Source: a virus
Virus record (IMG/VR): IMGVR_UViG_3300047444_000436
Location: 1-40,299 of that record
Length of the DNA: 40,299 bases
Strand: one strand, 5' to 3'
Under the pieces are notes generated by a model. That model saw nothing but the letters and a program-made list of their open reading frames with translations. It had not been told where the DNA came from and ran no database searches. The translations under genes were made by a program, and so were the position numbers. This document shows, in pieces, positions 1 to 40,299 of the stretch (position 1 is the first letter of the stretch; each line of letters begins with the position of its first letter).

Positions 1-18
1 CGCCGTTGAGGATTCACG

Positions 19-225
19 GTGTCTGACGACCTCCCGCGCGTCATCAGTAGCGCCGAGTTCACGATCTTGGGCGTCGTGCTGCATTGTCACGTGCTGTCGG
101 ACGGGCAGCGGATCATTGACGCCGACGACGTGGATAAATTGTTTTCGGCTGGCGCTGGACGGCCGCCGAGCTTGTCTATGGATGATGAGCAAGCGCGGAA
201 GTTTGCCGAATGGCGCCGTGGTTGA
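19..225 (+). CDS. small phage protein of unknown function, first gene of the early block
   Basis: A 68-residue protein starting at a GTG preceded by GAGGA eight bases upstream. The centre (ILGVVLHCHVLSDGQRII) is a short beta-rich stretch that resembles, from memory, the N-terminal 'CAVLEDGTRV' patch of some phage antirepressor-like proteins, but the rest of such proteins is missing. The C-terminal half is acidic and helical and ends in EWRRG. No catalytic motif is visible. It is the first complete gene of the plus-strand block, 43 bases before the SSB-like gene, and its promoter must lie off the left edge. Function unknown; that it is a gene is likely from the start site and the tight downstream packing. 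Confidence 0.6.
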   Translation: MSDDLPRVISSAEFTILGVVLHCHVLSDGQRIIDADDVDKLFSAGAGRPPSLSMDDEQARKFAEWRRG

Positions 226-268
226 TTTTCGGAAAGCCTTAGAACGCACTCGCAAAGGAGAGACGGTC

Positions 269-925
269 ATGGGAACACCAATGGGCGGCGACGGTTCGAC
301 ACGGCGGCAGGGCGACTTTGAACTGTGCCCGCCGGGCCCGCAACGCTTGGTCTGCGTCGACGTGATCAAGAACGGCTGGCACAAGTCCAGTTTCAGCGGC
401 GAAGATCCGAAGTGGCAGATGAAGATCACGGTGGTTTGGCATTCCGAGAAGAAGATGCCCGACGGCCGCCCGTTTCACGTGCAGAAGCGGTACACGCAGA
501 GCGCGCACAAGAAGGCCACGCTCCGCAAGGACATGGAAGCCTGGCGCGGGAAGTCGTGGACTGACGAGGAAGCCGCGGCGTTCGACCTGGACCGGCTGAT
601 CGGCATCTGCGCGTTCGCCAACATCACGCACGAGGAAAAGTCCTCCGGCATCTGGGCGGAAGTGCAATCGATCATGCCGATTCCGCCGGGCATGGCGAAG
701 ATCCCGATGACGGCCGATTACAAGCGCAAGACGGATCCGAAAGCGATCTTCGAGATTCCCGGCGAGAAGAAGCCGCCGAGTCACGACGCCGACGCGGCCG
801 CGGCGAACCGTGGAGAGGCGCACGAGCCCGACCCGTGGGAAGGCGGCGACAGCGGCGCGGCGCCACCGGCGGCACCGGCGCCCGCGGCCGTCGCCCCGCC
901 TGACGAGAACGACATTCCATTCTGA
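269..925 (+). CDS. single-stranded DNA-binding-like protein
   Basis: A 218-residue protein with a compact N-terminal domain (about residues 26-150) followed by a disordered Ala/Pro/Asp/Glu tail. The tail ends in DENDIPF (212-218), very like the acidic DDDIPF tip by which bacterial SSB recruits replication and repair proteins. The globular part (KRYTQSAH, LRKDMEAWRGKSWTDEE, SIMPIPPGM) matches a family common in phage replication modules, which I regard as SSB-like from memory rather than proven. The ATG at 269 is chosen because AAAGGAG lies just upstream; an in-frame start at 116 would run through the previous gene. Role inferred: coating single-stranded DNA during phage replication or recombination. 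Confidence 0.7.
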   Translation: MGTPMGGDGSTRRQGDFELCPPGPQRLVCVDVIKNGWHKSSFSGEDPKWQMKITVVWHSEKKMPDGRPFHVQKRYTQSAHKKATLRKDMEAWRGKSWTDEEAAAFDLDRLIGICAFANITHEEKSSGIWAEVQSIMPIPPGMAKIPMTADYKRKTDPKAIFEIPGEKKPPSHDADAAAANRGEAHEPDPWEGGDSGAAPPAAPAPAAVAPPDENDIPF

Positions 926-930
926 CGGCC

Positions 931-1173
931 ATGCAGGATAGCCGTCGTCGGTTGACAGACACAGAGGTTGCTCATTTCGCTGCACGCACGCGACCCATGC
1001 AGTACTTCGTGTCGACGCCGATGACGCATTGTCGAACGGAACTGGCGGCCGCGTACTTGTCGCTTCTGATGGGCCAAGATGACCGGCCGTTCACGCCTGA
1101 AGATACCGAGCGTATTTTCACGAAGTACATCGAGAAGCGCACGAAACCGGCCGGAGCGTCTGACCGTGGGTAA
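931..1173 (+). CDS. hypothetical protein
   Basis: An 80-residue soluble protein with no recognised domain. It contains a short hydrophobic helix (LAAAYLSLLMG, residues 39-49) and a charged C-terminus (IEKRTKPAGASDRG). It starts five bases after the SSB-like gene and its end overlaps the next gene's GTG start by eight bases, so it is probably co-translated in the early operon. The mixture of Cys, His and Met residues shows no metal-binding spacing. Function unknown. Confidence 0.5.
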   Translation: MQDSRRRLTDTEVAHFAARTRPMQYFVSTPMTHCRTELAAAYLSLLMGQDDRPFTPEDTERIFTKYIEKRTKPAGASDRG

Positions 1174-1420
1174 CAAGAAACTGCCGTGTATCCGCTGTGG
1201 CATCCGCTGGAAGAACGACGGCGCGTTCTGTCGACGGTGTTTCCGCGAAGTCGCCGCGGGCGAAGGCGTCACGTTGACGCAGCAGGAAATCGACCGGATG
1301 GCCGTGGAGCGCGCCGCGGCGAAGATCCAGAAGCTCGAGCGGCGTGTGCCGAAGCCGCCGATGTGGCGCGAACTCGTCGTACGCGGCCGACAGTACTGGG
1401 TGGTTTGGGATGGCACATGA
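1166..1420 (+). CDS. small zinc-ribbon protein
   Basis: An 84-residue protein starting at GTG 1166. Residues 9-24 carry two CxxC knuckles (CIRC and CRRC, twelve residues apart, in CIRCGIRWKNDGAFCRRC), the pattern of a treble-clef or zinc ribbon. The rest is a basic helix rich in Arg and Lys and a C-terminal WVVWDGT strand. This is consistent with a small nucleic-acid-binding or adaptor protein. It overlaps the gene on each side by a few bases, so translation is likely coupled. An ATG further upstream in the same frame (1079) lies wholly inside the preceding gene and has no ribosome site, so GTG is preferred. Specific role unknown. Confidence 0.6.
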   Translation: MGNKKLPCIRCGIRWKNDGAFCRRCFREVAAGEGVTLTQQEIDRMAVERAAAKIQKLERRVPKPPMWRELVVRGRQYWVVWDGT

Positions 1421-1703
1421 GGACTTTGAATTGACCGAGCCGACCGAGCCCGAGACGCCGGAACCCGAGACGCGCAGCCGCCGGTTGTATCGGCTGTGGA
1501 TGCGGCGGTTCTCGAAGATGCAGCAGACGTACGGCGCGGGCCCGGCGGGTAAGACGTGTAAGGATTGCGTGTTTCTGAAGCGGGTTCGGCCTGGCGTGAA
1601 GTCGTTTCTGAAGTGCGCGGTGTACGGCATCAGCAAGTCGGACGCGTCGGACTGGCGCGCGGGCGCCGCGGCGTGCGGGAAGTTCACCGAAAGGGAGCAG
1701 TGA
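1410..1703 (+). CDS. conserved Cys-rich phage protein
   Basis: A 97-residue protein. After an acidic Glu/Pro/Thr N-terminus and a basic stretch, the C-terminal 45 residues contain CKDC, a KC pair partner, the signature SKSDASDWRAG and CGKF. This four-Cys arrangement with a DWR..ACGKF ending is a small family I recall from many phage early regions, presumably binding zinc. It starts inside the end of the previous gene (ATG at 1410, previous stop at 1418-1420) and abuts the next ATG directly. Function is not established; its place between the SSB-like and nuclease genes suggests a DNA-metabolism accessory role (inference). Confidence 0.65.
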   Translation: MAHEDFELTEPTEPETPEPETRSRRLYRLWMRRFSKMQQTYGAGPAGKTCKDCVFLKRVRPGVKSFLKCAVYGISKSDASDWRAGAAACGKFTEREQ

Positions 1704-1964
1704 ATGGCAGAGGAGTTTTCGATTCAGTGGTGGCCGTCGACGGGCGCGAAGCTCACGGGCAAGCGGAAAGCCTTGACGGCGGTGTTCGAGGGGCTGAAGC
1801 GGACGTTTGGATCGGCGCGGTCGTGGAACCTCACGGCGGCGCAGGTCGAGCCGATCGAGGAGTTGATCGCGGGCACGTCCGACAGTCAGGAACAGGGCTG
1901 CTACCGCGACTTGATCAAGGCGATCAAGAAGCATCACGGCATCCGCGTCGGCGTGGAGTACTGA
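1704..1964 (+). CDS. hypothetical protein
   Basis: An 86-residue protein preceded by AAAGGGAGCAGTGA, which gives a good ribosome site overlapping the stop of the previous gene. It has an N-terminal beta segment (FSIQWWPSTG), a basic helix (KRKALTAVFEGLKRTFG) and a C-terminal helix ending HHGIRVGVEY. No motif is recognised. It is compact and has no low-complexity sequence, so it is likely a genuine folded protein of the replication block. Confidence 0.55.
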   Translation: MAEEFSIQWWPSTGAKLTGKRKALTAVFEGLKRTFGSARSWNLTAAQVEPIEELIAGTSDSQEQGCYRDLIKAIKKHHGIRVGVEY

Positions 1965-1967
1965 GCC

Positions 1968-2282
1968 GTGCCGCTCATGGACGAACCGACCGGCGAAGCG
2001 ATTACGTTCTATATTGCCCGTGAACACAACGGGCGGTACGGGTTCACGGCGTCGATCGCGGACGACATTCTGCATAACCGATTCGGCCCGGCGATTCTCG
2101 AACAGTTCGCGTCGATGGTACTGAAAGAGGCCGTCCGGGTGTACATGGAGACGCACGGCGCGGCGCTACTCGAAAGCCTAGCGCCTGGCGTCGTGGCCGA
2201 CGAAATCAAGAAGGCGCTGGCGGCCAAAGTCCTTGACATTCTGAAGTCCGACCGGGACACCACGCGGTCCCGAACCGTATGA
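1968..2282 (+). CDS. hypothetical protein
   Basis: A 104-residue protein starting at GTG 1968, three bases after the previous stop. The N-terminal half is beta-rich (AITFYIAREHNGRYGFTASI) and the C-terminal half is a long amphipathic helix (ALLESLAPGVVADEIKKALAAKVLDILKS). It ends in an ATGA overlap with the nuclease gene, so the two are probably translationally coupled. No family recognised. Confidence 0.55.
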   Translation: MPLMDEPTGEAITFYIAREHNGRYGFTASIADDILHNRFGPAILEQFASMVLKEAVRVYMETHGAALLESLAPGVVADEIKKALAAKVLDILKSDRDTTRSRTV

Positions 2283-2710
2283 CGCCGAAACCGCCGACGA
2301 AAGCGCAGATCGCGTTCACGATGCTGCGGGAACAGTGCCGCCTGATCGGACTGCCCGAGCCGGAGCCGGAAGTGCAGTTCGCCAAAGCGACCGGCCGGAA
2401 GTGGCGATTCGATGCGGCGTGGACTGGCAATATCGAAATGCCTGACACTCCAACGCAGTTATATCGACACCCCGAGCCGTTCTTACTCGCAGTCGAAATC
2501 GACGGCGGCGTGTTCAGCGCGGGCGGCGGCCGCCACAACCGCGGCGCCGGGTACCGCGCCGACTGCGAGAAATTCGCTCAGGCCGCGATCGACGGATGGC
2601 ACGTCATCCGCGTGTTGCCCGACCACGTGAAGAACGGACAAGCCCTGACCTGGATTCAAGCGTACTTCGCCGCGCGCGGCATTCAGGCGACCAACCGACG
2701 GGGAGCCTGA
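2279..2710 (+). CDS. VSR/RecB-like endonuclease
   Basis: A 143-residue protein with a PD-(D/E)xK-type nuclease fold by pattern. An acidic residue sits in RFDAAW (D45), the catalytic strand is LLAVEIDGG (E73 and D75), and it is followed by GGRHNRGAGYRADCEKFAQAAIDGWHVIRV (85-111), the pattern of small phage nucleases in the DUF559/VSR-like group. In related phages this protein often sits beside replication genes and may act as a Holliday-junction or recombination nuclease; that role is inferred. It begins in an ATGA overlap and its stop overlaps the start of the replication protein, placing it firmly in the early operon. Confidence 0.72.
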   Translation: MTPKPPTKAQIAFTMLREQCRLIGLPEPEPEVQFAKATGRKWRFDAAWTGNIEMPDTPTQLYRHPEPFLLAVEIDGGVFSAGGGRHNRGAGYRADCEKFAQAAIDGWHVIRVLPDHVKNGQALTWIQAYFAARGIQATNRRGA

Positions 2711-3483
2711 TGTTCACGAAACTCTTTGCCAGCATCGTCACGTCGACCATCTGGGGACAGCCGGATCACGTCCGCTTGGTCTGGGTGACGATGTTGGCAA
2801 TGGCGAACCGAGACGGCATCGTGGAAGGCTCCGTACCGGGCCTGGCCCATCAGGCTCGAGTCCCTGTCGACAAGTGCAGGGACGCCCTGTTAGTTCTGTC
2901 AGGGCCGGATCCTGACAGCCGGACGCCTGACCACGAAGGCCGCCGCATCCGCGCCGTCGACGGCGGATGGCTGCTCCTGACCTACCAGAAGCACCGGGAA
3001 CGCATGACCATCGACGAGCGCCGGACTTACAAAGCTGTCAAGCAGCAGGAATACCGGGAACGGAACAAGCGTAATCGTGGACAAAACAGTAGACAAAGTG
3101 GACAGGCGTTGCCTGATGTTGAACCGCGTGCCGGAAGTGGACATAAAGCAGAAGCAGAAGCAGAAGAAGATCAAGAACTAAGATCACCGGCTGTCGCCGG
3201 TCCTGACGTTCACGAAGTTCCCCAAAAGCCGGAGCCCACGTCGCCACCCATCGACGGCGCGATCTTCGTGTTGTGGGATATTCTCAGCCGCGCCGATGGT
3301 GCCGTGCTGTTGACGACCCTCCGGACCCTCGTGGTGGAGCGTTCGAAGGAACTCTGGCCCGACCATGAGGACTATCGCAATCGCGTCGTGTACCTCGCCT
3401 GGGAGCCGGGTACACCCCTCACACGACTTGACCTGTTTGCCGTGACGCCGACGTGGTTGTCACGCGCCACCCCGAAGGAGTAA
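2710..3483 (+). CDS. replication-initiator-like protein with N-terminal winged-helix pattern
   Basis: A 257-residue protein. The first 95 residues (FTKLFASIVTSTIWGQ, RLVWVTMLAMANRDGIVEG, VPGLAHQARV, DPDSRTPDHEGRRI, VDGGWLLLTYQKHR) match the helix-turn-helix domain of phage replication proteins of the O/replisome-organiser kind. A charged linker follows (ERNKRNRGQN and an Ala/Glu-rich stretch at about 145-160), then a separate C-terminal domain beginning near PPIDGAIFVLWDIL. By analogy the N-terminal domain binds the phage origin and the C-terminus recruits host helicase. No origin iterons are obvious inside the gene. ATG 2710 is preferred to an in-frame start at 2596 because the latter overlaps the whole nuclease C-terminus. 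Confidence 0.7.
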   Translation: MFTKLFASIVTSTIWGQPDHVRLVWVTMLAMANRDGIVEGSVPGLAHQARVPVDKCRDALLVLSGPDPDSRTPDHEGRRIRAVDGGWLLLTYQKHRERMTIDERRTYKAVKQQEYRERNKRNRGQNSRQSGQALPDVEPRAGSGHKAEAEAEEDQELRSPAVAGPDVHEVPQKPEPTSPPIDGAIFVLWDILSRADGAVLLTTLRTLVVERSKELWPDHEDYRNRVVYLAWEPGTPLTRLDLFAVTPTWLSRATPKE

Positions 3484-3488
3484 CCGCC

Positions 3489-4127
3489 ATGCTGCCCGAC
3501 GAGACGCCGACCCCGCCGCCGACCGAGCCCACGCCGCCCGCTGTGACCTCGCCTGTCACACGTGGCGCCGACGATGGACACTTGACCGACCAGCAGAGCC
3601 ACGACATCGCCCGCGCGCTCTACCTGCCGACGCTCCGGCGGATCGCGCTGTTGATTCACACGTTGGTCGAAAAGACCGAAAACGGCGACTTCGCCATCTG
3701 GATCGGTATCGCGGCCTTCAACGAAGGGCTCCGGAACCTGCCCTGGCAACAGGCCGAAACCGCCATGCCGGGCACCCGGAAGCGCACGCTGCAACTGGCC
3801 GAATGCGTACTGCGGCGGTACGCCGACATGCTGCACACGCACGCCGAGCTTGATCCCGTCGCGTCGAGCCCGGCCGAGTGGGACACGCAGATCGTCATCG
3901 GCCAGCACTTCATCGAGTCGATCGGCGCCGAAATGGAAAGCCTCATGGCCGCCGCGCGACCCCCGGCGCCGCCCGCGGCCGCGGACCCGATGCCGCCCGA
4001 CCTGACCGACACAGAAGCCGCACGATTCCAGGCCGCCACCGACGCGCCGCCGAAGCGTCCGACGTTCTCGGACGAACAGCCCGCCGCCACACCCGACGAC
4101 CTTGAAGGAGACGCACATGGCGAATGA
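3489..4127 (+). CDS. hypothetical protein with Pro-rich ends
   Basis: A 212-residue protein with a Pro/Thr-rich N-terminus (about 1-30), a helical core (SHDIARALYLPTLRRIALLIHTLVEK ... FIESIGAEMESLMAAAR, about 38-155) and a disordered Pro/Ala/Asp tail. No catalytic motif is recognised. It starts six bases after the replication protein and its 3' end contains the GAAGGAG ribosome site and ATG of the next gene. Possibly a replication accessory protein, from context only. Confidence 0.55.
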   Translation: MLPDETPTPPPTEPTPPAVTSPVTRGADDGHLTDQQSHDIARALYLPTLRRIALLIHTLVEKTENGDFAIWIGIAAFNEGLRNLPWQQAETAMPGTRKRTLQLAECVLRRYADMLHTHAELDPVASSPAEWDTQIVIGQHFIESIGAEMESLMAAARPPAPPAAADPMPPDLTDTEAARFQAATDAPPKRPTFSDEQPAATPDDLEGDAHGE

Positions 4128-4470
4128 CGACGTGCGCGACGACGCGGCCGAAGCGCAACTCGAGAAAATCGGCCGACTCGTGGAAGCGACCCAAGCCGTC
4201 TGCATGACGATCTGCACCGTGTCCGGCGTCGGCGTGCCGGACGTGCCGCGCGTCTTGTCAATGGCGGCCGCGCAAGGCTTTTTCCGTCTGCACGAGAGCT
4301 ACATCCGTCGGATGGAAACCGTACAGGTCACACCGGACGGCCAGCGGCAGATGATCCAAGCCGTGAAGGCGTGCGCGGCCGACGTGTGCCGCGCGCTCGA
4401 CGAAACCCGGAAAGCGGTCCTCGAAGAAGTGGCCGCGCTGGACAATCCGCCCACGCCGACGCTACAGTAG
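4117..4470 (+). CDS. hypothetical helical protein
   Basis: A 117-residue, mostly alpha-helical protein with an acidic N-terminus (NDDVRDDAAEAQLEKIGRLVE). ATG 4117 is chosen because GAAGGAG at 4104-4110 is correctly spaced; an upstream TTG at 4102 would place the ribosome site inside the gene. It overlaps the previous gene by 11 bases and may form a pair with it. No family recognised. Confidence 0.55.
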   Translation: MANDDVRDDAAEAQLEKIGRLVEATQAVCMTICTVSGVGVPDVPRVLSMAAAQGFFRLHESYIRRMETVQVTPDGQRQMIQAVKACAADVCRALDETRKAVLEEVAALDNPPTPTLQ

Positions 4471-4477
4471 GCCGCCC

Positions 4478-4696
4478 ATGATGACCAAGAACACGCTCCT
4501 CATTCTCGGCCTGATTGCCTGTGTTCTGACCGCCCTCGGCGCAGCCGCGAAGATGCTGCCCGTCGACTGGAACGCGCCCATGACTGTCCTCGGCATCGTC
4601 GGCACGGCCGTCACGGGATTCCTCGCGCAGCGGCCGCGGCATGCCCGCATTGTGCAAGACCACGACGACGCGATCCATACACACTTGAACGACTGA
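4478..4696 (+). CDS. small two-helix membrane protein
   Basis: A 72-residue protein with two hydrophobic segments (about residues 5-25, LLILGLIACVLTALGAAA, and 34-50, MTVLGIVGTAVTGFLA) separated by a short polar turn, then a basic and His-rich tail. Length and layout fit a small holin-like or inner-membrane protein, but its place in the early block, far from the late-block membrane genes, argues for an early membrane function such as host takeover or exclusion. There are two adjacent ATG codons at 4478 and 4481. Function unknown. Confidence 0.55.
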   Translation: MMTKNTLLILGLIACVLTALGAAAKMLPVDWNAPMTVLGIVGTAVTGFLAQRPRHARIVQDHDDAIHTHLND

Positions 4697-4716
4697 CACT
4701 CACTTTCGACCCGGCG

Positions 4717-4733
4717 CCGCCGATGTTCGGCGG
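4717..4733 (+). other. short perfect hairpin in an intergenic gap
   Basis: CCGCCGA, loop TGT, TCGGCGG: a 7-bp perfect stem with a 3-base loop between the membrane-protein gene and the exonuclease-like gene. It is not followed by a T-run, so it is not a convincing intrinsic terminator. It could affect mRNA stability or be chance in G+C-rich DNA. Confidence 0.35.
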
Positions 4734-4759
4734 GCCTGACTCCGTGGAGAAGATTCCAA

Positions 4760-5434
4760 ATGAAATACCTTGTCGTCGACGTCGCCACCGCCCCTGTCAC
4801 CAACGTCACGGACTACGTGTCCCGCGACCAGTTCGACGCGCCCTCGAACTACGTGGATCCCGTCAAGATCGAACGGGCCATCAACGACGCGTACGCCAAA
4901 GGAATTGAAATGGCGGGCGTCGACGTCGACCTGGCCCAGATCAGCGGCATCGGTTTCCAGTGGTCCGACGAGTACCATTCGGCGCCGATGGTCTTGACCG
5001 CCCGTCCCGTCGACGGAGCCGAAACCCCAGAAATGCGCGAGACGTGGATGATCGCGGCCCTGGCCGACGCCATGCGGCGCCTTCCTGACTACTTCCTCTG
5101 CACGTTCAATGGCCTCGCCTTCGACCTGCCGTTGCTCGAGCGCCGCGCGCTGTATCTCGGCGTGCCGTTTCCCCGCCTGAACCTCGACCGCTACCGCACG
5201 CCGCACAAGGACATGCTCGAAGAACTCACCTACCGCGGGCGCCTGAAGTCCCGCAGCCTAGCGTGGTACGCGAAGCGCCACGGCTGGACCGACATTGCCA
5301 AGCCGCTCACCGGCGAACAGGAAAGCAAAGTGTTCGAGACGGGCCAGTGGGACGAGCTTGTGCAGTCGATCACCCACGACGTCACGGCCACGTTGCGCCT
5401 GGCGAAATGGTGGGGCATCGGTGTCTCGCGCTAG
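4760..5434 (+). CDS. DEDD-type 3'-5' exonuclease-like protein with altered active-site positions
   Basis: A 224-residue protein resembling the DnaQ/PolB-like 3'-5' exonuclease fold. The Exo I strand is YLVVDVATAP, the Exo II block is TFNGLAFDLPLLERRA (D122) and the Exo III block is ITHDVTATLRLA (D207). Active family members carry D-x-E in Exo I and a Tyr or His four or five residues before the last Asp. Here the Glu position is Ala9, and positions -4 and -5 before D207 are Ser and Gln. Three of the four acidic positions survive. It may have lost or changed activity, or use other residues. It sits between a membrane-protein gene and the methyltransferase, and its stop overlaps the next gene. 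Confidence 0.7.
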   Translation: MKYLVVDVATAPVTNVTDYVSRDQFDAPSNYVDPVKIERAINDAYAKGIEMAGVDVDLAQISGIGFQWSDEYHSAPMVLTARPVDGAETPEMRETWMIAALADAMRRLPDYFLCTFNGLAFDLPLLERRALYLGVPFPRLNLDRYRTPHKDMLEELTYRGRLKSRSLAWYAKRHGWTDIAKPLTGEQESKVFETGQWDELVQSITHDVTATLRLAKWWGIGVSR

Positions 5435-5630
5435 GGCGCTGCCGCGCTTCCGCCAACTCTGCGTCATCGTCCGCGAACAGCAGCACCCGGAACCGAGCGA
5501 GTGGGCGGCACGCACGATCGCGCGCTTGATCCAACTGGGATTCGGGTACGAGAAAGAGCAGATCAATCGCGCGATGCGCGCCGTGGCGTTCCGTATCTCG
5601 CAGGAAAAAGCGGGGGAGGTCACGGCATGA
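5421..5630 (+). CDS. hypothetical small protein
   Basis: A 69-residue basic protein starting at GTG 5421 within the last codons of the exonuclease-like gene and ending in an ATGA overlap with the methyltransferase. It has a helical pattern (WAARTIARLIQLGFGYEKEQINRAMRAVAF) with several Arg residues and might bind nucleic acid. No family recognised. The start is uncertain, since the frame is open upstream, but upstream starts would overlap the exonuclease-like gene heavily. Confidence 0.5.
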   Translation: MSRARALPRFRQLCVIVREQQHPEPSEWAARTIARLIQLGFGYEKEQINRAMRAVAFRISQEKAGEVTA

Positions 5631-6883
5631 CCGTTGGCTCACTCTTTTCCGGTATTGGCGGCTTCGACCTTGGGTTTGAAGCTGCGGGATTCAGGACGGT
5701 GTGGTTCTGTGAACAAAACCCTTTCTGTCAAAACGTCCTCCGTAAACACTGGCCCGGTGTCCCGATCTATGACGACGTGCGAACGCTCCGAATGGCCGAC
5801 GCCGCAGTCCAGCCTGATGGAGCAGAGCGACCAGATGTCCTCTGTGGCGGATTCCCCTGCCAGGATGTCTCCCTCGCAGGCGCACAAGCCGGTCTGGACG
5901 GGAATCGATCCGGCCTCTGGTTTGAGTTCCTCCGATGTATTGGCGAGTTTCGACCCCGCGTCGTATGCGTGGAAAACGTCGCAGGGCTCTTTGTTCATGG
6001 ATTCGCCACTGTCATCGGGGGACTGGCCGCGCTCGGGTATGACGCGGAATGGACGACTCTACGCGCATCGGATGTTGGCGCACCGCACCGCCGGGAGCGG
6101 GTGTTTATCATCGCCTATCGTGTGGCCGACCGCGAGTGCTCACAAGACCACGCGCTCAGGGGAGATTGTGACTGCGGATGGTCAGCCGTGGGAAGGGGTC
6201 GGCAAGCCGCACAGCGCGACGACGGGCAAGCAGATACAAACAGCCCTTTCGGATGCCGTCCAGAACTGGCCGACGCGGAAGGACTGGCCGACCGCGACGA
6301 GCGGGGACGCGCAGTCATCGGGCAATCGGAACCTACCTGGCAGCAAAGCGCACCAAGGGACGAGTCTGACGGACGCGGCGCGACTGTGGCCCACGGCACG
6401 CGCGGAGGACAGCGAATCGAGCGGACGGAGGCACGGGCGCGAGACGAGCGACACGTTGACGGCGGCGACACGGGACTGGCTGACACCGGCTACGTCGGAC
6501 AACAACGGCGTGAGGGAACTGGACGGGAAGCGGTCGGGCGGCCTGAATACGCAAGTGGACGAAGCAGCGAACTGGTTGACACCGCAGACCCGCGATCACA
6601 AGGGTGTGAGTCAGAAACTGGCGAAGGGCGAATATACGGGCGGCTTGCCGGATCAACTCGCTGGCCTAGCCGACCAGGCGAACCCCAACACGACTGGGAA
6701 CCCTCCCGTACCATCGCCTCGGCCCGTACTCAATCCGCGGTGGGTGCTGTGTCTGATGGGCTACCCGTCGAACTACCTCGATGGCGTCGAAGCGCCCTCG
6801 AAGCGATCGGCAACGCGATCGTGCCGCAATGTGCCGAAGTCGTCGCGTGGCGCGTGCGGGAATTGTTAGAGGTCACGGCATGA
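5627..6883 (+). CDS. dcm: DNA (cytosine-5-)-methyltransferase
   Basis: A 418-residue C5-cytosine DNA methyltransferase that transfers a methyl group from S-adenosylmethionine to cytosine. Motif I is LFSGIGGFD (6-14), the catalytic PCQ is at 77-79, ENV is at 116-118, the RRER of motif VIII is at 155-158 and motif X is GNAIVPQ (395-401). All core motifs are present, so it is probably active. The region from about 165 to 370, where the target-recognition domain lies, is charged and low in hydrophobic residues, with recurring LAD..G pieces; this is explained by a second coding frame over the same DNA. The likely role is protecting phage DNA from host restriction. GGGAGG lies upstream at a useful distance from ATG 5627. 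Confidence 0.9.
   Translation: MTVGSLFSGIGGFDLGFEAAGFRTVWFCEQNPFCQNVLRKHWPGVPIYDDVRTLRMADAAVQPDGAERPDVLCGGFPCQDVSLAGAQAGLDGNRSGLWFEFLRCIGEFRPRVVCVENVAGLFVHGFATVIGGLAALGYDAEWTTLRASDVGAPHRRERVFIIAYRVADRECSQDHALRGDCDCGWSAVGRGRQAAQRDDGQADTNSPFGCRPELADAEGLADRDERGRAVIGQSEPTWQQSAPRDESDGRGATVAHGTRGGQRIERTEARARDERHVDGGDTGLADTGYVGQQRREGTGREAVGRPEYASGRSSELVDTADPRSQGCESETGEGRIYGRLAGSTRWPSRPGEPQHDWEPSRTIASARTQSAVGAVSDGLPVELPRWRRSALEAIGNAIVPQCAEVVAWRVRELLEVTA
5769..6869 (+). CDS. overlapping gene inside dcm: W(P/L)T-repeat protein
   Basis: A second frame, +1 relative to dcm, is open from 5634 to 6869. From ATG 5769 it would give 366 residues. It holds ordered protein-like signatures: FDPASYAWKTSQGSLF, DWPRSGMTRNGRLY, repeated W-P/L-T motifs (EWPTPQ, VWPTAS, NWPTRK, DWPTAT, LWPTAR, DWLTPA, NWLTPQ) and a C-terminal LNPRWVLCLMGYPSNYLDG. 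I recall the combination of 'FDP..SSWKTSQ', 'WPRSGMTRNG', 'LPTPTA' and 'LNPRFVEWLMGFP' from phage proteins associated with Dcm, so this is probably a real protein. Openness alone proves little here because long shadow frames are common in this DNA. The start is uncertain: TTG 5634, ATG 5769 and ATG 5817 are options. Function unknown. Confidence 0.6.
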   Translation: MTTCERSEWPTPQSSLMEQSDQMSSVADSPARMSPSQAHKPVWTGIDPASGLSSSDVLASFDPASYAWKTSQGSLFMDSPLSSGDWPRSGMTRNGRLYAHRMLAHRTAGSGCLSSPIVWPTASAHKTTRSGEIVTADGQPWEGVGKPHSATTGKQIQTALSDAVQNWPTRKDWPTATSGDAQSSGNRNLPGSKAHQGTSLTDAARLWPTARAEDSESSGRRHGRETSDTLTAATRDWLTPATSDNNGVRELDGKRSGGLNTQVDEAANWLTPQTRDHKGVSQKLAKGEYTGGLPDQLAGLADQANPNTTGNPPVPSPRPVLNPRWVLCLMGYPSNYLDGVEAPSKRSATRSCRNVPKSSRGACGNC

Positions 6884-6903
6884 CCCCACCAGGAGGCGAG
6901 ACG

Positions 6904-7539
6904 ATGGACCTGAGTGATGCGGCGCTGGCGCGGGAGATTGAACATCTTGAACGCTGCGACGGTGAGTTCTTTGAGGTCACGCCTGTTTACCTCACGGATG
7001 CTATCGACCTCTTGCGCCAAGCCGTGTCTGACCGGGCGGAACTCGTGGCCCTCCGCGCCACGGTCGCGGGATTAGAAGCTGCACGCAAACTGAATGACGC
7101 CCTGCGGTGTTCGACGTGTGGCACGGCGGCGTATCAGCCGAACGAACGGTGCGCGGACCACTTGTCATGGGCCGATCGGCTGGCGACGGCTCGGACCATG
7201 CAAGACGCGTGGACAAAACGCGCCTATCAAGCCGAACGTGAAACTGCTGCGTTGGAGGCCGCACGAGACAAGGCGCTGGAGTTCTGCGATGCCGGAATCA
7301 GCAGCGAGGAGCCTGAGTGGGCGTGCTTCCATATACTCGCCATCTTAGAAGGCAGAGACGTTGAGGCAACATCTGAGCGGCACACGATCCCTGACGCCAT
7401 CGGCTTTCTCTCACGGCCGGATCGTGAGCATGTGCTTCGTAATCTTGGGTGGAGCGACGAAGCGATAGCCAAATCAGAAGCGCCGCTTCTCCGGCCTGTC
7501 GCGCCGGACGTGGTGCCGCCAGCGGACGTGGTAGAATAA
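6904..7539 (+). CDS. hypothetical protein with coiled-coil and Cys/His patch
   Basis: A 211-residue protein, largely helical (AALAREIEHLERC, RAELVALRATVAGLEAARKLNDAL), with a small CSTC...CADH patch near residue 70-85 that could bind a metal. ATG 6904 is preferred to the ATG at 6880 that overlaps the dcm stop, because AGGAGG at 6891-6896 is ideally spaced for 6904. It ends in a Pro/Val-rich tail. No family recognised; it resembles the accessory 'ea'-type proteins of phage early regions only in composition. Confidence 0.6.
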   Translation: MDLSDAALAREIEHLERCDGEFFEVTPVYLTDAIDLLRQAVSDRAELVALRATVAGLEAARKLNDALRCSTCGTAAYQPNERCADHLSWADRLATARTMQDAWTKRAYQAERETAALEAARDKALEFCDAGISSEEPEWACFHILAILEGRDVEATSERHTIPDAIGFLSRPDREHVLRNLGWSDEAIAKSEAPLLRPVAPDVVPPADVVE

Positions 7540-7588
7540 GCGGAGCCGCATGATGTTGAACGCATCATTCGGCCCCTTGCCACGAACC

Positions 7589-7604
7589 GAACGCGGAGGC
7601 GTTC
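7589..7604 (+). promoter_or_regulatory. hairpin presenting the HNH ribosome site in its loop
   Basis: GAACGC, loop GGAG, GCGTTC: a perfect 6-bp stem whose four-base loop is the only Shine-Dalgarno match upstream of ATG 7610. The arrangement would alter ribosome access and could keep expression of the nuclease low. Chance cannot be excluded for a stem this short. Confidence 0.4.
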
Positions 7605-7609
7605 AGGCC

Positions 7610-8125
7610 ATGACCGAGAGCCAGTCTACCAAACCCCGTGGAAGATCTGTAAGTCAGAGCGTGCCGCTGCGATTTTGGCAGCATGTGAGTAAGACCGAAT
7701 CGTGTTGGATGTGGACTGGATTTCGCGATCCGTTTGGTTACGGAAGAATCCATATCAACTGCCGCAAATATGCTGCTCACCGGCTTAGTTGGGAACTGCA
7801 CAATGGTCCCATTCCTACGGGAATGCTTGTCTGTCACCACTGCGACGTTACGTCTTGTGTGAACCCGTCGCATCTGTTCCTTGGCACGGACGCCGATAAC
7901 AGCCGCGACAAGATGGAAAAGGGACGCTCCACGAAGGGCATGAAGCATGAACGTGCTGTGAAGGGTATGAAGCATGGCCGCGCCGTACTGAATGATGACC
8001 TCGTGCGCCAACTCAGAGCATCCCACGAACAAGGTGTGACCATTTCAGAACTAGCTAAACAGGTCGGTATGTCGCCGTCAGGCGTCGGCCATGTGATTCG
8101 TCGATACCGATGGCGTCATATTTAG
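7610..8125 (+). CDS. HNH homing-type endonuclease
   Basis: A 171-residue HNH_3-type endonuclease. CWMWTGFRDPFGYGRI (32-47), HRLSWELHNGPIP (57-69), the core VCHHCDVTSCVNPSHL (74-89) and N97 form the complete beta-beta-alpha-metal site. Two tandem KGMKHxRAV units follow (109-126), then a helix-turn-helix-like C-terminus (ELAKQVGMSPSGVGHVIRR), as in DNA-recognition tails of homing nucleases. It is less G+C-rich than its neighbours, which suggests recent acquisition. ATG 7610 is preferred; an in-frame ATG at 7550 would add 20 residues that resemble nothing in the family. It stands alone rather than inside a visible intron. Confidence 0.85.
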   Translation: MTESQSTKPRGRSVSQSVPLRFWQHVSKTESCWMWTGFRDPFGYGRIHINCRKYAAHRLSWELHNGPIPTGMLVCHHCDVTSCVNPSHLFLGTDADNSRDKMEKGRSTKGMKHERAVKGMKHGRAVLNDDLVRQLRASHEQGVTISELAKQVGMSPSGVGHVIRRYRWRHI

Positions 8126-8139
8126 AACAAGGAGCGGAC

Positions 8140-8604
8140 ATGAGCGAACACACAACAGCAGGTTGGCGTTGCGACATCTGCGGCCAGTATTGGACGGGCC
8201 AGTTGCATCAATGCGCCGGTTCGGTTCCGTTGAGCAATCTGCCGCCTACCGATCCAGCGGTGATTGACTACGTGCGGCTATCGCAGCGCATCGCGGACCT
8301 CGAAGCCGAACTAAACGGCATGGAGCAGCAGCGGGACGATCTGCGCGTGGCAAAGCACATGCTCGAAGCCGAACTCGCCCGGTTGCGTGCCGCCCCAGAG
8401 GTCACGGTGAATCCGCTGAAGTTGGCGCGGTGGATTCTGAATCGCGGTAACAACTGGCCTGACCATGCGTGCCGCCAGTGTTTCCCAGACTATCCAGTTG
8501 AGGCTGGTAGTTGTCTTGAACGCGGCATCGCTGAAAAATTCGTGTGCGCGTTCCATCTATCCGAAGCCCTTGTCGCCGGGCTGCGGCACGCGGAGAAGCC
8601 ATGA
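8140..8604 (+). CDS. zinc-knuckle and coiled-coil protein, unknown function
   Basis: A 154-residue protein with an N-terminal WRCDICGQYWTG...HQC zinc-finger-like patch (residues 8-25), a coiled coil (about 50-90; RIADLEAELNGMEQQRDDL, HMLEAELARLRA) and a C-terminal domain with CRQCFPDY and further Cys residues. AAGGAG lies just upstream of ATG 8140. The upstream in-frame ATG at 8110 is inside the HNH gene and has no ribosome site. It is coupled to the next gene by an ATGA overlap. Confidence 0.6.
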   Translation: MSEHTTAGWRCDICGQYWTGQLHQCAGSVPLSNLPPTDPAVIDYVRLSQRIADLEAELNGMEQQRDDLRVAKHMLEAELARLRAAPEVTVNPLKLARWILNRGNNWPDHACRQCFPDYPVEAGSCLERGIAEKFVCAFHLSEALVAGLRHAEKP

Positions 8605-8807
8605 CAGCCATTGAACGGGTGCGATGGGAGGGGTTTAAGGGCGGGATACTTCACGCCTTGATAATTCTCCATGCCGCTGACTCGGAAACGCTGTGGCGCG
8701 AAACGGTAGAGGCGGTCGGCTGGCGTGTCATGCGGTCGTTTGCGAAGGCGGATGGTTCACTGGGACTCGCTGGTTTTCTGCATTACCGACGAGAAGGGAC
8801 AAGATGA
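8601..8807 (+). CDS. hypothetical small protein
   Basis: A 68-residue protein starting in an ATGA overlap with the preceding gene, with GGAG at 8592-8595 as ribosome site. It is helical with a hydrophobic centre (GILHALIILHAA) that is too short and too His-rich to be a clear membrane helix. It ends in another ATGA overlap. No family recognised. Confidence 0.5.
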   Translation: MTAIERVRWEGFKGGILHALIILHAADSETLWRETVEAVGWRVMRSFAKADGSLGLAGFLHYRREGTR

Positions 8808-9151
8808 CCCCACAGCAGTTGCGCGCCAAGGCCGATGCCTTGGACGCCCTCAGACCGGGATTCGATGGTTGGGCTGATGGTTGGGACACGTGGGACGAGA
8901 ATGGCGTAAAGGTCTGCTCACAGTGCCGCGTTCGCAAGATTGCCGACACGCAGCATCGCCACGGTTGCCGCAACGTCGCCCTCTCCGCCTCCCTCCATGA
9001 CGGCGCACAAGCCCTCAGACGGGAAGCGGCGCTCATCGAGTGGCTTGGTGACAATGAAACCTGTGGCGACCATTTGCTGCTGAATACACGCGGCGTTGTG
9101 CTCTCGAAACTCTCCGCGTTGCACGCGGACCCCGCAGGACAGGAGCGATAG
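8804..9151 (+). CDS. hypothetical Cys-containing protein
   Basis: A 115-residue protein with a helical N-terminus (TPQQLRAKADALDALR), a possible metal site VCSQC...HRHGC (about residues 38-53) and a helical C-terminus. It starts in an ATGA overlap with the previous gene and is followed by the 559-residue gene after no gap. The Cys/His cluster makes it the fourth or fifth small putative zinc protein in this block. No family recognised. Confidence 0.55.
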   Translation: MTPQQLRAKADALDALRPGFDGWADGWDTWDENGVKVCSQCRVRKIADTQHRHGCRNVALSASLHDGAQALRREAALIEWLGDNETCGDHLLLNTRGVVLSKLSALHADPAGQER

Positions 9152-10831
9152 ATGCCCGACATTAACGAGCTACAACAGGTCATCGCGGAACTCGGCTGCG
9201 TGTTCAAGACCGCCGCCACGAAGGTCAAGCAGGTGCAGTATCCCTCAGTCGCCTCAGTGGATGATCCGCCAGAAATCGCGGCGACGAAGGCGCTGCCGGG
9301 CACGGAGCCAACTAAGTCCGGCGAGTTCTGGAACATCAGCGAACGCCCCTACGATGACAGCGGCCCGTGGGTGCCCGTGTCGAATCAGGGCTGCAACATC
9401 CTCGCGGGAGGCGGCGAGACCTGGCTGGCGACGCACGGCACGCTGACCTTCTGGAACGATGGCCGGAAGGTGGAAGGCGACCCGCAGCCGGGGTGTGTCG
9501 CCGGAGACTACGCCAGCGGTCGCGGCTCATATGCCCCGGACGGCACGAAGGGCTACGTGCTCGACCAGCAGAACTCCAAAGGACTCCGGCTGTATGCGCC
9601 GGACCACTCCATCACCGCCGAGTATCCCGACGCCATGCCCCGCGGTAATTCCGTCTGCGTCGTCAACGCGACTCAAGCCCTGTTTGTCATCTGGAACACG
9701 GGCCAGATCGCGACCGTGGGCGGCTTGCCGGTCCCGCAGGTCTATCCGGGTCCGGTCGGCTGGCCGAATGCCGTATTCGCCGCGGGACGGTGGTGGATCG
9801 CCTACCAAGCCACGCCCAACTTCATCACCATCCTGCATCCCTTCGATGACCTGACCGTGGGCTGGAAGATTCCGAATACCCCGCCCGCGTTCTACCTCAA
9901 GGCTCGAGCGTTTGGCGACAGCATCGTGGTCGTGATTGCCAAGACGCAAGGCGACACTCCCGCCGAGACGTTCACGTTCGACGCGGCACACCCGCCGAAG
10001 CTCGAACTGGCACCGCCGACGCCGGTTGATCCGCCGAACCCGGGCGCGCCGCCGTCCAAGCCGATCGTGACCGGCGCGACGATTCCAACCGTCGTGGCAC
10101 CAGGCCGCAAGATCATCCGCGTGCTGTTCAAGGGCCACAATCTCCGCACGGGCGACTTCAACCCGTGTCCTGGCGATTGGGAAGTCATCGACGACGGCAC
10201 GAACGCCTCAGACGCGATTGTGTGGCCGCCCACGGACCCGCCGACCTACAAGCCCGTGCTGGTGACGTTCAACTCGACGCAGGGTGACAGCCTGAAAACG
10301 CACATGCAGGGCATGTTCGGCGGCGGGAACAACCCGCATGACAGCCTCCCGTCCGCGATCGAGAACTGCGCGATCCAGTGGCAGAAGGATCATGCCCTCC
10401 CGGCCGTGATGGTGCGCTACTGCGACGGCGCGTTCCCACCGGGATTCTTCGCCACGTTCAACAAGGGCGACGTGGTGGGCATCCAAGCCTATTGCGACCC
10501 CGCCGTGGACGACAACGCCGCGGCGCTCGTCCGGATCGAATCGTGGATTCAGCAGGTGCCGAACGGCGTGGACGTGATGTTAGTACGGGGCTTCGACGTG
10601 AAGTACTGGCCGCAATCACTCCCGATCAAAGATCGCGTCCAACGGATGCTCGACTTTCAGGTGGGGCTCTCTGAACTCGAGCGCAAGTACACGCAGATCA
10701 CGTATTCCGCGCTGTTCTGTTGGGGCCGGTGGGCCGTCCACCCGGTCAACACGTCGATCATCATCGACGGCGGCGGGTACTACTTTCAAGAGTCCAATGA
10801 CTTTGCTTGGAACCAGTGGGCCAACCTATGA
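9152..10831 (+). CDS. two-part protein: beta-propeller-like N-half, hydrolase-like C-half; function unknown
   Basis: A 559-residue protein preceded by CAGGAG. Residues 55-285 are rich in short beta strands with repeated aromatic and Gly turns (GETWLATHGTLTFWNDG, GRWWIAYQA), suggesting a propeller or jelly-roll. A Pro-rich linker (about 285-305) joins a C-terminal region (about 315-559) with alternating strands and helices (VLVTFNSTQGDS, DHALPAVMVRYCDG, DVVGIQAYCDP, DVMLVRGFDVKYWP, YSALFCWGRWAV) that reads like a TIM-barrel hydrolase. No catalytic pair can be assigned. It ends the main early run and overlaps the ribbon-helix-helix gene. It could be a surface-glycan or cell-wall enzyme. It has no signal peptide. 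Confidence 0.55.
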   Translation: MPDINELQQVIAELGCVFKTAATKVKQVQYPSVASVDDPPEIAATKALPGTEPTKSGEFWNISERPYDDSGPWVPVSNQGCNILAGGGETWLATHGTLTFWNDGRKVEGDPQPGCVAGDYASGRGSYAPDGTKGYVLDQQNSKGLRLYAPDHSITAEYPDAMPRGNSVCVVNATQALFVIWNTGQIATVGGLPVPQVYPGPVGWPNAVFAAGRWWIAYQATPNFITILHPFDDLTVGWKIPNTPPAFYLKARAFGDSIVVVIAKTQGDTPAETFTFDAAHPPKLELAPPTPVDPPNPGAPPSKPIVTGATIPTVVAPGRKIIRVLFKGHNLRTGDFNPCPGDWEVIDDGTNASDAIVWPPTDPPTYKPVLVTFNSTQGDSLKTHMQGMFGGGNNPHDSLPSAIENCAIQWQKDHALPAVMVRYCDGAFPPGFFATFNKGDVVGIQAYCDPAVDDNAAALVRIESWIQQVPNGVDVMLVRGFDVKYWPQSLPIKDRVQRMLDFQVGLSELERKYTQITYSALFCWGRWAVHPVNTSIIIDGGGYYFQESNDFAWNQWANL

Positions 10832-11040
10832 GCATCGCCTGGCATGACGAGGTACCAGTGACACACGCAAATACCCGCAGGGTGAAATTGGTGGTGGCCG
10901 TGTCGCCAGACGAAATTGACTGGCTGAAACACGCAGCCAAACTCAGCCACGAATCGGTTGCGGAGTACACGCGTAAAGCGATCAACGCCAGACTCGTGAA
11001 ACAAGGTGTGGACGCCGTGTTGTTGAGAGAGCAGTCGTGA
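10828..11040 (+). CDS. ribbon-helix-helix DNA-binding protein
   Basis: A 70-residue protein with the Arc/MetJ-type layout: a basic beta strand (RRVKLVVAV, residues 17-25), a first helix (PDEIDWLKHAAKL) and a second helix (SVAEYTRKAINARLVKQG). Such proteins dimerise through the strand and bind operator DNA. It starts in an ATGA overlap with the 559-residue gene and directly precedes another small gene, near the point where early and late blocks converge. A regulatory role in the early-to-late switch is a reasonable inference; no operator repeats are evident nearby. Confidence 0.65.
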   Translation: MSIAWHDEVPVTHANTRRVKLVVAVSPDEIDWLKHAAKLSHESVAEYTRKAINARLVKQGVDAVLLREQS

Positions 11041-11250
11041 ATGCCCAGGCTCCGCGGACTCACCGTCTCAGCCGTTGAACGCGCGGCCGTCGACACGACA
11101 AAGGCCGCCGTCGGCATCGTCGACGACGACGACCTGTTGCGCCTGGCGCTCTATCGCTTCTGCGATCACGTGCTTGGAGACGGGCTCCCGCTGCACGCGT
11201 TCGACCTACCGCTAAAAAAAGTTCCGGGCTGGCGCAAGATCGGGCGCTAA
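11041..11250 (+). CDS. hypothetical small protein, possible partner of the RHH protein
   Basis: A 69-residue protein whose ATG immediately follows the stop of the ribbon-helix-helix gene. A helix-rich centre (DDDLLRLALYRFCDHVLGDG) and C-terminal basic segment (LPLKKVPGWRKIGR) are visible. The N-terminal LRGLTVSAVE could be a strand, making a diverged ribbon-helix-helix possible. Its stop codon (TAA, 11248-11250) overlaps the stop of the converging minus-strand gene. No family assigned. Confidence 0.45.
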   Translation: MPRLRGLTVSAVERAAVDTTKAAVGIVDDDDLLRLALYRFCDHVLGDGLPLHAFDLPLKKVPGWRKIGR

Positions 11251-11453
11251 CGGATCCGGGGAATCTGCGGGTCCATCCCGATAATTCCCGTGGCCCGGAG
11301 CAACGTGACGACAATGATCACGATCGCCACACCCCAGACAATGTTCGTCACGAGGGCGGGCGTGCCCGGCGCGAACTTGCCGATCGCCCAGACCGTGAGC
11401 GCGGCGAAGATGACCACGACCAACAGCAACACGAAGAATTCTACGATGCCCAT
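11247..11453 (-). CDS. small two-helix membrane protein, holin candidate
   Basis: A 68-residue protein with two hydrophobic segments (FFVLLLVVVIFAALTVWAIG, about 5-25, and LVTNIVWGVAIVIIVVTLL, about 34-52) and a short C-terminal tail. ATG 11453 follows GGGAG with good spacing; the upstream frame extension has no such site. It is the last gene of the late block. Length, topology and position after the probable ejection proteins fit a holin, though small two-helix inner-membrane proteins of other functions look alike. The 4-base overlap of convergent stop codons at its end is notable. Confidence 0.6.
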   Translation of the reverse strand: MGIVEFFVLLLVVVIFAALTVWAIGKFAPGTPALVTNIVWGVAIVIIVVTLLRATGIIGMDPQIPRIR

Positions 11454-11464
11454 TGTGAACTCCC

Positions 11465-11854
11465 TCACTTTTTCAGTGACATTAGCCAATAGAGCGTCCG
11501 AATAAATCCCGCGGCCCCGCCGACGAGCGCCGCGCCGACGATCCACGTCCGCTTGACCGTGCCGAACGTCACGGGCTGATCGTCAAAAGGGCTTGGACGG
11601 CCCCTCCCGACCGGGATCCGCACGCTACCGTCGCCCTCGTTGCCGCCGTCGCCACCGTCACGGACGGAGTAGACGCGCTTTTGGAGCCCGCGGATCTGTT
11701 CGCCCTGGACCGACTGTTCAATCTGGACGAGCCGCACACGATCATCGATCTGGCGTTGGCCCGCCTCTAGGCGATTGGCCTCATCTGTAATACGGTCTGA
11801 AAGGAAGTCTCTCAGGCTGTCAAGATCCGTTGAAGAAATGGGCATCAGTTCCAT
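11465..11854 (-). CDS. coiled-coil protein with C-terminal membrane anchor, lysis-accessory candidate
   Basis: A 129-residue protein: an N-terminal coiled coil (SLRDFLSDRITDEANRLEAGQRQIDDRV, about 13-60), a Gly-rich linker (about 66-85) and one C-terminal transmembrane helix (WIVGAALVGGAAGFIRTLYW, 104-123) with a SLKK end. This layout recalls XhlA-like or antiholin/spanin-type lysis accessories. AAGG lies five bases before ATG 11854; a second ATG at 11845 is possible. It sits between the 1234-residue virion protein and the holin candidate, the usual place for lysis genes, though no endolysin is recognised. Confidence 0.6.
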   Translation of the reverse strand: MELMPISSTDLDSLRDFLSDRITDEANRLEAGQRQIDDRVRLVQIEQSVQGEQIRGLQKRVYSVRDGGDGGNEGDGSVRIPVGRGRPSPFDDQPVTFGTVKRTWIVGAALVGGAAGFIRTLYWLMSLKK

Positions 11855-11861
11855 TCAGCCT

Positions 11862-14800
11862 TCATCGACGCGGCAGCGCCCATTCGTTGCCGAACGGTAT
11901 CGACGCCGCCGTGGGCCCGAACATCAGGCCGCGCGTATCAAACTCCGACGGCGCCACCGGATACAACTTCTTCGTCGCCTGACCGTATGGAATAAACTGC
12001 GAAATCCACCGCGCCACCGACGCCTTCGGAGACTTCCGCAGGTCGATGTTCTCGAGCCCCGTAGGCAATGGCAGCGCGTGTTCATACCCGGCCAGGAGCG
12101 CCATGAAGGCGTCCGTCGCATCCTTCGCGGGCGTCGACAACATCCGGCCCGCGCGGAATGCCGCCTCGGCGGGAATGGTCAACCCGCCCGTCATCAGCGG
12201 CGCCCATTCCGCGGCGTTGGCGTAGTCCGCGCCCGGCCCGTTCGGGCCCGTCATGGCGCCGAGCGCGCCCGCGCCGACAATCCCCGCGCCGCCGATGATC
12301 TGGCGCGCCCGCGCGACTTCTGGACTCGCGCCTGACCAGCCGCGGACGGACTTCAGCCCGCCGACGCCGGGCGTGTACTCGAGTGCGCGTTCCATGAGGT
12401 TGATCGGAATCTTCGCCACCGGCATCAGCCAGTTCCCCACGGGCGACCGCGCAAACGCCAAGAGCTTCTGCAACGATTGGTCGTTCGGCTCATTGGTGAA
12501 CGTGTTGCGATCGGCCTCGAGCGGCGAGAAGCCCGCGCGTTTGTACACGCCTTTGGCGCCTTCCGTGATCGCGCCGAGCGCGCGCGACGGCAGCGCCAAC
12601 GCGTTCGCCACCGGCCCGGTAAACGCCGTGCCGCGCGTCACGTTGCCGCGCTCGATGTGGGCGATGTTCGGATTGCGCCACGCCGACGCGGTATCCTCGA
12701 GCGTCCGGCGCGACAAGAGCGCATCCATCAGCGCCTTCGCCCGATCGCTGCGGCCGGAGAGGAGATCCGTCGCCGCTTGTGTCCCCATCTGGCCGACGTC
12801 GCCCATGATTTTCTTCGGCAGCGCCGCGCCCGACAGGATGTTGGCGTACCGTGCCGCGCGCAGGGGCTCGAGCGCGGCCGCCAAACTCCGCGTGTGAATC
12901 CCGTGCCCGGCCGCCAAACCCATGAGCGCGCCAAGCGCGCCGCCGCCGAGCGCGCCCGCCCGCGGATCGCTGTCGTCAATCATCGGGCCCACGACCGCGC
13001 CCGTCGCCGCTCCGGCCAGCGTCGACGCCAGCCGTGGATCAATGAAACCCGCCTCGCCGCCGCCGCTCCCACCGACGTCGCCCCACCAGTGATTACCGGG
13101 CTCGATGCCGTGCGCCGCCGCCAAGTCTGCGATCGTTTGGTCGACCTTCGACGGACCCGCCGCCCCGGCGCCTGGCGCCTCGAGCGAATCCCAGTGGGCC
13201 CGCATGGCTTTATTCACGTCCTCCATGAAGGACGGCAGATCGCCATTCCACCGATGCGCGAACCGCGGATCTTCCTGAAGCGCCTCGAGCATCCGATCGG
13301 CGGTGAGCCCGGCCTTCGCGTTGACGATGTTCGGAATGCCCTTGAACCCGCCGGACTGCGCCAGTCCGGACGGCATTTTCATCGTCTGACCCGCGCGCTT
13401 GCCGCGCTTGATGACCGTCTCGGCGCCGGGCATCTTGCCCTTGCGGAGTGATTCAAATAGGTTCCGCAGTTCGCCCGTGTAGCCCTTGTCGCGCAGGTCA
13501 AAGCCGCCGTTGTCAGAAATCGCCTTGAGCAATTCCTGGGGTGACGTGCCCGCGTCGTGCGCGGCCGCGCCCTGTTCGTCGTGGTACTGCCGGATGCTGT
13601 CGACCTTCTCGGCGTAGAGTGACGCCAAATCATCCGCCGAGCCCGAGTAGCCGTTCGCCCGCGCGTCCGCGAGAACCGACTGGAAGTGATCCTCAAACCC
13701 CTTCGGGATCGACTTCTTCCCCGAGCGCGACAACGCGTCGAGCGCCGCCAATGATGCGGGCTTGGGTGCGCGCGGCCCTTCGAGCGCGGCCAGTGACGCC
13801 GGAAGGGGCGCCGATCCCGGCGGCCCATCGCCCTTGCGGAACCAGACCGGATCGGTTTCCCCAGGCCAGCCGTCGCCCGCGGCCGCGGGCGCACTCGGCG
13901 CCGCCACGGGCTGTTCCGGCGCGACGTCCACGCCACGCTCGAGCGCCGGAGCCGCCGCCTCGGCCTCGCGCGCGGCCGCCATCGCGTCAAGCGCCTTCAG
14001 CGCGCCCCGTTCCTTGCTCCACAGGAACCGATTGTCGGTCAACTGCTTCGGCGTGTAGATCGGCTTCGCCCCTTCAACCCCCAAATCCGCCATTCGGACG
14101 AGCGGTTTGCCCACTTGGCGCGCGCGCCACACCGGCGACCCCAGAATCTCGTCCGCCTGGCCGCCCATGACCGCCCGCAACCGATCTTCCGCCGTCAACG
14201 GCGCCGTCCCGGGCATTTCGAACGGCGGCACGCCCGAATTGACGTCGAACGCGGGCGAGTTCCACTGATGCGGCAGCGTCCGCGGGCCCGAAGGCGTCCC
14301 CGGCGGCGCAGGAGCCTCTACGGGGAGTGCCGGAACGTCCGCACCCGCCGACGTGGACGGCAGGTCGATCGTGTCGGCCGCCGCCAGCGGGCCCGCCGGA
14401 GCCTCGCCTGGCGCCTCGATCGGAAATGGCGGTTGATCCGGACGCGCTGCCAGCAGTTCGTCGAGCGCCGTCATCCCCCCTGTCGGACGTACGCCGGGCG
14501 GCGCTTCCATTGGCGTGACGCCTGTGTCGGGCATCGGCCCGAACCCGCTTCGGCGGCCGCGAGACGGCGACGGCAGGAGTGGCGGCCGCGCGTCGGCCGG
14601 ATTGACCGGCGCGTCACGCATGGCCGCTTCGAAGTCGACATTGGCGTGCGGATCGGCAGTATCGAGCCCCGCCAAGAGCTTCGTCAGTTCGTCGTCGTGA
14701 ATCGGCGCCGACGTCGAGTAATCCGGTGCCAGCGGGTACGAGCTCGTACGGTCCGTCGCGTTCACGGCGGCCAGTGGCGCGTCGAGTTCGGGAAACGTGA

Positions 14801-15566
14801 GTTTCTTCGGCAGGTTGAGCGGATGGTTCTGCCAGTACGTCGACCCGACGTCCGGCGCCACCGGCGGCAACGTGGCATTCTCCGAGCCCAACACGCCCGC
14901 CAGCCCGCGCGACTTGGCGACCGGCCGTTCCGCGGCCATCGCCGCTTCAGCTTCCGCGGCCGCCGTGCGGCCCGCCCCGATCCGCGTGAGCGCGCGACCG
15001 CCCGCGCCCATGCCCGCGCCGACAATCGCGGGCAGCGTCAGGTCATTCAGCGCGGGCAGCTTGCCGTGCATGGCATCGTCGACGGTAAGGATGCCCGTAT
15101 TGAGCGCCGCTCCGCGCGCCGCGCTCGAAAGGTATTTCGCGCCCTTGAAGATCGGACCCATCGGCAGCGCGCCGACTCCGGCCGCCACCGCAATTGCCGC
15201 CGGATCCGCGCCCTCGCCACGGATCCATTGCGCCAAGCCTTCACCGGCGCCACCGATCGCGCCACCAGCTACCGTGCCCGGCCCAGGCACGTCCGACGCC
15301 AAGCCCGCCAACACGCCAGAGCCGACGCGCACGACGTCCGCGCCGATCTTCCGCGGATGCGTCAATTCGTCGACGAGCCAATCCCACCCGCGGCGCCCGG
15401 CCGACGGCGGCGGCACACTCGTATCGACTGTGGATGGCGCCGGTTTCAGGTACGGCACGTCAGCCCAGACGTCGGCCGACGTGGATTTAGGCGCAGACGT
15501 GGGCACCGGCGCCTGTCGCGGCGCCGGGAGAACGGTGTTCCAATCCCATCCCTGCGGATCCGCCAC
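11862..15566 (-). CDS. very large Ala/Gly/Pro-rich protein, probable internal virion (DNA-ejection) protein
   Basis: A 1234-residue protein starting at GTG 15566 with GAGG just upstream. It alternates disordered Pro/Ala stretches with Gly/Ala zippers (TVAGGAIGGAGEGLAQW, about 100-116; AIVGAGMGAGGRAL; GALGGGALGALMGLAAGHG, about 870-890) that could insert in or cross membranes. A folded section (about 620-780: FEDHFQSVLADARANGYSG, ADRMLEALQEDPRFAHRW) resembles segments I recall from giant phage DNA-transfer proteins. Size, composition and position after the tail genes fit an internal core/ejection protein of a podovirus. No lytic or transglycosylase motif was identified. Confidence 0.65.
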   Translation of the reverse strand: MADPQGWDWNTVLPAPRQAPVPTSAPKSTSADVWADVPYLKPAPSTVDTSVPPPSAGRRGWDWLVDELTHPRKIGADVVRVGSGVLAGLASDVPGPGTVAGGAIGGAGEGLAQWIRGEGADPAAIAVAAGVGALPMGPIFKGAKYLSSAARGAALNTGILTVDDAMHGKLPALNDLTLPAIVGAGMGAGGRALTRIGAGRTAAAEAEAAMAAERPVAKSRGLAGVLGSENATLPPVAPDVGSTYWQNHPLNLPKKLTFPELDAPLAAVNATDRTSSYPLAPDYSTSAPIHDDELTKLLAGLDTADPHANVDFEAAMRDAPVNPADARPPLLPSPSRGRRSGFGPMPDTGVTPMEAPPGVRPTGGMTALDELLAARPDQPPFPIEAPGEAPAGPLAAADTIDLPSTSAGADVPALPVEAPAPPGTPSGPRTLPHQWNSPAFDVNSGVPPFEMPGTAPLTAEDRLRAVMGGQADEILGSPVWRARQVGKPLVRMADLGVEGAKPIYTPKQLTDNRFLWSKERGALKALDAMAAAREAEAAAPALERGVDVAPEQPVAAPSAPAAAGDGWPGETDPVWFRKGDGPPGSAPLPASLAALEGPRAPKPASLAALDALSRSGKKSIPKGFEDHFQSVLADARANGYSGSADDLASLYAEKVDSIRQYHDEQGAAAHDAGTSPQELLKAISDNGGFDLRDKGYTGELRNLFESLRKGKMPGAETVIKRGKRAGQTMKMPSGLAQSGGFKGIPNIVNAKAGLTADRMLEALQEDPRFAHRWNGDLPSFMEDVNKAMRAHWDSLEAPGAGAAGPSKVDQTIADLAAAHGIEPGNHWWGDVGGSGGGEAGFIDPRLASTLAGAATGAVVGPMIDDSDPRAGALGGGALGALMGLAAGHGIHTRSLAAALEPLRAARYANILSGAALPKKIMGDVGQMGTQAATDLLSGRSDRAKALMDALLSRRTLEDTASAWRNPNIAHIERGNVTRGTAFTGPVANALALPSRALGAITEGAKGVYKRAGFSPLEADRNTFTNEPNDQSLQKLLAFARSPVGNWLMPVAKIPINLMERALEYTPGVGGLKSVRGWSGASPEVARARQIIGGAGIVGAGALGAMTGPNGPGADYANAAEWAPLMTGGLTIPAEAAFRAGRMLSTPAKDATDAFMALLAGYEHALPLPTGLENIDLRKSPKASVARWISQFIPYGQATKKLYPVAPSEFDTRGLMFGPTAASIPFGNEWALPRR

Positions 15567-15577
15567 GCCTCAACCCT

Positions 15578-16411
15578 TTACTTGAACAAATCAGGACGAT
15601 GCTGCCGGAGACTCGCCAGCGCGGACGCGCGATCGGGAAACGCTTTGCTCGACAACGCGGCCGACAGCGCACTTTCAATCACCGCGCGATGATCTTCGTC
15701 GACCGGCGTGTAGTCACCACCGGCGCCTCCGGCGAACTGCGCGCGGTACCCGGCGACTTCCGCGTCCGACAACGGAATGCGCTTGCCGGGATTCCTCGGA
15801 TCGGCGTGCCCGGCCTGGATCATTTCCTCGAGCAACTTGGTTCCGAGTTCCGCGTCCGACTTGTGCCGCGCGTCCGCGTTCGCCAACGCGCCCGTCAACT
15901 TGTTGTCAGACGCGTACCGCAATGCCTCATCGCGCAAGGCTTGTGTCGCGGCCTGTTCGTCCGCGCGCGTCTGCGCGGGATTCTCGTATTGATGCAGGAT
16001 CCGCTCGAGCGCGTCGGACTGCGTGGCGCGACGGAGCGCCGTCGAGTTCGGGCCCATTGCCGCGCCCGCCATCGCTTCGACGTGGTTGCCCGCCACGGTG
16101 TCGCTCAACGCGGCATCCGACAGACGCTCCCGATCCTGGTAGTCCTGATCGCCCGCGAGACGGCGGGCATCATCGCCGCGCATCCGATCGATCGTGGCAT
16201 TCGCCCGCGCCTGATCCTCGAACTGCGCCCGCTTCATCGCCATATGTTCCGGGTCGTACATGTACGCCGGATCGGTCCCGCCACTCTCATCCAACAGCCC
16301 GGTCCCGTTCAACGTCGGATCCAGTGCGGCCAGTGCCGCGGCGGCCGCCGCCGGATTGGTATTCGGGCGACCACCACCCGAAAGCGCGACGAGAGACTGA
16401 GGCAAGGGCAT
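15578..16411 (-). CDS. Ala-rich helical protein, probable virion-internal protein
   Basis: A 277-residue, strongly helical, Ala/Asp/Arg-rich protein (QFEDQARANATIDRMRG, EQAATQALRDEALRYASDN). It has no catalytic or membrane motif. The position between the low-complexity genes and the 1234-residue protein, and the composition, suggest a structural partner of the ejection apparatus (inference). The ATG at 16411 has no strong ribosome site and lies five bases after the upstream stop, so translation may be coupled; an ATG at 16438 is an alternative. Confidence 0.55.
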   Translation of the reverse strand: MPLPQSLVALSGGGRPNTNPAAAAAALAALDPTLNGTGLLDESGGTDPAYMYDPEHMAMKRAQFEDQARANATIDRMRGDDARRLAGDQDYQDRERLSDAALSDTVAGNHVEAMAGAAMGPNSTALRRATQSDALERILHQYENPAQTRADEQAATQALRDEALRYASDNKLTGALANADARHKSDAELGTKLLEEMIQAGHADPRNPGKRIPLSDAEVAGYRAQFAGGAGGDYTPVDEDHRAVIESALSAALSSKAFPDRASALASLRQHRPDLFK

Positions 16412-16415
16412 GACG

Positions 16416-16880
16416 TTACACCATCGGCGCGGAGCCAAGCCCGCGCAAGGCCATCATCGACGGACGGCGCGTGCCGCCTTGTGGCGGAGCCGCCGCGGCC
16501 GCGCCGTTCGGACTCGCCATCGGCTGCAACGGCTGGAACCCAGACGGGCCCGTGATATTCGGGTACACCGGCGGCGGCGGACCCCCTGGGCCCAAGTCGA
16601 GCGCGGGCGAATGAATCGGCGTGAGCGGACCAATCCCACTCGGTCCCTGTGGCACCGGCGGCGCGTGCGGCGAGAGCGTCATCCCGCCGTCATCGGCATC
16701 CATGTCCCCGCCAATGGGCCCACCCCGCGGGAAGGGCATCCCGCCACCCGTGAACGGCGCGGGCCCACCGGCCCCGAAGCCGGGTTCGGCGCTGCCCGGT
16801 ACCGGCCGACGCGGTGAGGACGTGACGACGGGCATGTTCGTCACCGATGGTCGCGGTCGAGCCCGCTGAAATCCTGGCAT
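16416..16880 (-). CDS. Pro/Gly-rich low-complexity protein
   Basis: A 154-residue protein made almost wholly of Pro, Gly, Ser and Ala with few hydrophobic residues, so probably disordered. AGGGGGA is well placed before ATG 16880. It belongs to the run of disordered late genes between tail fibre and ejection protein and may act as a flexible virion component or assembly linker. No family recognised; its protein-coding nature rests on the start site and gene packing. Confidence 0.5.
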   Translation of the reverse strand: MPGFQRARPRPSVTNMPVVTSSPRRPVPGSAEPGFGAGGPAPFTGGGMPFPRGGPIGGDMDADDGGMTLSPHAPPVPQGPSGIGPLTPIHSPALDLGPGGPPPPVYPNITGPSGFQPLQPMASPNGAAAAAPPQGGTRRPSMMALRGLGSAPMV

Positions 16881-16889
16881 ACGTCCCCC

Positions 16890-17225
16890 TCAATACAAAT
16901 TGTGCAGCGCGTTCAGCGACGGTCGATCTGTCGGCAATCCGCGGCCGCCGCCAACCACGAATCGGCGGCCCTCCGCATTGGCGATGGCCTCATTCTTCGC
17001 CAGATCGCCAAAGAATTCTTCCCACGAACTATTACCGATAGCCGACGCCTGACCCTGCGCGTCATCCCGCAGATGCTCGAAGCCCACCGACGCCGGAATC
17101 CCCGACGTCGGATCTTCCAGATCCGAGAAGTCCTGCGCGGCCAAGAGCGCCCGGCGCGGCGCGAGAAAGTCCTGACCGGCGCCTTCCCCCATCCGCAGCG
17201 CCGCGAGACTTGTGGGCATCGGCAT
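16890..17225 (-). CDS. hypothetical late protein
   Basis: A 111-residue soluble protein (FLAPRRALLAAQDFSDLEDPTSG, SWEEFFGDLAKNEAIANAEGRRF). It starts in a TGATG overlap with the upstream gene. A central acidic helical part and a C-terminal Gly/Arg segment are seen. No family recognised; probably a minor virion or assembly protein by position. Confidence 0.5.
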   Translation of the reverse strand: MPMPTSLAALRMGEGAGQDFLAPRRALLAAQDFSDLEDPTSGIPASVGFEHLRDDAQGQASAIGNSSWEEFFGDLAKNEAIANAEGRRFVVGGGRGLPTDRPSLNALHNLY

Positions 17226-17713
17226 CAGTAAATCCTTCCCCGCTGTTGCATCAGCGCCGAGAGCGCGCGACTCGACGCGGGAATGTGCCGTTGGCCCAGA
17301 TTCGCGTCCACCGGCGTTTGCGGCTCGAGCCCGTAGCCTTCGCTGCCCGCCCCACCCCCGCGTACGCTCGAGAGTGCCCGCATGGATGGCGCGGCCGCAA
17401 ACGTCGGCGCTTCCACCGGCACGCCCGCCGTCTCACCCGGCGCCGGGCCACCGCCCCCACCGCCCCCGCCACTATCCACGGCAACCGGCGGCGGCGGAGT
17501 CGGCGCGGGCGGCGGCGTCGCCGCTTGGGCGGCCTTCGCGGCAATCTCGTCTTGCGCCGCCTTAATGTACTGCTGCGCCTGGCCGACGTTATTCTTCCCG
17601 ACGTGCTGCGTCAGGTTAATCCATGATTCCTGACTCAGTTGCTTTTGCAGCGCGTCAAACCCGCCGACCGAGTTCGCGTAGTCGATAACCGCCTGGCGGC
17701 CCTTCCCGGCCAT
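17225..17713 (-). CDS. hypothetical late protein with Gly/Pro low-complexity centre
   Basis: A 162-residue protein with a helical N-terminus (QAVIDYANSVGGFDALQKQLS, NNVGQAQQYIKAAQDEIAAKAAQA), a Pro stretch, an eight-Gly run (about 82-90) and a disordered C-terminus with Arg-Ala. Its start abuts the stop of the upstream gene and its end overlaps the next start. Likely a minor virion component, by context only. Confidence 0.5.
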   Translation of the reverse strand: MAGKGRQAVIDYANSVGGFDALQKQLSQESWINLTQHVGKNNVGQAQQYIKAAQDEIAAKAAQAATPPPAPTPPPPVAVDSGGGGGGGGPAPGETAGVPVEAPTFAAAPSMRALSSVRGGGAGSEGYGLEPQTPVDANLGQRHIPASSRALSALMQQRGRIY

Positions 17714-18622
17714 CTAGTACGCCTGACCGTAGAACGCCAAGAGCGAGGAGAGCCGCTGATTCGCCGCTTGCGTCTGCGCGATCTTCCATGACCCGGCCAG
17801 TTGCGCGTTGGTTTCCGCCGCGCGCGCGTCGGCCTGGAACTGTTCATCTTCCAATTGCGCCTTACGGGCGGCGTGTTGCTGGACGAGACTGCGATCGGTC
17901 GTCGCCCCTTCCCCGAGTGCCGTGGACACGAGCCCCTTCAGCGCCGCGGAGTGAATGCCGGATCCACTGATGCCCCGTTCGGCCATCGCCGCGTCGGCGT
18001 CACGCACCCCGGCCTGAAGATTCTGGCCGATGTTTTCCTTCGCGCCGGTTTCCGCCGCCATGTCCGCCGCCGTCAGATGGTTCGGATCCCACGCGGCCGA
18101 ATCGATCAACCCGCGCAGCGACGGCGCGCTCACCGTCGGCGGCCCGCCCGTGTCGGCGCCGGGCCCGGACCCGCCGAACATCGACAACAGAAATGGCTCG
18201 AGCTTCGCCATCGACGCGAGTTTCGCTTGCTGCATCTGTGATTGCAGCGCCAGTGATTGCCCGAATTGCGTGTTGGACGTGTCCGCGCTCAATTGGCCGC
18301 TGTTCTGCGCCGTCCACGCCGCAAGCTCCTGACTGTAGTTCGGATTGAGCGTGCGACCGTCCGGCATGTAGACGGACGGGAGCGGAATCGACTGGCTTTT
18401 CGGCGTCGAAAAACTTGTGGCGCCGAGCGCGGCCATCGACGGCGACACCGGCGTCGAGGGCGGCGCGGCCGAGTAGGGCGCGACCCCCTGATAGCCCGTC
18501 GGCGGCGTGGTCCCAGGCGCCGGAGTCTTGGGCTTGGGAGTGCCCATGTACGGCAGCATGGACAGGTACGACGAGGACGACGCCCCGCCGTAGTCTCCGC
18601 CGTAATAGTCCTGATAGCCCAC
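17714..18622 (-). CDS. probable internal virion protein
   Basis: A 302-residue protein with a Tyr/Gly/Ser N-terminus (DYYGGDYGGASSSSYLSML), a Pro/Thr section, then a long helical part with GVRDADAAMAERGISGSGIHSAALKG (about 205-230) and a C-terminal coiled coil (RKAQLEDEQFQADARAAETNAQL). The 'AERGISGSG..A' element recurs, from memory, in podovirus internal virion proteins. AGGGGGAC precedes ATG 18622. It is the first gene after the tail fibre and heads the low-complexity group, which fits the ejection module. Confidence 0.6.
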   Translation of the reverse strand: MGYQDYYGGDYGGASSSSYLSMLPYMGTPKPKTPAPGTTPPTGYQGVAPYSAAPPSTPVSPSMAALGATSFSTPKSQSIPLPSVYMPDGRTLNPNYSQELAAWTAQNSGQLSADTSNTQFGQSLALQSQMQQAKLASMAKLEPFLLSMFGGSGPGADTGGPPTVSAPSLRGLIDSAAWDPNHLTAADMAAETGAKENIGQNLQAGVRDADAAMAERGISGSGIHSAALKGLVSTALGEGATTDRSLVQQHAARKAQLEDEQFQADARAAETNAQLAGSWKIAQTQAANQRLSSLLAFYGQAY

Positions 18623-18680
18623 GTGTCCCCCTACTGGAAATCATCGAACACAATACGCGCCCACGGCCACCTTCGCAAGA

Positions 18681-21056
18681 TTAGGAGCCGACCGCGCCGC
18701 CAATCGCCCGCCAGCCGATCGCCTTCGTGACCGCGCCGGAAATCTGATCGATCGCCAACGTCAGGAAGCACGCCGCGCCCGACGCGGGCAGATTCGTTCC
18801 CGTGACCGCCTGTTCCGTGCCGTCATTCACACTGAAGTACGCCGTCGGCGTGCCGCCTTGCCGCACGAAGCGAATCCGGACGACATACGCCGTGTTTGAG
18901 GCGATAGACCCCAACGTCGAGGTCGTGCTGCGGCCTGTCGTGCCCGCCGAACTACGGCACACCCCTTCCCACACCGCGTTCCCATCCGAGCAGTACTGGA
19001 TCGCCATCAGGTTCGTCGTGCCCGTGTTGGTGGGCGCCATGTTCACGTCACTCGCGCCGCTCGTCGTCCACCCGAACCAAATGCGCGTGACCGTGACGGC
19101 CGTGGGATCCGTGAACAGGTAGGCCCAGATGTCAATGTCGTCTGCGAGTAAGCCCTGATTGTTCGTGGTCAGTGACTCGAGTTTCGCCACCGTCGCCGCG
19201 CCGGTCGTCGTGCCGACGCCAAACACTTTGCCGTTCACCGTCGTTTTCGACGCGGTGCCGGACTGCGTGAACGAGTTGACGCCCGCATTGCCGGTGATGC
19301 CACCGTAGCCAGTCGCACCGCCGAACGCTTGTGAGGCCGTCGCAATCGCGGGAATCATCAGGAACGGGAGCGGCCCGGCCACGTTCGAGGGCTCAGGCAC
19401 GGGATACCAGCCATAGGCCGTCGATCCGCCGCCGACCTTTCGGTACACATAGCCCGTCACGGTATCGAAGTAGAAATTCCCAATCGCCGCCGACACGACG
19501 CCTTGCGGATGGCCGGAACCAGAGATCGGCAGGAGCCCAGTCACCCACGCCGGATTCGCCGCGGCGCCTTGCGTCTTGAGAAACTGTCCCGACGTGCCCG
19601 CGGGCAAGCGCGCCCACGCACTCGCGTCCCGGTAGAGCAGATCCCCCTGCGCCGGAGAGCCGATGAAGTCCAATGTCTCCGACAGCGTGCATTCTTCGAC
19701 GGAGCCACCGCCGCCGCTTTTACGGCCGATGATGCGCGCCGTGTTCACCGTGTCCTGAATTTCCGCGTACAGCACCTTCGACGCCGACAGCACGCCCGAC
19801 GTCACATGCGCGATCCCGGTGCCGGTTGCGCGCTTGATGACCTTGCCCGTCGTGCCCGAGAACAACACGACTTCGCTGTCGACGCTCGAGCTTGGCCCGG
19901 CGACGTCACCCGTGCCGGACGACGGCGTGACCCACGACGGATCCGCCGCGGGCCCGTTCGTCTGCAAGAGATTCCCAGACGTGCCCGCGCCGAGCCGTGC
20001 CCATCCCGACGCCCCGCGGTAGAGAATGTCACCTTGCGCCGCGGAGCCGATGAAATCGAGAATCTGCGACAGCGTGTTTTCTTCCACACTCCCGGCGCCC
20101 GCGGTGCGACGGGCCAGAATCCGAGACGTGGCCGACACGTCCTGTAGTTCGGCGTACGTGACCTGCGCGACAGAAAAGACGCCCGCTGTCGCGTGCACGA
20201 CGCCGGTACCCGTCGCCCGTTTGATGATGCCGCCGCTCGTGCCGTTGAACAGCACTATTTCCGAGTCGACCGACACGCCAGGCCCGGTCACGGCCCCGCC
20301 AGAGGGCGGCGCCCACGACGGATCCGCGCCCGCGCCACCCGTCGCCAACACGTACGTTGCGGTGCCCGCGGGCAACCGTGACCAGCCGGACGCGCCACGA
20401 AAGAGAATGTCGCCCTGCGCGGCGCTCCCGACAAAATCCAGAATCTCGGTCAGTGTGCATTCTTCCGCCGGGCCCGCACCGCTGGACTTGCGACCAAGGA
20501 TGCGAGACGTGGCCGTGAAGTTTTGCAGGTTCACCCACGCGAGGAGCCCCGTGACCGCGGCCGACTGCGACAGGTCGATCGCGCCGAAGCCAACCGCCGT
20601 GCCCGAGCGCCGCAACACCTGAAAGTCTGACGCCGCGACGATCGACGCCAGATCGGCCGTCGCATTCCCCGTGACCCCCTGCACCGACAGCGCCGTGCCC
20701 TGCGCGAGTTTCGAGAAGGGCAGCCGATTCGTGACGTCGCTCGTCGACAAGTCGACCTGCGTTTGATTGCCGTCACCACGGAGAAAGTGCGTGTGGACGC
20801 CATCGAGCGCCAAACTCGTGATGGGCAACAGGCCCGTGACGTCGGCCGAGCCGAGATTGACTTCGGACTGTGTGCCGTCGCCGCGGAGAAAGTGATGGGT
20901 GTTCCCGTCAAGCGAGACGTCCCCGAGATTGCCGCTCCCCTTCGGTTGCAGTTGTTTCGTGACGTTGTAAATGCGGAGTAGGTTATCTTCGATCGACTGC
21001 GCGACCTGTGGCGTCCACTCCGCGCGCGAAATAGGATACGGCAGCGAGAACGGCAT
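18681..21056 (-). CDS. tail fibre protein with tandem repeats
   Basis: A 791-residue fibre. A short N-terminal attachment-like region (1-45) is followed by two copies of a 35-residue FLRGDG unit (50-119), then three copies of a roughly 128-residue unit (184-310, 311-439, 440-506 partial), each with S/A-R-I-L/I-G/A-R-K/R, LDF-I/V-GS-A/P-AQGD and GTGxxH elements. The C-terminal 200 residues (AFGGATGYGGITGNAG, AYVVRIRFVRQGGTPTAYFSVNDG) look like a compact beta domain for receptor binding. It is trimeric in comparable phages (family knowledge). It starts in a TGATG overlap with the LamG protein gene. Confidence 0.8.
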   Translation of the reverse strand: MPFSLPYPISRAEWTPQVAQSIEDNLLRIYNVTKQLQPKGSGNLGDVSLDGNTHHFLRGDGTQSEVNLGSADVTGLLPITSLALDGVHTHFLRGDGNQTQVDLSTSDVTNRLPFSKLAQGTALSVQGVTGNATADLASIVAASDFQVLRRSGTAVGFGAIDLSQSAAVTGLLAWVNLQNFTATSRILGRKSSGAGPAEECTLTEILDFVGSAAQGDILFRGASGWSRLPAGTATYVLATGGAGADPSWAPPSGGAVTGPGVSVDSEIVLFNGTSGGIIKRATGTGVVHATAGVFSVAQVTYAELQDVSATSRILARRTAGAGSVEENTLSQILDFIGSAAQGDILYRGASGWARLGAGTSGNLLQTNGPAADPSWVTPSSGTGDVAGPSSSVDSEVVLFSGTTGKVIKRATGTGIAHVTSGVLSASKVLYAEIQDTVNTARIIGRKSGGGGSVEECTLSETLDFIGSPAQGDLLYRDASAWARLPAGTSGQFLKTQGAAANPAWVTGLLPISGSGHPQGVVSAAIGNFYFDTVTGYVYRKVGGGSTAYGWYPVPEPSNVAGPLPFLMIPAIATASQAFGGATGYGGITGNAGVNSFTQSGTASKTTVNGKVFGVGTTTGAATVAKLESLTTNNQGLLADDIDIWAYLFTDPTAVTVTRIWFGWTTSGASDVNMAPTNTGTTNLMAIQYCSDGNAVWEGVCRSSAGTTGRSTTSTLGSIASNTAYVVRIRFVRQGGTPTAYFSVNDGTEQAVTGTNLPASGAACFLTLAIDQISGAVTKAIGWRAIGGAVGS
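19539..20507 (-). repeat. tandem repeat region of the tail fibre (about 128-residue unit, 2.5 copies)
   Basis: Unit 1 spans 20507-20127, unit 2 20126-19740 and unit 3 (partial) 19739-19539. Shared elements are the ARK/GRKS start, GSVEE/GPAEE, LDFIGSAAQGDILYRGASGWARL, VDSEVVLF-SGT, and IKRATGTG. The copies are diverged but clearly related, so they probably arose by duplication. They could change fibre length by recombination. Confidence 0.75.
20700..20909 (-). repeat. pair of 35-residue FLRGDG repeats in the tail fibre
   Basis: Residues 50-84 and 85-119 of the fibre share FLRGDG, the SADVTGLLP/TSDVTNRLP block and a hydrophobic SLALD/SKLAQ end. The unit is short and lies N-terminal to the large repeats, as shaft-type repeats do in tail fibres. 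Confidence 0.65.
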
Positions 21057-24000
21057 CAGCGACGACCATTCTCAAACACCGGCGCAATTTCGTGCCCGTA
21101 CACCATGAAGCCCTTGCCGGGCGTTTCCATGCGGTAGTCGAGACGGATCAGGTTGTCATCGCCCAGATTGTCGTTAATCTGGCGACCGAGCGTCAGGTCG
21201 ACGTCGATCGGATCCGGCCGCAACAGGTCCGTGACGTCCGCAATCTGTTCATCCGTCAGGCACGAGAAGAACACGGCCCACTCGTCGACCAGTTCCGCGC
21301 ACAACATTTCACCCAAGAGGCCCAAAGGGGACGACTGATTCAAGTGGTTATTAAACAGCGTGTCGATGGCGCCGACTTCTTTTCCGGTGTAGAGAAACGT
21401 CCCCGCCGGTTGCGTGCCGACATAGAACGTCGCGCGCCCGTCGCCGTCGACGGTCATCCACAGCAGATACTCGGCGCCCACGTTGAGCGTCACCGTCGCA
21501 GAGGCCGTTGGCGTGTTCGTGCCCGCATCATCGAAACCGAAGTAATCGAAGCGAACCGTGGTATCCGAGAGCCGAAACAGGTACCAGCCTTGACCGTGTT
21601 GACCGTCGCGGTCGTAGTCCGCAAGGGCGTTCCACCCGTCAAGACTCGTCAAGTTGTTCGCCGGGATCACACCGAACATGACCGTAAAGTTCGTTGCGGG
21701 CATCGTGATTTTCGTGAACGCCGCCCGCCCCTGTGTCGCGTCCGTCAGTCGATACCCGTGTCCGCCGTCACCCACAATGCCGGTCGTCTGGAAGTCCACA
21801 CCCGTTGCGTCGGTCATCACCAGGTCATGCGCGTTGGCGGTACTGTCGACGAAGGTAGCACCGGACGCCGCTTCAAGACGCCATTCCGATTCCGGCACGA
21901 ACGCCGCAATCAGCGCATGGTAGGCCGCCACGTTCGCCGCCTGACCGGCGACGAAGATCGCCAGCATGTCCGACACCGCCAATGCCTGATTGAACGTCGA
22001 CACTTCATCCACCAGAGACGCGCGCAGGTACTCGCACGCCAGCGTGTCCGAGTCGGTCCCCCCGAAGTCCGGCACGTGCCCGAATACGCTGTCGAAGATC
22101 AGATCGCCGTAGTACGTGAACGTCCCATCAGCTACGCCGTTCAGCGTGAACGTGCCGACGCCACTGGCATCGACCGAAATACCGATCACCACGTCAACGC
22201 CCACGGGAATCAGTGTGTTGTTGGCCTGTTCGACATAGGCGCCATCGACGAAGGCGGAGTACACGACTCGCACAAAGCCAGGCGTGTCGTCGAACAAGAA
22301 GAAACCTTGAATTTCCTCGCGCGTGTCGCACATGAGCGTGCCGTACCCCGTGCCACCCTGCGCCAGCGCCGTGAGCCACCAGACCTGCGCGAACGGACCC
22401 GCGCGGAAGTCCAACGGATTCGCCAGTGTGCAGCGATCCCCGCTGATGCCGATGCCGTAGGATCCGCCGCCGATGGCGCCCGGCTGATGGTACCGCACCG
22501 TGTTTCCCGTCGGCATCGTCACCGTATGCCCGTGGCCGGACCAGTCTCGAGCCGTCAGGGCGCCCGTTTCCTCGAACCGCCAGTACGCCTCCGGCGCCAG
22601 CGAGAGGATCTTGCGCGAGAACGTGTCCGGCGTGACCGGCTTCGGCACCGCGTACGCCAGATACGGCTGCACTTTCACCACCGGATGCGGGCCCGTGATG
22701 CGCTCGAGTGCCTGAATGGCCGTCAGGAACGACGGTTGACCCCAGAAATGGTTAATGTCCGGCGCCCCGGCCGAATACCACTTCGGAGAGAAGCGCGACC
22801 CAATCGGCCACGTCACCCCGGCGCCCGAGACGTCCGAGAGCGTCGTCTGATTTTCCGCGTAGAGATACCCGTCAGCCCCGGCCACCGTTGGAATGAGTTG
22901 ATCCTGCCCGCCCACCAGCAGCGCGCGCGCCGTCGGCGTGAACGCGGCCGTATCGTCCGGCCCCATCCATTCGCCTTGATCGATGAAGTACTTGACCGTG
23001 CGGTTCTCCACGCTCGAGCCCGCAGACGCCAGTGTCAGTTCGTAGGCATTCGTGAGAGGATTCCACCCGCCAAACGCGTACTGGAACCGATCTTGATTGA
23101 ACGTGTCGCCCTTCGTGAACCATCCGTCGACCTGCGACCGCGAGATACAGACGACGCCCGAATCGTCCCACCGATACACGCCGTCGAGCCCGAGCCAGTA
23201 CGCCACGTCACGGATGATGACGACCGATTTCTTCGCCACGCACCCGGAGCCCTCCGGCGACACGATGACAACCTGAAAGTCCTCCGGCGACGAGCCGATG
23301 ACCTTCAGCACGCGGTTGCGCTTCAGGAGCCCGAGCGCGTCCCGTCGCGGCGCCAGGCCCGTGATGCCGAATTCGTCCTCCCCCTTCGGGTACGCGGGCA
23401 GCGAGTTCTCGGCGGGCCACGCGTAGAACTGATTGATTTCCGTGAACAGCGCGTCGTCGCGTTCGCGCTTCGCGCCCGAGACGCCCCACACGCGCGACTT
23501 CCACACACACGTCAGCGACAATTCCGTGCCCGGCACCGAGCCCGGCGGACACCCGAGCGCCGGATTCGCCGGGAACAGCGACAGCGACTTGTCGGACATG
23601 CCGTCCGTAATCGTCGTCGCGTGGTTGTCGTCGATCGTGATCCACTGAAACAGATCCGTGCCCCCGGCGGCCGTGCGATACAGCACCCGACAATTCACGT
23701 TCGGATCCGGCGACACTTCGATCTGAGACGCGGCAATGTCGTTATTCGCCAGCACGACCGCCAATGACGTCCCCGAGAGCGTCGACTGATTGACGATGTT
23801 GCCCGCGCCGTCTTTGACCGCAAACGCCACCGCGACCTGATACGAGCCCGTGAGTCCCACGCCACTTCCGGCCGCCAGCACCGGCGCCGACAACGGCGGC
23901 TGAAGGCCCGCGTGCCGCACGGTCAGATCGGACGGGTCGATCCACAGGTTCACCGTCGACGCGCCGGTAAAGAGGATCTGTTGATTCAGGACGGCGAACG

Positions 24001-24112
24001 AGCCTTGCTTGGTCGCGTCAATCGTGACGTCCGTAGGGAGCGTCAGCGTGACGACCGTGCCGTCGGTCTTGACGACTTGGAGCGCGCTACCGGCTTGGGC
24101 TATGGCAAACAT
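21056..24112 (-). CDS. tail protein with beta-rich nozzle-like part and two LamG-like domains
   Basis: A 1018-residue protein. Residues 1-500 are beta-rich (HAGLQPPLSAPVL, DLTVRH, FTEINQFYAWP, YPKGEDEFGITGLAPRRDALGLLKRNR, WLGLDGVYRWDD) and resemble podovirus tail-tube/nozzle or stabilisation proteins. Two Laminin-G/concanavalin-A-like domains follow: one from AYWRFEETG to LVDEVSTFNQAL (about 503-722) and one from EWRLEAASG to LVDEWAVFF (about 741-960). The duplication implies glycan-binding avidity. ATG 24112 forms a TGATG overlap with the preceding gene's stop; an in-frame upstream start at 24172 adds an improbable Cys-rich segment. Role inferred: tail structure with carbohydrate-binding ends. 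Confidence 0.65.
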   Translation of the reverse strand: MFAIAQAGSALQVVKTDGTVVTLTLPTDVTIDATKQGSFAVLNQQILFTGASTVNLWIDPSDLTVRHAGLQPPLSAPVLAAGSGVGLTGSYQVAVAFAVKDGAGNIVNQSTLSGTSLAVVLANNDIAASQIEVSPDPNVNCRVLYRTAAGGTDLFQWITIDDNHATTITDGMSDKSLSLFPANPALGCPPGSVPGTELSLTCVWKSRVWGVSGAKRERDDALFTEINQFYAWPAENSLPAYPKGEDEFGITGLAPRRDALGLLKRNRVLKVIGSSPEDFQVVIVSPEGSGCVAKKSVVIIRDVAYWLGLDGVYRWDDSGVVCISRSQVDGWFTKGDTFNQDRFQYAFGGWNPLTNAYELTLASAGSSVENRTVKYFIDQGEWMGPDDTAAFTPTARALLVGGQDQLIPTVAGADGYLYAENQTTLSDVSGAGVTWPIGSRFSPKWYSAGAPDINHFWGQPSFLTAIQALERITGPHPVVKVQPYLAYAVPKPVTPDTFSRKILSLAPEAYWRFEETGALTARDWSGHGHTVTMPTGNTVRYHQPGAIGGGSYGIGISGDRCTLANPLDFRAGPFAQVWWLTALAQGGTGYGTLMCDTREEIQGFFLFDDTPGFVRVVYSAFVDGAYVEQANNTLIPVGVDVVIGISVDASGVGTFTLNGVADGTFTYYGDLIFDSVFGHVPDFGGTDSDTLACEYLRASLVDEVSTFNQALAVSDMLAIFVAGQAANVAAYHALIAAFVPESEWRLEAASGATFVDSTANAHDLVMTDATGVDFQTTGIVGDGGHGYRLTDATQGRAAFTKITMPATNFTVMFGVIPANNLTSLDGWNALADYDRDGQHGQGWYLFRLSDTTVRFDYFGFDDAGTNTPTASATVTLNVGAEYLLWMTVDGDGRATFYVGTQPAGTFLYTGKEVGAIDTLFNNHLNQSSPLGLLGEMLCAELVDEWAVFFSCLTDEQIADVTDLLRPDPIDVDLTLGRQINDNLGDDNLIRLDYRMETPGKGFMVYGHEIAPVFENGRR

Positions 24113-25440
24113 CAGGGCACATAGTAGCCGAGTGGGCCACGCACAGCCCCCGCGGCAATCGGTTGTGTCCACGCCCCGGCGGTCGTCCGCTTCAGGAGCG
24201 TGCCCGTCGCACTCGTCAAACTATCGGATCCCAGAAACGCCCAGTACATCGCCCCGCCGAACGTGAACGGGAACCCCGGCCCTTTCGCAGCGGCGTACGT
24301 CGCGTGCACGTCCAAGTCCGACGACCACGTGGTCCCGTCGAAGCTATAGATGATGCTTTTGTTGTCCGTGGACTTGTAGAAATGCGCGAACAGCAGGTCG
24401 TTGAACACAAACAGGCATGAGAAGTATCCGTTATTCGCCACCGGCGCCGTCTGCGTCGTCGTCCAGGCGCCCGTGCCGCTCCGCTTCTGAATAATCGCCG
24501 TGCCAGAGGCGTCGGCGTCCGTGGCCGCATACAGCGTGCCGTGATACTCCGCGCACGACATGAAGTACCCGTTGTGAATGGTCGCCGTCAGGTCGAGCGT
24601 CCACGACACATCCAGGTCCGGCACGATGCGATACATGCCGCCCTGATTGTTGCCGCCCTGCCCGTACGTGCCGCACCAGAGGTACCCGTACGCCTTGCAC
24701 AGACAGAACGGCCGTCCCTTGCCGTTCTCGCCCGTGTCCTGCCCAAAGCGGTTGCCAATCTGCCGCAATGTGCCGGTCGACGGATCGTACGACAGCACGC
24801 GCCCCTTGAGGTTGGGCGCCGAGCCGCCCGAGTCCCAGACCGCCAGATAGATCAGGCCATCGGCCACGATCATGTCCTGCACCGCCAAGCACAGGCTTCC
24901 GGCCACTGAGGGGTTCGCGGGAATGCGAAACTGCGTCCACGCGTTTGTGCCGTCGAACTTCACGATCGGCGGCGCGGTCGTGCCTTGCACGTAGTCGTCA
25001 CTCGCGTAATACAGCCCGTTCTTGTACGACGCGATGCGCGGAGACGCGAAAATGACCGTCGCGTTGAGCCCCGACGGCAGCACATTCGCCAATCCCGCCG
25101 GGCGGAACAGGAGCGCGTTCAGGATGTTGTTGAACGTCACGCCGTCGACCGACTCTTTCCAGCCGTTCGTCGTGTCGTCGCCGTTGAGCCCGACCGCCAA
25201 GTGCTGAATATTCGGATAGGCCAGCGGGACGTTCGCCAGTTCCTTCACCGAGCCCGCCAGCGCACTCCCGTTCTGCGCGGCCAGGCCGCGGCGGGACGCG
25301 ATGCCGCCGATCCCTTCGTCGTCACGGCGGAATTCGACATTCTCCGCGACGAGCAGCGACCCGTCCGGCGTATGCAGGGGAGACGCGACCAGGTTCAGGC
25401 CGAGCGCGCCGATACTGTAATCAGGCAGGGAGCCGGGCAT
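24112..25440 (-). CDS. tail protein, beta-propeller-like
   Basis: A 442-residue protein built of many short strands with repeated motifs of the kind GLYYASDD, LIYLAVWDSGG, YGYLWCGTYG, GTLYAATDAD and MYWAFLG, typical of a six- or seven-bladed propeller. The N-terminus (VASPLHTPDGSLLVAENVEFRRDDEGIGG) is like that of phage tail tubular/stabilisation proteins. It starts in an overlap with the adaptor gene's stop and ends in the TGATG overlap with the LamG protein gene, so the three are made together. It probably sits in the podovirus tail near the adaptor. Confidence 0.62.
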   Translation of the reverse strand: MPGSLPDYSIGALGLNLVASPLHTPDGSLLVAENVEFRRDDEGIGGIASRRGLAAQNGSALAGSVKELANVPLAYPNIQHLAVGLNGDDTTNGWKESVDGVTFNNILNALLFRPAGLANVLPSGLNATVIFASPRIASYKNGLYYASDDYVQGTTAPPIVKFDGTNAWTQFRIPANPSVAGSLCLAVQDMIVADGLIYLAVWDSGGSAPNLKGRVLSYDPSTGTLRQIGNRFGQDTGENGKGRPFCLCKAYGYLWCGTYGQGGNNQGGMYRIVPDLDVSWTLDLTATIHNGYFMSCAEYHGTLYAATDADASGTAIIQKRSGTGAWTTTQTAPVANNGYFSCLFVFNDLLFAHFYKSTDNKSIIYSFDGTTWSSDLDVHATYAAAKGPGFPFTFGGAMYWAFLGSDSLTSATGTLLKRTTAGAWTQPIAAGAVRGPLGYYVP

Positions 25441-26165
25441 CAGTTCATCCCAACGCCGCCGTCAGATTCTTCCCACATCCCCACGACCGTTTCGGGCTCT
25501 TGATCCGATCGTGGCGTCAGCGCGACGAGCAGGTTCCGCTTCTCCGTCGCGTAGATCGAAATGTGTTCCGGATCCGGCGCGCGGTCCTCGCGTTCCTTCA
25601 CGCGCGCGAACGCCAAGATGTATTCCTCGATCGCCTTGTCGGACTCACCGGGAATCGGGTTGTACTGCCCAAGCGCCAATGAGGCGAGTGTCGGAATATA
25701 CCAGACCGTCAGGTTCACGTCCGACCGCAGCATCGGCCGACACGAAATCGCCGGAGCGCCAACCGGCGCCCCCGCATTCCGCACCGCGTAGAACACGACG
25801 CCGTACTGCGACTGTTGCGGCCGCGACGACTGCGCCGACACGTAGTCCGGATGCGTCAGCGTGCGCGGCTTGAACACGAGACTCTGATTGACCGATTGAT
25901 CGCCCAACACGCGCGGCTGAATCATATGCACGCGGAACGCGTCGGCGGGAATGCCGGTAATCTCGCCCGTCGTGGACGACAGCACCATGTTCGTGTTGTC
26001 GATGGTGACGAAGTGATCCTGGTACAAGTCGATGATCGACTTCCACAGATCCTTGATCGCGCTATTCGCGTGATTGAGCAGTTCCGCCTGAGTCCAGTAC
26101 TTCGGCGTCGTCTCTTTCAGTTGGACGCGCGCATTGGCGATCAGCGTTTCGACCAGCGTAGCCAT
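25440..26165 (-). CDS. head-tail adaptor-like protein
   Basis: A 241-residue protein with the layout of podovirus adaptors (T7 gp11 or P22 gp4 type). An N-terminal helical bundle (LVETLIANARVQLKETTPKYWTQAELLNHANSAIKDLW, 4-42) leads into beta segments with FHVTIDNTNMVL-like strands (48-60) and a long C-terminal beta-rich tail (SLALGQYNPIPGESDKAIEEYILAFARVKER). The N-terminal pattern recurs in phage connector/adaptor proteins. It precedes the tail proteins, the usual position. GAGGGAC lies before ATG 26165. Confidence 0.68.
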   Translation of the reverse strand: MATLVETLIANARVQLKETTPKYWTQAELLNHANSAIKDLWKSIIDLYQDHFVTIDNTNMVLSSTTGEITGIPADAFRVHMIQPRVLGDQSVNQSLVFKPRTLTHPDYVSAQSSRPQQSQYGVVFYAVRNAGAPVGAPAISCRPMLRSDVNLTVWYIPTLASLALGQYNPIPGESDKAIEEYILAFARVKEREDRAPDPEHISIYATEKRNLLVALTPRSDQEPETVVGMWEESDGGVGMN

Positions 26166-26174
26166 CGTCCCTCA

Positions 26175-26903
26175 CTAGGACACCGTGATCGTGCGCGAGT
26201 ACCGCAGCATCACGCCGAAGATGGTCACGGTGTCATCGAGTGTGTCCACCACGCCGTCATACTGACGCGCCACAAGCAGGTCGAACAGGTCGAGCGCGGC
26301 AATCCCCGTCAACGTCAGCGGAGAGAGCGTGGCTTTCTGCAAGATGTACTGCGTAGCGCCAGCGGCTTGCACCAAGTTTTGACCGGCATTCCATGAGGCG
26401 CTGTTGTCGCCCGCGTTCATGTCGACACCGGGCGTCAATTGCACGGCGCACGGGAACGTGCGAAGCCACCACCTCATGTTGCCGGTTTTCGCCGTCGTGT
26501 TCTTCATCCAGTACACGTCGGCCGCTACGGTTGCCATGTCAGTCCCGTAAGGCAGATTGAGCCTTTTCACAAACCCGCTGGCCCTGTTAAACGCATCGGC
26601 AAACAGGTCGAATGCGACGTAGGTGTTGGGCGCTCCGTAGTAGTCCAACGCCGACACACCAGGCGTTCCGAGTTCCGTCACGTCCTTGCTATTAGGAGCA
26701 GCCTTCGTCGACCCCAGAATGGCGCCGACATTGCTCCCGTTTGCAAGCACGCCACTGGCGGCGCTCCCGCCGAGGAAAGCACCCTGCCAATCCCCGAGCC
26801 CGATCCACTGTTGCTCAGTGAACGTGACGGAGCCGCCGCCCCCGCCACCGCCGCCGAGCGCGTAGACGACGCCACTTGTCGTCTTGAGGGGAGTCGCGCC
26901 CAT
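26175..26903 (-). CDS. structural protein with poly-glycine linker
   Basis: A 242-residue protein. A short N-terminus is followed by eight consecutive glycines (17-24), then a beta-rich domain (SGVLANGSNVGAILGSTKAA, ASGFVKRLNLPYGTDMATVAADVYWMK, WWLRTFPCAVQLTPGVDM, TIFGVMLRYSRTITVS). The Gly run probably links a tethering end to a folded fibre or decoration domain. It starts in a TAATG overlap with the preceding gene. Likely a minor head/neck or tail-associated protein; no family recognised. Confidence 0.55.
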   Translation of the reverse strand: MGATPLKTTSGVVYALGGGGGGGGSVTFTEQQWIGLGDWQGAFLGGSAASGVLANGSNVGAILGSTKAAPNSKDVTELGTPGVSALDYYGAPNTYVAFDLFADAFNRASGFVKRLNLPYGTDMATVAADVYWMKNTTAKTGNMRWWLRTFPCAVQLTPGVDMNAGDNSASWNAGQNLVQAAGATQYILQKATLSPLTLTGIAALDLFDLLVARQYDGVVDTLDDTVTIFGVMLRYSRTITVS

Positions 26904-27319
26904 TAGAGCGACACCCTCGTCGCGCCCGCGGTGTTGGCGACCAGCGCCGATGTGGGCTTCTCGTACGCCACCACGATCACGTTACCCGCCAGGCCCGCCG
27001 CCGACATGGTGAGGACGAGATTCTTGGCTTCCGTGAGCGGTTCGCCGTCATCGCCAAAGTCGAAGTCCCACCGAGTCGCGGCGCCCGGACTCGTCGTGAC
27101 TTTCGCGATCTGCTTCGCAGAACTGTTCGAGTCCTCGAACGTCCACGACTGCGCGGCATCCGTGATGATCCACACGATGATGCGCTGCACGAAGATCGTA
27201 TGCAGCGCCCGTCCCGTGATGAGCGTGGCCGTCGTGTCCGAGGCGGTGAAGGACTGACGAACCGAAACGTCCTTATACCACCGCCGCTGAATTTCCTGAA
27301 TCTGGACGCGCAAAGGCAT
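26903..27319 (-). CDS. hypothetical structural protein
   Basis: A 138-residue mainly beta protein (QRIIVWIITDAAQSWTFED, WDFDFGDDGEPL, LVLTMSAAGLAGNVIVVAYEKP) with a basic N-terminal helix. GGGAGG sits before ATG 27319. The pattern resembles small phage neck or decoration proteins but no family is assigned. It is linked by overlap to the poly-Gly gene. Confidence 0.5.
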   Translation of the reverse strand: MPLRVQIQEIQRRWYKDVSVRQSFTASDTTATLITGRALHTIFVQRIIVWIITDAAQSWTFEDSNSSAKQIAKVTTSPGAATRWDFDFGDDGEPLTEAKNLVLTMSAAGLAGNVIVVAYEKPTSALVANTAGATRVSL

Positions 27320-27334
27320 GGGAACCTCCCCGCG

Positions 27335-28048
27335 TTAGAGCGTGATGATGCGGTAGTTGACAGTGACCTTCGCGGTCGAGTTGCCAGCCGCAAAATCCGC
27401 GACGGCCGCGACCAGTTCCACGGCCTTGTTGGTGATCAGCACGACGCCACTGGCGGTCGACGCGCGACCGATCGACACCGCGAAGCTCGACGCGGCCTTG
27501 ATGGACGTGTCCAACACGGTCGAGTTGAGGATGTTCGTGGTCTGCCCGTTGTACTGCGCCTGAAGCACACCGCCGCCGGTGAACTGCACGCTGTTGTACG
27601 TCATCGAGAAGTCGATCGACTCCACGACAATCGCCTTGCCCGAGCCCGGCGCGGCAATCAGCGTCTTGGGTGCCGAGTGCAGCGCGATAATGTCGGCCGC
27701 CGAGAGCGTGACCAACGCGACACTGTTCTGGCCCGCCGCCAGCATCGCCGCCGTGACCTTGCCCGCGCCGATCGCAAAGACGCCGAGATTGGTGAACGTG
27801 ACGTCGCCCGTCGGCGTGACCGCCGCGCCCGCACCGCCCGAGTCACCCACGATGAACTGGCCGTCCGCAAGGCCGATGCCGCTTGGCACACCGCCCGCGC
27901 CGATGATGATCTCGTTGCCGTCCTCATCGATCAGGACGACCAAGCCGGTATCTTTGTTGAAGCAGATGCCGCAGACGCCCGGCAGGGCCGAAATCTCCGC
28001 GCGCACGCCGGTTAGGTCCGCCGCCGAGTCGATGTACCGTGTTGCCAT
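27335..28048 (-). CDS. structural protein, possible head-fibre or decoration protein
   Basis: A 237-residue protein with an N-terminal ALPGVCGICFNKDTGLVVLIDEDGNEIIIGAGG, then GLADGQFIVGDSGGAG and a beta-rich C-terminus (VVESIDFSMTYNSVQFTGGGVLQAQYNG, TVNYRIITL). The middle 'GLADGQFIVGDSGG' has the feel of phage fibre sequences and the C-terminus of a beta sandwich. GGGAG precedes ATG 28048. It is the first gene downstream of the 28.1-kb terminator, so it needs either readthrough or its own promoter. Confidence 0.5.
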   Translation of the reverse strand: MATRYIDSAADLTGVRAEISALPGVCGICFNKDTGLVVLIDEDGNEIIIGAGGVPSGIGLADGQFIVGDSGGAGAAVTPTGDVTFTNLGVFAIGAGKVTAAMLAAGQNSVALVTLSAADIIALHSAPKTLIAAPGSGKAIVVESIDFSMTYNSVQFTGGGVLQAQYNGQTTNILNSTVLDTSIKAASSFAVSIGRASTASGVVLITNKAVELVAAVADFAAGNSTAKVTVNYRIITL

Positions 28049-28095
28049 AATCGCGCTCCCTATGATGCAGCCTCACGCGCGGGCGGGCTGTCACG

Positions 28096-28149
28096 AAAAG
28101 GAACGGCGCGGGAGCAACCTCCCCCGAGGACATCAGCCCGCGCCGTTCC
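28096..28149 (-). terminator. intrinsic terminator in the late block
   Basis: On the minus strand GGAACGGCGCGGG (arm, 28149-28137) pairs perfectly with CCCGCGCCGTTCC (28112-28100) across a 24-base loop, and TTTTC follows (28099 onward). A 13-bp G+C-rich stem with a T-run after the gene at 28160-28612 is a classical rho-independent terminator pattern. The loop is longer than usual, and the T-run short. Confidence 0.7.
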
Positions 28150-28159
28150 GTCGAAAGCC

Positions 28160-28612
28160 TTACGCGCCGAGCAATACGACGCCCGCGGCGCCGTCAGACC
28201 CGCTCGAGTCGGTCGTGCCGTCCGGCGTCGTGTCCGACGACACCGTGAAGCCGAGCGCGCACGCCTGGCCCTTCGGGTAGAACACGTCGTCGACCTTCAC
28301 GGCCGTCTGCGTGACCGCGATGATCTGCGTCGACGCCGCCTGGACGGACGCATGGTCCGAGCCCTTGAACGTCGCGGCCGTGGTCGTGGTTTTCTTGAGC
28401 AGGATGGCGTACAGCGTGCACGCGGCGTTGGCGATCACCGCGTCGGCCGTCAGATGGTCGAACTCGACGACCTGAAGGTTGGGCTTGCCGCCCTGCTGCA
28501 TGAGCCACGACCAGAGCGCCTTTGAGAGAATGGACGCCGACGCGTCGGAGCCCGCGACGGAGTTGAAGTACCGGCGCTTGGCAAGAACCGGATCCTGTGG
28601 ATTGATCGCCAT
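28160..28612 (-). CDS. probable head decoration/stabilisation protein
   Basis: A 150-residue protein (RRYFNSVAGSDASASILSKAL, NLQVVEFDHLTADAVIANAACTLYAILLKKTTTTAATFKG, VVLLGA) with a beta-rich middle and C-terminus. GGAGG is well placed before ATG 28612. It sits just upstream of the terminator and downstream of the capsid group, and its Thr/Ala-rich, compact composition fits a capsid decoration or a small fibre protein. No family assigned with certainty. Confidence 0.5.
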   Translation of the reverse strand: MAINPQDPVLAKRRYFNSVAGSDASASILSKALWSWLMQQGGKPNLQVVEFDHLTADAVIANAACTLYAILLKKTTTTAATFKGSDHASVQAASTQIIAVTQTAVKVDDVFYPKGQACALGFTVSSDTTPDGTTDSSGSDGAAGVVLLGA

Positions 28613-28650
28613 GACGTTGAACCTCCAAGAGAGACAGTCGCACGCCGACG

Positions 28651-29193
28651 TTACGGTTCGGTCGTGCCCGTAGTCGCAGGGTGTTCTGAGCCGCCACCAG
28701 GGTCAGCCAGTCCACGAAGCAGCGACACTCTAGCACCAGTCCGGCGCAGGTAGCCAATTCGCATCGCGCGCGCCCGATCCCGCAAGTCCGCGCGCCGCCC
28801 ATCGTCGATCGCGCGCTCCCGATCGGCGTCCTGTTTGTCGAGTTGGTCCGCCACCGCGTCCGCGCCACCGTTGGCCCACAAGTCGCGCCGTCGAAGCTGC
28901 CCGACAATCAGCACCGCCGGAGCGTGAATCGCGCCCATCGGAATCGTCGTGACCGACACGAGCCCGTTGGCAATCGCAATCCGCAGGTCGTTGGTCAGGG
29001 TGTCCATTTTTCCGAAAATCTTGGACGTGAGCAGACCGGAATGACGCGCCACGCGCATCAGCCGGTAGACCGGATGCTTCTGCGACGGGAAGATCCGCAG
29101 GTCCGGATCGTAGAGTTCAATCTCCCGCAGCCATTCGTCCGACGGCTCCGGCAGATTGAACGGCGACGAAATGCGCGATAGGTAAATGCCCAC
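28651..29193 (-). CDS. hypothetical head-region protein
   Basis: A 180-residue protein starting at GTG 29193. It has an N-terminal YLSRISSPFNLPEPSDEWLREIELYDPDLRIFPSQ, a hydrophobic helix (GAIHAPAVLIVGQLRRRDLW) and a charged C-terminus (DQLDKQDADRERAIDDGRRADL). No ribosome site is evident. The start is four bases from the previous stop, so coupling is likely. The in-frame region further upstream (to 29319) overlaps the neighbouring gene and reads as unstructured Arg-rich sequence. No family recognised. Confidence 0.5.
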   Translation of the reverse strand: MGIYLSRISSPFNLPEPSDEWLREIELYDPDLRIFPSQKHPVYRLMRVARHSGLLTSKIFGKMDTLTNDLRIAIANGLVSVTTIPMGAIHAPAVLIVGQLRRRDLWANGGADAVADQLDKQDADRERAIDDGRRADLRDRARAMRIGYLRRTGARVSLLRGLADPGGGSEHPATTGTTEP

Positions 29194-29197
29194 GGTG

Positions 29198-29605
29198 TCA
29201 GCGATCGGTGCGGCCGCTGAAGATCGCGGCGTCCGCATCCGGCGCCATGCCCTCGCCAGGCACACGACGCATCGGCGGCGTGACACCCGTGCCCAATGGG
29301 ACCGCTTCGGCGGCATCACCCGTCATCTGCGTGCGATCAAACCGCTCAATCGACCGATGCTCGTGCCCTTCCTCGATCGGCGCGCATTGGTCCGCGCTGT
29401 CATGGCCTTCCACCGCGACCAGGTACTCCCCGTCCATGCCGGACGGCCCGAACGTGCCCATGCGCGGATGCTGTTGCTTGGCGAACCGGATCCAGTCCGT
29501 CGTCGAATGGTTCCGACCCGGTTTCAACACCATCTGGCGGCCGTTCTGTTGGATCGTCAACGGCTTTGTCGTGCGATTGATCAAGACACACTGTTCACCG
29601 ACCAT
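29198..29605 (-). CDS. small capsid-associated protein
   Basis: A 135-residue protein. The N-terminal half is beta-rich (CVLINRTTKPLTIQQNGRQMVLKPGRNHSTTDWIRFAKQQHPRMGTF) and of a type I recall next to phage capsid genes. The C-terminal half is Pro/Gly-rich and probably disordered. ATG 29605 follows GGAGGG. It lies directly after the capsid hairpin, and its stop is five bases from the next start. Confidence 0.55.
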   Translation of the reverse strand: MVGEQCVLINRTTKPLTIQQNGRQMVLKPGRNHSTTDWIRFAKQQHPRMGTFGPSGMDGEYLVAVEGHDSADQCAPIEEGHEHRSIERFDRTQMTGDAAEAVPLGTGVTPPMRRVPGEGMAPDADAAIFSGRTDR

Positions 29606-29625
29606 GATTGCCCTCCGAAAGACGA

Positions 29626-29659
29626 ACGGGCGGCAAGGGAGAGTCCCCCTGCCGCCCGT
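29626..29659 (-). terminator. hairpin after the major capsid gene, possible terminator
   Basis: On the minus strand ACGGGCGGCA pairs with TGCCGCCCGT and three more G-C pairs extend the stem across one mismatch, giving about a 13-14-pair stem with a small loop. It is followed by TCGTCTTTC, a weak T-tract. It is located between the major capsid stop and the next ribosome site. It could attenuate transcription and keep capsid mRNA in excess. Not a perfect terminator. Confidence 0.5.
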
Positions 29660-29687
29660 CGCCAACTACCAACGACCGGCCAGTTCC

Positions 29688-31010
29688 TTACCCGCCGATC
29701 GGACGCACGACCACGACCGTCGCGCCCGTGATGCCGTCCGCGCGCCAGCAGACGCTCGGCAGCTTCGCGTGGTACTGCTTCCGAATGCGATACCACGCTT
29801 CGAACGCATCGCGCGCCGTCGCGCCCGTGCCCGCACGGACGAGAATGCGGCCGTCCTCGTCGACCCACTTGCCCTTTTCCGAGACGTACTGGCACAGGCC
29901 CATCTGCGCCGTGTCGAGCCCCATGATCATCCCGTACGGGAAGTCACGGATGACCCGGATCGGCACTTCGCCCATCGTAATATCGCCCTTCGACGGCGCC
30001 TTGAACGCTTTGGTGCCGCCGTCCGGCGTCGACAAGTCCTGGCCCTGATACCGGCGATCCGCCTGAGTCAGTTTCAGGTAGACCCGGCGCATCGAGTGGT
30101 GCATCAGGAGCAGATCGGCCTCGCCGTTCATGCGCTGATCCGTCACGTCGGCCAACATCTGCAACAGGTCGATCGACAGCGGCCCCGTGGACGCGTTCAC
30201 GTACGCGTTCACGTAGTCGTAGACCGTCCGATCGACGTCGAAGTAATTGGTCCGGTACGTGCCGTCATCGACGAGCGCCAGCAGACCCCAGAACTGGTTT
30301 TCGTACTCCGTGTCCAGCGGATCCGTGACGGTGGAGTTCGCGGCCTTCACAAGAAAGTCGTTCTCCACCCACGCGGCATTCGGCGCCGCATCCGTCGTGA
30401 CCGACGTGCCATCCGTCGACAAGCCCGTGACCTTGCAGATACCCGCACGCAGCCCGCCCGTCGCCGGGTTGATCGCGCCGATGTACGAGTTCTTCTGGAA
30501 GAAGCGGTTGCCGAACGTCGCGCCGTCGACGCCACCAGGCGAGTCGACGATCAGCGTCGTGTTGCCGCTTGGCGTGGCTTCGTTGATCCGGCCCAGAACA
30601 CCGCGGCCATCGTAGATGAGCGCGATTTCCTCACGTCGGGCCAGATCCTTGATGAGGTTGTCGAACTCGTTGGTGCGCGCATCCTCCCACGCCATCGCGG
30701 AGCGCGCCGTGTCAGCCATCGCTTCCGGCGTGAGCATGACGCGGCCCATGAGCTTCCGCACGGTGCCCTTGACCTGCACGTGGCCCTGGATTCCGGCTTC
30801 CGCGAACAGGCCGTACTCGGCCGTGAACATCGGGGAGACGTTGCGTTCCACGTGGGCGTCGTACACGAACTGGCGCCCGCCGTATTCCTTGTCCATCATC
30901 TTGTCCTGGATGATGTCGCGGAGCGGGTTCTTGTTGTTGACCCCCTCCTGCACGTAGTCCTCGTAGAAGTCCTTGAGGAGTCCGTCGAGTGTCGCAGTCG
31001 AAGCTACCAT
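29688..31010 (-). CDS. major capsid protein
   Basis: A 440-residue protein placed directly after the scaffold gene, as is usual for major capsid proteins. It shows a HK97-type pattern in broad terms: a helical N-terminal arm, GGRQFVYDAHVERNVSPMFTAEYG (about 44-67), a long stretch of beta and helix, and a C-terminal AGTGATARDAFEAWYRIRKQYHAK. It has no lysine-crosslink signature that I can see. GAGGAC precedes ATG 31010. Homopolymer assembly of the head is family knowledge; a strong hairpin follows the gene. Confidence 0.78.
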   Translation of the reverse strand: MVASTATLDGLLKDFYEDYVQEGVNNKNPLRDIIQDKMMDKEYGGRQFVYDAHVERNVSPMFTAEYGLFAEAGIQGHVQVKGTVRKLMGRVMLTPEAMADTARSAMAWEDARTNEFDNLIKDLARREEIALIYDGRGVLGRINEATPSGNTTLIVDSPGGVDGATFGNRFFQKNSYIGAINPATGGLRAGICKVTGLSTDGTSVTTDAAPNAAWVENDFLVKAANSTVTDPLDTEYENQFWGLLALVDDGTYRTNYFDVDRTVYDYVNAYVNASTGPLSIDLLQMLADVTDQRMNGEADLLLMHHSMRRVYLKLTQADRRYQGQDLSTPDGGTKAFKAPSKGDITMGEVPIRVIRDFPYGMIMGLDTAQMGLCQYVSEKGKWVDEDGRILVRAGTGATARDAFEAWYRIRKQYHAKLPSVCWRADGITGATVVVVRPIGG

Positions 31011-31037
31011 GTGAGTCCTCTATCTGTTCGTCGGGCT

Positions 31038-31946
31038 CTATTGACTCGCGAGAAGCGCCTGACGCGCGGCCTCATGCACTTCGGCCGACGTCATCTTTTT
31101 CTTCTCGCCACCCGCGGACACAGACGCCGGGCCGCCCTGTGGGCCTCGAGACGGCAACCGCCGCGCATTTTCGGCGCGCCGCGCGTTGTCGTCGACCGTC
31201 TGACGCTGCGCGGGAACCCCGCCCCACACGCCGCGCACGTCCGCGATGAATTCATTGATGATCGACCGATCCCCGCGCTCGTACCGTTGCAACCGCGCGC
31301 CCGTCCGATCCTCCTGAATGAACTCACTCAGATTGATCTGGAACGCGCGACGGGCCCGATCCGACGACATGGATGCCGGATCGATGCCGACGGCCTTTGC
31401 GTACTCGCCAATCGCAAAGGACGTCATTTCAGCGGCGTGTCGCTGCCAGAGCGCATCTTCCGTTCCGGCCATCGACGCGAAACCGCCGGACTGTACCCGG
31501 TTCACAAAGTCCTGCGCTTGCTCGGGCGTCAGTTTGGAGAGCGTTTCGAGCAAGGCGGGATTCTTGATGAGCGGGCCCAAGCCGGGCACGATCTGAGCCA
31601 GGGTGTTGCGGATTTCCTCATGCCGCGGATCCGGCGGCGCATCGATCCCCATGAGTGCGCGCACGCGCCCGTTCATGGTGTCGAAGTTCCGCTGAAGTTC
31701 CGTCAGCTTCGTCTCGTACGTGGAACGCTGTTCCTCGAGACGATGTGGGGGAATCCACCGCGATCGATCTTCGCCGTACGCAAACCGCGGAGCGCCGCCA
31801 TTCGGATCCCCGCCACCGCCAGGAGCGCCAGCACCGGGCGCGCTTGGCGCCGGATTTGGGGAACCTGGATCGTTGTTGGGTGAACCGGAAGGACCGCCGC
31901 CCGCCGAACCGTCTGTTAACTGTGTGTAGACCTGAAATACCCGCAT
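31038..31946 (-). CDS. scaffold-like protein
   Basis: A 302-residue protein with a disordered Gly/Pro/Ser N-terminus (about 12-55), a coiled coil (PPHRLEEQRSTYETKLTELQRNFDTMNGRVRAL, 66-98), a helical middle (TLAQIVPGLGPLIKNPALLETLSKLTPEQAQDFV) and a basic C-terminal patch with EKKKMTSAEVHEAARQALL. Disorder at the N-terminus, helices and a basic C-terminus immediately upstream of the capsid gene fit a phage scaffolding protein, where the C-terminus usually binds capsid subunits. ATG 31946 has AGGA nearby. Confidence 0.7.
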   Translation of the reverse strand: MRVFQVYTQLTDGSAGGGPSGSPNNDPGSPNPAPSAPGAGAPGGGGDPNGGAPRFAYGEDRSRWIPPHRLEEQRSTYETKLTELQRNFDTMNGRVRALMGIDAPPDPRHEEIRNTLAQIVPGLGPLIKNPALLETLSKLTPEQAQDFVNRVQSGGFASMAGTEDALWQRHAAEMTSFAIGEYAKAVGIDPASMSSDRARRAFQINLSEFIQEDRTGARLQRYERGDRSIINEFIADVRGVWGGVPAQRQTVDDNARRAENARRLPSRGPQGGPASVSAGGEKKKMTSAEVHEAARQALLASQ

Positions 31947-32003
31947 GGTGTCCTACCCTTGTTATCGCGGCTAGGTTCCGCGTCTGGGACTAATTAGCGA
32001 CGA

Positions 32004-32033
32004 AGAATGACGAAACGGTAAGCGCGTTGTCAA
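32004..32033 (-). promoter_or_regulatory. possible sigma-70-like promoter before the scaffold gene
   Basis: On the minus strand TTGACA (32033-32028) is a full -35 match, followed after 18 bases by CATTCT (32009-32004), three of six matches to TATAAT. It lies in the most A+T-rich gap of the late block, just before the scaffold gene. The -10 match is weak, so this is only a candidate. Confidence 0.35.
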
Positions 32034-32209
32034 ATTTTCGGTTTGGGTTTCGGTCCCGTGACGCGCTCCGGCGCGTTGGGAACCGCGTGCGAGAACTCGC
32101 GGAGTGCCTTCATGCTGGCCGTTTTCCGCAGATCCACGGCTTTCTTGAACGTGGCACCGTGCGCCGCGGCTGCAAACAGACGACGTTGGGATTCGGACTC
32201 TGCTGGCAT
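32030..32209 (-). CDS. small conserved phage protein upstream of scaffold
   Basis: A 59-residue protein: MPAESESQRRLFAAAAHG, then KKAVDLRKTASMKALREFSH and a Lys/Pro-rich end. The 'PA.S..QRRLFGAA..' start followed by a REF segment is a small family I recall near phage structural genes (DUF3008-like in style). AGGTGA stands six bases before ATG 32209. It begins just after the portal stop and its stop overlaps the TTGACA candidate. Function not known. Confidence 0.6.
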   Translation of the reverse strand: MPAESESQRRLFAAAAHGATFKKAVDLRKTASMKALREFSHAVPNAPERVTGPKPKPKI

Positions 32210-32213
32210 GACG

Positions 32214-34808
32214 TCACCTCGGGGGACTCATGTTGCCGCCGCCGGGCGCCTGTCCCGGCATCGTGTCGATCGCGCCGGACTCCTGATTCGAGTTCGCCAT
32301 CGCGCGCGCGGCGCCTTGCGGTTGCGCCGGTTTGCCCGCGGGCATCGCGTTAGGCGACGGCGAGGTCAGCGGGAACGGCGCGTGTTGCGGTGCACCCGCG
32401 GGACCGCCGGGCATCGGCTGTTGCGGCGCGACGTCGATCCCCGCTTGCTCGAGGACGAGTGGCGTGAGCGGATCCTGCCCATTGAGCGACACCGTGACCT
32501 TCGGTTGGTCCGGCGGCGGCGCCTGGACGGGCGGCGGCACGGGCAAGCCAAACTGATTCGCGTTGGCGACGATGTGCTGCACGCGATGAAACGTGATTTC
32601 CGCTTTGGCGATCGGATCGGTCATCACGAGTTGCCGAATGCGATCGGAGTTCGCCCAAATGTCCAACTGTTCGATGTGGATCGGGTGATTGTTCCACGCT
32701 TGGACGACGAGCGGATTGCCCGGCAACGGCTGTGGCGGCGGCTGCGGCTGTCCGGGCATCGGCGTCGGCTCCGGCGGCGGCTGCGACGGTTGCCCCGTCG
32801 CCGGATCGAGACGCCCGGCCGCGACCCATCGCTCGTACAGTTCCAGTTCCGTCGCCGCGGCCTTCGTGTGCGCGTCGAGCCCCGGCGCCAAGTCATGCAC
32901 GCCCATCAGATCGTTGACGCGCGCCTTCGTGGCCGGATCAGTCATGTCGATCGAGCCCATCTGTTGCGCTTGCTGCGCGGCCGCGCGTCGGCCGAGTGAC
33001 GTTTTCGGCGTCTGTGACCCGTCCTCGATGACGACCGTGATCGCGCCTTGCAGATCCGCGCGCTTGAACGTCAGGTACGAGAACTTGCCCTGATTGCCCT
33101 GCACCGTGCGGACGCGCTGTTCGGGCCCATAGACCCGTTCCAGGTCGAGCGCGACGGCGTACCAGTCGCGGTACGCGCGGCCGCGCTGTTTGAACAGGGA
33201 GATAAACCCGTTCTGCGACTGTTCGACGAGCAGGTTTAGACCGGAGAAGCTATCGACATTCGGCGGCGCGCCACCCTTCAGAATGTCGCGCGTCTTACTC
33301 AGCCGTTCGACGTCGGAGAAGTACTGTTCGCGCAACTGGAAATGCGACTGATTGAGCGGCAACCCCTCGAGCCGTTCCGGTTTCGCGTTCGTGCCCGCCA
33401 CGACCCCGTACCGCACGATGAGCCCCGGTTCGCCGGTGAACCGCTGAACTTCCGAGCCCTTCGGTTCGAGCCAGATCGGATTCGCCATGCGCTGCATGAT
33501 GAGTTCGACCATCGAATCGTTGCGGTTGATCGAGTCGTTCTTGGGAATGACCGGATCGAGCGCGCTCTTGCCCCAGATGCGGCCGCCGATTTCTTCGTAC
33601 GGGTAGTAGATCCACGGCCAGAGCTTGCGTGGCGTTTCTTCGTCCGGCTGAATCGGCGCCGAGTACGGCAGCGGGCCCGGCTGAATGCCGCGGTCGTCGT
33701 CGCGGATGATGACCGTCTGCCCGGCGTTACCGCCCGCGAGACGCGCCCAGAGCCCATCGGGGAACTGCGAACAGCGATTGATCCAGAGTTCCGCTTCGAT
33801 GAGCCCTTCCGCGCGCGTCGGCTGCGCGCCGCCGGGCTGGAACGGCGAAGTGGTCATATCGGTCAGCATCGACAGCGACCGGAACATCATCAGGGACTTT
33901 TCCGACGTCGACGATTGGAACCGTAGCTGATTGAAGTACGGCCGCCCCTCGTAGTATTCCTTCGGCCGCCACCGCAACCGAATCAGCCGATCGACGTCGC
34001 CCCACCGCTGGAAATGCGTGGGAATCAGAATCTCGAGCGTCGACACGACGTCCGTGCGGCCGCACCCGACGTTCTCGTACTGCCCGATCGCCTTCCCGTT
34101 CGGATCCGTCGCCAACTGGAACGCATCGCCCGGCGTTTGCCCATCCTGCGGACACACCCGGATCGTGCCGTCGGAGACGTCGAGCGGATGACACTGGAAC
34201 CCGCACGTGGGACATTGCAACGCTTGGACGAACACGCGGTAGTTCGGATCGTCGTTGTCCCAGTGCGGATGCAGAAAGACCGTGCCGAGCGTCGGCGCCC
34301 AGAAGTCCGCCTCGAAAAACACGCGCTGCATCTTGTGTTCTTCGTAGATGACCGGCTCCATGTCGTCCGCCGTCTGCGCGGCCAACACGTTTTTCGGTTC
34401 CTGCCCGTTCGGCTTGACGCGGACGCCCGGCTCGACATTCGACAGCATCGACCGGATCGTCGAAATGGTATCGAACGTGACATTCGTGACCGGCCGCGGA
34501 ATCCACCGCGCCAGGCGCTTGTCCTGCCATCCGGAACGCGATGTGTAGTGGATCCACTGGCGGCCGTGGCAGTACAGGAGCTTCTGCCACCAACCTTGCT
34601 CGAGCAGTTCGCGGCCTTCCGTCGACGCGCGGCGGATGCCGTCGTAAATCTTCCGCAACTGCGCGTCGGCATCGGCGGTGCCCGCCTCGAGCCCGGCGTA
34701 CAGCGCCTCGGCGTCTGTTTCGTCCTGCCCGCCAGGAACGGGACGCAGATTCGGAAACGCGGGAGACGCGCCAGTCGGGGTGAGGCCGGGTTCTACCACT
34801 CCAAGCAC
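32214..34808 (-). CDS. portal protein
   Basis: An 864-residue portal, starting at GTG 34808 after GGAGGA. The N-terminal part (QGWWQKLLYCHGRQW, RPVTNVTFDTISTIRSMLSN), the middle (RWRPKEYYEGRPYFNQL, IWGKSALDPVIPKNDSINRNDSMVELIM) and the long C-terminal helix are typical of large P22-class portals in podoviruses. A Cys insert (C199, C202, C206, H207, C219, C249) may form a zinc ribbon. The C-terminal 200 residues are Pro-rich and disordered. A dodecameric ring at the head vertex for DNA passage is family knowledge. Its neighbours (terminase, scaffold, capsid) fit. Confidence 0.85.
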   Translation of the reverse strand: MLGVVEPGLTPTGASPAFPNLRPVPGGQDETDAEALYAGLEAGTADADAQLRKIYDGIRRASTEGRELLEQGWWQKLLYCHGRQWIHYTSRSGWQDKRLARWIPRPVTNVTFDTISTIRSMLSNVEPGVRVKPNGQEPKNVLAAQTADDMEPVIYEEHKMQRVFFEADFWAPTLGTVFLHPHWDNDDPNYRVFVQALQCPTCGFQCHPLDVSDGTIRVCPQDGQTPGDAFQLATDPNGKAIGQYENVGCGRTDVVSTLEILIPTHFQRWGDVDRLIRLRWRPKEYYEGRPYFNQLRFQSSTSEKSLMMFRSLSMLTDMTTSPFQPGGAQPTRAEGLIEAELWINRCSQFPDGLWARLAGGNAGQTVIIRDDDRGIQPGPLPYSAPIQPDEETPRKLWPWIYYPYEEIGGRIWGKSALDPVIPKNDSINRNDSMVELIMQRMANPIWLEPKGSEVQRFTGEPGLIVRYGVVAGTNAKPERLEGLPLNQSHFQLREQYFSDVERLSKTRDILKGGAPPNVDSFSGLNLLVEQSQNGFISLFKQRGRAYRDWYAVALDLERVYGPEQRVRTVQGNQGKFSYLTFKRADLQGAITVVIEDGSQTPKTSLGRRAAAQQAQQMGSIDMTDPATKARVNDLMGVHDLAPGLDAHTKAAATELELYERWVAAGRLDPATGQPSQPPPEPTPMPGQPQPPPQPLPGNPLVVQAWNNHPIHIEQLDIWANSDRIRQLVMTDPIAKAEITFHRVQHIVANANQFGLPVPPPVQAPPPDQPKVTVSLNGQDPLTPLVLEQAGIDVAPQQPMPGGPAGAPQHAPFPLTSPSPNAMPAGKPAQPQGAARAMANSNQESGAIDTMPGQAPGGGNMSPPR

Positions 34809-34820
34809 GGCGGTCCTCCG

Positions 34821-35291
34821 CTATCCGGTGAACGAACCGTCGAGATCCGCTTCCCCGCCAGGCGCCAACGACGCCGCCGTGTTACCGTGGCCGCCAAAGC
34901 CGCCATCCGAGACGTCGTGCAGCATGTCTTTCTCACGGAGACTCGCCGCCGCGGAATCCCCTACGTCCTGAAACATATCCGGCCCGACACCCAGTTCTGA
35001 ACTGTGGATCGGTGAGCCCTGCGCGATCTGCGGCACGATCGTCGGCAGCCCGGTAATGCGCTGGCGCATCTGGCCGTTGTCATGCTCGAGTACATTGACG
35101 CGCGTGGTGATGTGGTCGTACGCGGCCGAGCGGCGCCCGACTTCTTCGCGCGCGACGGCGAGTTCGCGGAGTAAGGACGCTTCGCGCAGCCGGGCGACGT
35201 CGGCGTTGGCGATCACGGTGTCGGTGAGAAACGCGACACGCGCGATCAAGGCGTCATAGTCCGCTTCGCGGACCCGGCGATACCCGAACAT
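34821..35291 (-). CDS. coiled-coil protein with disordered C-terminus
   Basis: A 156-residue protein. An N-terminal helix pair/coiled coil (YDALIARVAFLTDTVIANADVARLREASLLRELAVAREEVG, about 12-52, and RVNVLEHDNGQMRQRI) is followed by a Gly/Asp/Ser tail. It sits between the cold-shock gene and the portal; its start is only 11 bases after the putative -10 of a promoter, so its message would be nearly leaderless. No ribosome site is obvious. Function unknown; possibly an assembly helper. Confidence 0.5.
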   Translation of the reverse strand: MFGYRRVREADYDALIARVAFLTDTVIANADVARLREASLLRELAVAREEVGRRSAAYDHITTRVNVLEHDNGQMRQRITGLPTIVPQIAQGSPIHSSELGVGPDMFQDVGDSAAASLREKDMLHDVSDGGFGGHGNTAASLAPGGEADLDGSFTG

Positions 35292-35302
35292 ACTGGCCTG
35301 AG

Positions 35303-35331
35303 AGGATACGCGCCGACGTTCAGGCTGTCAA
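35303..35331 (-). promoter_or_regulatory. sigma-70-like promoter upstream of coiled-coil and portal genes
   Basis: On the minus strand TTGACA (35331-35326) is separated by exactly 17 bases from TATCCT (35308-35303), a full -35 and a four-of-six -10. The -35 lies inside the last codons of the cold-shock gene. Transcription would start a few bases before ATG 35291. The spacing and strength make this the best promoter in the window, though it has no experimental support. Confidence 0.5.
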
Positions 35332-35526
35332 AGTGACTTCCGACGCCCGCGGCCCCTTCGGGGCCAGATCGTCGGCGTCGAACGTCACCCGATCGCCTTC
35401 GTTGAGCAGATGAAACCCGTCGACGGCCTCGGAACTGTGGAAGAAGTACTCTTTGCCGCTCTCGGCGTCCTTGACGAACCCGAATTTCTTGTCCTTGAGA
35501 ATGCGCGCCACGATCCCTGTCGCCAT
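35320..35526 (-). CDS. cold-shock-domain protein
   Basis: A 68-residue cold-shock protein. The RNP1-like KKFGFV is at 13-18 and RNP2-like YFFHSS is at 27-32, with the usual GDRVTFDADD and a short C-terminal strand; length matches CspA. Such proteins bind single-stranded RNA or DNA and melt structure. Placed between the large terminase and portal, it may aid late mRNA translation or be a cargo gene. GGAGG precedes ATG 35526. Its 3' end carries the -35 of the promoter candidate. Confidence 0.85.
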   Translation of the reverse strand: MATGIVARILKDKKFGFVKDAESGKEYFFHSSEAVDGFHLLNEGDRVTFDADDLAPKGPRASEVTLTA

Positions 35527-35538
35527 CTAAGCCTCCGC

Positions 35539-37104
35539 CTACGAGAAGAAGTTGCCAACCCCGGCCGCGTCCGCCTGGGGCGTGAATTCGTCGTACACGA
35601 CGTCGTACGTGTCCGTCACACGCACGAGCCCATCCTTGTCCGCCTCATCCTTCACTTCGTTGCGACGTAACTGGCGCTTGGCGTCGTCGGAGAGCAGCGA
35701 CATATTACGCTTTTCGTCAGTGATACCGTCAATCTGGCCTGGCGCCGGAAGTTCCGGCCAGAGCATGACCGCGTACCTGAGCGCGTCCGGCAGGTCATCG
35801 TCTTTTTTGAACGGTTGCGCGTCCGTCGGAATGCCGCGCTTGGTTTCCTGAAGCTCGGCCCACCGATACTGCCGCAAGTACTTCAGCAGCAGCGGGCACC
35901 GCGTCCGCGAAATGAGCATCTGCCCTGACGCCATCCACGCATAGAGCCGCTGAATGCCCGCGTCCACCGCGTTCGGCGCGTTCTGCGCGTAGATGCCGTA
36001 CTGCGCCAGTTCGATCGCGCCCTGCGCCTGTGACGGGTCGATCCCGTACCGCGGACTGAGCGTGCCGACCTTGATTTTGATTGCCGCGGCATGGACCGCG
36101 AACAGCGTTTTCCGTTGCAGGTATTCGTCGACGACGACCAACCCCTTCGGCGTGACGACGACGACCGCCGCGGCGAACGGATGGTCCGTGCCAGGGTCGA
36201 GTCCGACGACGCACGGCCGCGACGGATCGACCGCGGGCCACTCCGGAATCCACTTGCGAATCAGATCGTCCGTCGCGTCACAGCGTTCAATCAGATCGCC
36301 AAAGATCGTGCCGGTGGGGAACTCGATCGACGCTTCGTACTCGCGTCGGAACAGTTCAGGCGGCATCGTGACGCGCGCCCGTTCGACTTCCTCGGCGTCA
36401 ATGATCGGATTGTCGACCGTGCGATACGACGTCGCCCAGAAACCGGGCAAGCCCTGTTCGGCGGGCAGCCAGAAATTCTTGTGACACCAATCCTCGCCCC
36501 AGTCCGGCGACGACGTGATCCACGCCACGCCCTTGAACTCGGTCAGCGTCGGCATCAGCAGATGCCACGCCAATTCCTGCATCTTGCGGCCTTCGTCGAG
36601 CCACGCCCAATGCAATCCGGGCCCGGCCGCGCGGTTCGGATCGTCGAGCGATCGGAACTGACACGTGGCGCCGTTCGGCAGCCGCAGCGTGTAGCGGTCC
36701 TCGGACCATTCCGTGAGCGGATGGTCGAACCAGGCTTGCGGCAACTGCGAGAAGAACGCGGGCATCACGTAGTCCTCGAGTTCTGGGTACGACGGCGCGC
36801 AGCACCAGCCCATCGAGTTCGGCACGATCATTTCTTCGATCGCGGAGAGCGCGCCGATCCGCGTCTTGCCGCCACGTCGTCCGGCGCGAATAAAGAGCCG
36901 ACGAAACGGCCGCTTGCCGAATTGCGCGCAGCCGGGACAGTTCGGCCCTTGTTCGATCAGGCTCCACGTCAATCGCTGGCCCACGCTGTCGAGACACGTG
37001 CCCGGACACGCGCGCAGCCGCCGTGCGATCAGGAACGACACCTGATACGGGTTGTACTTGAGCTTGACGAGCGGTTGCGGATTCGTGAGACGTGTTCTAG
37101 CCAC
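35539..37104 (-). CDS. terminase large subunit
   Basis: A 521-residue packaging ATPase/nuclease. Walker A is GRRGGKT (75-81), Walker B is LHWAWLDE (164-171), and the nuclease domain has GLDPGTD (301-307, D303), a VVVDEYL strand (323-329) and the final DDLPDALRYAVM (436-447). These cover the ATPase and RNase-H-like domains, so it is complete. An N-terminal insert with C33, C37, C56 and C59 could bind zinc. It starts at GTG 37104 inside the end of the HNH remnant; later ATGs would lose the ATPase. It moves DNA into the prohead through the portal. Confidence 0.9.
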   Translation of the reverse strand: MARTRLTNPQPLVKLKYNPYQVSFLIARRLRACPGTCLDSVGQRLTWSLIEQGPNCPGCAQFGKRPFRRLFIRAGRRGGKTRIGALSAIEEMIVPNSMGWCCAPSYPELEDYVMPAFFSQLPQAWFDHPLTEWSEDRYTLRLPNGATCQFRSLDDPNRAAGPGLHWAWLDEGRKMQELAWHLLMPTLTEFKGVAWITSSPDWGEDWCHKNFWLPAEQGLPGFWATSYRTVDNPIIDAEEVERARVTMPPELFRREYEASIEFPTGTIFGDLIERCDATDDLIRKWIPEWPAVDPSRPCVVGLDPGTDHPFAAAVVVVTPKGLVVVDEYLQRKTLFAVHAAAIKIKVGTLSPRYGIDPSQAQGAIELAQYGIYAQNAPNAVDAGIQRLYAWMASGQMLISRTRCPLLLKYLRQYRWAELQETKRGIPTDAQPFKKDDDLPDALRYAVMLWPELPAPGQIDGITDEKRNMSLLSDDAKRQLRRNEVKDEADKDGLVRVTDTYDVVYDEFTPQADAAGVGNFFS

Positions 37105-37387
37105 GGGCCGCCCACTCGTTCACGGCGATCTTGCTCAGATGCTTCGGATTGCAGCAGAGCCGATCGATCGCGCAGGGCGCCACGCGTTCCGTCCGGCGAA
37201 TCGGCCCGAACGTCAAGACGTACGCGATGTGTTGCACAAACGCGGACTTGTCATCGACCATGAATAGCCCGTAGATGCGGCCGGACACCATTTTCTTCTG
37301 CCCCTGCCACGGCCAGCAGCGGCGCGACGACTCTTGCATCCGCACGTGGCGCCAGAACCGCTCCTCGAGCGAGAGCTTCGGGCGCAT
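37097..37387 (-). CDS. HNH-family protein with degenerate active site
   Basis: A 96-residue protein aligned to the HNH_3 family: FWRHV, CWPWQG, HIAYVLTFGPIRR, then VAPCAIDRLCCNPKHL. The framework and the CNPKHL end are conserved. The catalytic His-His positions of the intact enzyme at 7610-8125 (VCHHC) are replaced here by A-P-C, so cleavage activity is doubtful. It overlaps the terminase start by eight bases. It may be a decayed homing endonuclease or a co-opted DNA-binding partner of terminase. Confidence 0.7.
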   Translation of the reverse strand: MRPKLSLEERFWRHVRMQESSRRCWPWQGQKKMVSGRIYGLFMVDDKSAFVQHIAYVLTFGPIRRTERVAPCAIDRLCCNPKHLSKIAVNEWAARG

Positions 37388-37614
37388 TACTTTTTGACGC
37401 CGCGCTTCAGCGGATTAAACAGCGCCCCGGGATTGCCAGGAAGGCCGGTGCTGCCGTGCAGCATCACGTATTTGATGCACGCGCGCGTCAGGTTCGACAT
37501 GGACACGCGCGGGCGGCCCGGCATCGTCGGAAACATCTTCGCGGAGAGCAGGTCGAGCGCCGCCTTTTCCGTATCGTCGAAATAGAACTTCGCTTCGTTC
37601 AACTGCGTCGGCAT
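37387..37614 (-). CDS. small basic protein, ribbon-helix-helix-like
   Basis: A 75-residue protein with a strand-like start (LNEAKFYFDDTEKAALDLLSAKMFP) and a second helix (RVSMSNLTRACIKYVMLHG). The order strand-helix-helix and the sequence SMSNLTRACI are compatible with a ribbon-helix-helix fold, though weakly. It overlaps the next gene by a TAATG junction and the preceding one by TGATG. Possible regulator or packaging accessory; unresolved. Confidence 0.5.
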   Translation of the reverse strand: MPTQLNEAKFYFDDTEKAALDLLSAKMFPTMPGRPRVSMSNLTRACIKYVMLHGSTGLPGNPGALFNPLKRGVKK

Positions 37615-37811
37615 CAGTACCGCGGTTTCTTGGCGACGGCCGGAGCGCGGGACGCGCCGACGGTGCGATGGCGGGGACTCGCGCGTTCGGGGAGCGCCGA
37701 CGGCGAGTGCAGGTCACGCGCGGCGAACTGCGCGGCCGTCACCTTCCCCTCCGCGACCATCTGTTCCCAGTGTGTCCGCTGCGCGCGGGATGCAAAGCCT
37801 TGATTAGCCAT
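37614..37811 (-). CDS. small phage protein near terminase
   Basis: A 65-residue protein with N-terminal MANQGFASRAQRTHWEQMVAEGK, a pattern ('ANQGFAS..QR..W..LV.EGKV') seen, from memory, in short proteins beside phage terminase genes, then a Pro/Arg/Ser disordered end. Its ATG lies inside the last codons of the small terminase candidate, sharing eight bases. Function unknown. Confidence 0.55.
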   Translation of the reverse strand: MANQGFASRAQRTHWEQMVAEGKVTAAQFAARDLHSPSALPERASPRHRTVGASRAPAVAKKPRY

Positions 37812-38460
37812 GATCGGGCATCCCCACGATGGACGGTAGCGCCTTCGCGTCGATCGTCAGTCCGTCGTCGAGCTTGCCCATGTCCGCGTGCCCAACGATC
37901 GAGCCCGCCTTCACTTCCGGCGGCACGAGCGGCACGCCTTCCATGCTCACGGTCAGCGTCATCACCGTTTGCGTCGACTTCTCCTCGACCGACTTGTGCG
38001 TGCGGAACACGCCGCGACCCTCAAGCACCTTCAGCGTGTAGTCCTTGTCGCCGTTTTTCACGCCCTGGATCACGTTGTCGACAGCCAGTGCGACCGCAAT
38101 GGCGTCGAGCCGATCCATCTGGCCGCTAATAGTGCCGTCCTTGCGGATGACTTCGAGCGCGTGCGACACCTGATGCTTTGTCAGGCCAAGCAAGCGCGCC
38201 GATTGGTCGACCGTGAAGCCTTCCATGCGGAGCGCCAGCACGGCGGCCACGACTTTCGCGCGCCGGATCTTGCCGTCGACGGTACGCGTCGAGCGGATGG
38301 TCTTAGCAAGGAGTTCGATCGTTTCGTCGGCCGCGTGAATCTGCTGTTCACGGACGAATTCGGAGAACGGGACCGCCAGCGCGGCTGTGACCTGACCGGA
38401 CTCGAGCCCGGTGACGACCTCCGCGGTCAGATTCGGCGGCGCGATCGGTGCGTCCTTCAT
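37804..38460 (-). CDS. terminase small subunit candidate
   Basis: A 218-residue protein with a central helix-turn-helix-like segment (GFTVDQSARLLGLTKHQVSHALEVIRKDG, 81-109) and a C-terminal domain (TVMTLTVSMEGVPLVPPEVKAGSIVG). Position just upstream of small genes and the large terminase, length and DNA-binding pattern fit a small terminase that recognises the packaging site. GAGGTC stands before ATG 38460. The classification is inferred; a generic DNA-binding regulator is the alternative. Confidence 0.62.
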   Translation of the reverse strand: MKDAPIAPPNLTAEVVTGLESGQVTAALAVPFSEFVREQQIHAADETIELLAKTIRSTRTVDGKIRRAKVVAAVLALRMEGFTVDQSARLLGLTKHQVSHALEVIRKDGTISGQMDRLDAIAVALAVDNVIQGVKNGDKDYTLKVLEGRGVFRTHKSVEEKSTQTVMTLTVSMEGVPLVPPEVKAGSIVGHADMGKLDDGLTIDAKALPSIVGMPDHG

Positions 38461-38481
38461 GGGATGACCTCGAAGCACGCG

Positions 38482-38519
38482 GGCCCGGCCGGGAGAAAGG
38501 AGTAAAGCCCGGCCGGGCC
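38482..38519. repeat. perfect 12-bp inverted repeat upstream of small terminase candidate
   Basis: GGCCCGGCCGGG (38482-38493) and CCCGGCCGGGCC (38508-38519) flank a 14-base loop. On the minus strand no T-run follows, so it is not an ordinary terminator. A smaller stem (CGCGCC/GGCGCG at 38523-38543) lies next to it. A 5' leader hairpin, or a site near the packaging gene, are possible roles. Confidence 0.55.
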
Positions 38520-38557
38520 ATACGCGCCGCGCTCAACGGCGCGCTGCGTGATCGGTC

Positions 38558-38746
38558 TTACTCGGCGGGCGCCGCGGGCGCTTCGCTGCGGCCCTGTTCG
38601 ACGACGCGCCCCTGACATTCCGTCAACGGCTGCCCTTCGGTCACGTCGTCGTTCGGGCACGCGTCCCGACACGCCTGGCCGAATTCATCGATCGACACCA
38701 CGCCGTCGCCGGTGTGGCTTCCCCAAACAAGTGTCGTTCCTGCCAT
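38558..38746 (-). CDS. hypothetical small acidic protein
   Basis: A 62-residue acidic protein (TTLVWGSHTGDGVVSIDEFGQACRDACPNDDVTEGQPL) with a CRDAC pair and an Ala/Pro/Glu tail. GGGGGA precedes ATG 38746. It lies between a zinc-ribbon gene and the hairpins. No family recognised. Confidence 0.5.
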   Translation of the reverse strand: MAGTTLVWGSHTGDGVVSIDEFGQACRDACPNDDVTEGQPLTECQGRVVEQGRSEAPAAPAE

Positions 38747-38780
38747 GTGATCCCCCTGATGACCGGCGAGTGTAACACGC

Positions 38781-38948
38781 TCACCGCGGCAGCCGGTCCC
38801 GCCAGCCCTTCCGCCGCGTCGGACGCGCCACGGTTTGCGCCTCCGGAAAACAGCGACGACACCGCCGCACGCCGAACTTCGACCCGACGCCTTCCCATCC
38901 TTCGCCGTGACAGACGGGACAGGCCGGATCGGCTTTCTTCACCGCCAT
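38781..38948 (-). CDS. small zinc-ribbon protein
   Basis: A 55-residue basic protein beginning MAVKKADPACPVCHGEGWE with CPVC (10-13) and CRRC (30-33), an Arg-rich C-terminus and stop at 38781. Two CxxC knuckles 17 residues apart are the zinc-ribbon or DnaJ-zinc-finger style. Its ATG overlaps the previous stop (TGATG). A small nucleic-acid-binding or adaptor role is likely. Confidence 0.55.
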   Translation of the reverse strand: MAVKKADPACPVCHGEGWEGVGSKFGVRRCRRCFPEAQTVARPTRRKGWRDRLPR

Positions 38949-39181
38949 CACTTAGCCGTTCGCAAGTATTCACAGAAGGCCGCCATGAATGCCGGGTCGT
39001 TTGCTTCGTAGAGCGGGAGACGGGCGGCTTGATCTTGCCGGATGTAGCGATCGAGTTCTCCGGCGACCATACGACTCAACACCGCCGACGAAATCACGTC
39101 GTTGACATGGAGCGACTGCACGGCCGCCTCCACCATATCGTCGGCGTGTTTCTTCCAATCGACCGTCACCGCAATGTCCAT
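38948..39181 (-). CDS. hypothetical protein
   Basis: A 77-residue helical protein (DIAVTVDWKKHADDMVEAAVQSL, SAVLSRMVAGELDRYIRQDQ, AFMAAFCEYLRTAK). ATG 39181 limits overlap with the neighbouring gene; ATG 39199 is an alternative with no better ribosome site. It has no recognised family. It is coupled to the zinc-ribbon gene by overlap. Confidence 0.45.
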   Translation of the reverse strand: MDIAVTVDWKKHADDMVEAAVQSLHVNDVISSAVLSRMVAGELDRYIRQDQAARLPLYEANDPAFMAAFCEYLRTAK

Positions 39182-39426
39182 CGGCCGGTGCAGAGCCATC
39201 GCAGTCGCGTCCAGAACGTCGTGACCGACGGCATCCGCGCCGACAAGTCATTCCGACTGGCTGTGCGAATGTCGGTACGCGCGGCCTCAATCAGCGCCAG
39301 CGTGTCGCGCGCCAACGCCGAGAACTTCGTGTCCGTCGAGAGCGCCGTCAAGCGCGCCGCTTCGGCCTTCGTTTCGACGGCCGTGACGCGCACGCCGAGC
39401 CCGTGGATCTGGGTCTGGACACTCAT
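39166..39426 (-). CDS. hypothetical coiled-coil protein
   Basis: An 86-residue protein with a coiled-coil-like N-terminus (TQIHGLGVRVTAVETKAEAARLTALS) and a basic C-terminus (FWTRLRWLCTGRWTLR). The start ATG overlaps the preceding stop (ATGA). The heptad and length fit small phage XhlA-like or structural accessories, but no TM helix is clear. Function unknown. Confidence 0.45.
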   Translation of the reverse strand: MSVQTQIHGLGVRVTAVETKAEAARLTALSTDTKFSALARDTLALIEAARTDIRTASRNDLSARMPSVTTFWTRLRWLCTGRWTLR

Positions 39427-40100
39427 GACTTCAGTAGCGCCGCAAATTGCTCATCGAGCCGCGTCAGGTCGTCCGTGGTCTGCCCACGTTCCTGCACGAG
39501 TCGATCGTAGATTTTCAAGTGCGTGTTCAGTTCCGCAAGATTCGACGTCCGGAACTGCGTGACGGCGCGCATGGTCCGCACGATGTTCAACACCTGACGG
39601 TCCCATTCCGTTAGGAACGTCGCGCCAGGCGGCAACGGCGGCGCCACCGGCGTCGGCGGCATGAACCCCATCGGCGTCGGAATTGGATCCGGACGCGGCA
39701 GCGGCGGCCGCGACAACGGCGTCTTCAGCATGCGGGCATCTTCCAACGTCATCCACCCGTGACCGGACACCCACACCATCCCCGCGCCTGGCGCCGTCGT
39801 GCCCGACTGCGGTGACGTCTCCACCCATTCCGCACCCGTCGGATACATCTTCCGGAATTCGTCGGCGCTCATCGTCGGTGTCGGACCTGCCGGACGGTCA
39901 CACCCGGCTTCGTAGACCTCGCGGTCCTCGGCCTTCACCGCCGCCTGGCCGCGCTCGTCAATCTCGCGCTTCACGGCCCGCCGAAACGCCGATTCCTCAG
40001 ACTCGAACGCCGTGGTCTCACCCGCGGGCGGCCCGAACTCACGCCGATCGCGCGCCGCCTGAATCTCGAGCATCCGATCAATCTCCGCGACGAGCGCCAT
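39423..40100 (-). CDS. hypothetical protein with Pro-rich centre
   Basis: A 225-residue protein. An N-terminal helical acidic/basic section (EIDRMLEIQAARDRREFG, SAFRRAVKREIDERGQ) is followed by a beta part (GMVWVSGHGWMTLEDARML, about 107-125), a Pro stretch, and a C-terminal helical coil (WDRQVLNIVRTMRAVTQF, LTRLDEQFAALLKS). No family recognised. It may start at 40100 by coupling to a short upstream frame. Possibly a late regulatory or structural accessory. Confidence 0.5.
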   Translation of the reverse strand: MALVAEIDRMLEIQAARDRREFGPPAGETTAFESEESAFRRAVKREIDERGQAAVKAEDREVYEAGCDRPAGPTPTMSADEFRKMYPTGAEWVETSPQSGTTAPGAGMVWVSGHGWMTLEDARMLKTPLSRPPLPRPDPIPTPMGFMPPTPVAPPLPPGATFLTEWDRQVLNIVRTMRAVTQFRTSNLAELNTHLKIYDRLVQERGQTTDDLTRLDEQFAALLKS

Positions 40101-40191
40101 CAGCGGGCGGGCGAACCGATCGGCGGCCGGTGGGCGAAGGTGTCGCCGGAGGAGTTGCGGACGGAGCGGGCGGCGCCCCTGGCCCCGTCAT
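40078..40191 (-). CDS. tentative very short Pro/Ala-rich frame
   Basis: A 37-residue frame (MTGPGAPPAPSATPPATPS and an Arg-rich end) that begins by TAATG overlap with the gene at the window edge and runs 23 bases into the next gene. Composition is low-complexity, and it may only be a translation-coupling segment or a chance open frame. Recorded because it connects two likely genes. Confidence 0.25.
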   Translation of the reverse strand: MTGPGAPPAPSATPPATPSPTGRRSVRPPADGARRGD

Positions 40192-40299
40192 TACCGCGTC
40201 CGCCGCGCGCTGTTGAAATACCGTGCCATCTGCCGCTCGAGTACCTTGACCCGCTTCAACAGCACCATGCACGTCAACCGCAGCCCCACCCCCTGCGCC
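40191..40299 (-). CDS. partial gene at the right edge
   Basis: The C-terminal part of a minus-strand protein, truncated by the window edge: a basic amphipathic helix (VLLKRVKVLERQMARYFNS) then RRTR and TAA at 40191-40193. The heptad-like Leu spacing suggests a coiled coil. ATG 40268 or GTG 40289 could be real starts, otherwise the gene extends beyond the window. Nothing more can be said. Confidence 0.4.
   Translation of the reverse strand, partial: AQGVGLRLTCMVLLKRVKVLERQMARYFNSARRTR

Follow-up and report, generated by a model that had tools for sequence, protein, structure and literature searches.

Modular proteins that act at surfaces typically combine a β-rich half with a proline-rich linker. 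Among the relatives of the virus analyzed here, genes for proteins that look β- or barrel-like by eye are found in three cases in direct overlap with M15 or M15-like endolysin genes, and these pairs are the closest systems with which to compare P0001, a 559-residue protein encoded in the window (the whole virus record, 40,299 bases).

The relatives comprise 22 records, 21 of them loci from a capsid search and one from a terminase search, and several are fragments. The closest, G002 (IMGVR_UViG_3300037350_000014; locus L024; capsid 84%), is syntenic with the window over most of the late block; among annotated phages, MW202554.1 has the nearest capsid, at 40% identity. The junction between the early and late blocks was gene-called in seven relatives, and parts of their late blocks were also examined. 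Barrel-like genes, a reading made by eye for genes with no Pfam match, were seen in four relatives, at the junction in G004, G009, and G010 and inside the late block in G002; by eye, none was noticed in G007, G021, or G022. In three of the four, the gene overlaps an M15 or M15-like gene by 4 bases (M15 assigned by Pfam in two and by eye in one):

L024:4193-6153, G002: M15_3 gene, the stop of which is overlapped, as ATGA, by the ATG of a 507-residue gene (L024:4630-6153)
L032:14956-16598, G009: M15_3 gene, in the stop of which a 385-residue barrel-like gene starts by GTGA
L030:8508-10129, G010 (IMGVR_UViG_3300044712_000587): 115-residue gene, M15-like by eye and with no Pfam match, in the stop of which a 425-residue gene (L030:8852-10129) starts by ATGA

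The 425-residue protein contains a GNA-type lectin (B-lectin) domain (best PDB match, 2.5e-11). The barrel-like proteins of G002, G004, G009, and G010 are mutually dissimilar in sequence, with z-scores from -1.01 to 1.40 over the six pairs. G004 has a barrel-like gene without an M15 neighbor and gave no M15 match, G007 has neither kind of gene, and in MW202554.1 the annotation shows no lysis gene over the 20 kb examined and nothing small beyond the large gene at the late end; the M15-plus-barrel arrangement is therefore not general, and the lack of a recognized endolysin is common in the group. G021 has an M15_3 gene on the late strand with no barrel-like neighbor. G022 carries its M15_4 gene (L034:14937-15335, - strand) about 1 kb away from the junction, opposite in strand to its late genes, which shows that this is a possible place for a lysis enzyme. 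Among the titles listed by a literature search, with subscription journals mostly outside its reach, none concerned the M15-plus-barrel-like arrangement.

Gene organization around P0001

Rightward genes extend from near position 1 to about 11.25 kb and include a DNA methyltransferase, an HNH endonuclease, and a weak polymerase-exonuclease match, and leftward genes extend from 40 kb to about 11.25 kb and include the terminase, portal, capsid, and other late genes. The labels "early" and "late" for the two blocks are taken from gene content and strand. The features at and around P0001 are as follows:

7610-8125, + strand: HNH endonuclease (PHROG scan), in the same variable segment as P0001
8804-9151, + strand: early gene 5' of P0001, 115 residues; its TAG abuts the P0001 ATG
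9141-9145, + strand: AGGAG, read from the sequence as the likely ribosome-binding site 5' of the P0001 ATG
9152-10831, + strand: P0001, the whole orphan protein gene (open reading frame with ATG start, 559 residues)
10828-11040, + strand: early gene 3' of P0001, 70 residues; its ATG overlaps the P0001 stop as ATGA; weak NikA-like match below cut-off
11041-11250, + strand: final early gene, 69 residues, ending at the convergent junction

P0001 is a genuine gene, beyond chance, and is wired into the early operon, which agrees with the frame drawn in the preliminary description. The longest stop-free run in 500 mononucleotide shuffles of the region was 375 codons, against 559 in P0001, and the GC content of P0001 at the three codon positions (0.61/0.47/0.83) resembles that of the genes for the capsid (0.61/0.43/0.87) and the terminase (0.63/0.47/0.81); the AGGAG and the tight junctions on both sides point the same way. 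The gene is the largest of the rightward early block, as first reported. It had also been placed at the end of that block, and it does lie near the tip, but two small genes (10828-11040 and 11041-11250) come after it, making P0001 third from the end. Assignment of the first of these as a ribbon-helix-helix gene was rejected, the NikA-like match being below the cut-off.

The synonymous codon fit of P0001, per codon, was -0.879 to the core early genes and -0.893 to the late genes, or -0.907 (standard deviation 0.010) when the late codons were sampled down to an equal number. The fit to the accessory neighbors at 5.5-11.3 kb was poorer than to either, at -0.978.

The early gene at 6904-7539 has a counterpart in G002 (z-score 6.1), where it is followed by one small gene and then the junction. 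Here, about 3.7 kb comes after it, in which P0001 is preceded by the HNH endonuclease and two small genes and followed by two more. This contrast assigns P0001 to a segment that is variable among close relatives and missing from the closest one.

Layout and predicted structure of P0001

The protein divides into four parts:

9152-9343, + strand: residues 1-64, N-terminal helix (about residues 4-21) and loop (AlphaFold (AF2) model, hydropathy)
9344-10006, + strand: residues 65-285, β-rich half, propeller-like at most, with a weak internal repeat (AF2 model, repeat test)
10007-10102, + strand: residues 286-317, proline-rich linker, 34% Pro (composition)
10103-10828, + strand: residues 318-559, α/β half of mixed helix and strand (both AF2 models)

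The secondary structure of the AF2 models and the composition of the linker bear out the earlier outline of a β-rich half, a proline linker, and a second half. The terms "propeller-like" and "barrel-like" that had been applied to the two halves describe secondary-structure impressions from poor models and not folds: the two single-sequence AF2 runs gave a mean pLDDT of 35.1 for the whole protein and 37.2 for the C-terminal half alone, for which structure prediction had been proposed and yielded no usable model. In the poor full-length model, residues 81-277 form strands without any helix of at least four residues, and a helix-strand-helix-strand core at about residues 455-524 is common to both poor models. 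Within the β-rich half, residues 93-173 align with residues 173-263 as an internal repeat, the score of which was matched by 4 of 300 shuffles; judged from sequence, the repeat would be consistent with propeller blades of 40-45 residues, without proving them. No signal peptide was seen by eye, in line with the preliminary description, and the highest hydropathy over 19 residues was 1.24, at residue 176. A Foldseek search with the full-length model returned no match at E up to 0.001, a result that the low model quality makes nearly meaningless.

Searches for homologs of P0001

By sequence, P0001 is an orphan. Whole, it matched no Pfam, PHROG, or NCBIfam family (the last at E up to 1), and Peptidase_M15 was among the Pfam families without a match. 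The C-terminal half alone matched no Pfam family, no PHROG, and no PDB chain, each at E up to 10, and no glycoside hydrolase or TIM-barrel profile, while the N-terminal half matched no Pfam family; in the profile searches at E up to 10, the HMMER filters discard most matches above an E of about 0.1. Matches to antibody chains among the PDB sequences (E of 0.03 and above) were judged to be chance. The C-terminal half had been described as hydrolase-like, and no hydrolase family, catalytic motif, or fold was found for it in Pfam, PHROG, NCBIfam, PDB, or Foldseek searches.

Nucleotide collections gave the same picture. With tblastn, neither the 50,697 phage records nor the 72,556 plasmid records yielded an acceptable match to whole P0001; the N-terminal half had none in phages at E up to 10, and the four phage matches of the C-terminal half (E of 2 to 6) were judged to be chance. 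Pattern scans, which require a shared word of about eight residues and so detect close relatives only, matched 6, 3, 12, and 33 stretches of IMG/VR with the whole protein, the C-terminal half, a 56-residue core, and a two-row alignment, respectively, and 23 and 42 stretches of GTDB genomes, none of which was confirmed. A search of the 22 related viral records, which include many fragments, found nothing at E up to 10, an empty answer that carries little weight without a known positive. A local tblastn with composition correction off and E up to 100 gave as its top result a match to L034 (57 residues, E of 0.012) that falls on the proline-rich linker and was dropped as low complexity, and next one to L037 (E of 0.079) that was also dropped, the matches there falling in different frames.

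Comparison with genes of related phages

The barrel-like genes of the relatives were compared with P0001 directly. At full length, the z-scores for the genes of G002, G004, G009, and G010 were -0.76, -0.77, 2.28, and -0.34, and their hhalign ranks against P0001 were 313, 142, 10, and 149 of 481. The likeness to the G009 gene (its z-score reached in 6 of 200 shuffles) was not counted as evidence. A segment of the G004 gene with a z-score of 3.13 was likewise set aside; it ranked tenth among 596 background segments, and unrelated proteins outscored it, at up to 4.66.

The 507-residue gene of G002 resembles P0001 in outline. Both are orphans of similar length, with a β-rich N-terminal half, a proline-containing linker, and an α/β C-terminal half (by eye in G002). 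However, the G002 gene lies on the late strand, its start overlaps the M15 gene, it has no N-terminal helix region (by eye), and it shares no supported sequence similarity with P0001. A similar order of hydrophobic strands had suggested a single family, which was rejected on z-scores of 0.35 to 1.12 for the C-terminal halves together with the full-length and hhalign results; the 24% identity of the MAFFT pair comes from a forced alignment. The profile phrog_28394 matched the G002 gene weakly (E of 0.023; 1.1e-4 for one genome) and P0001 not at all, and it also matched 12 of 14 control genomes at E up to 10. The B-lectin gene of G010 resembles P0001 in having a β domain, a proline-rich linker, and a larger C-terminal domain and in lying near the late/early junction, but its N-terminal domain is a GNA-type lectin and it is on the late strand. 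Phage M15 endolysins would fill the same lysis role as that considered for P0001 below, whereas P0001, at about four times the size of the relatives' genes (132-162 residues), matches no M15 profile.

Possible lysis genes near the convergent junction

On the late strand, two genes face P0001 across the junction:

11247-11453, - strand: 68 residues, with two segments that are strongly hydrophobic; holin-like in shape only (hydropathy); last gene of the late strand
11465-11854, - strand: P0002, 129 residues, with a moderately hydrophobic C-terminus (maximum hydropathy 1.40) and a counterpart in G002 (z-score 21.9)

The late strand runs past 11862 through P0002 and then the holin-like gene, which lies 416 bases beyond the P0001 stop. 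P0002 has no 19-residue window above 1.6, a usual transmembrane threshold, and is not clearly a membrane protein; the candidate orthologue at L026:5929-6294 was not borne out.

The preliminary description saw no other endolysin in the window, and the scans concur. No lysis family was matched at E below 0.01 by the window proteins in PHROG scans (overlapping sets of 10, 10, 30, and 10, with some short open reading frames outside them), and neither M15_3 nor M15_4 (PF08291 and PF13539) was matched in the window, the same scan finding M15_3 in 3 of 18 records and M15_4 in one of 18. A match to phrog_17214, annotated "endolysin" (E of 0.045), falls on the low-complexity gene at 17225-17713 and was rejected. 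Thus no endolysin was recognized among the scanned genes of the window, which is a lack of recognition and not absence.

Possible roles of P0001

In the reading that we rank first, though it is tentative and doubtful, P0001 may be a fast-changing accessory phage protein that binds or cleaves glycans at the host envelope and works together with lysis. This reading draws on its position at the junction, the lack of a recognized endolysin, and the type of gene found next to the endolysin in three relatives, and not on similarity. The β-rich half would recognize a wall or surface glycan, the proline-rich linker would let the two halves move independently, and the α/β half would cleave or bind the glycan. 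Carrying no visible signal peptide, the protein would collect in the cytoplasm and reach the wall by way of the holin-like protein, taking the role of the M15 endolysin and β/barrel-like pair of the related phages. The better fit of its codons to the core early and late genes than to its accessory neighbors speaks for this. Against it, the place in the early operon predicts early expression, which is unusual for a lysis enzyme; P0001 has no supported homology to the relatives' genes and matches no enzyme family, their barrels were assigned by eye only, and the arrangement is not general. The lysis or cell-surface role raised in the preliminary description therefore stands as far as the neighborhood goes, being compatible with the holin-like gene, the M15 pairs of the relatives, and the G022 gene, and falls short in that no hydrolase family, motif, or fold came with it. 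A bolder form, which we consider improbable, is that P0001 founds a new family of wall-degrading lysis enzymes, with a propeller-like binding half and an α/β catalytic half, encoded on the early strand in place of the M15 endolysin, and that the M15-plus-barrel overlap is a two-enzyme lysis unit, the second member of which is freely exchanged between unrelated proteins.

Two other functional readings were weighed, each of which we hold to be rather unlikely. P0001 could be an adhesion or depolymerase protein of the virion, of the tail spike or fiber class, encoded outside the late block. By eye, a similar layout is seen in the late-block gene of G002 that lies between the orthologues of the window late genes at 18681-21056 and 17714-18622; the N-terminal helix of P0001 could be an anchor, and its codon use is near that of the late genes. 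P0001, however, belongs to the early operon, on the strand opposite the structural genes, and has no PHROG match, and a likelier adhesion module is an insert of roughly 500 residues in the 1038-residue late protein of the window. Trimeric coiled-coils and β-helices were looked for in P0001 by eye only. Its junctions, which abut or overlap early genes, speak for an early intracellular protein, acting in host takeover, counter-defense, or nucleic-acid metabolism and brought in with the HNH endonuclease segment; so do the DNA methyltransferase and HNH endonuclease of the early block, the lack of a visible signal peptide, and the absence of the segment from the closest relative. Yet no nuclease, nucleotide, or other family in Pfam, PHROG, or NCBIfam matches P0001, and its β-rich half and proline linker resemble modular proteins that act at surfaces. 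That P0001 is instead a non-enzymatic or decaying orphan with no selected role in infection seems quite improbable: no acceptable relative was found in the searched phages, plasmids, IMG/VR, GTDB, or 22 related records, as such an orphan would have it, but the frame is uninterrupted for 559 codons, its codon bias is core-like, and its junctions are intact.

If the envelope-acting reading is true, the searched family libraries have missed, in P0001, a phage protein active on walls or surfaces; if it is false, P0001 counts among the ordinary orphans found in variable phage segments. The M15-plus-barrel-like overlap in the relatives is a more useful lead than P0001 itself, and M15 endolysin genes overlapped by differing modular, barrel-like proteins could be searched for new enzymes active on walls or surfaces.

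Other features of the window

The 1038-residue late protein (21056-24172, - strand) contains an insert of about 500 residues that is absent from its G002 orthologue. The insert contains two related repeats of about 210 residues (z-score 15.3; 0 of 500 shuffles) and is possibly an adhesion module; Pfam Laminin_G_3 had no match in the window. A 1234-residue late protein (11862-15566, - strand) has a glycine-zipper-like stretch at about residues 848-892, below Pfam cut-offs, and its C-terminal third is the part best conserved in G002 and G004. In the early block, a 72-residue protein (4478-4696, + strand) has a Pfam SLATT_fungal match just under the cut-off (24.5 of 26.5 bits). Two frames of 891 codons each run antisense to late genes, at 21092-23767 and 29208-31883 (both + strand); their position-specific GC (0.81/0.47/0.61 and 0.76/0.50/0.66, respectively) is unlike that of the coding genes here, and both are probably spurious.
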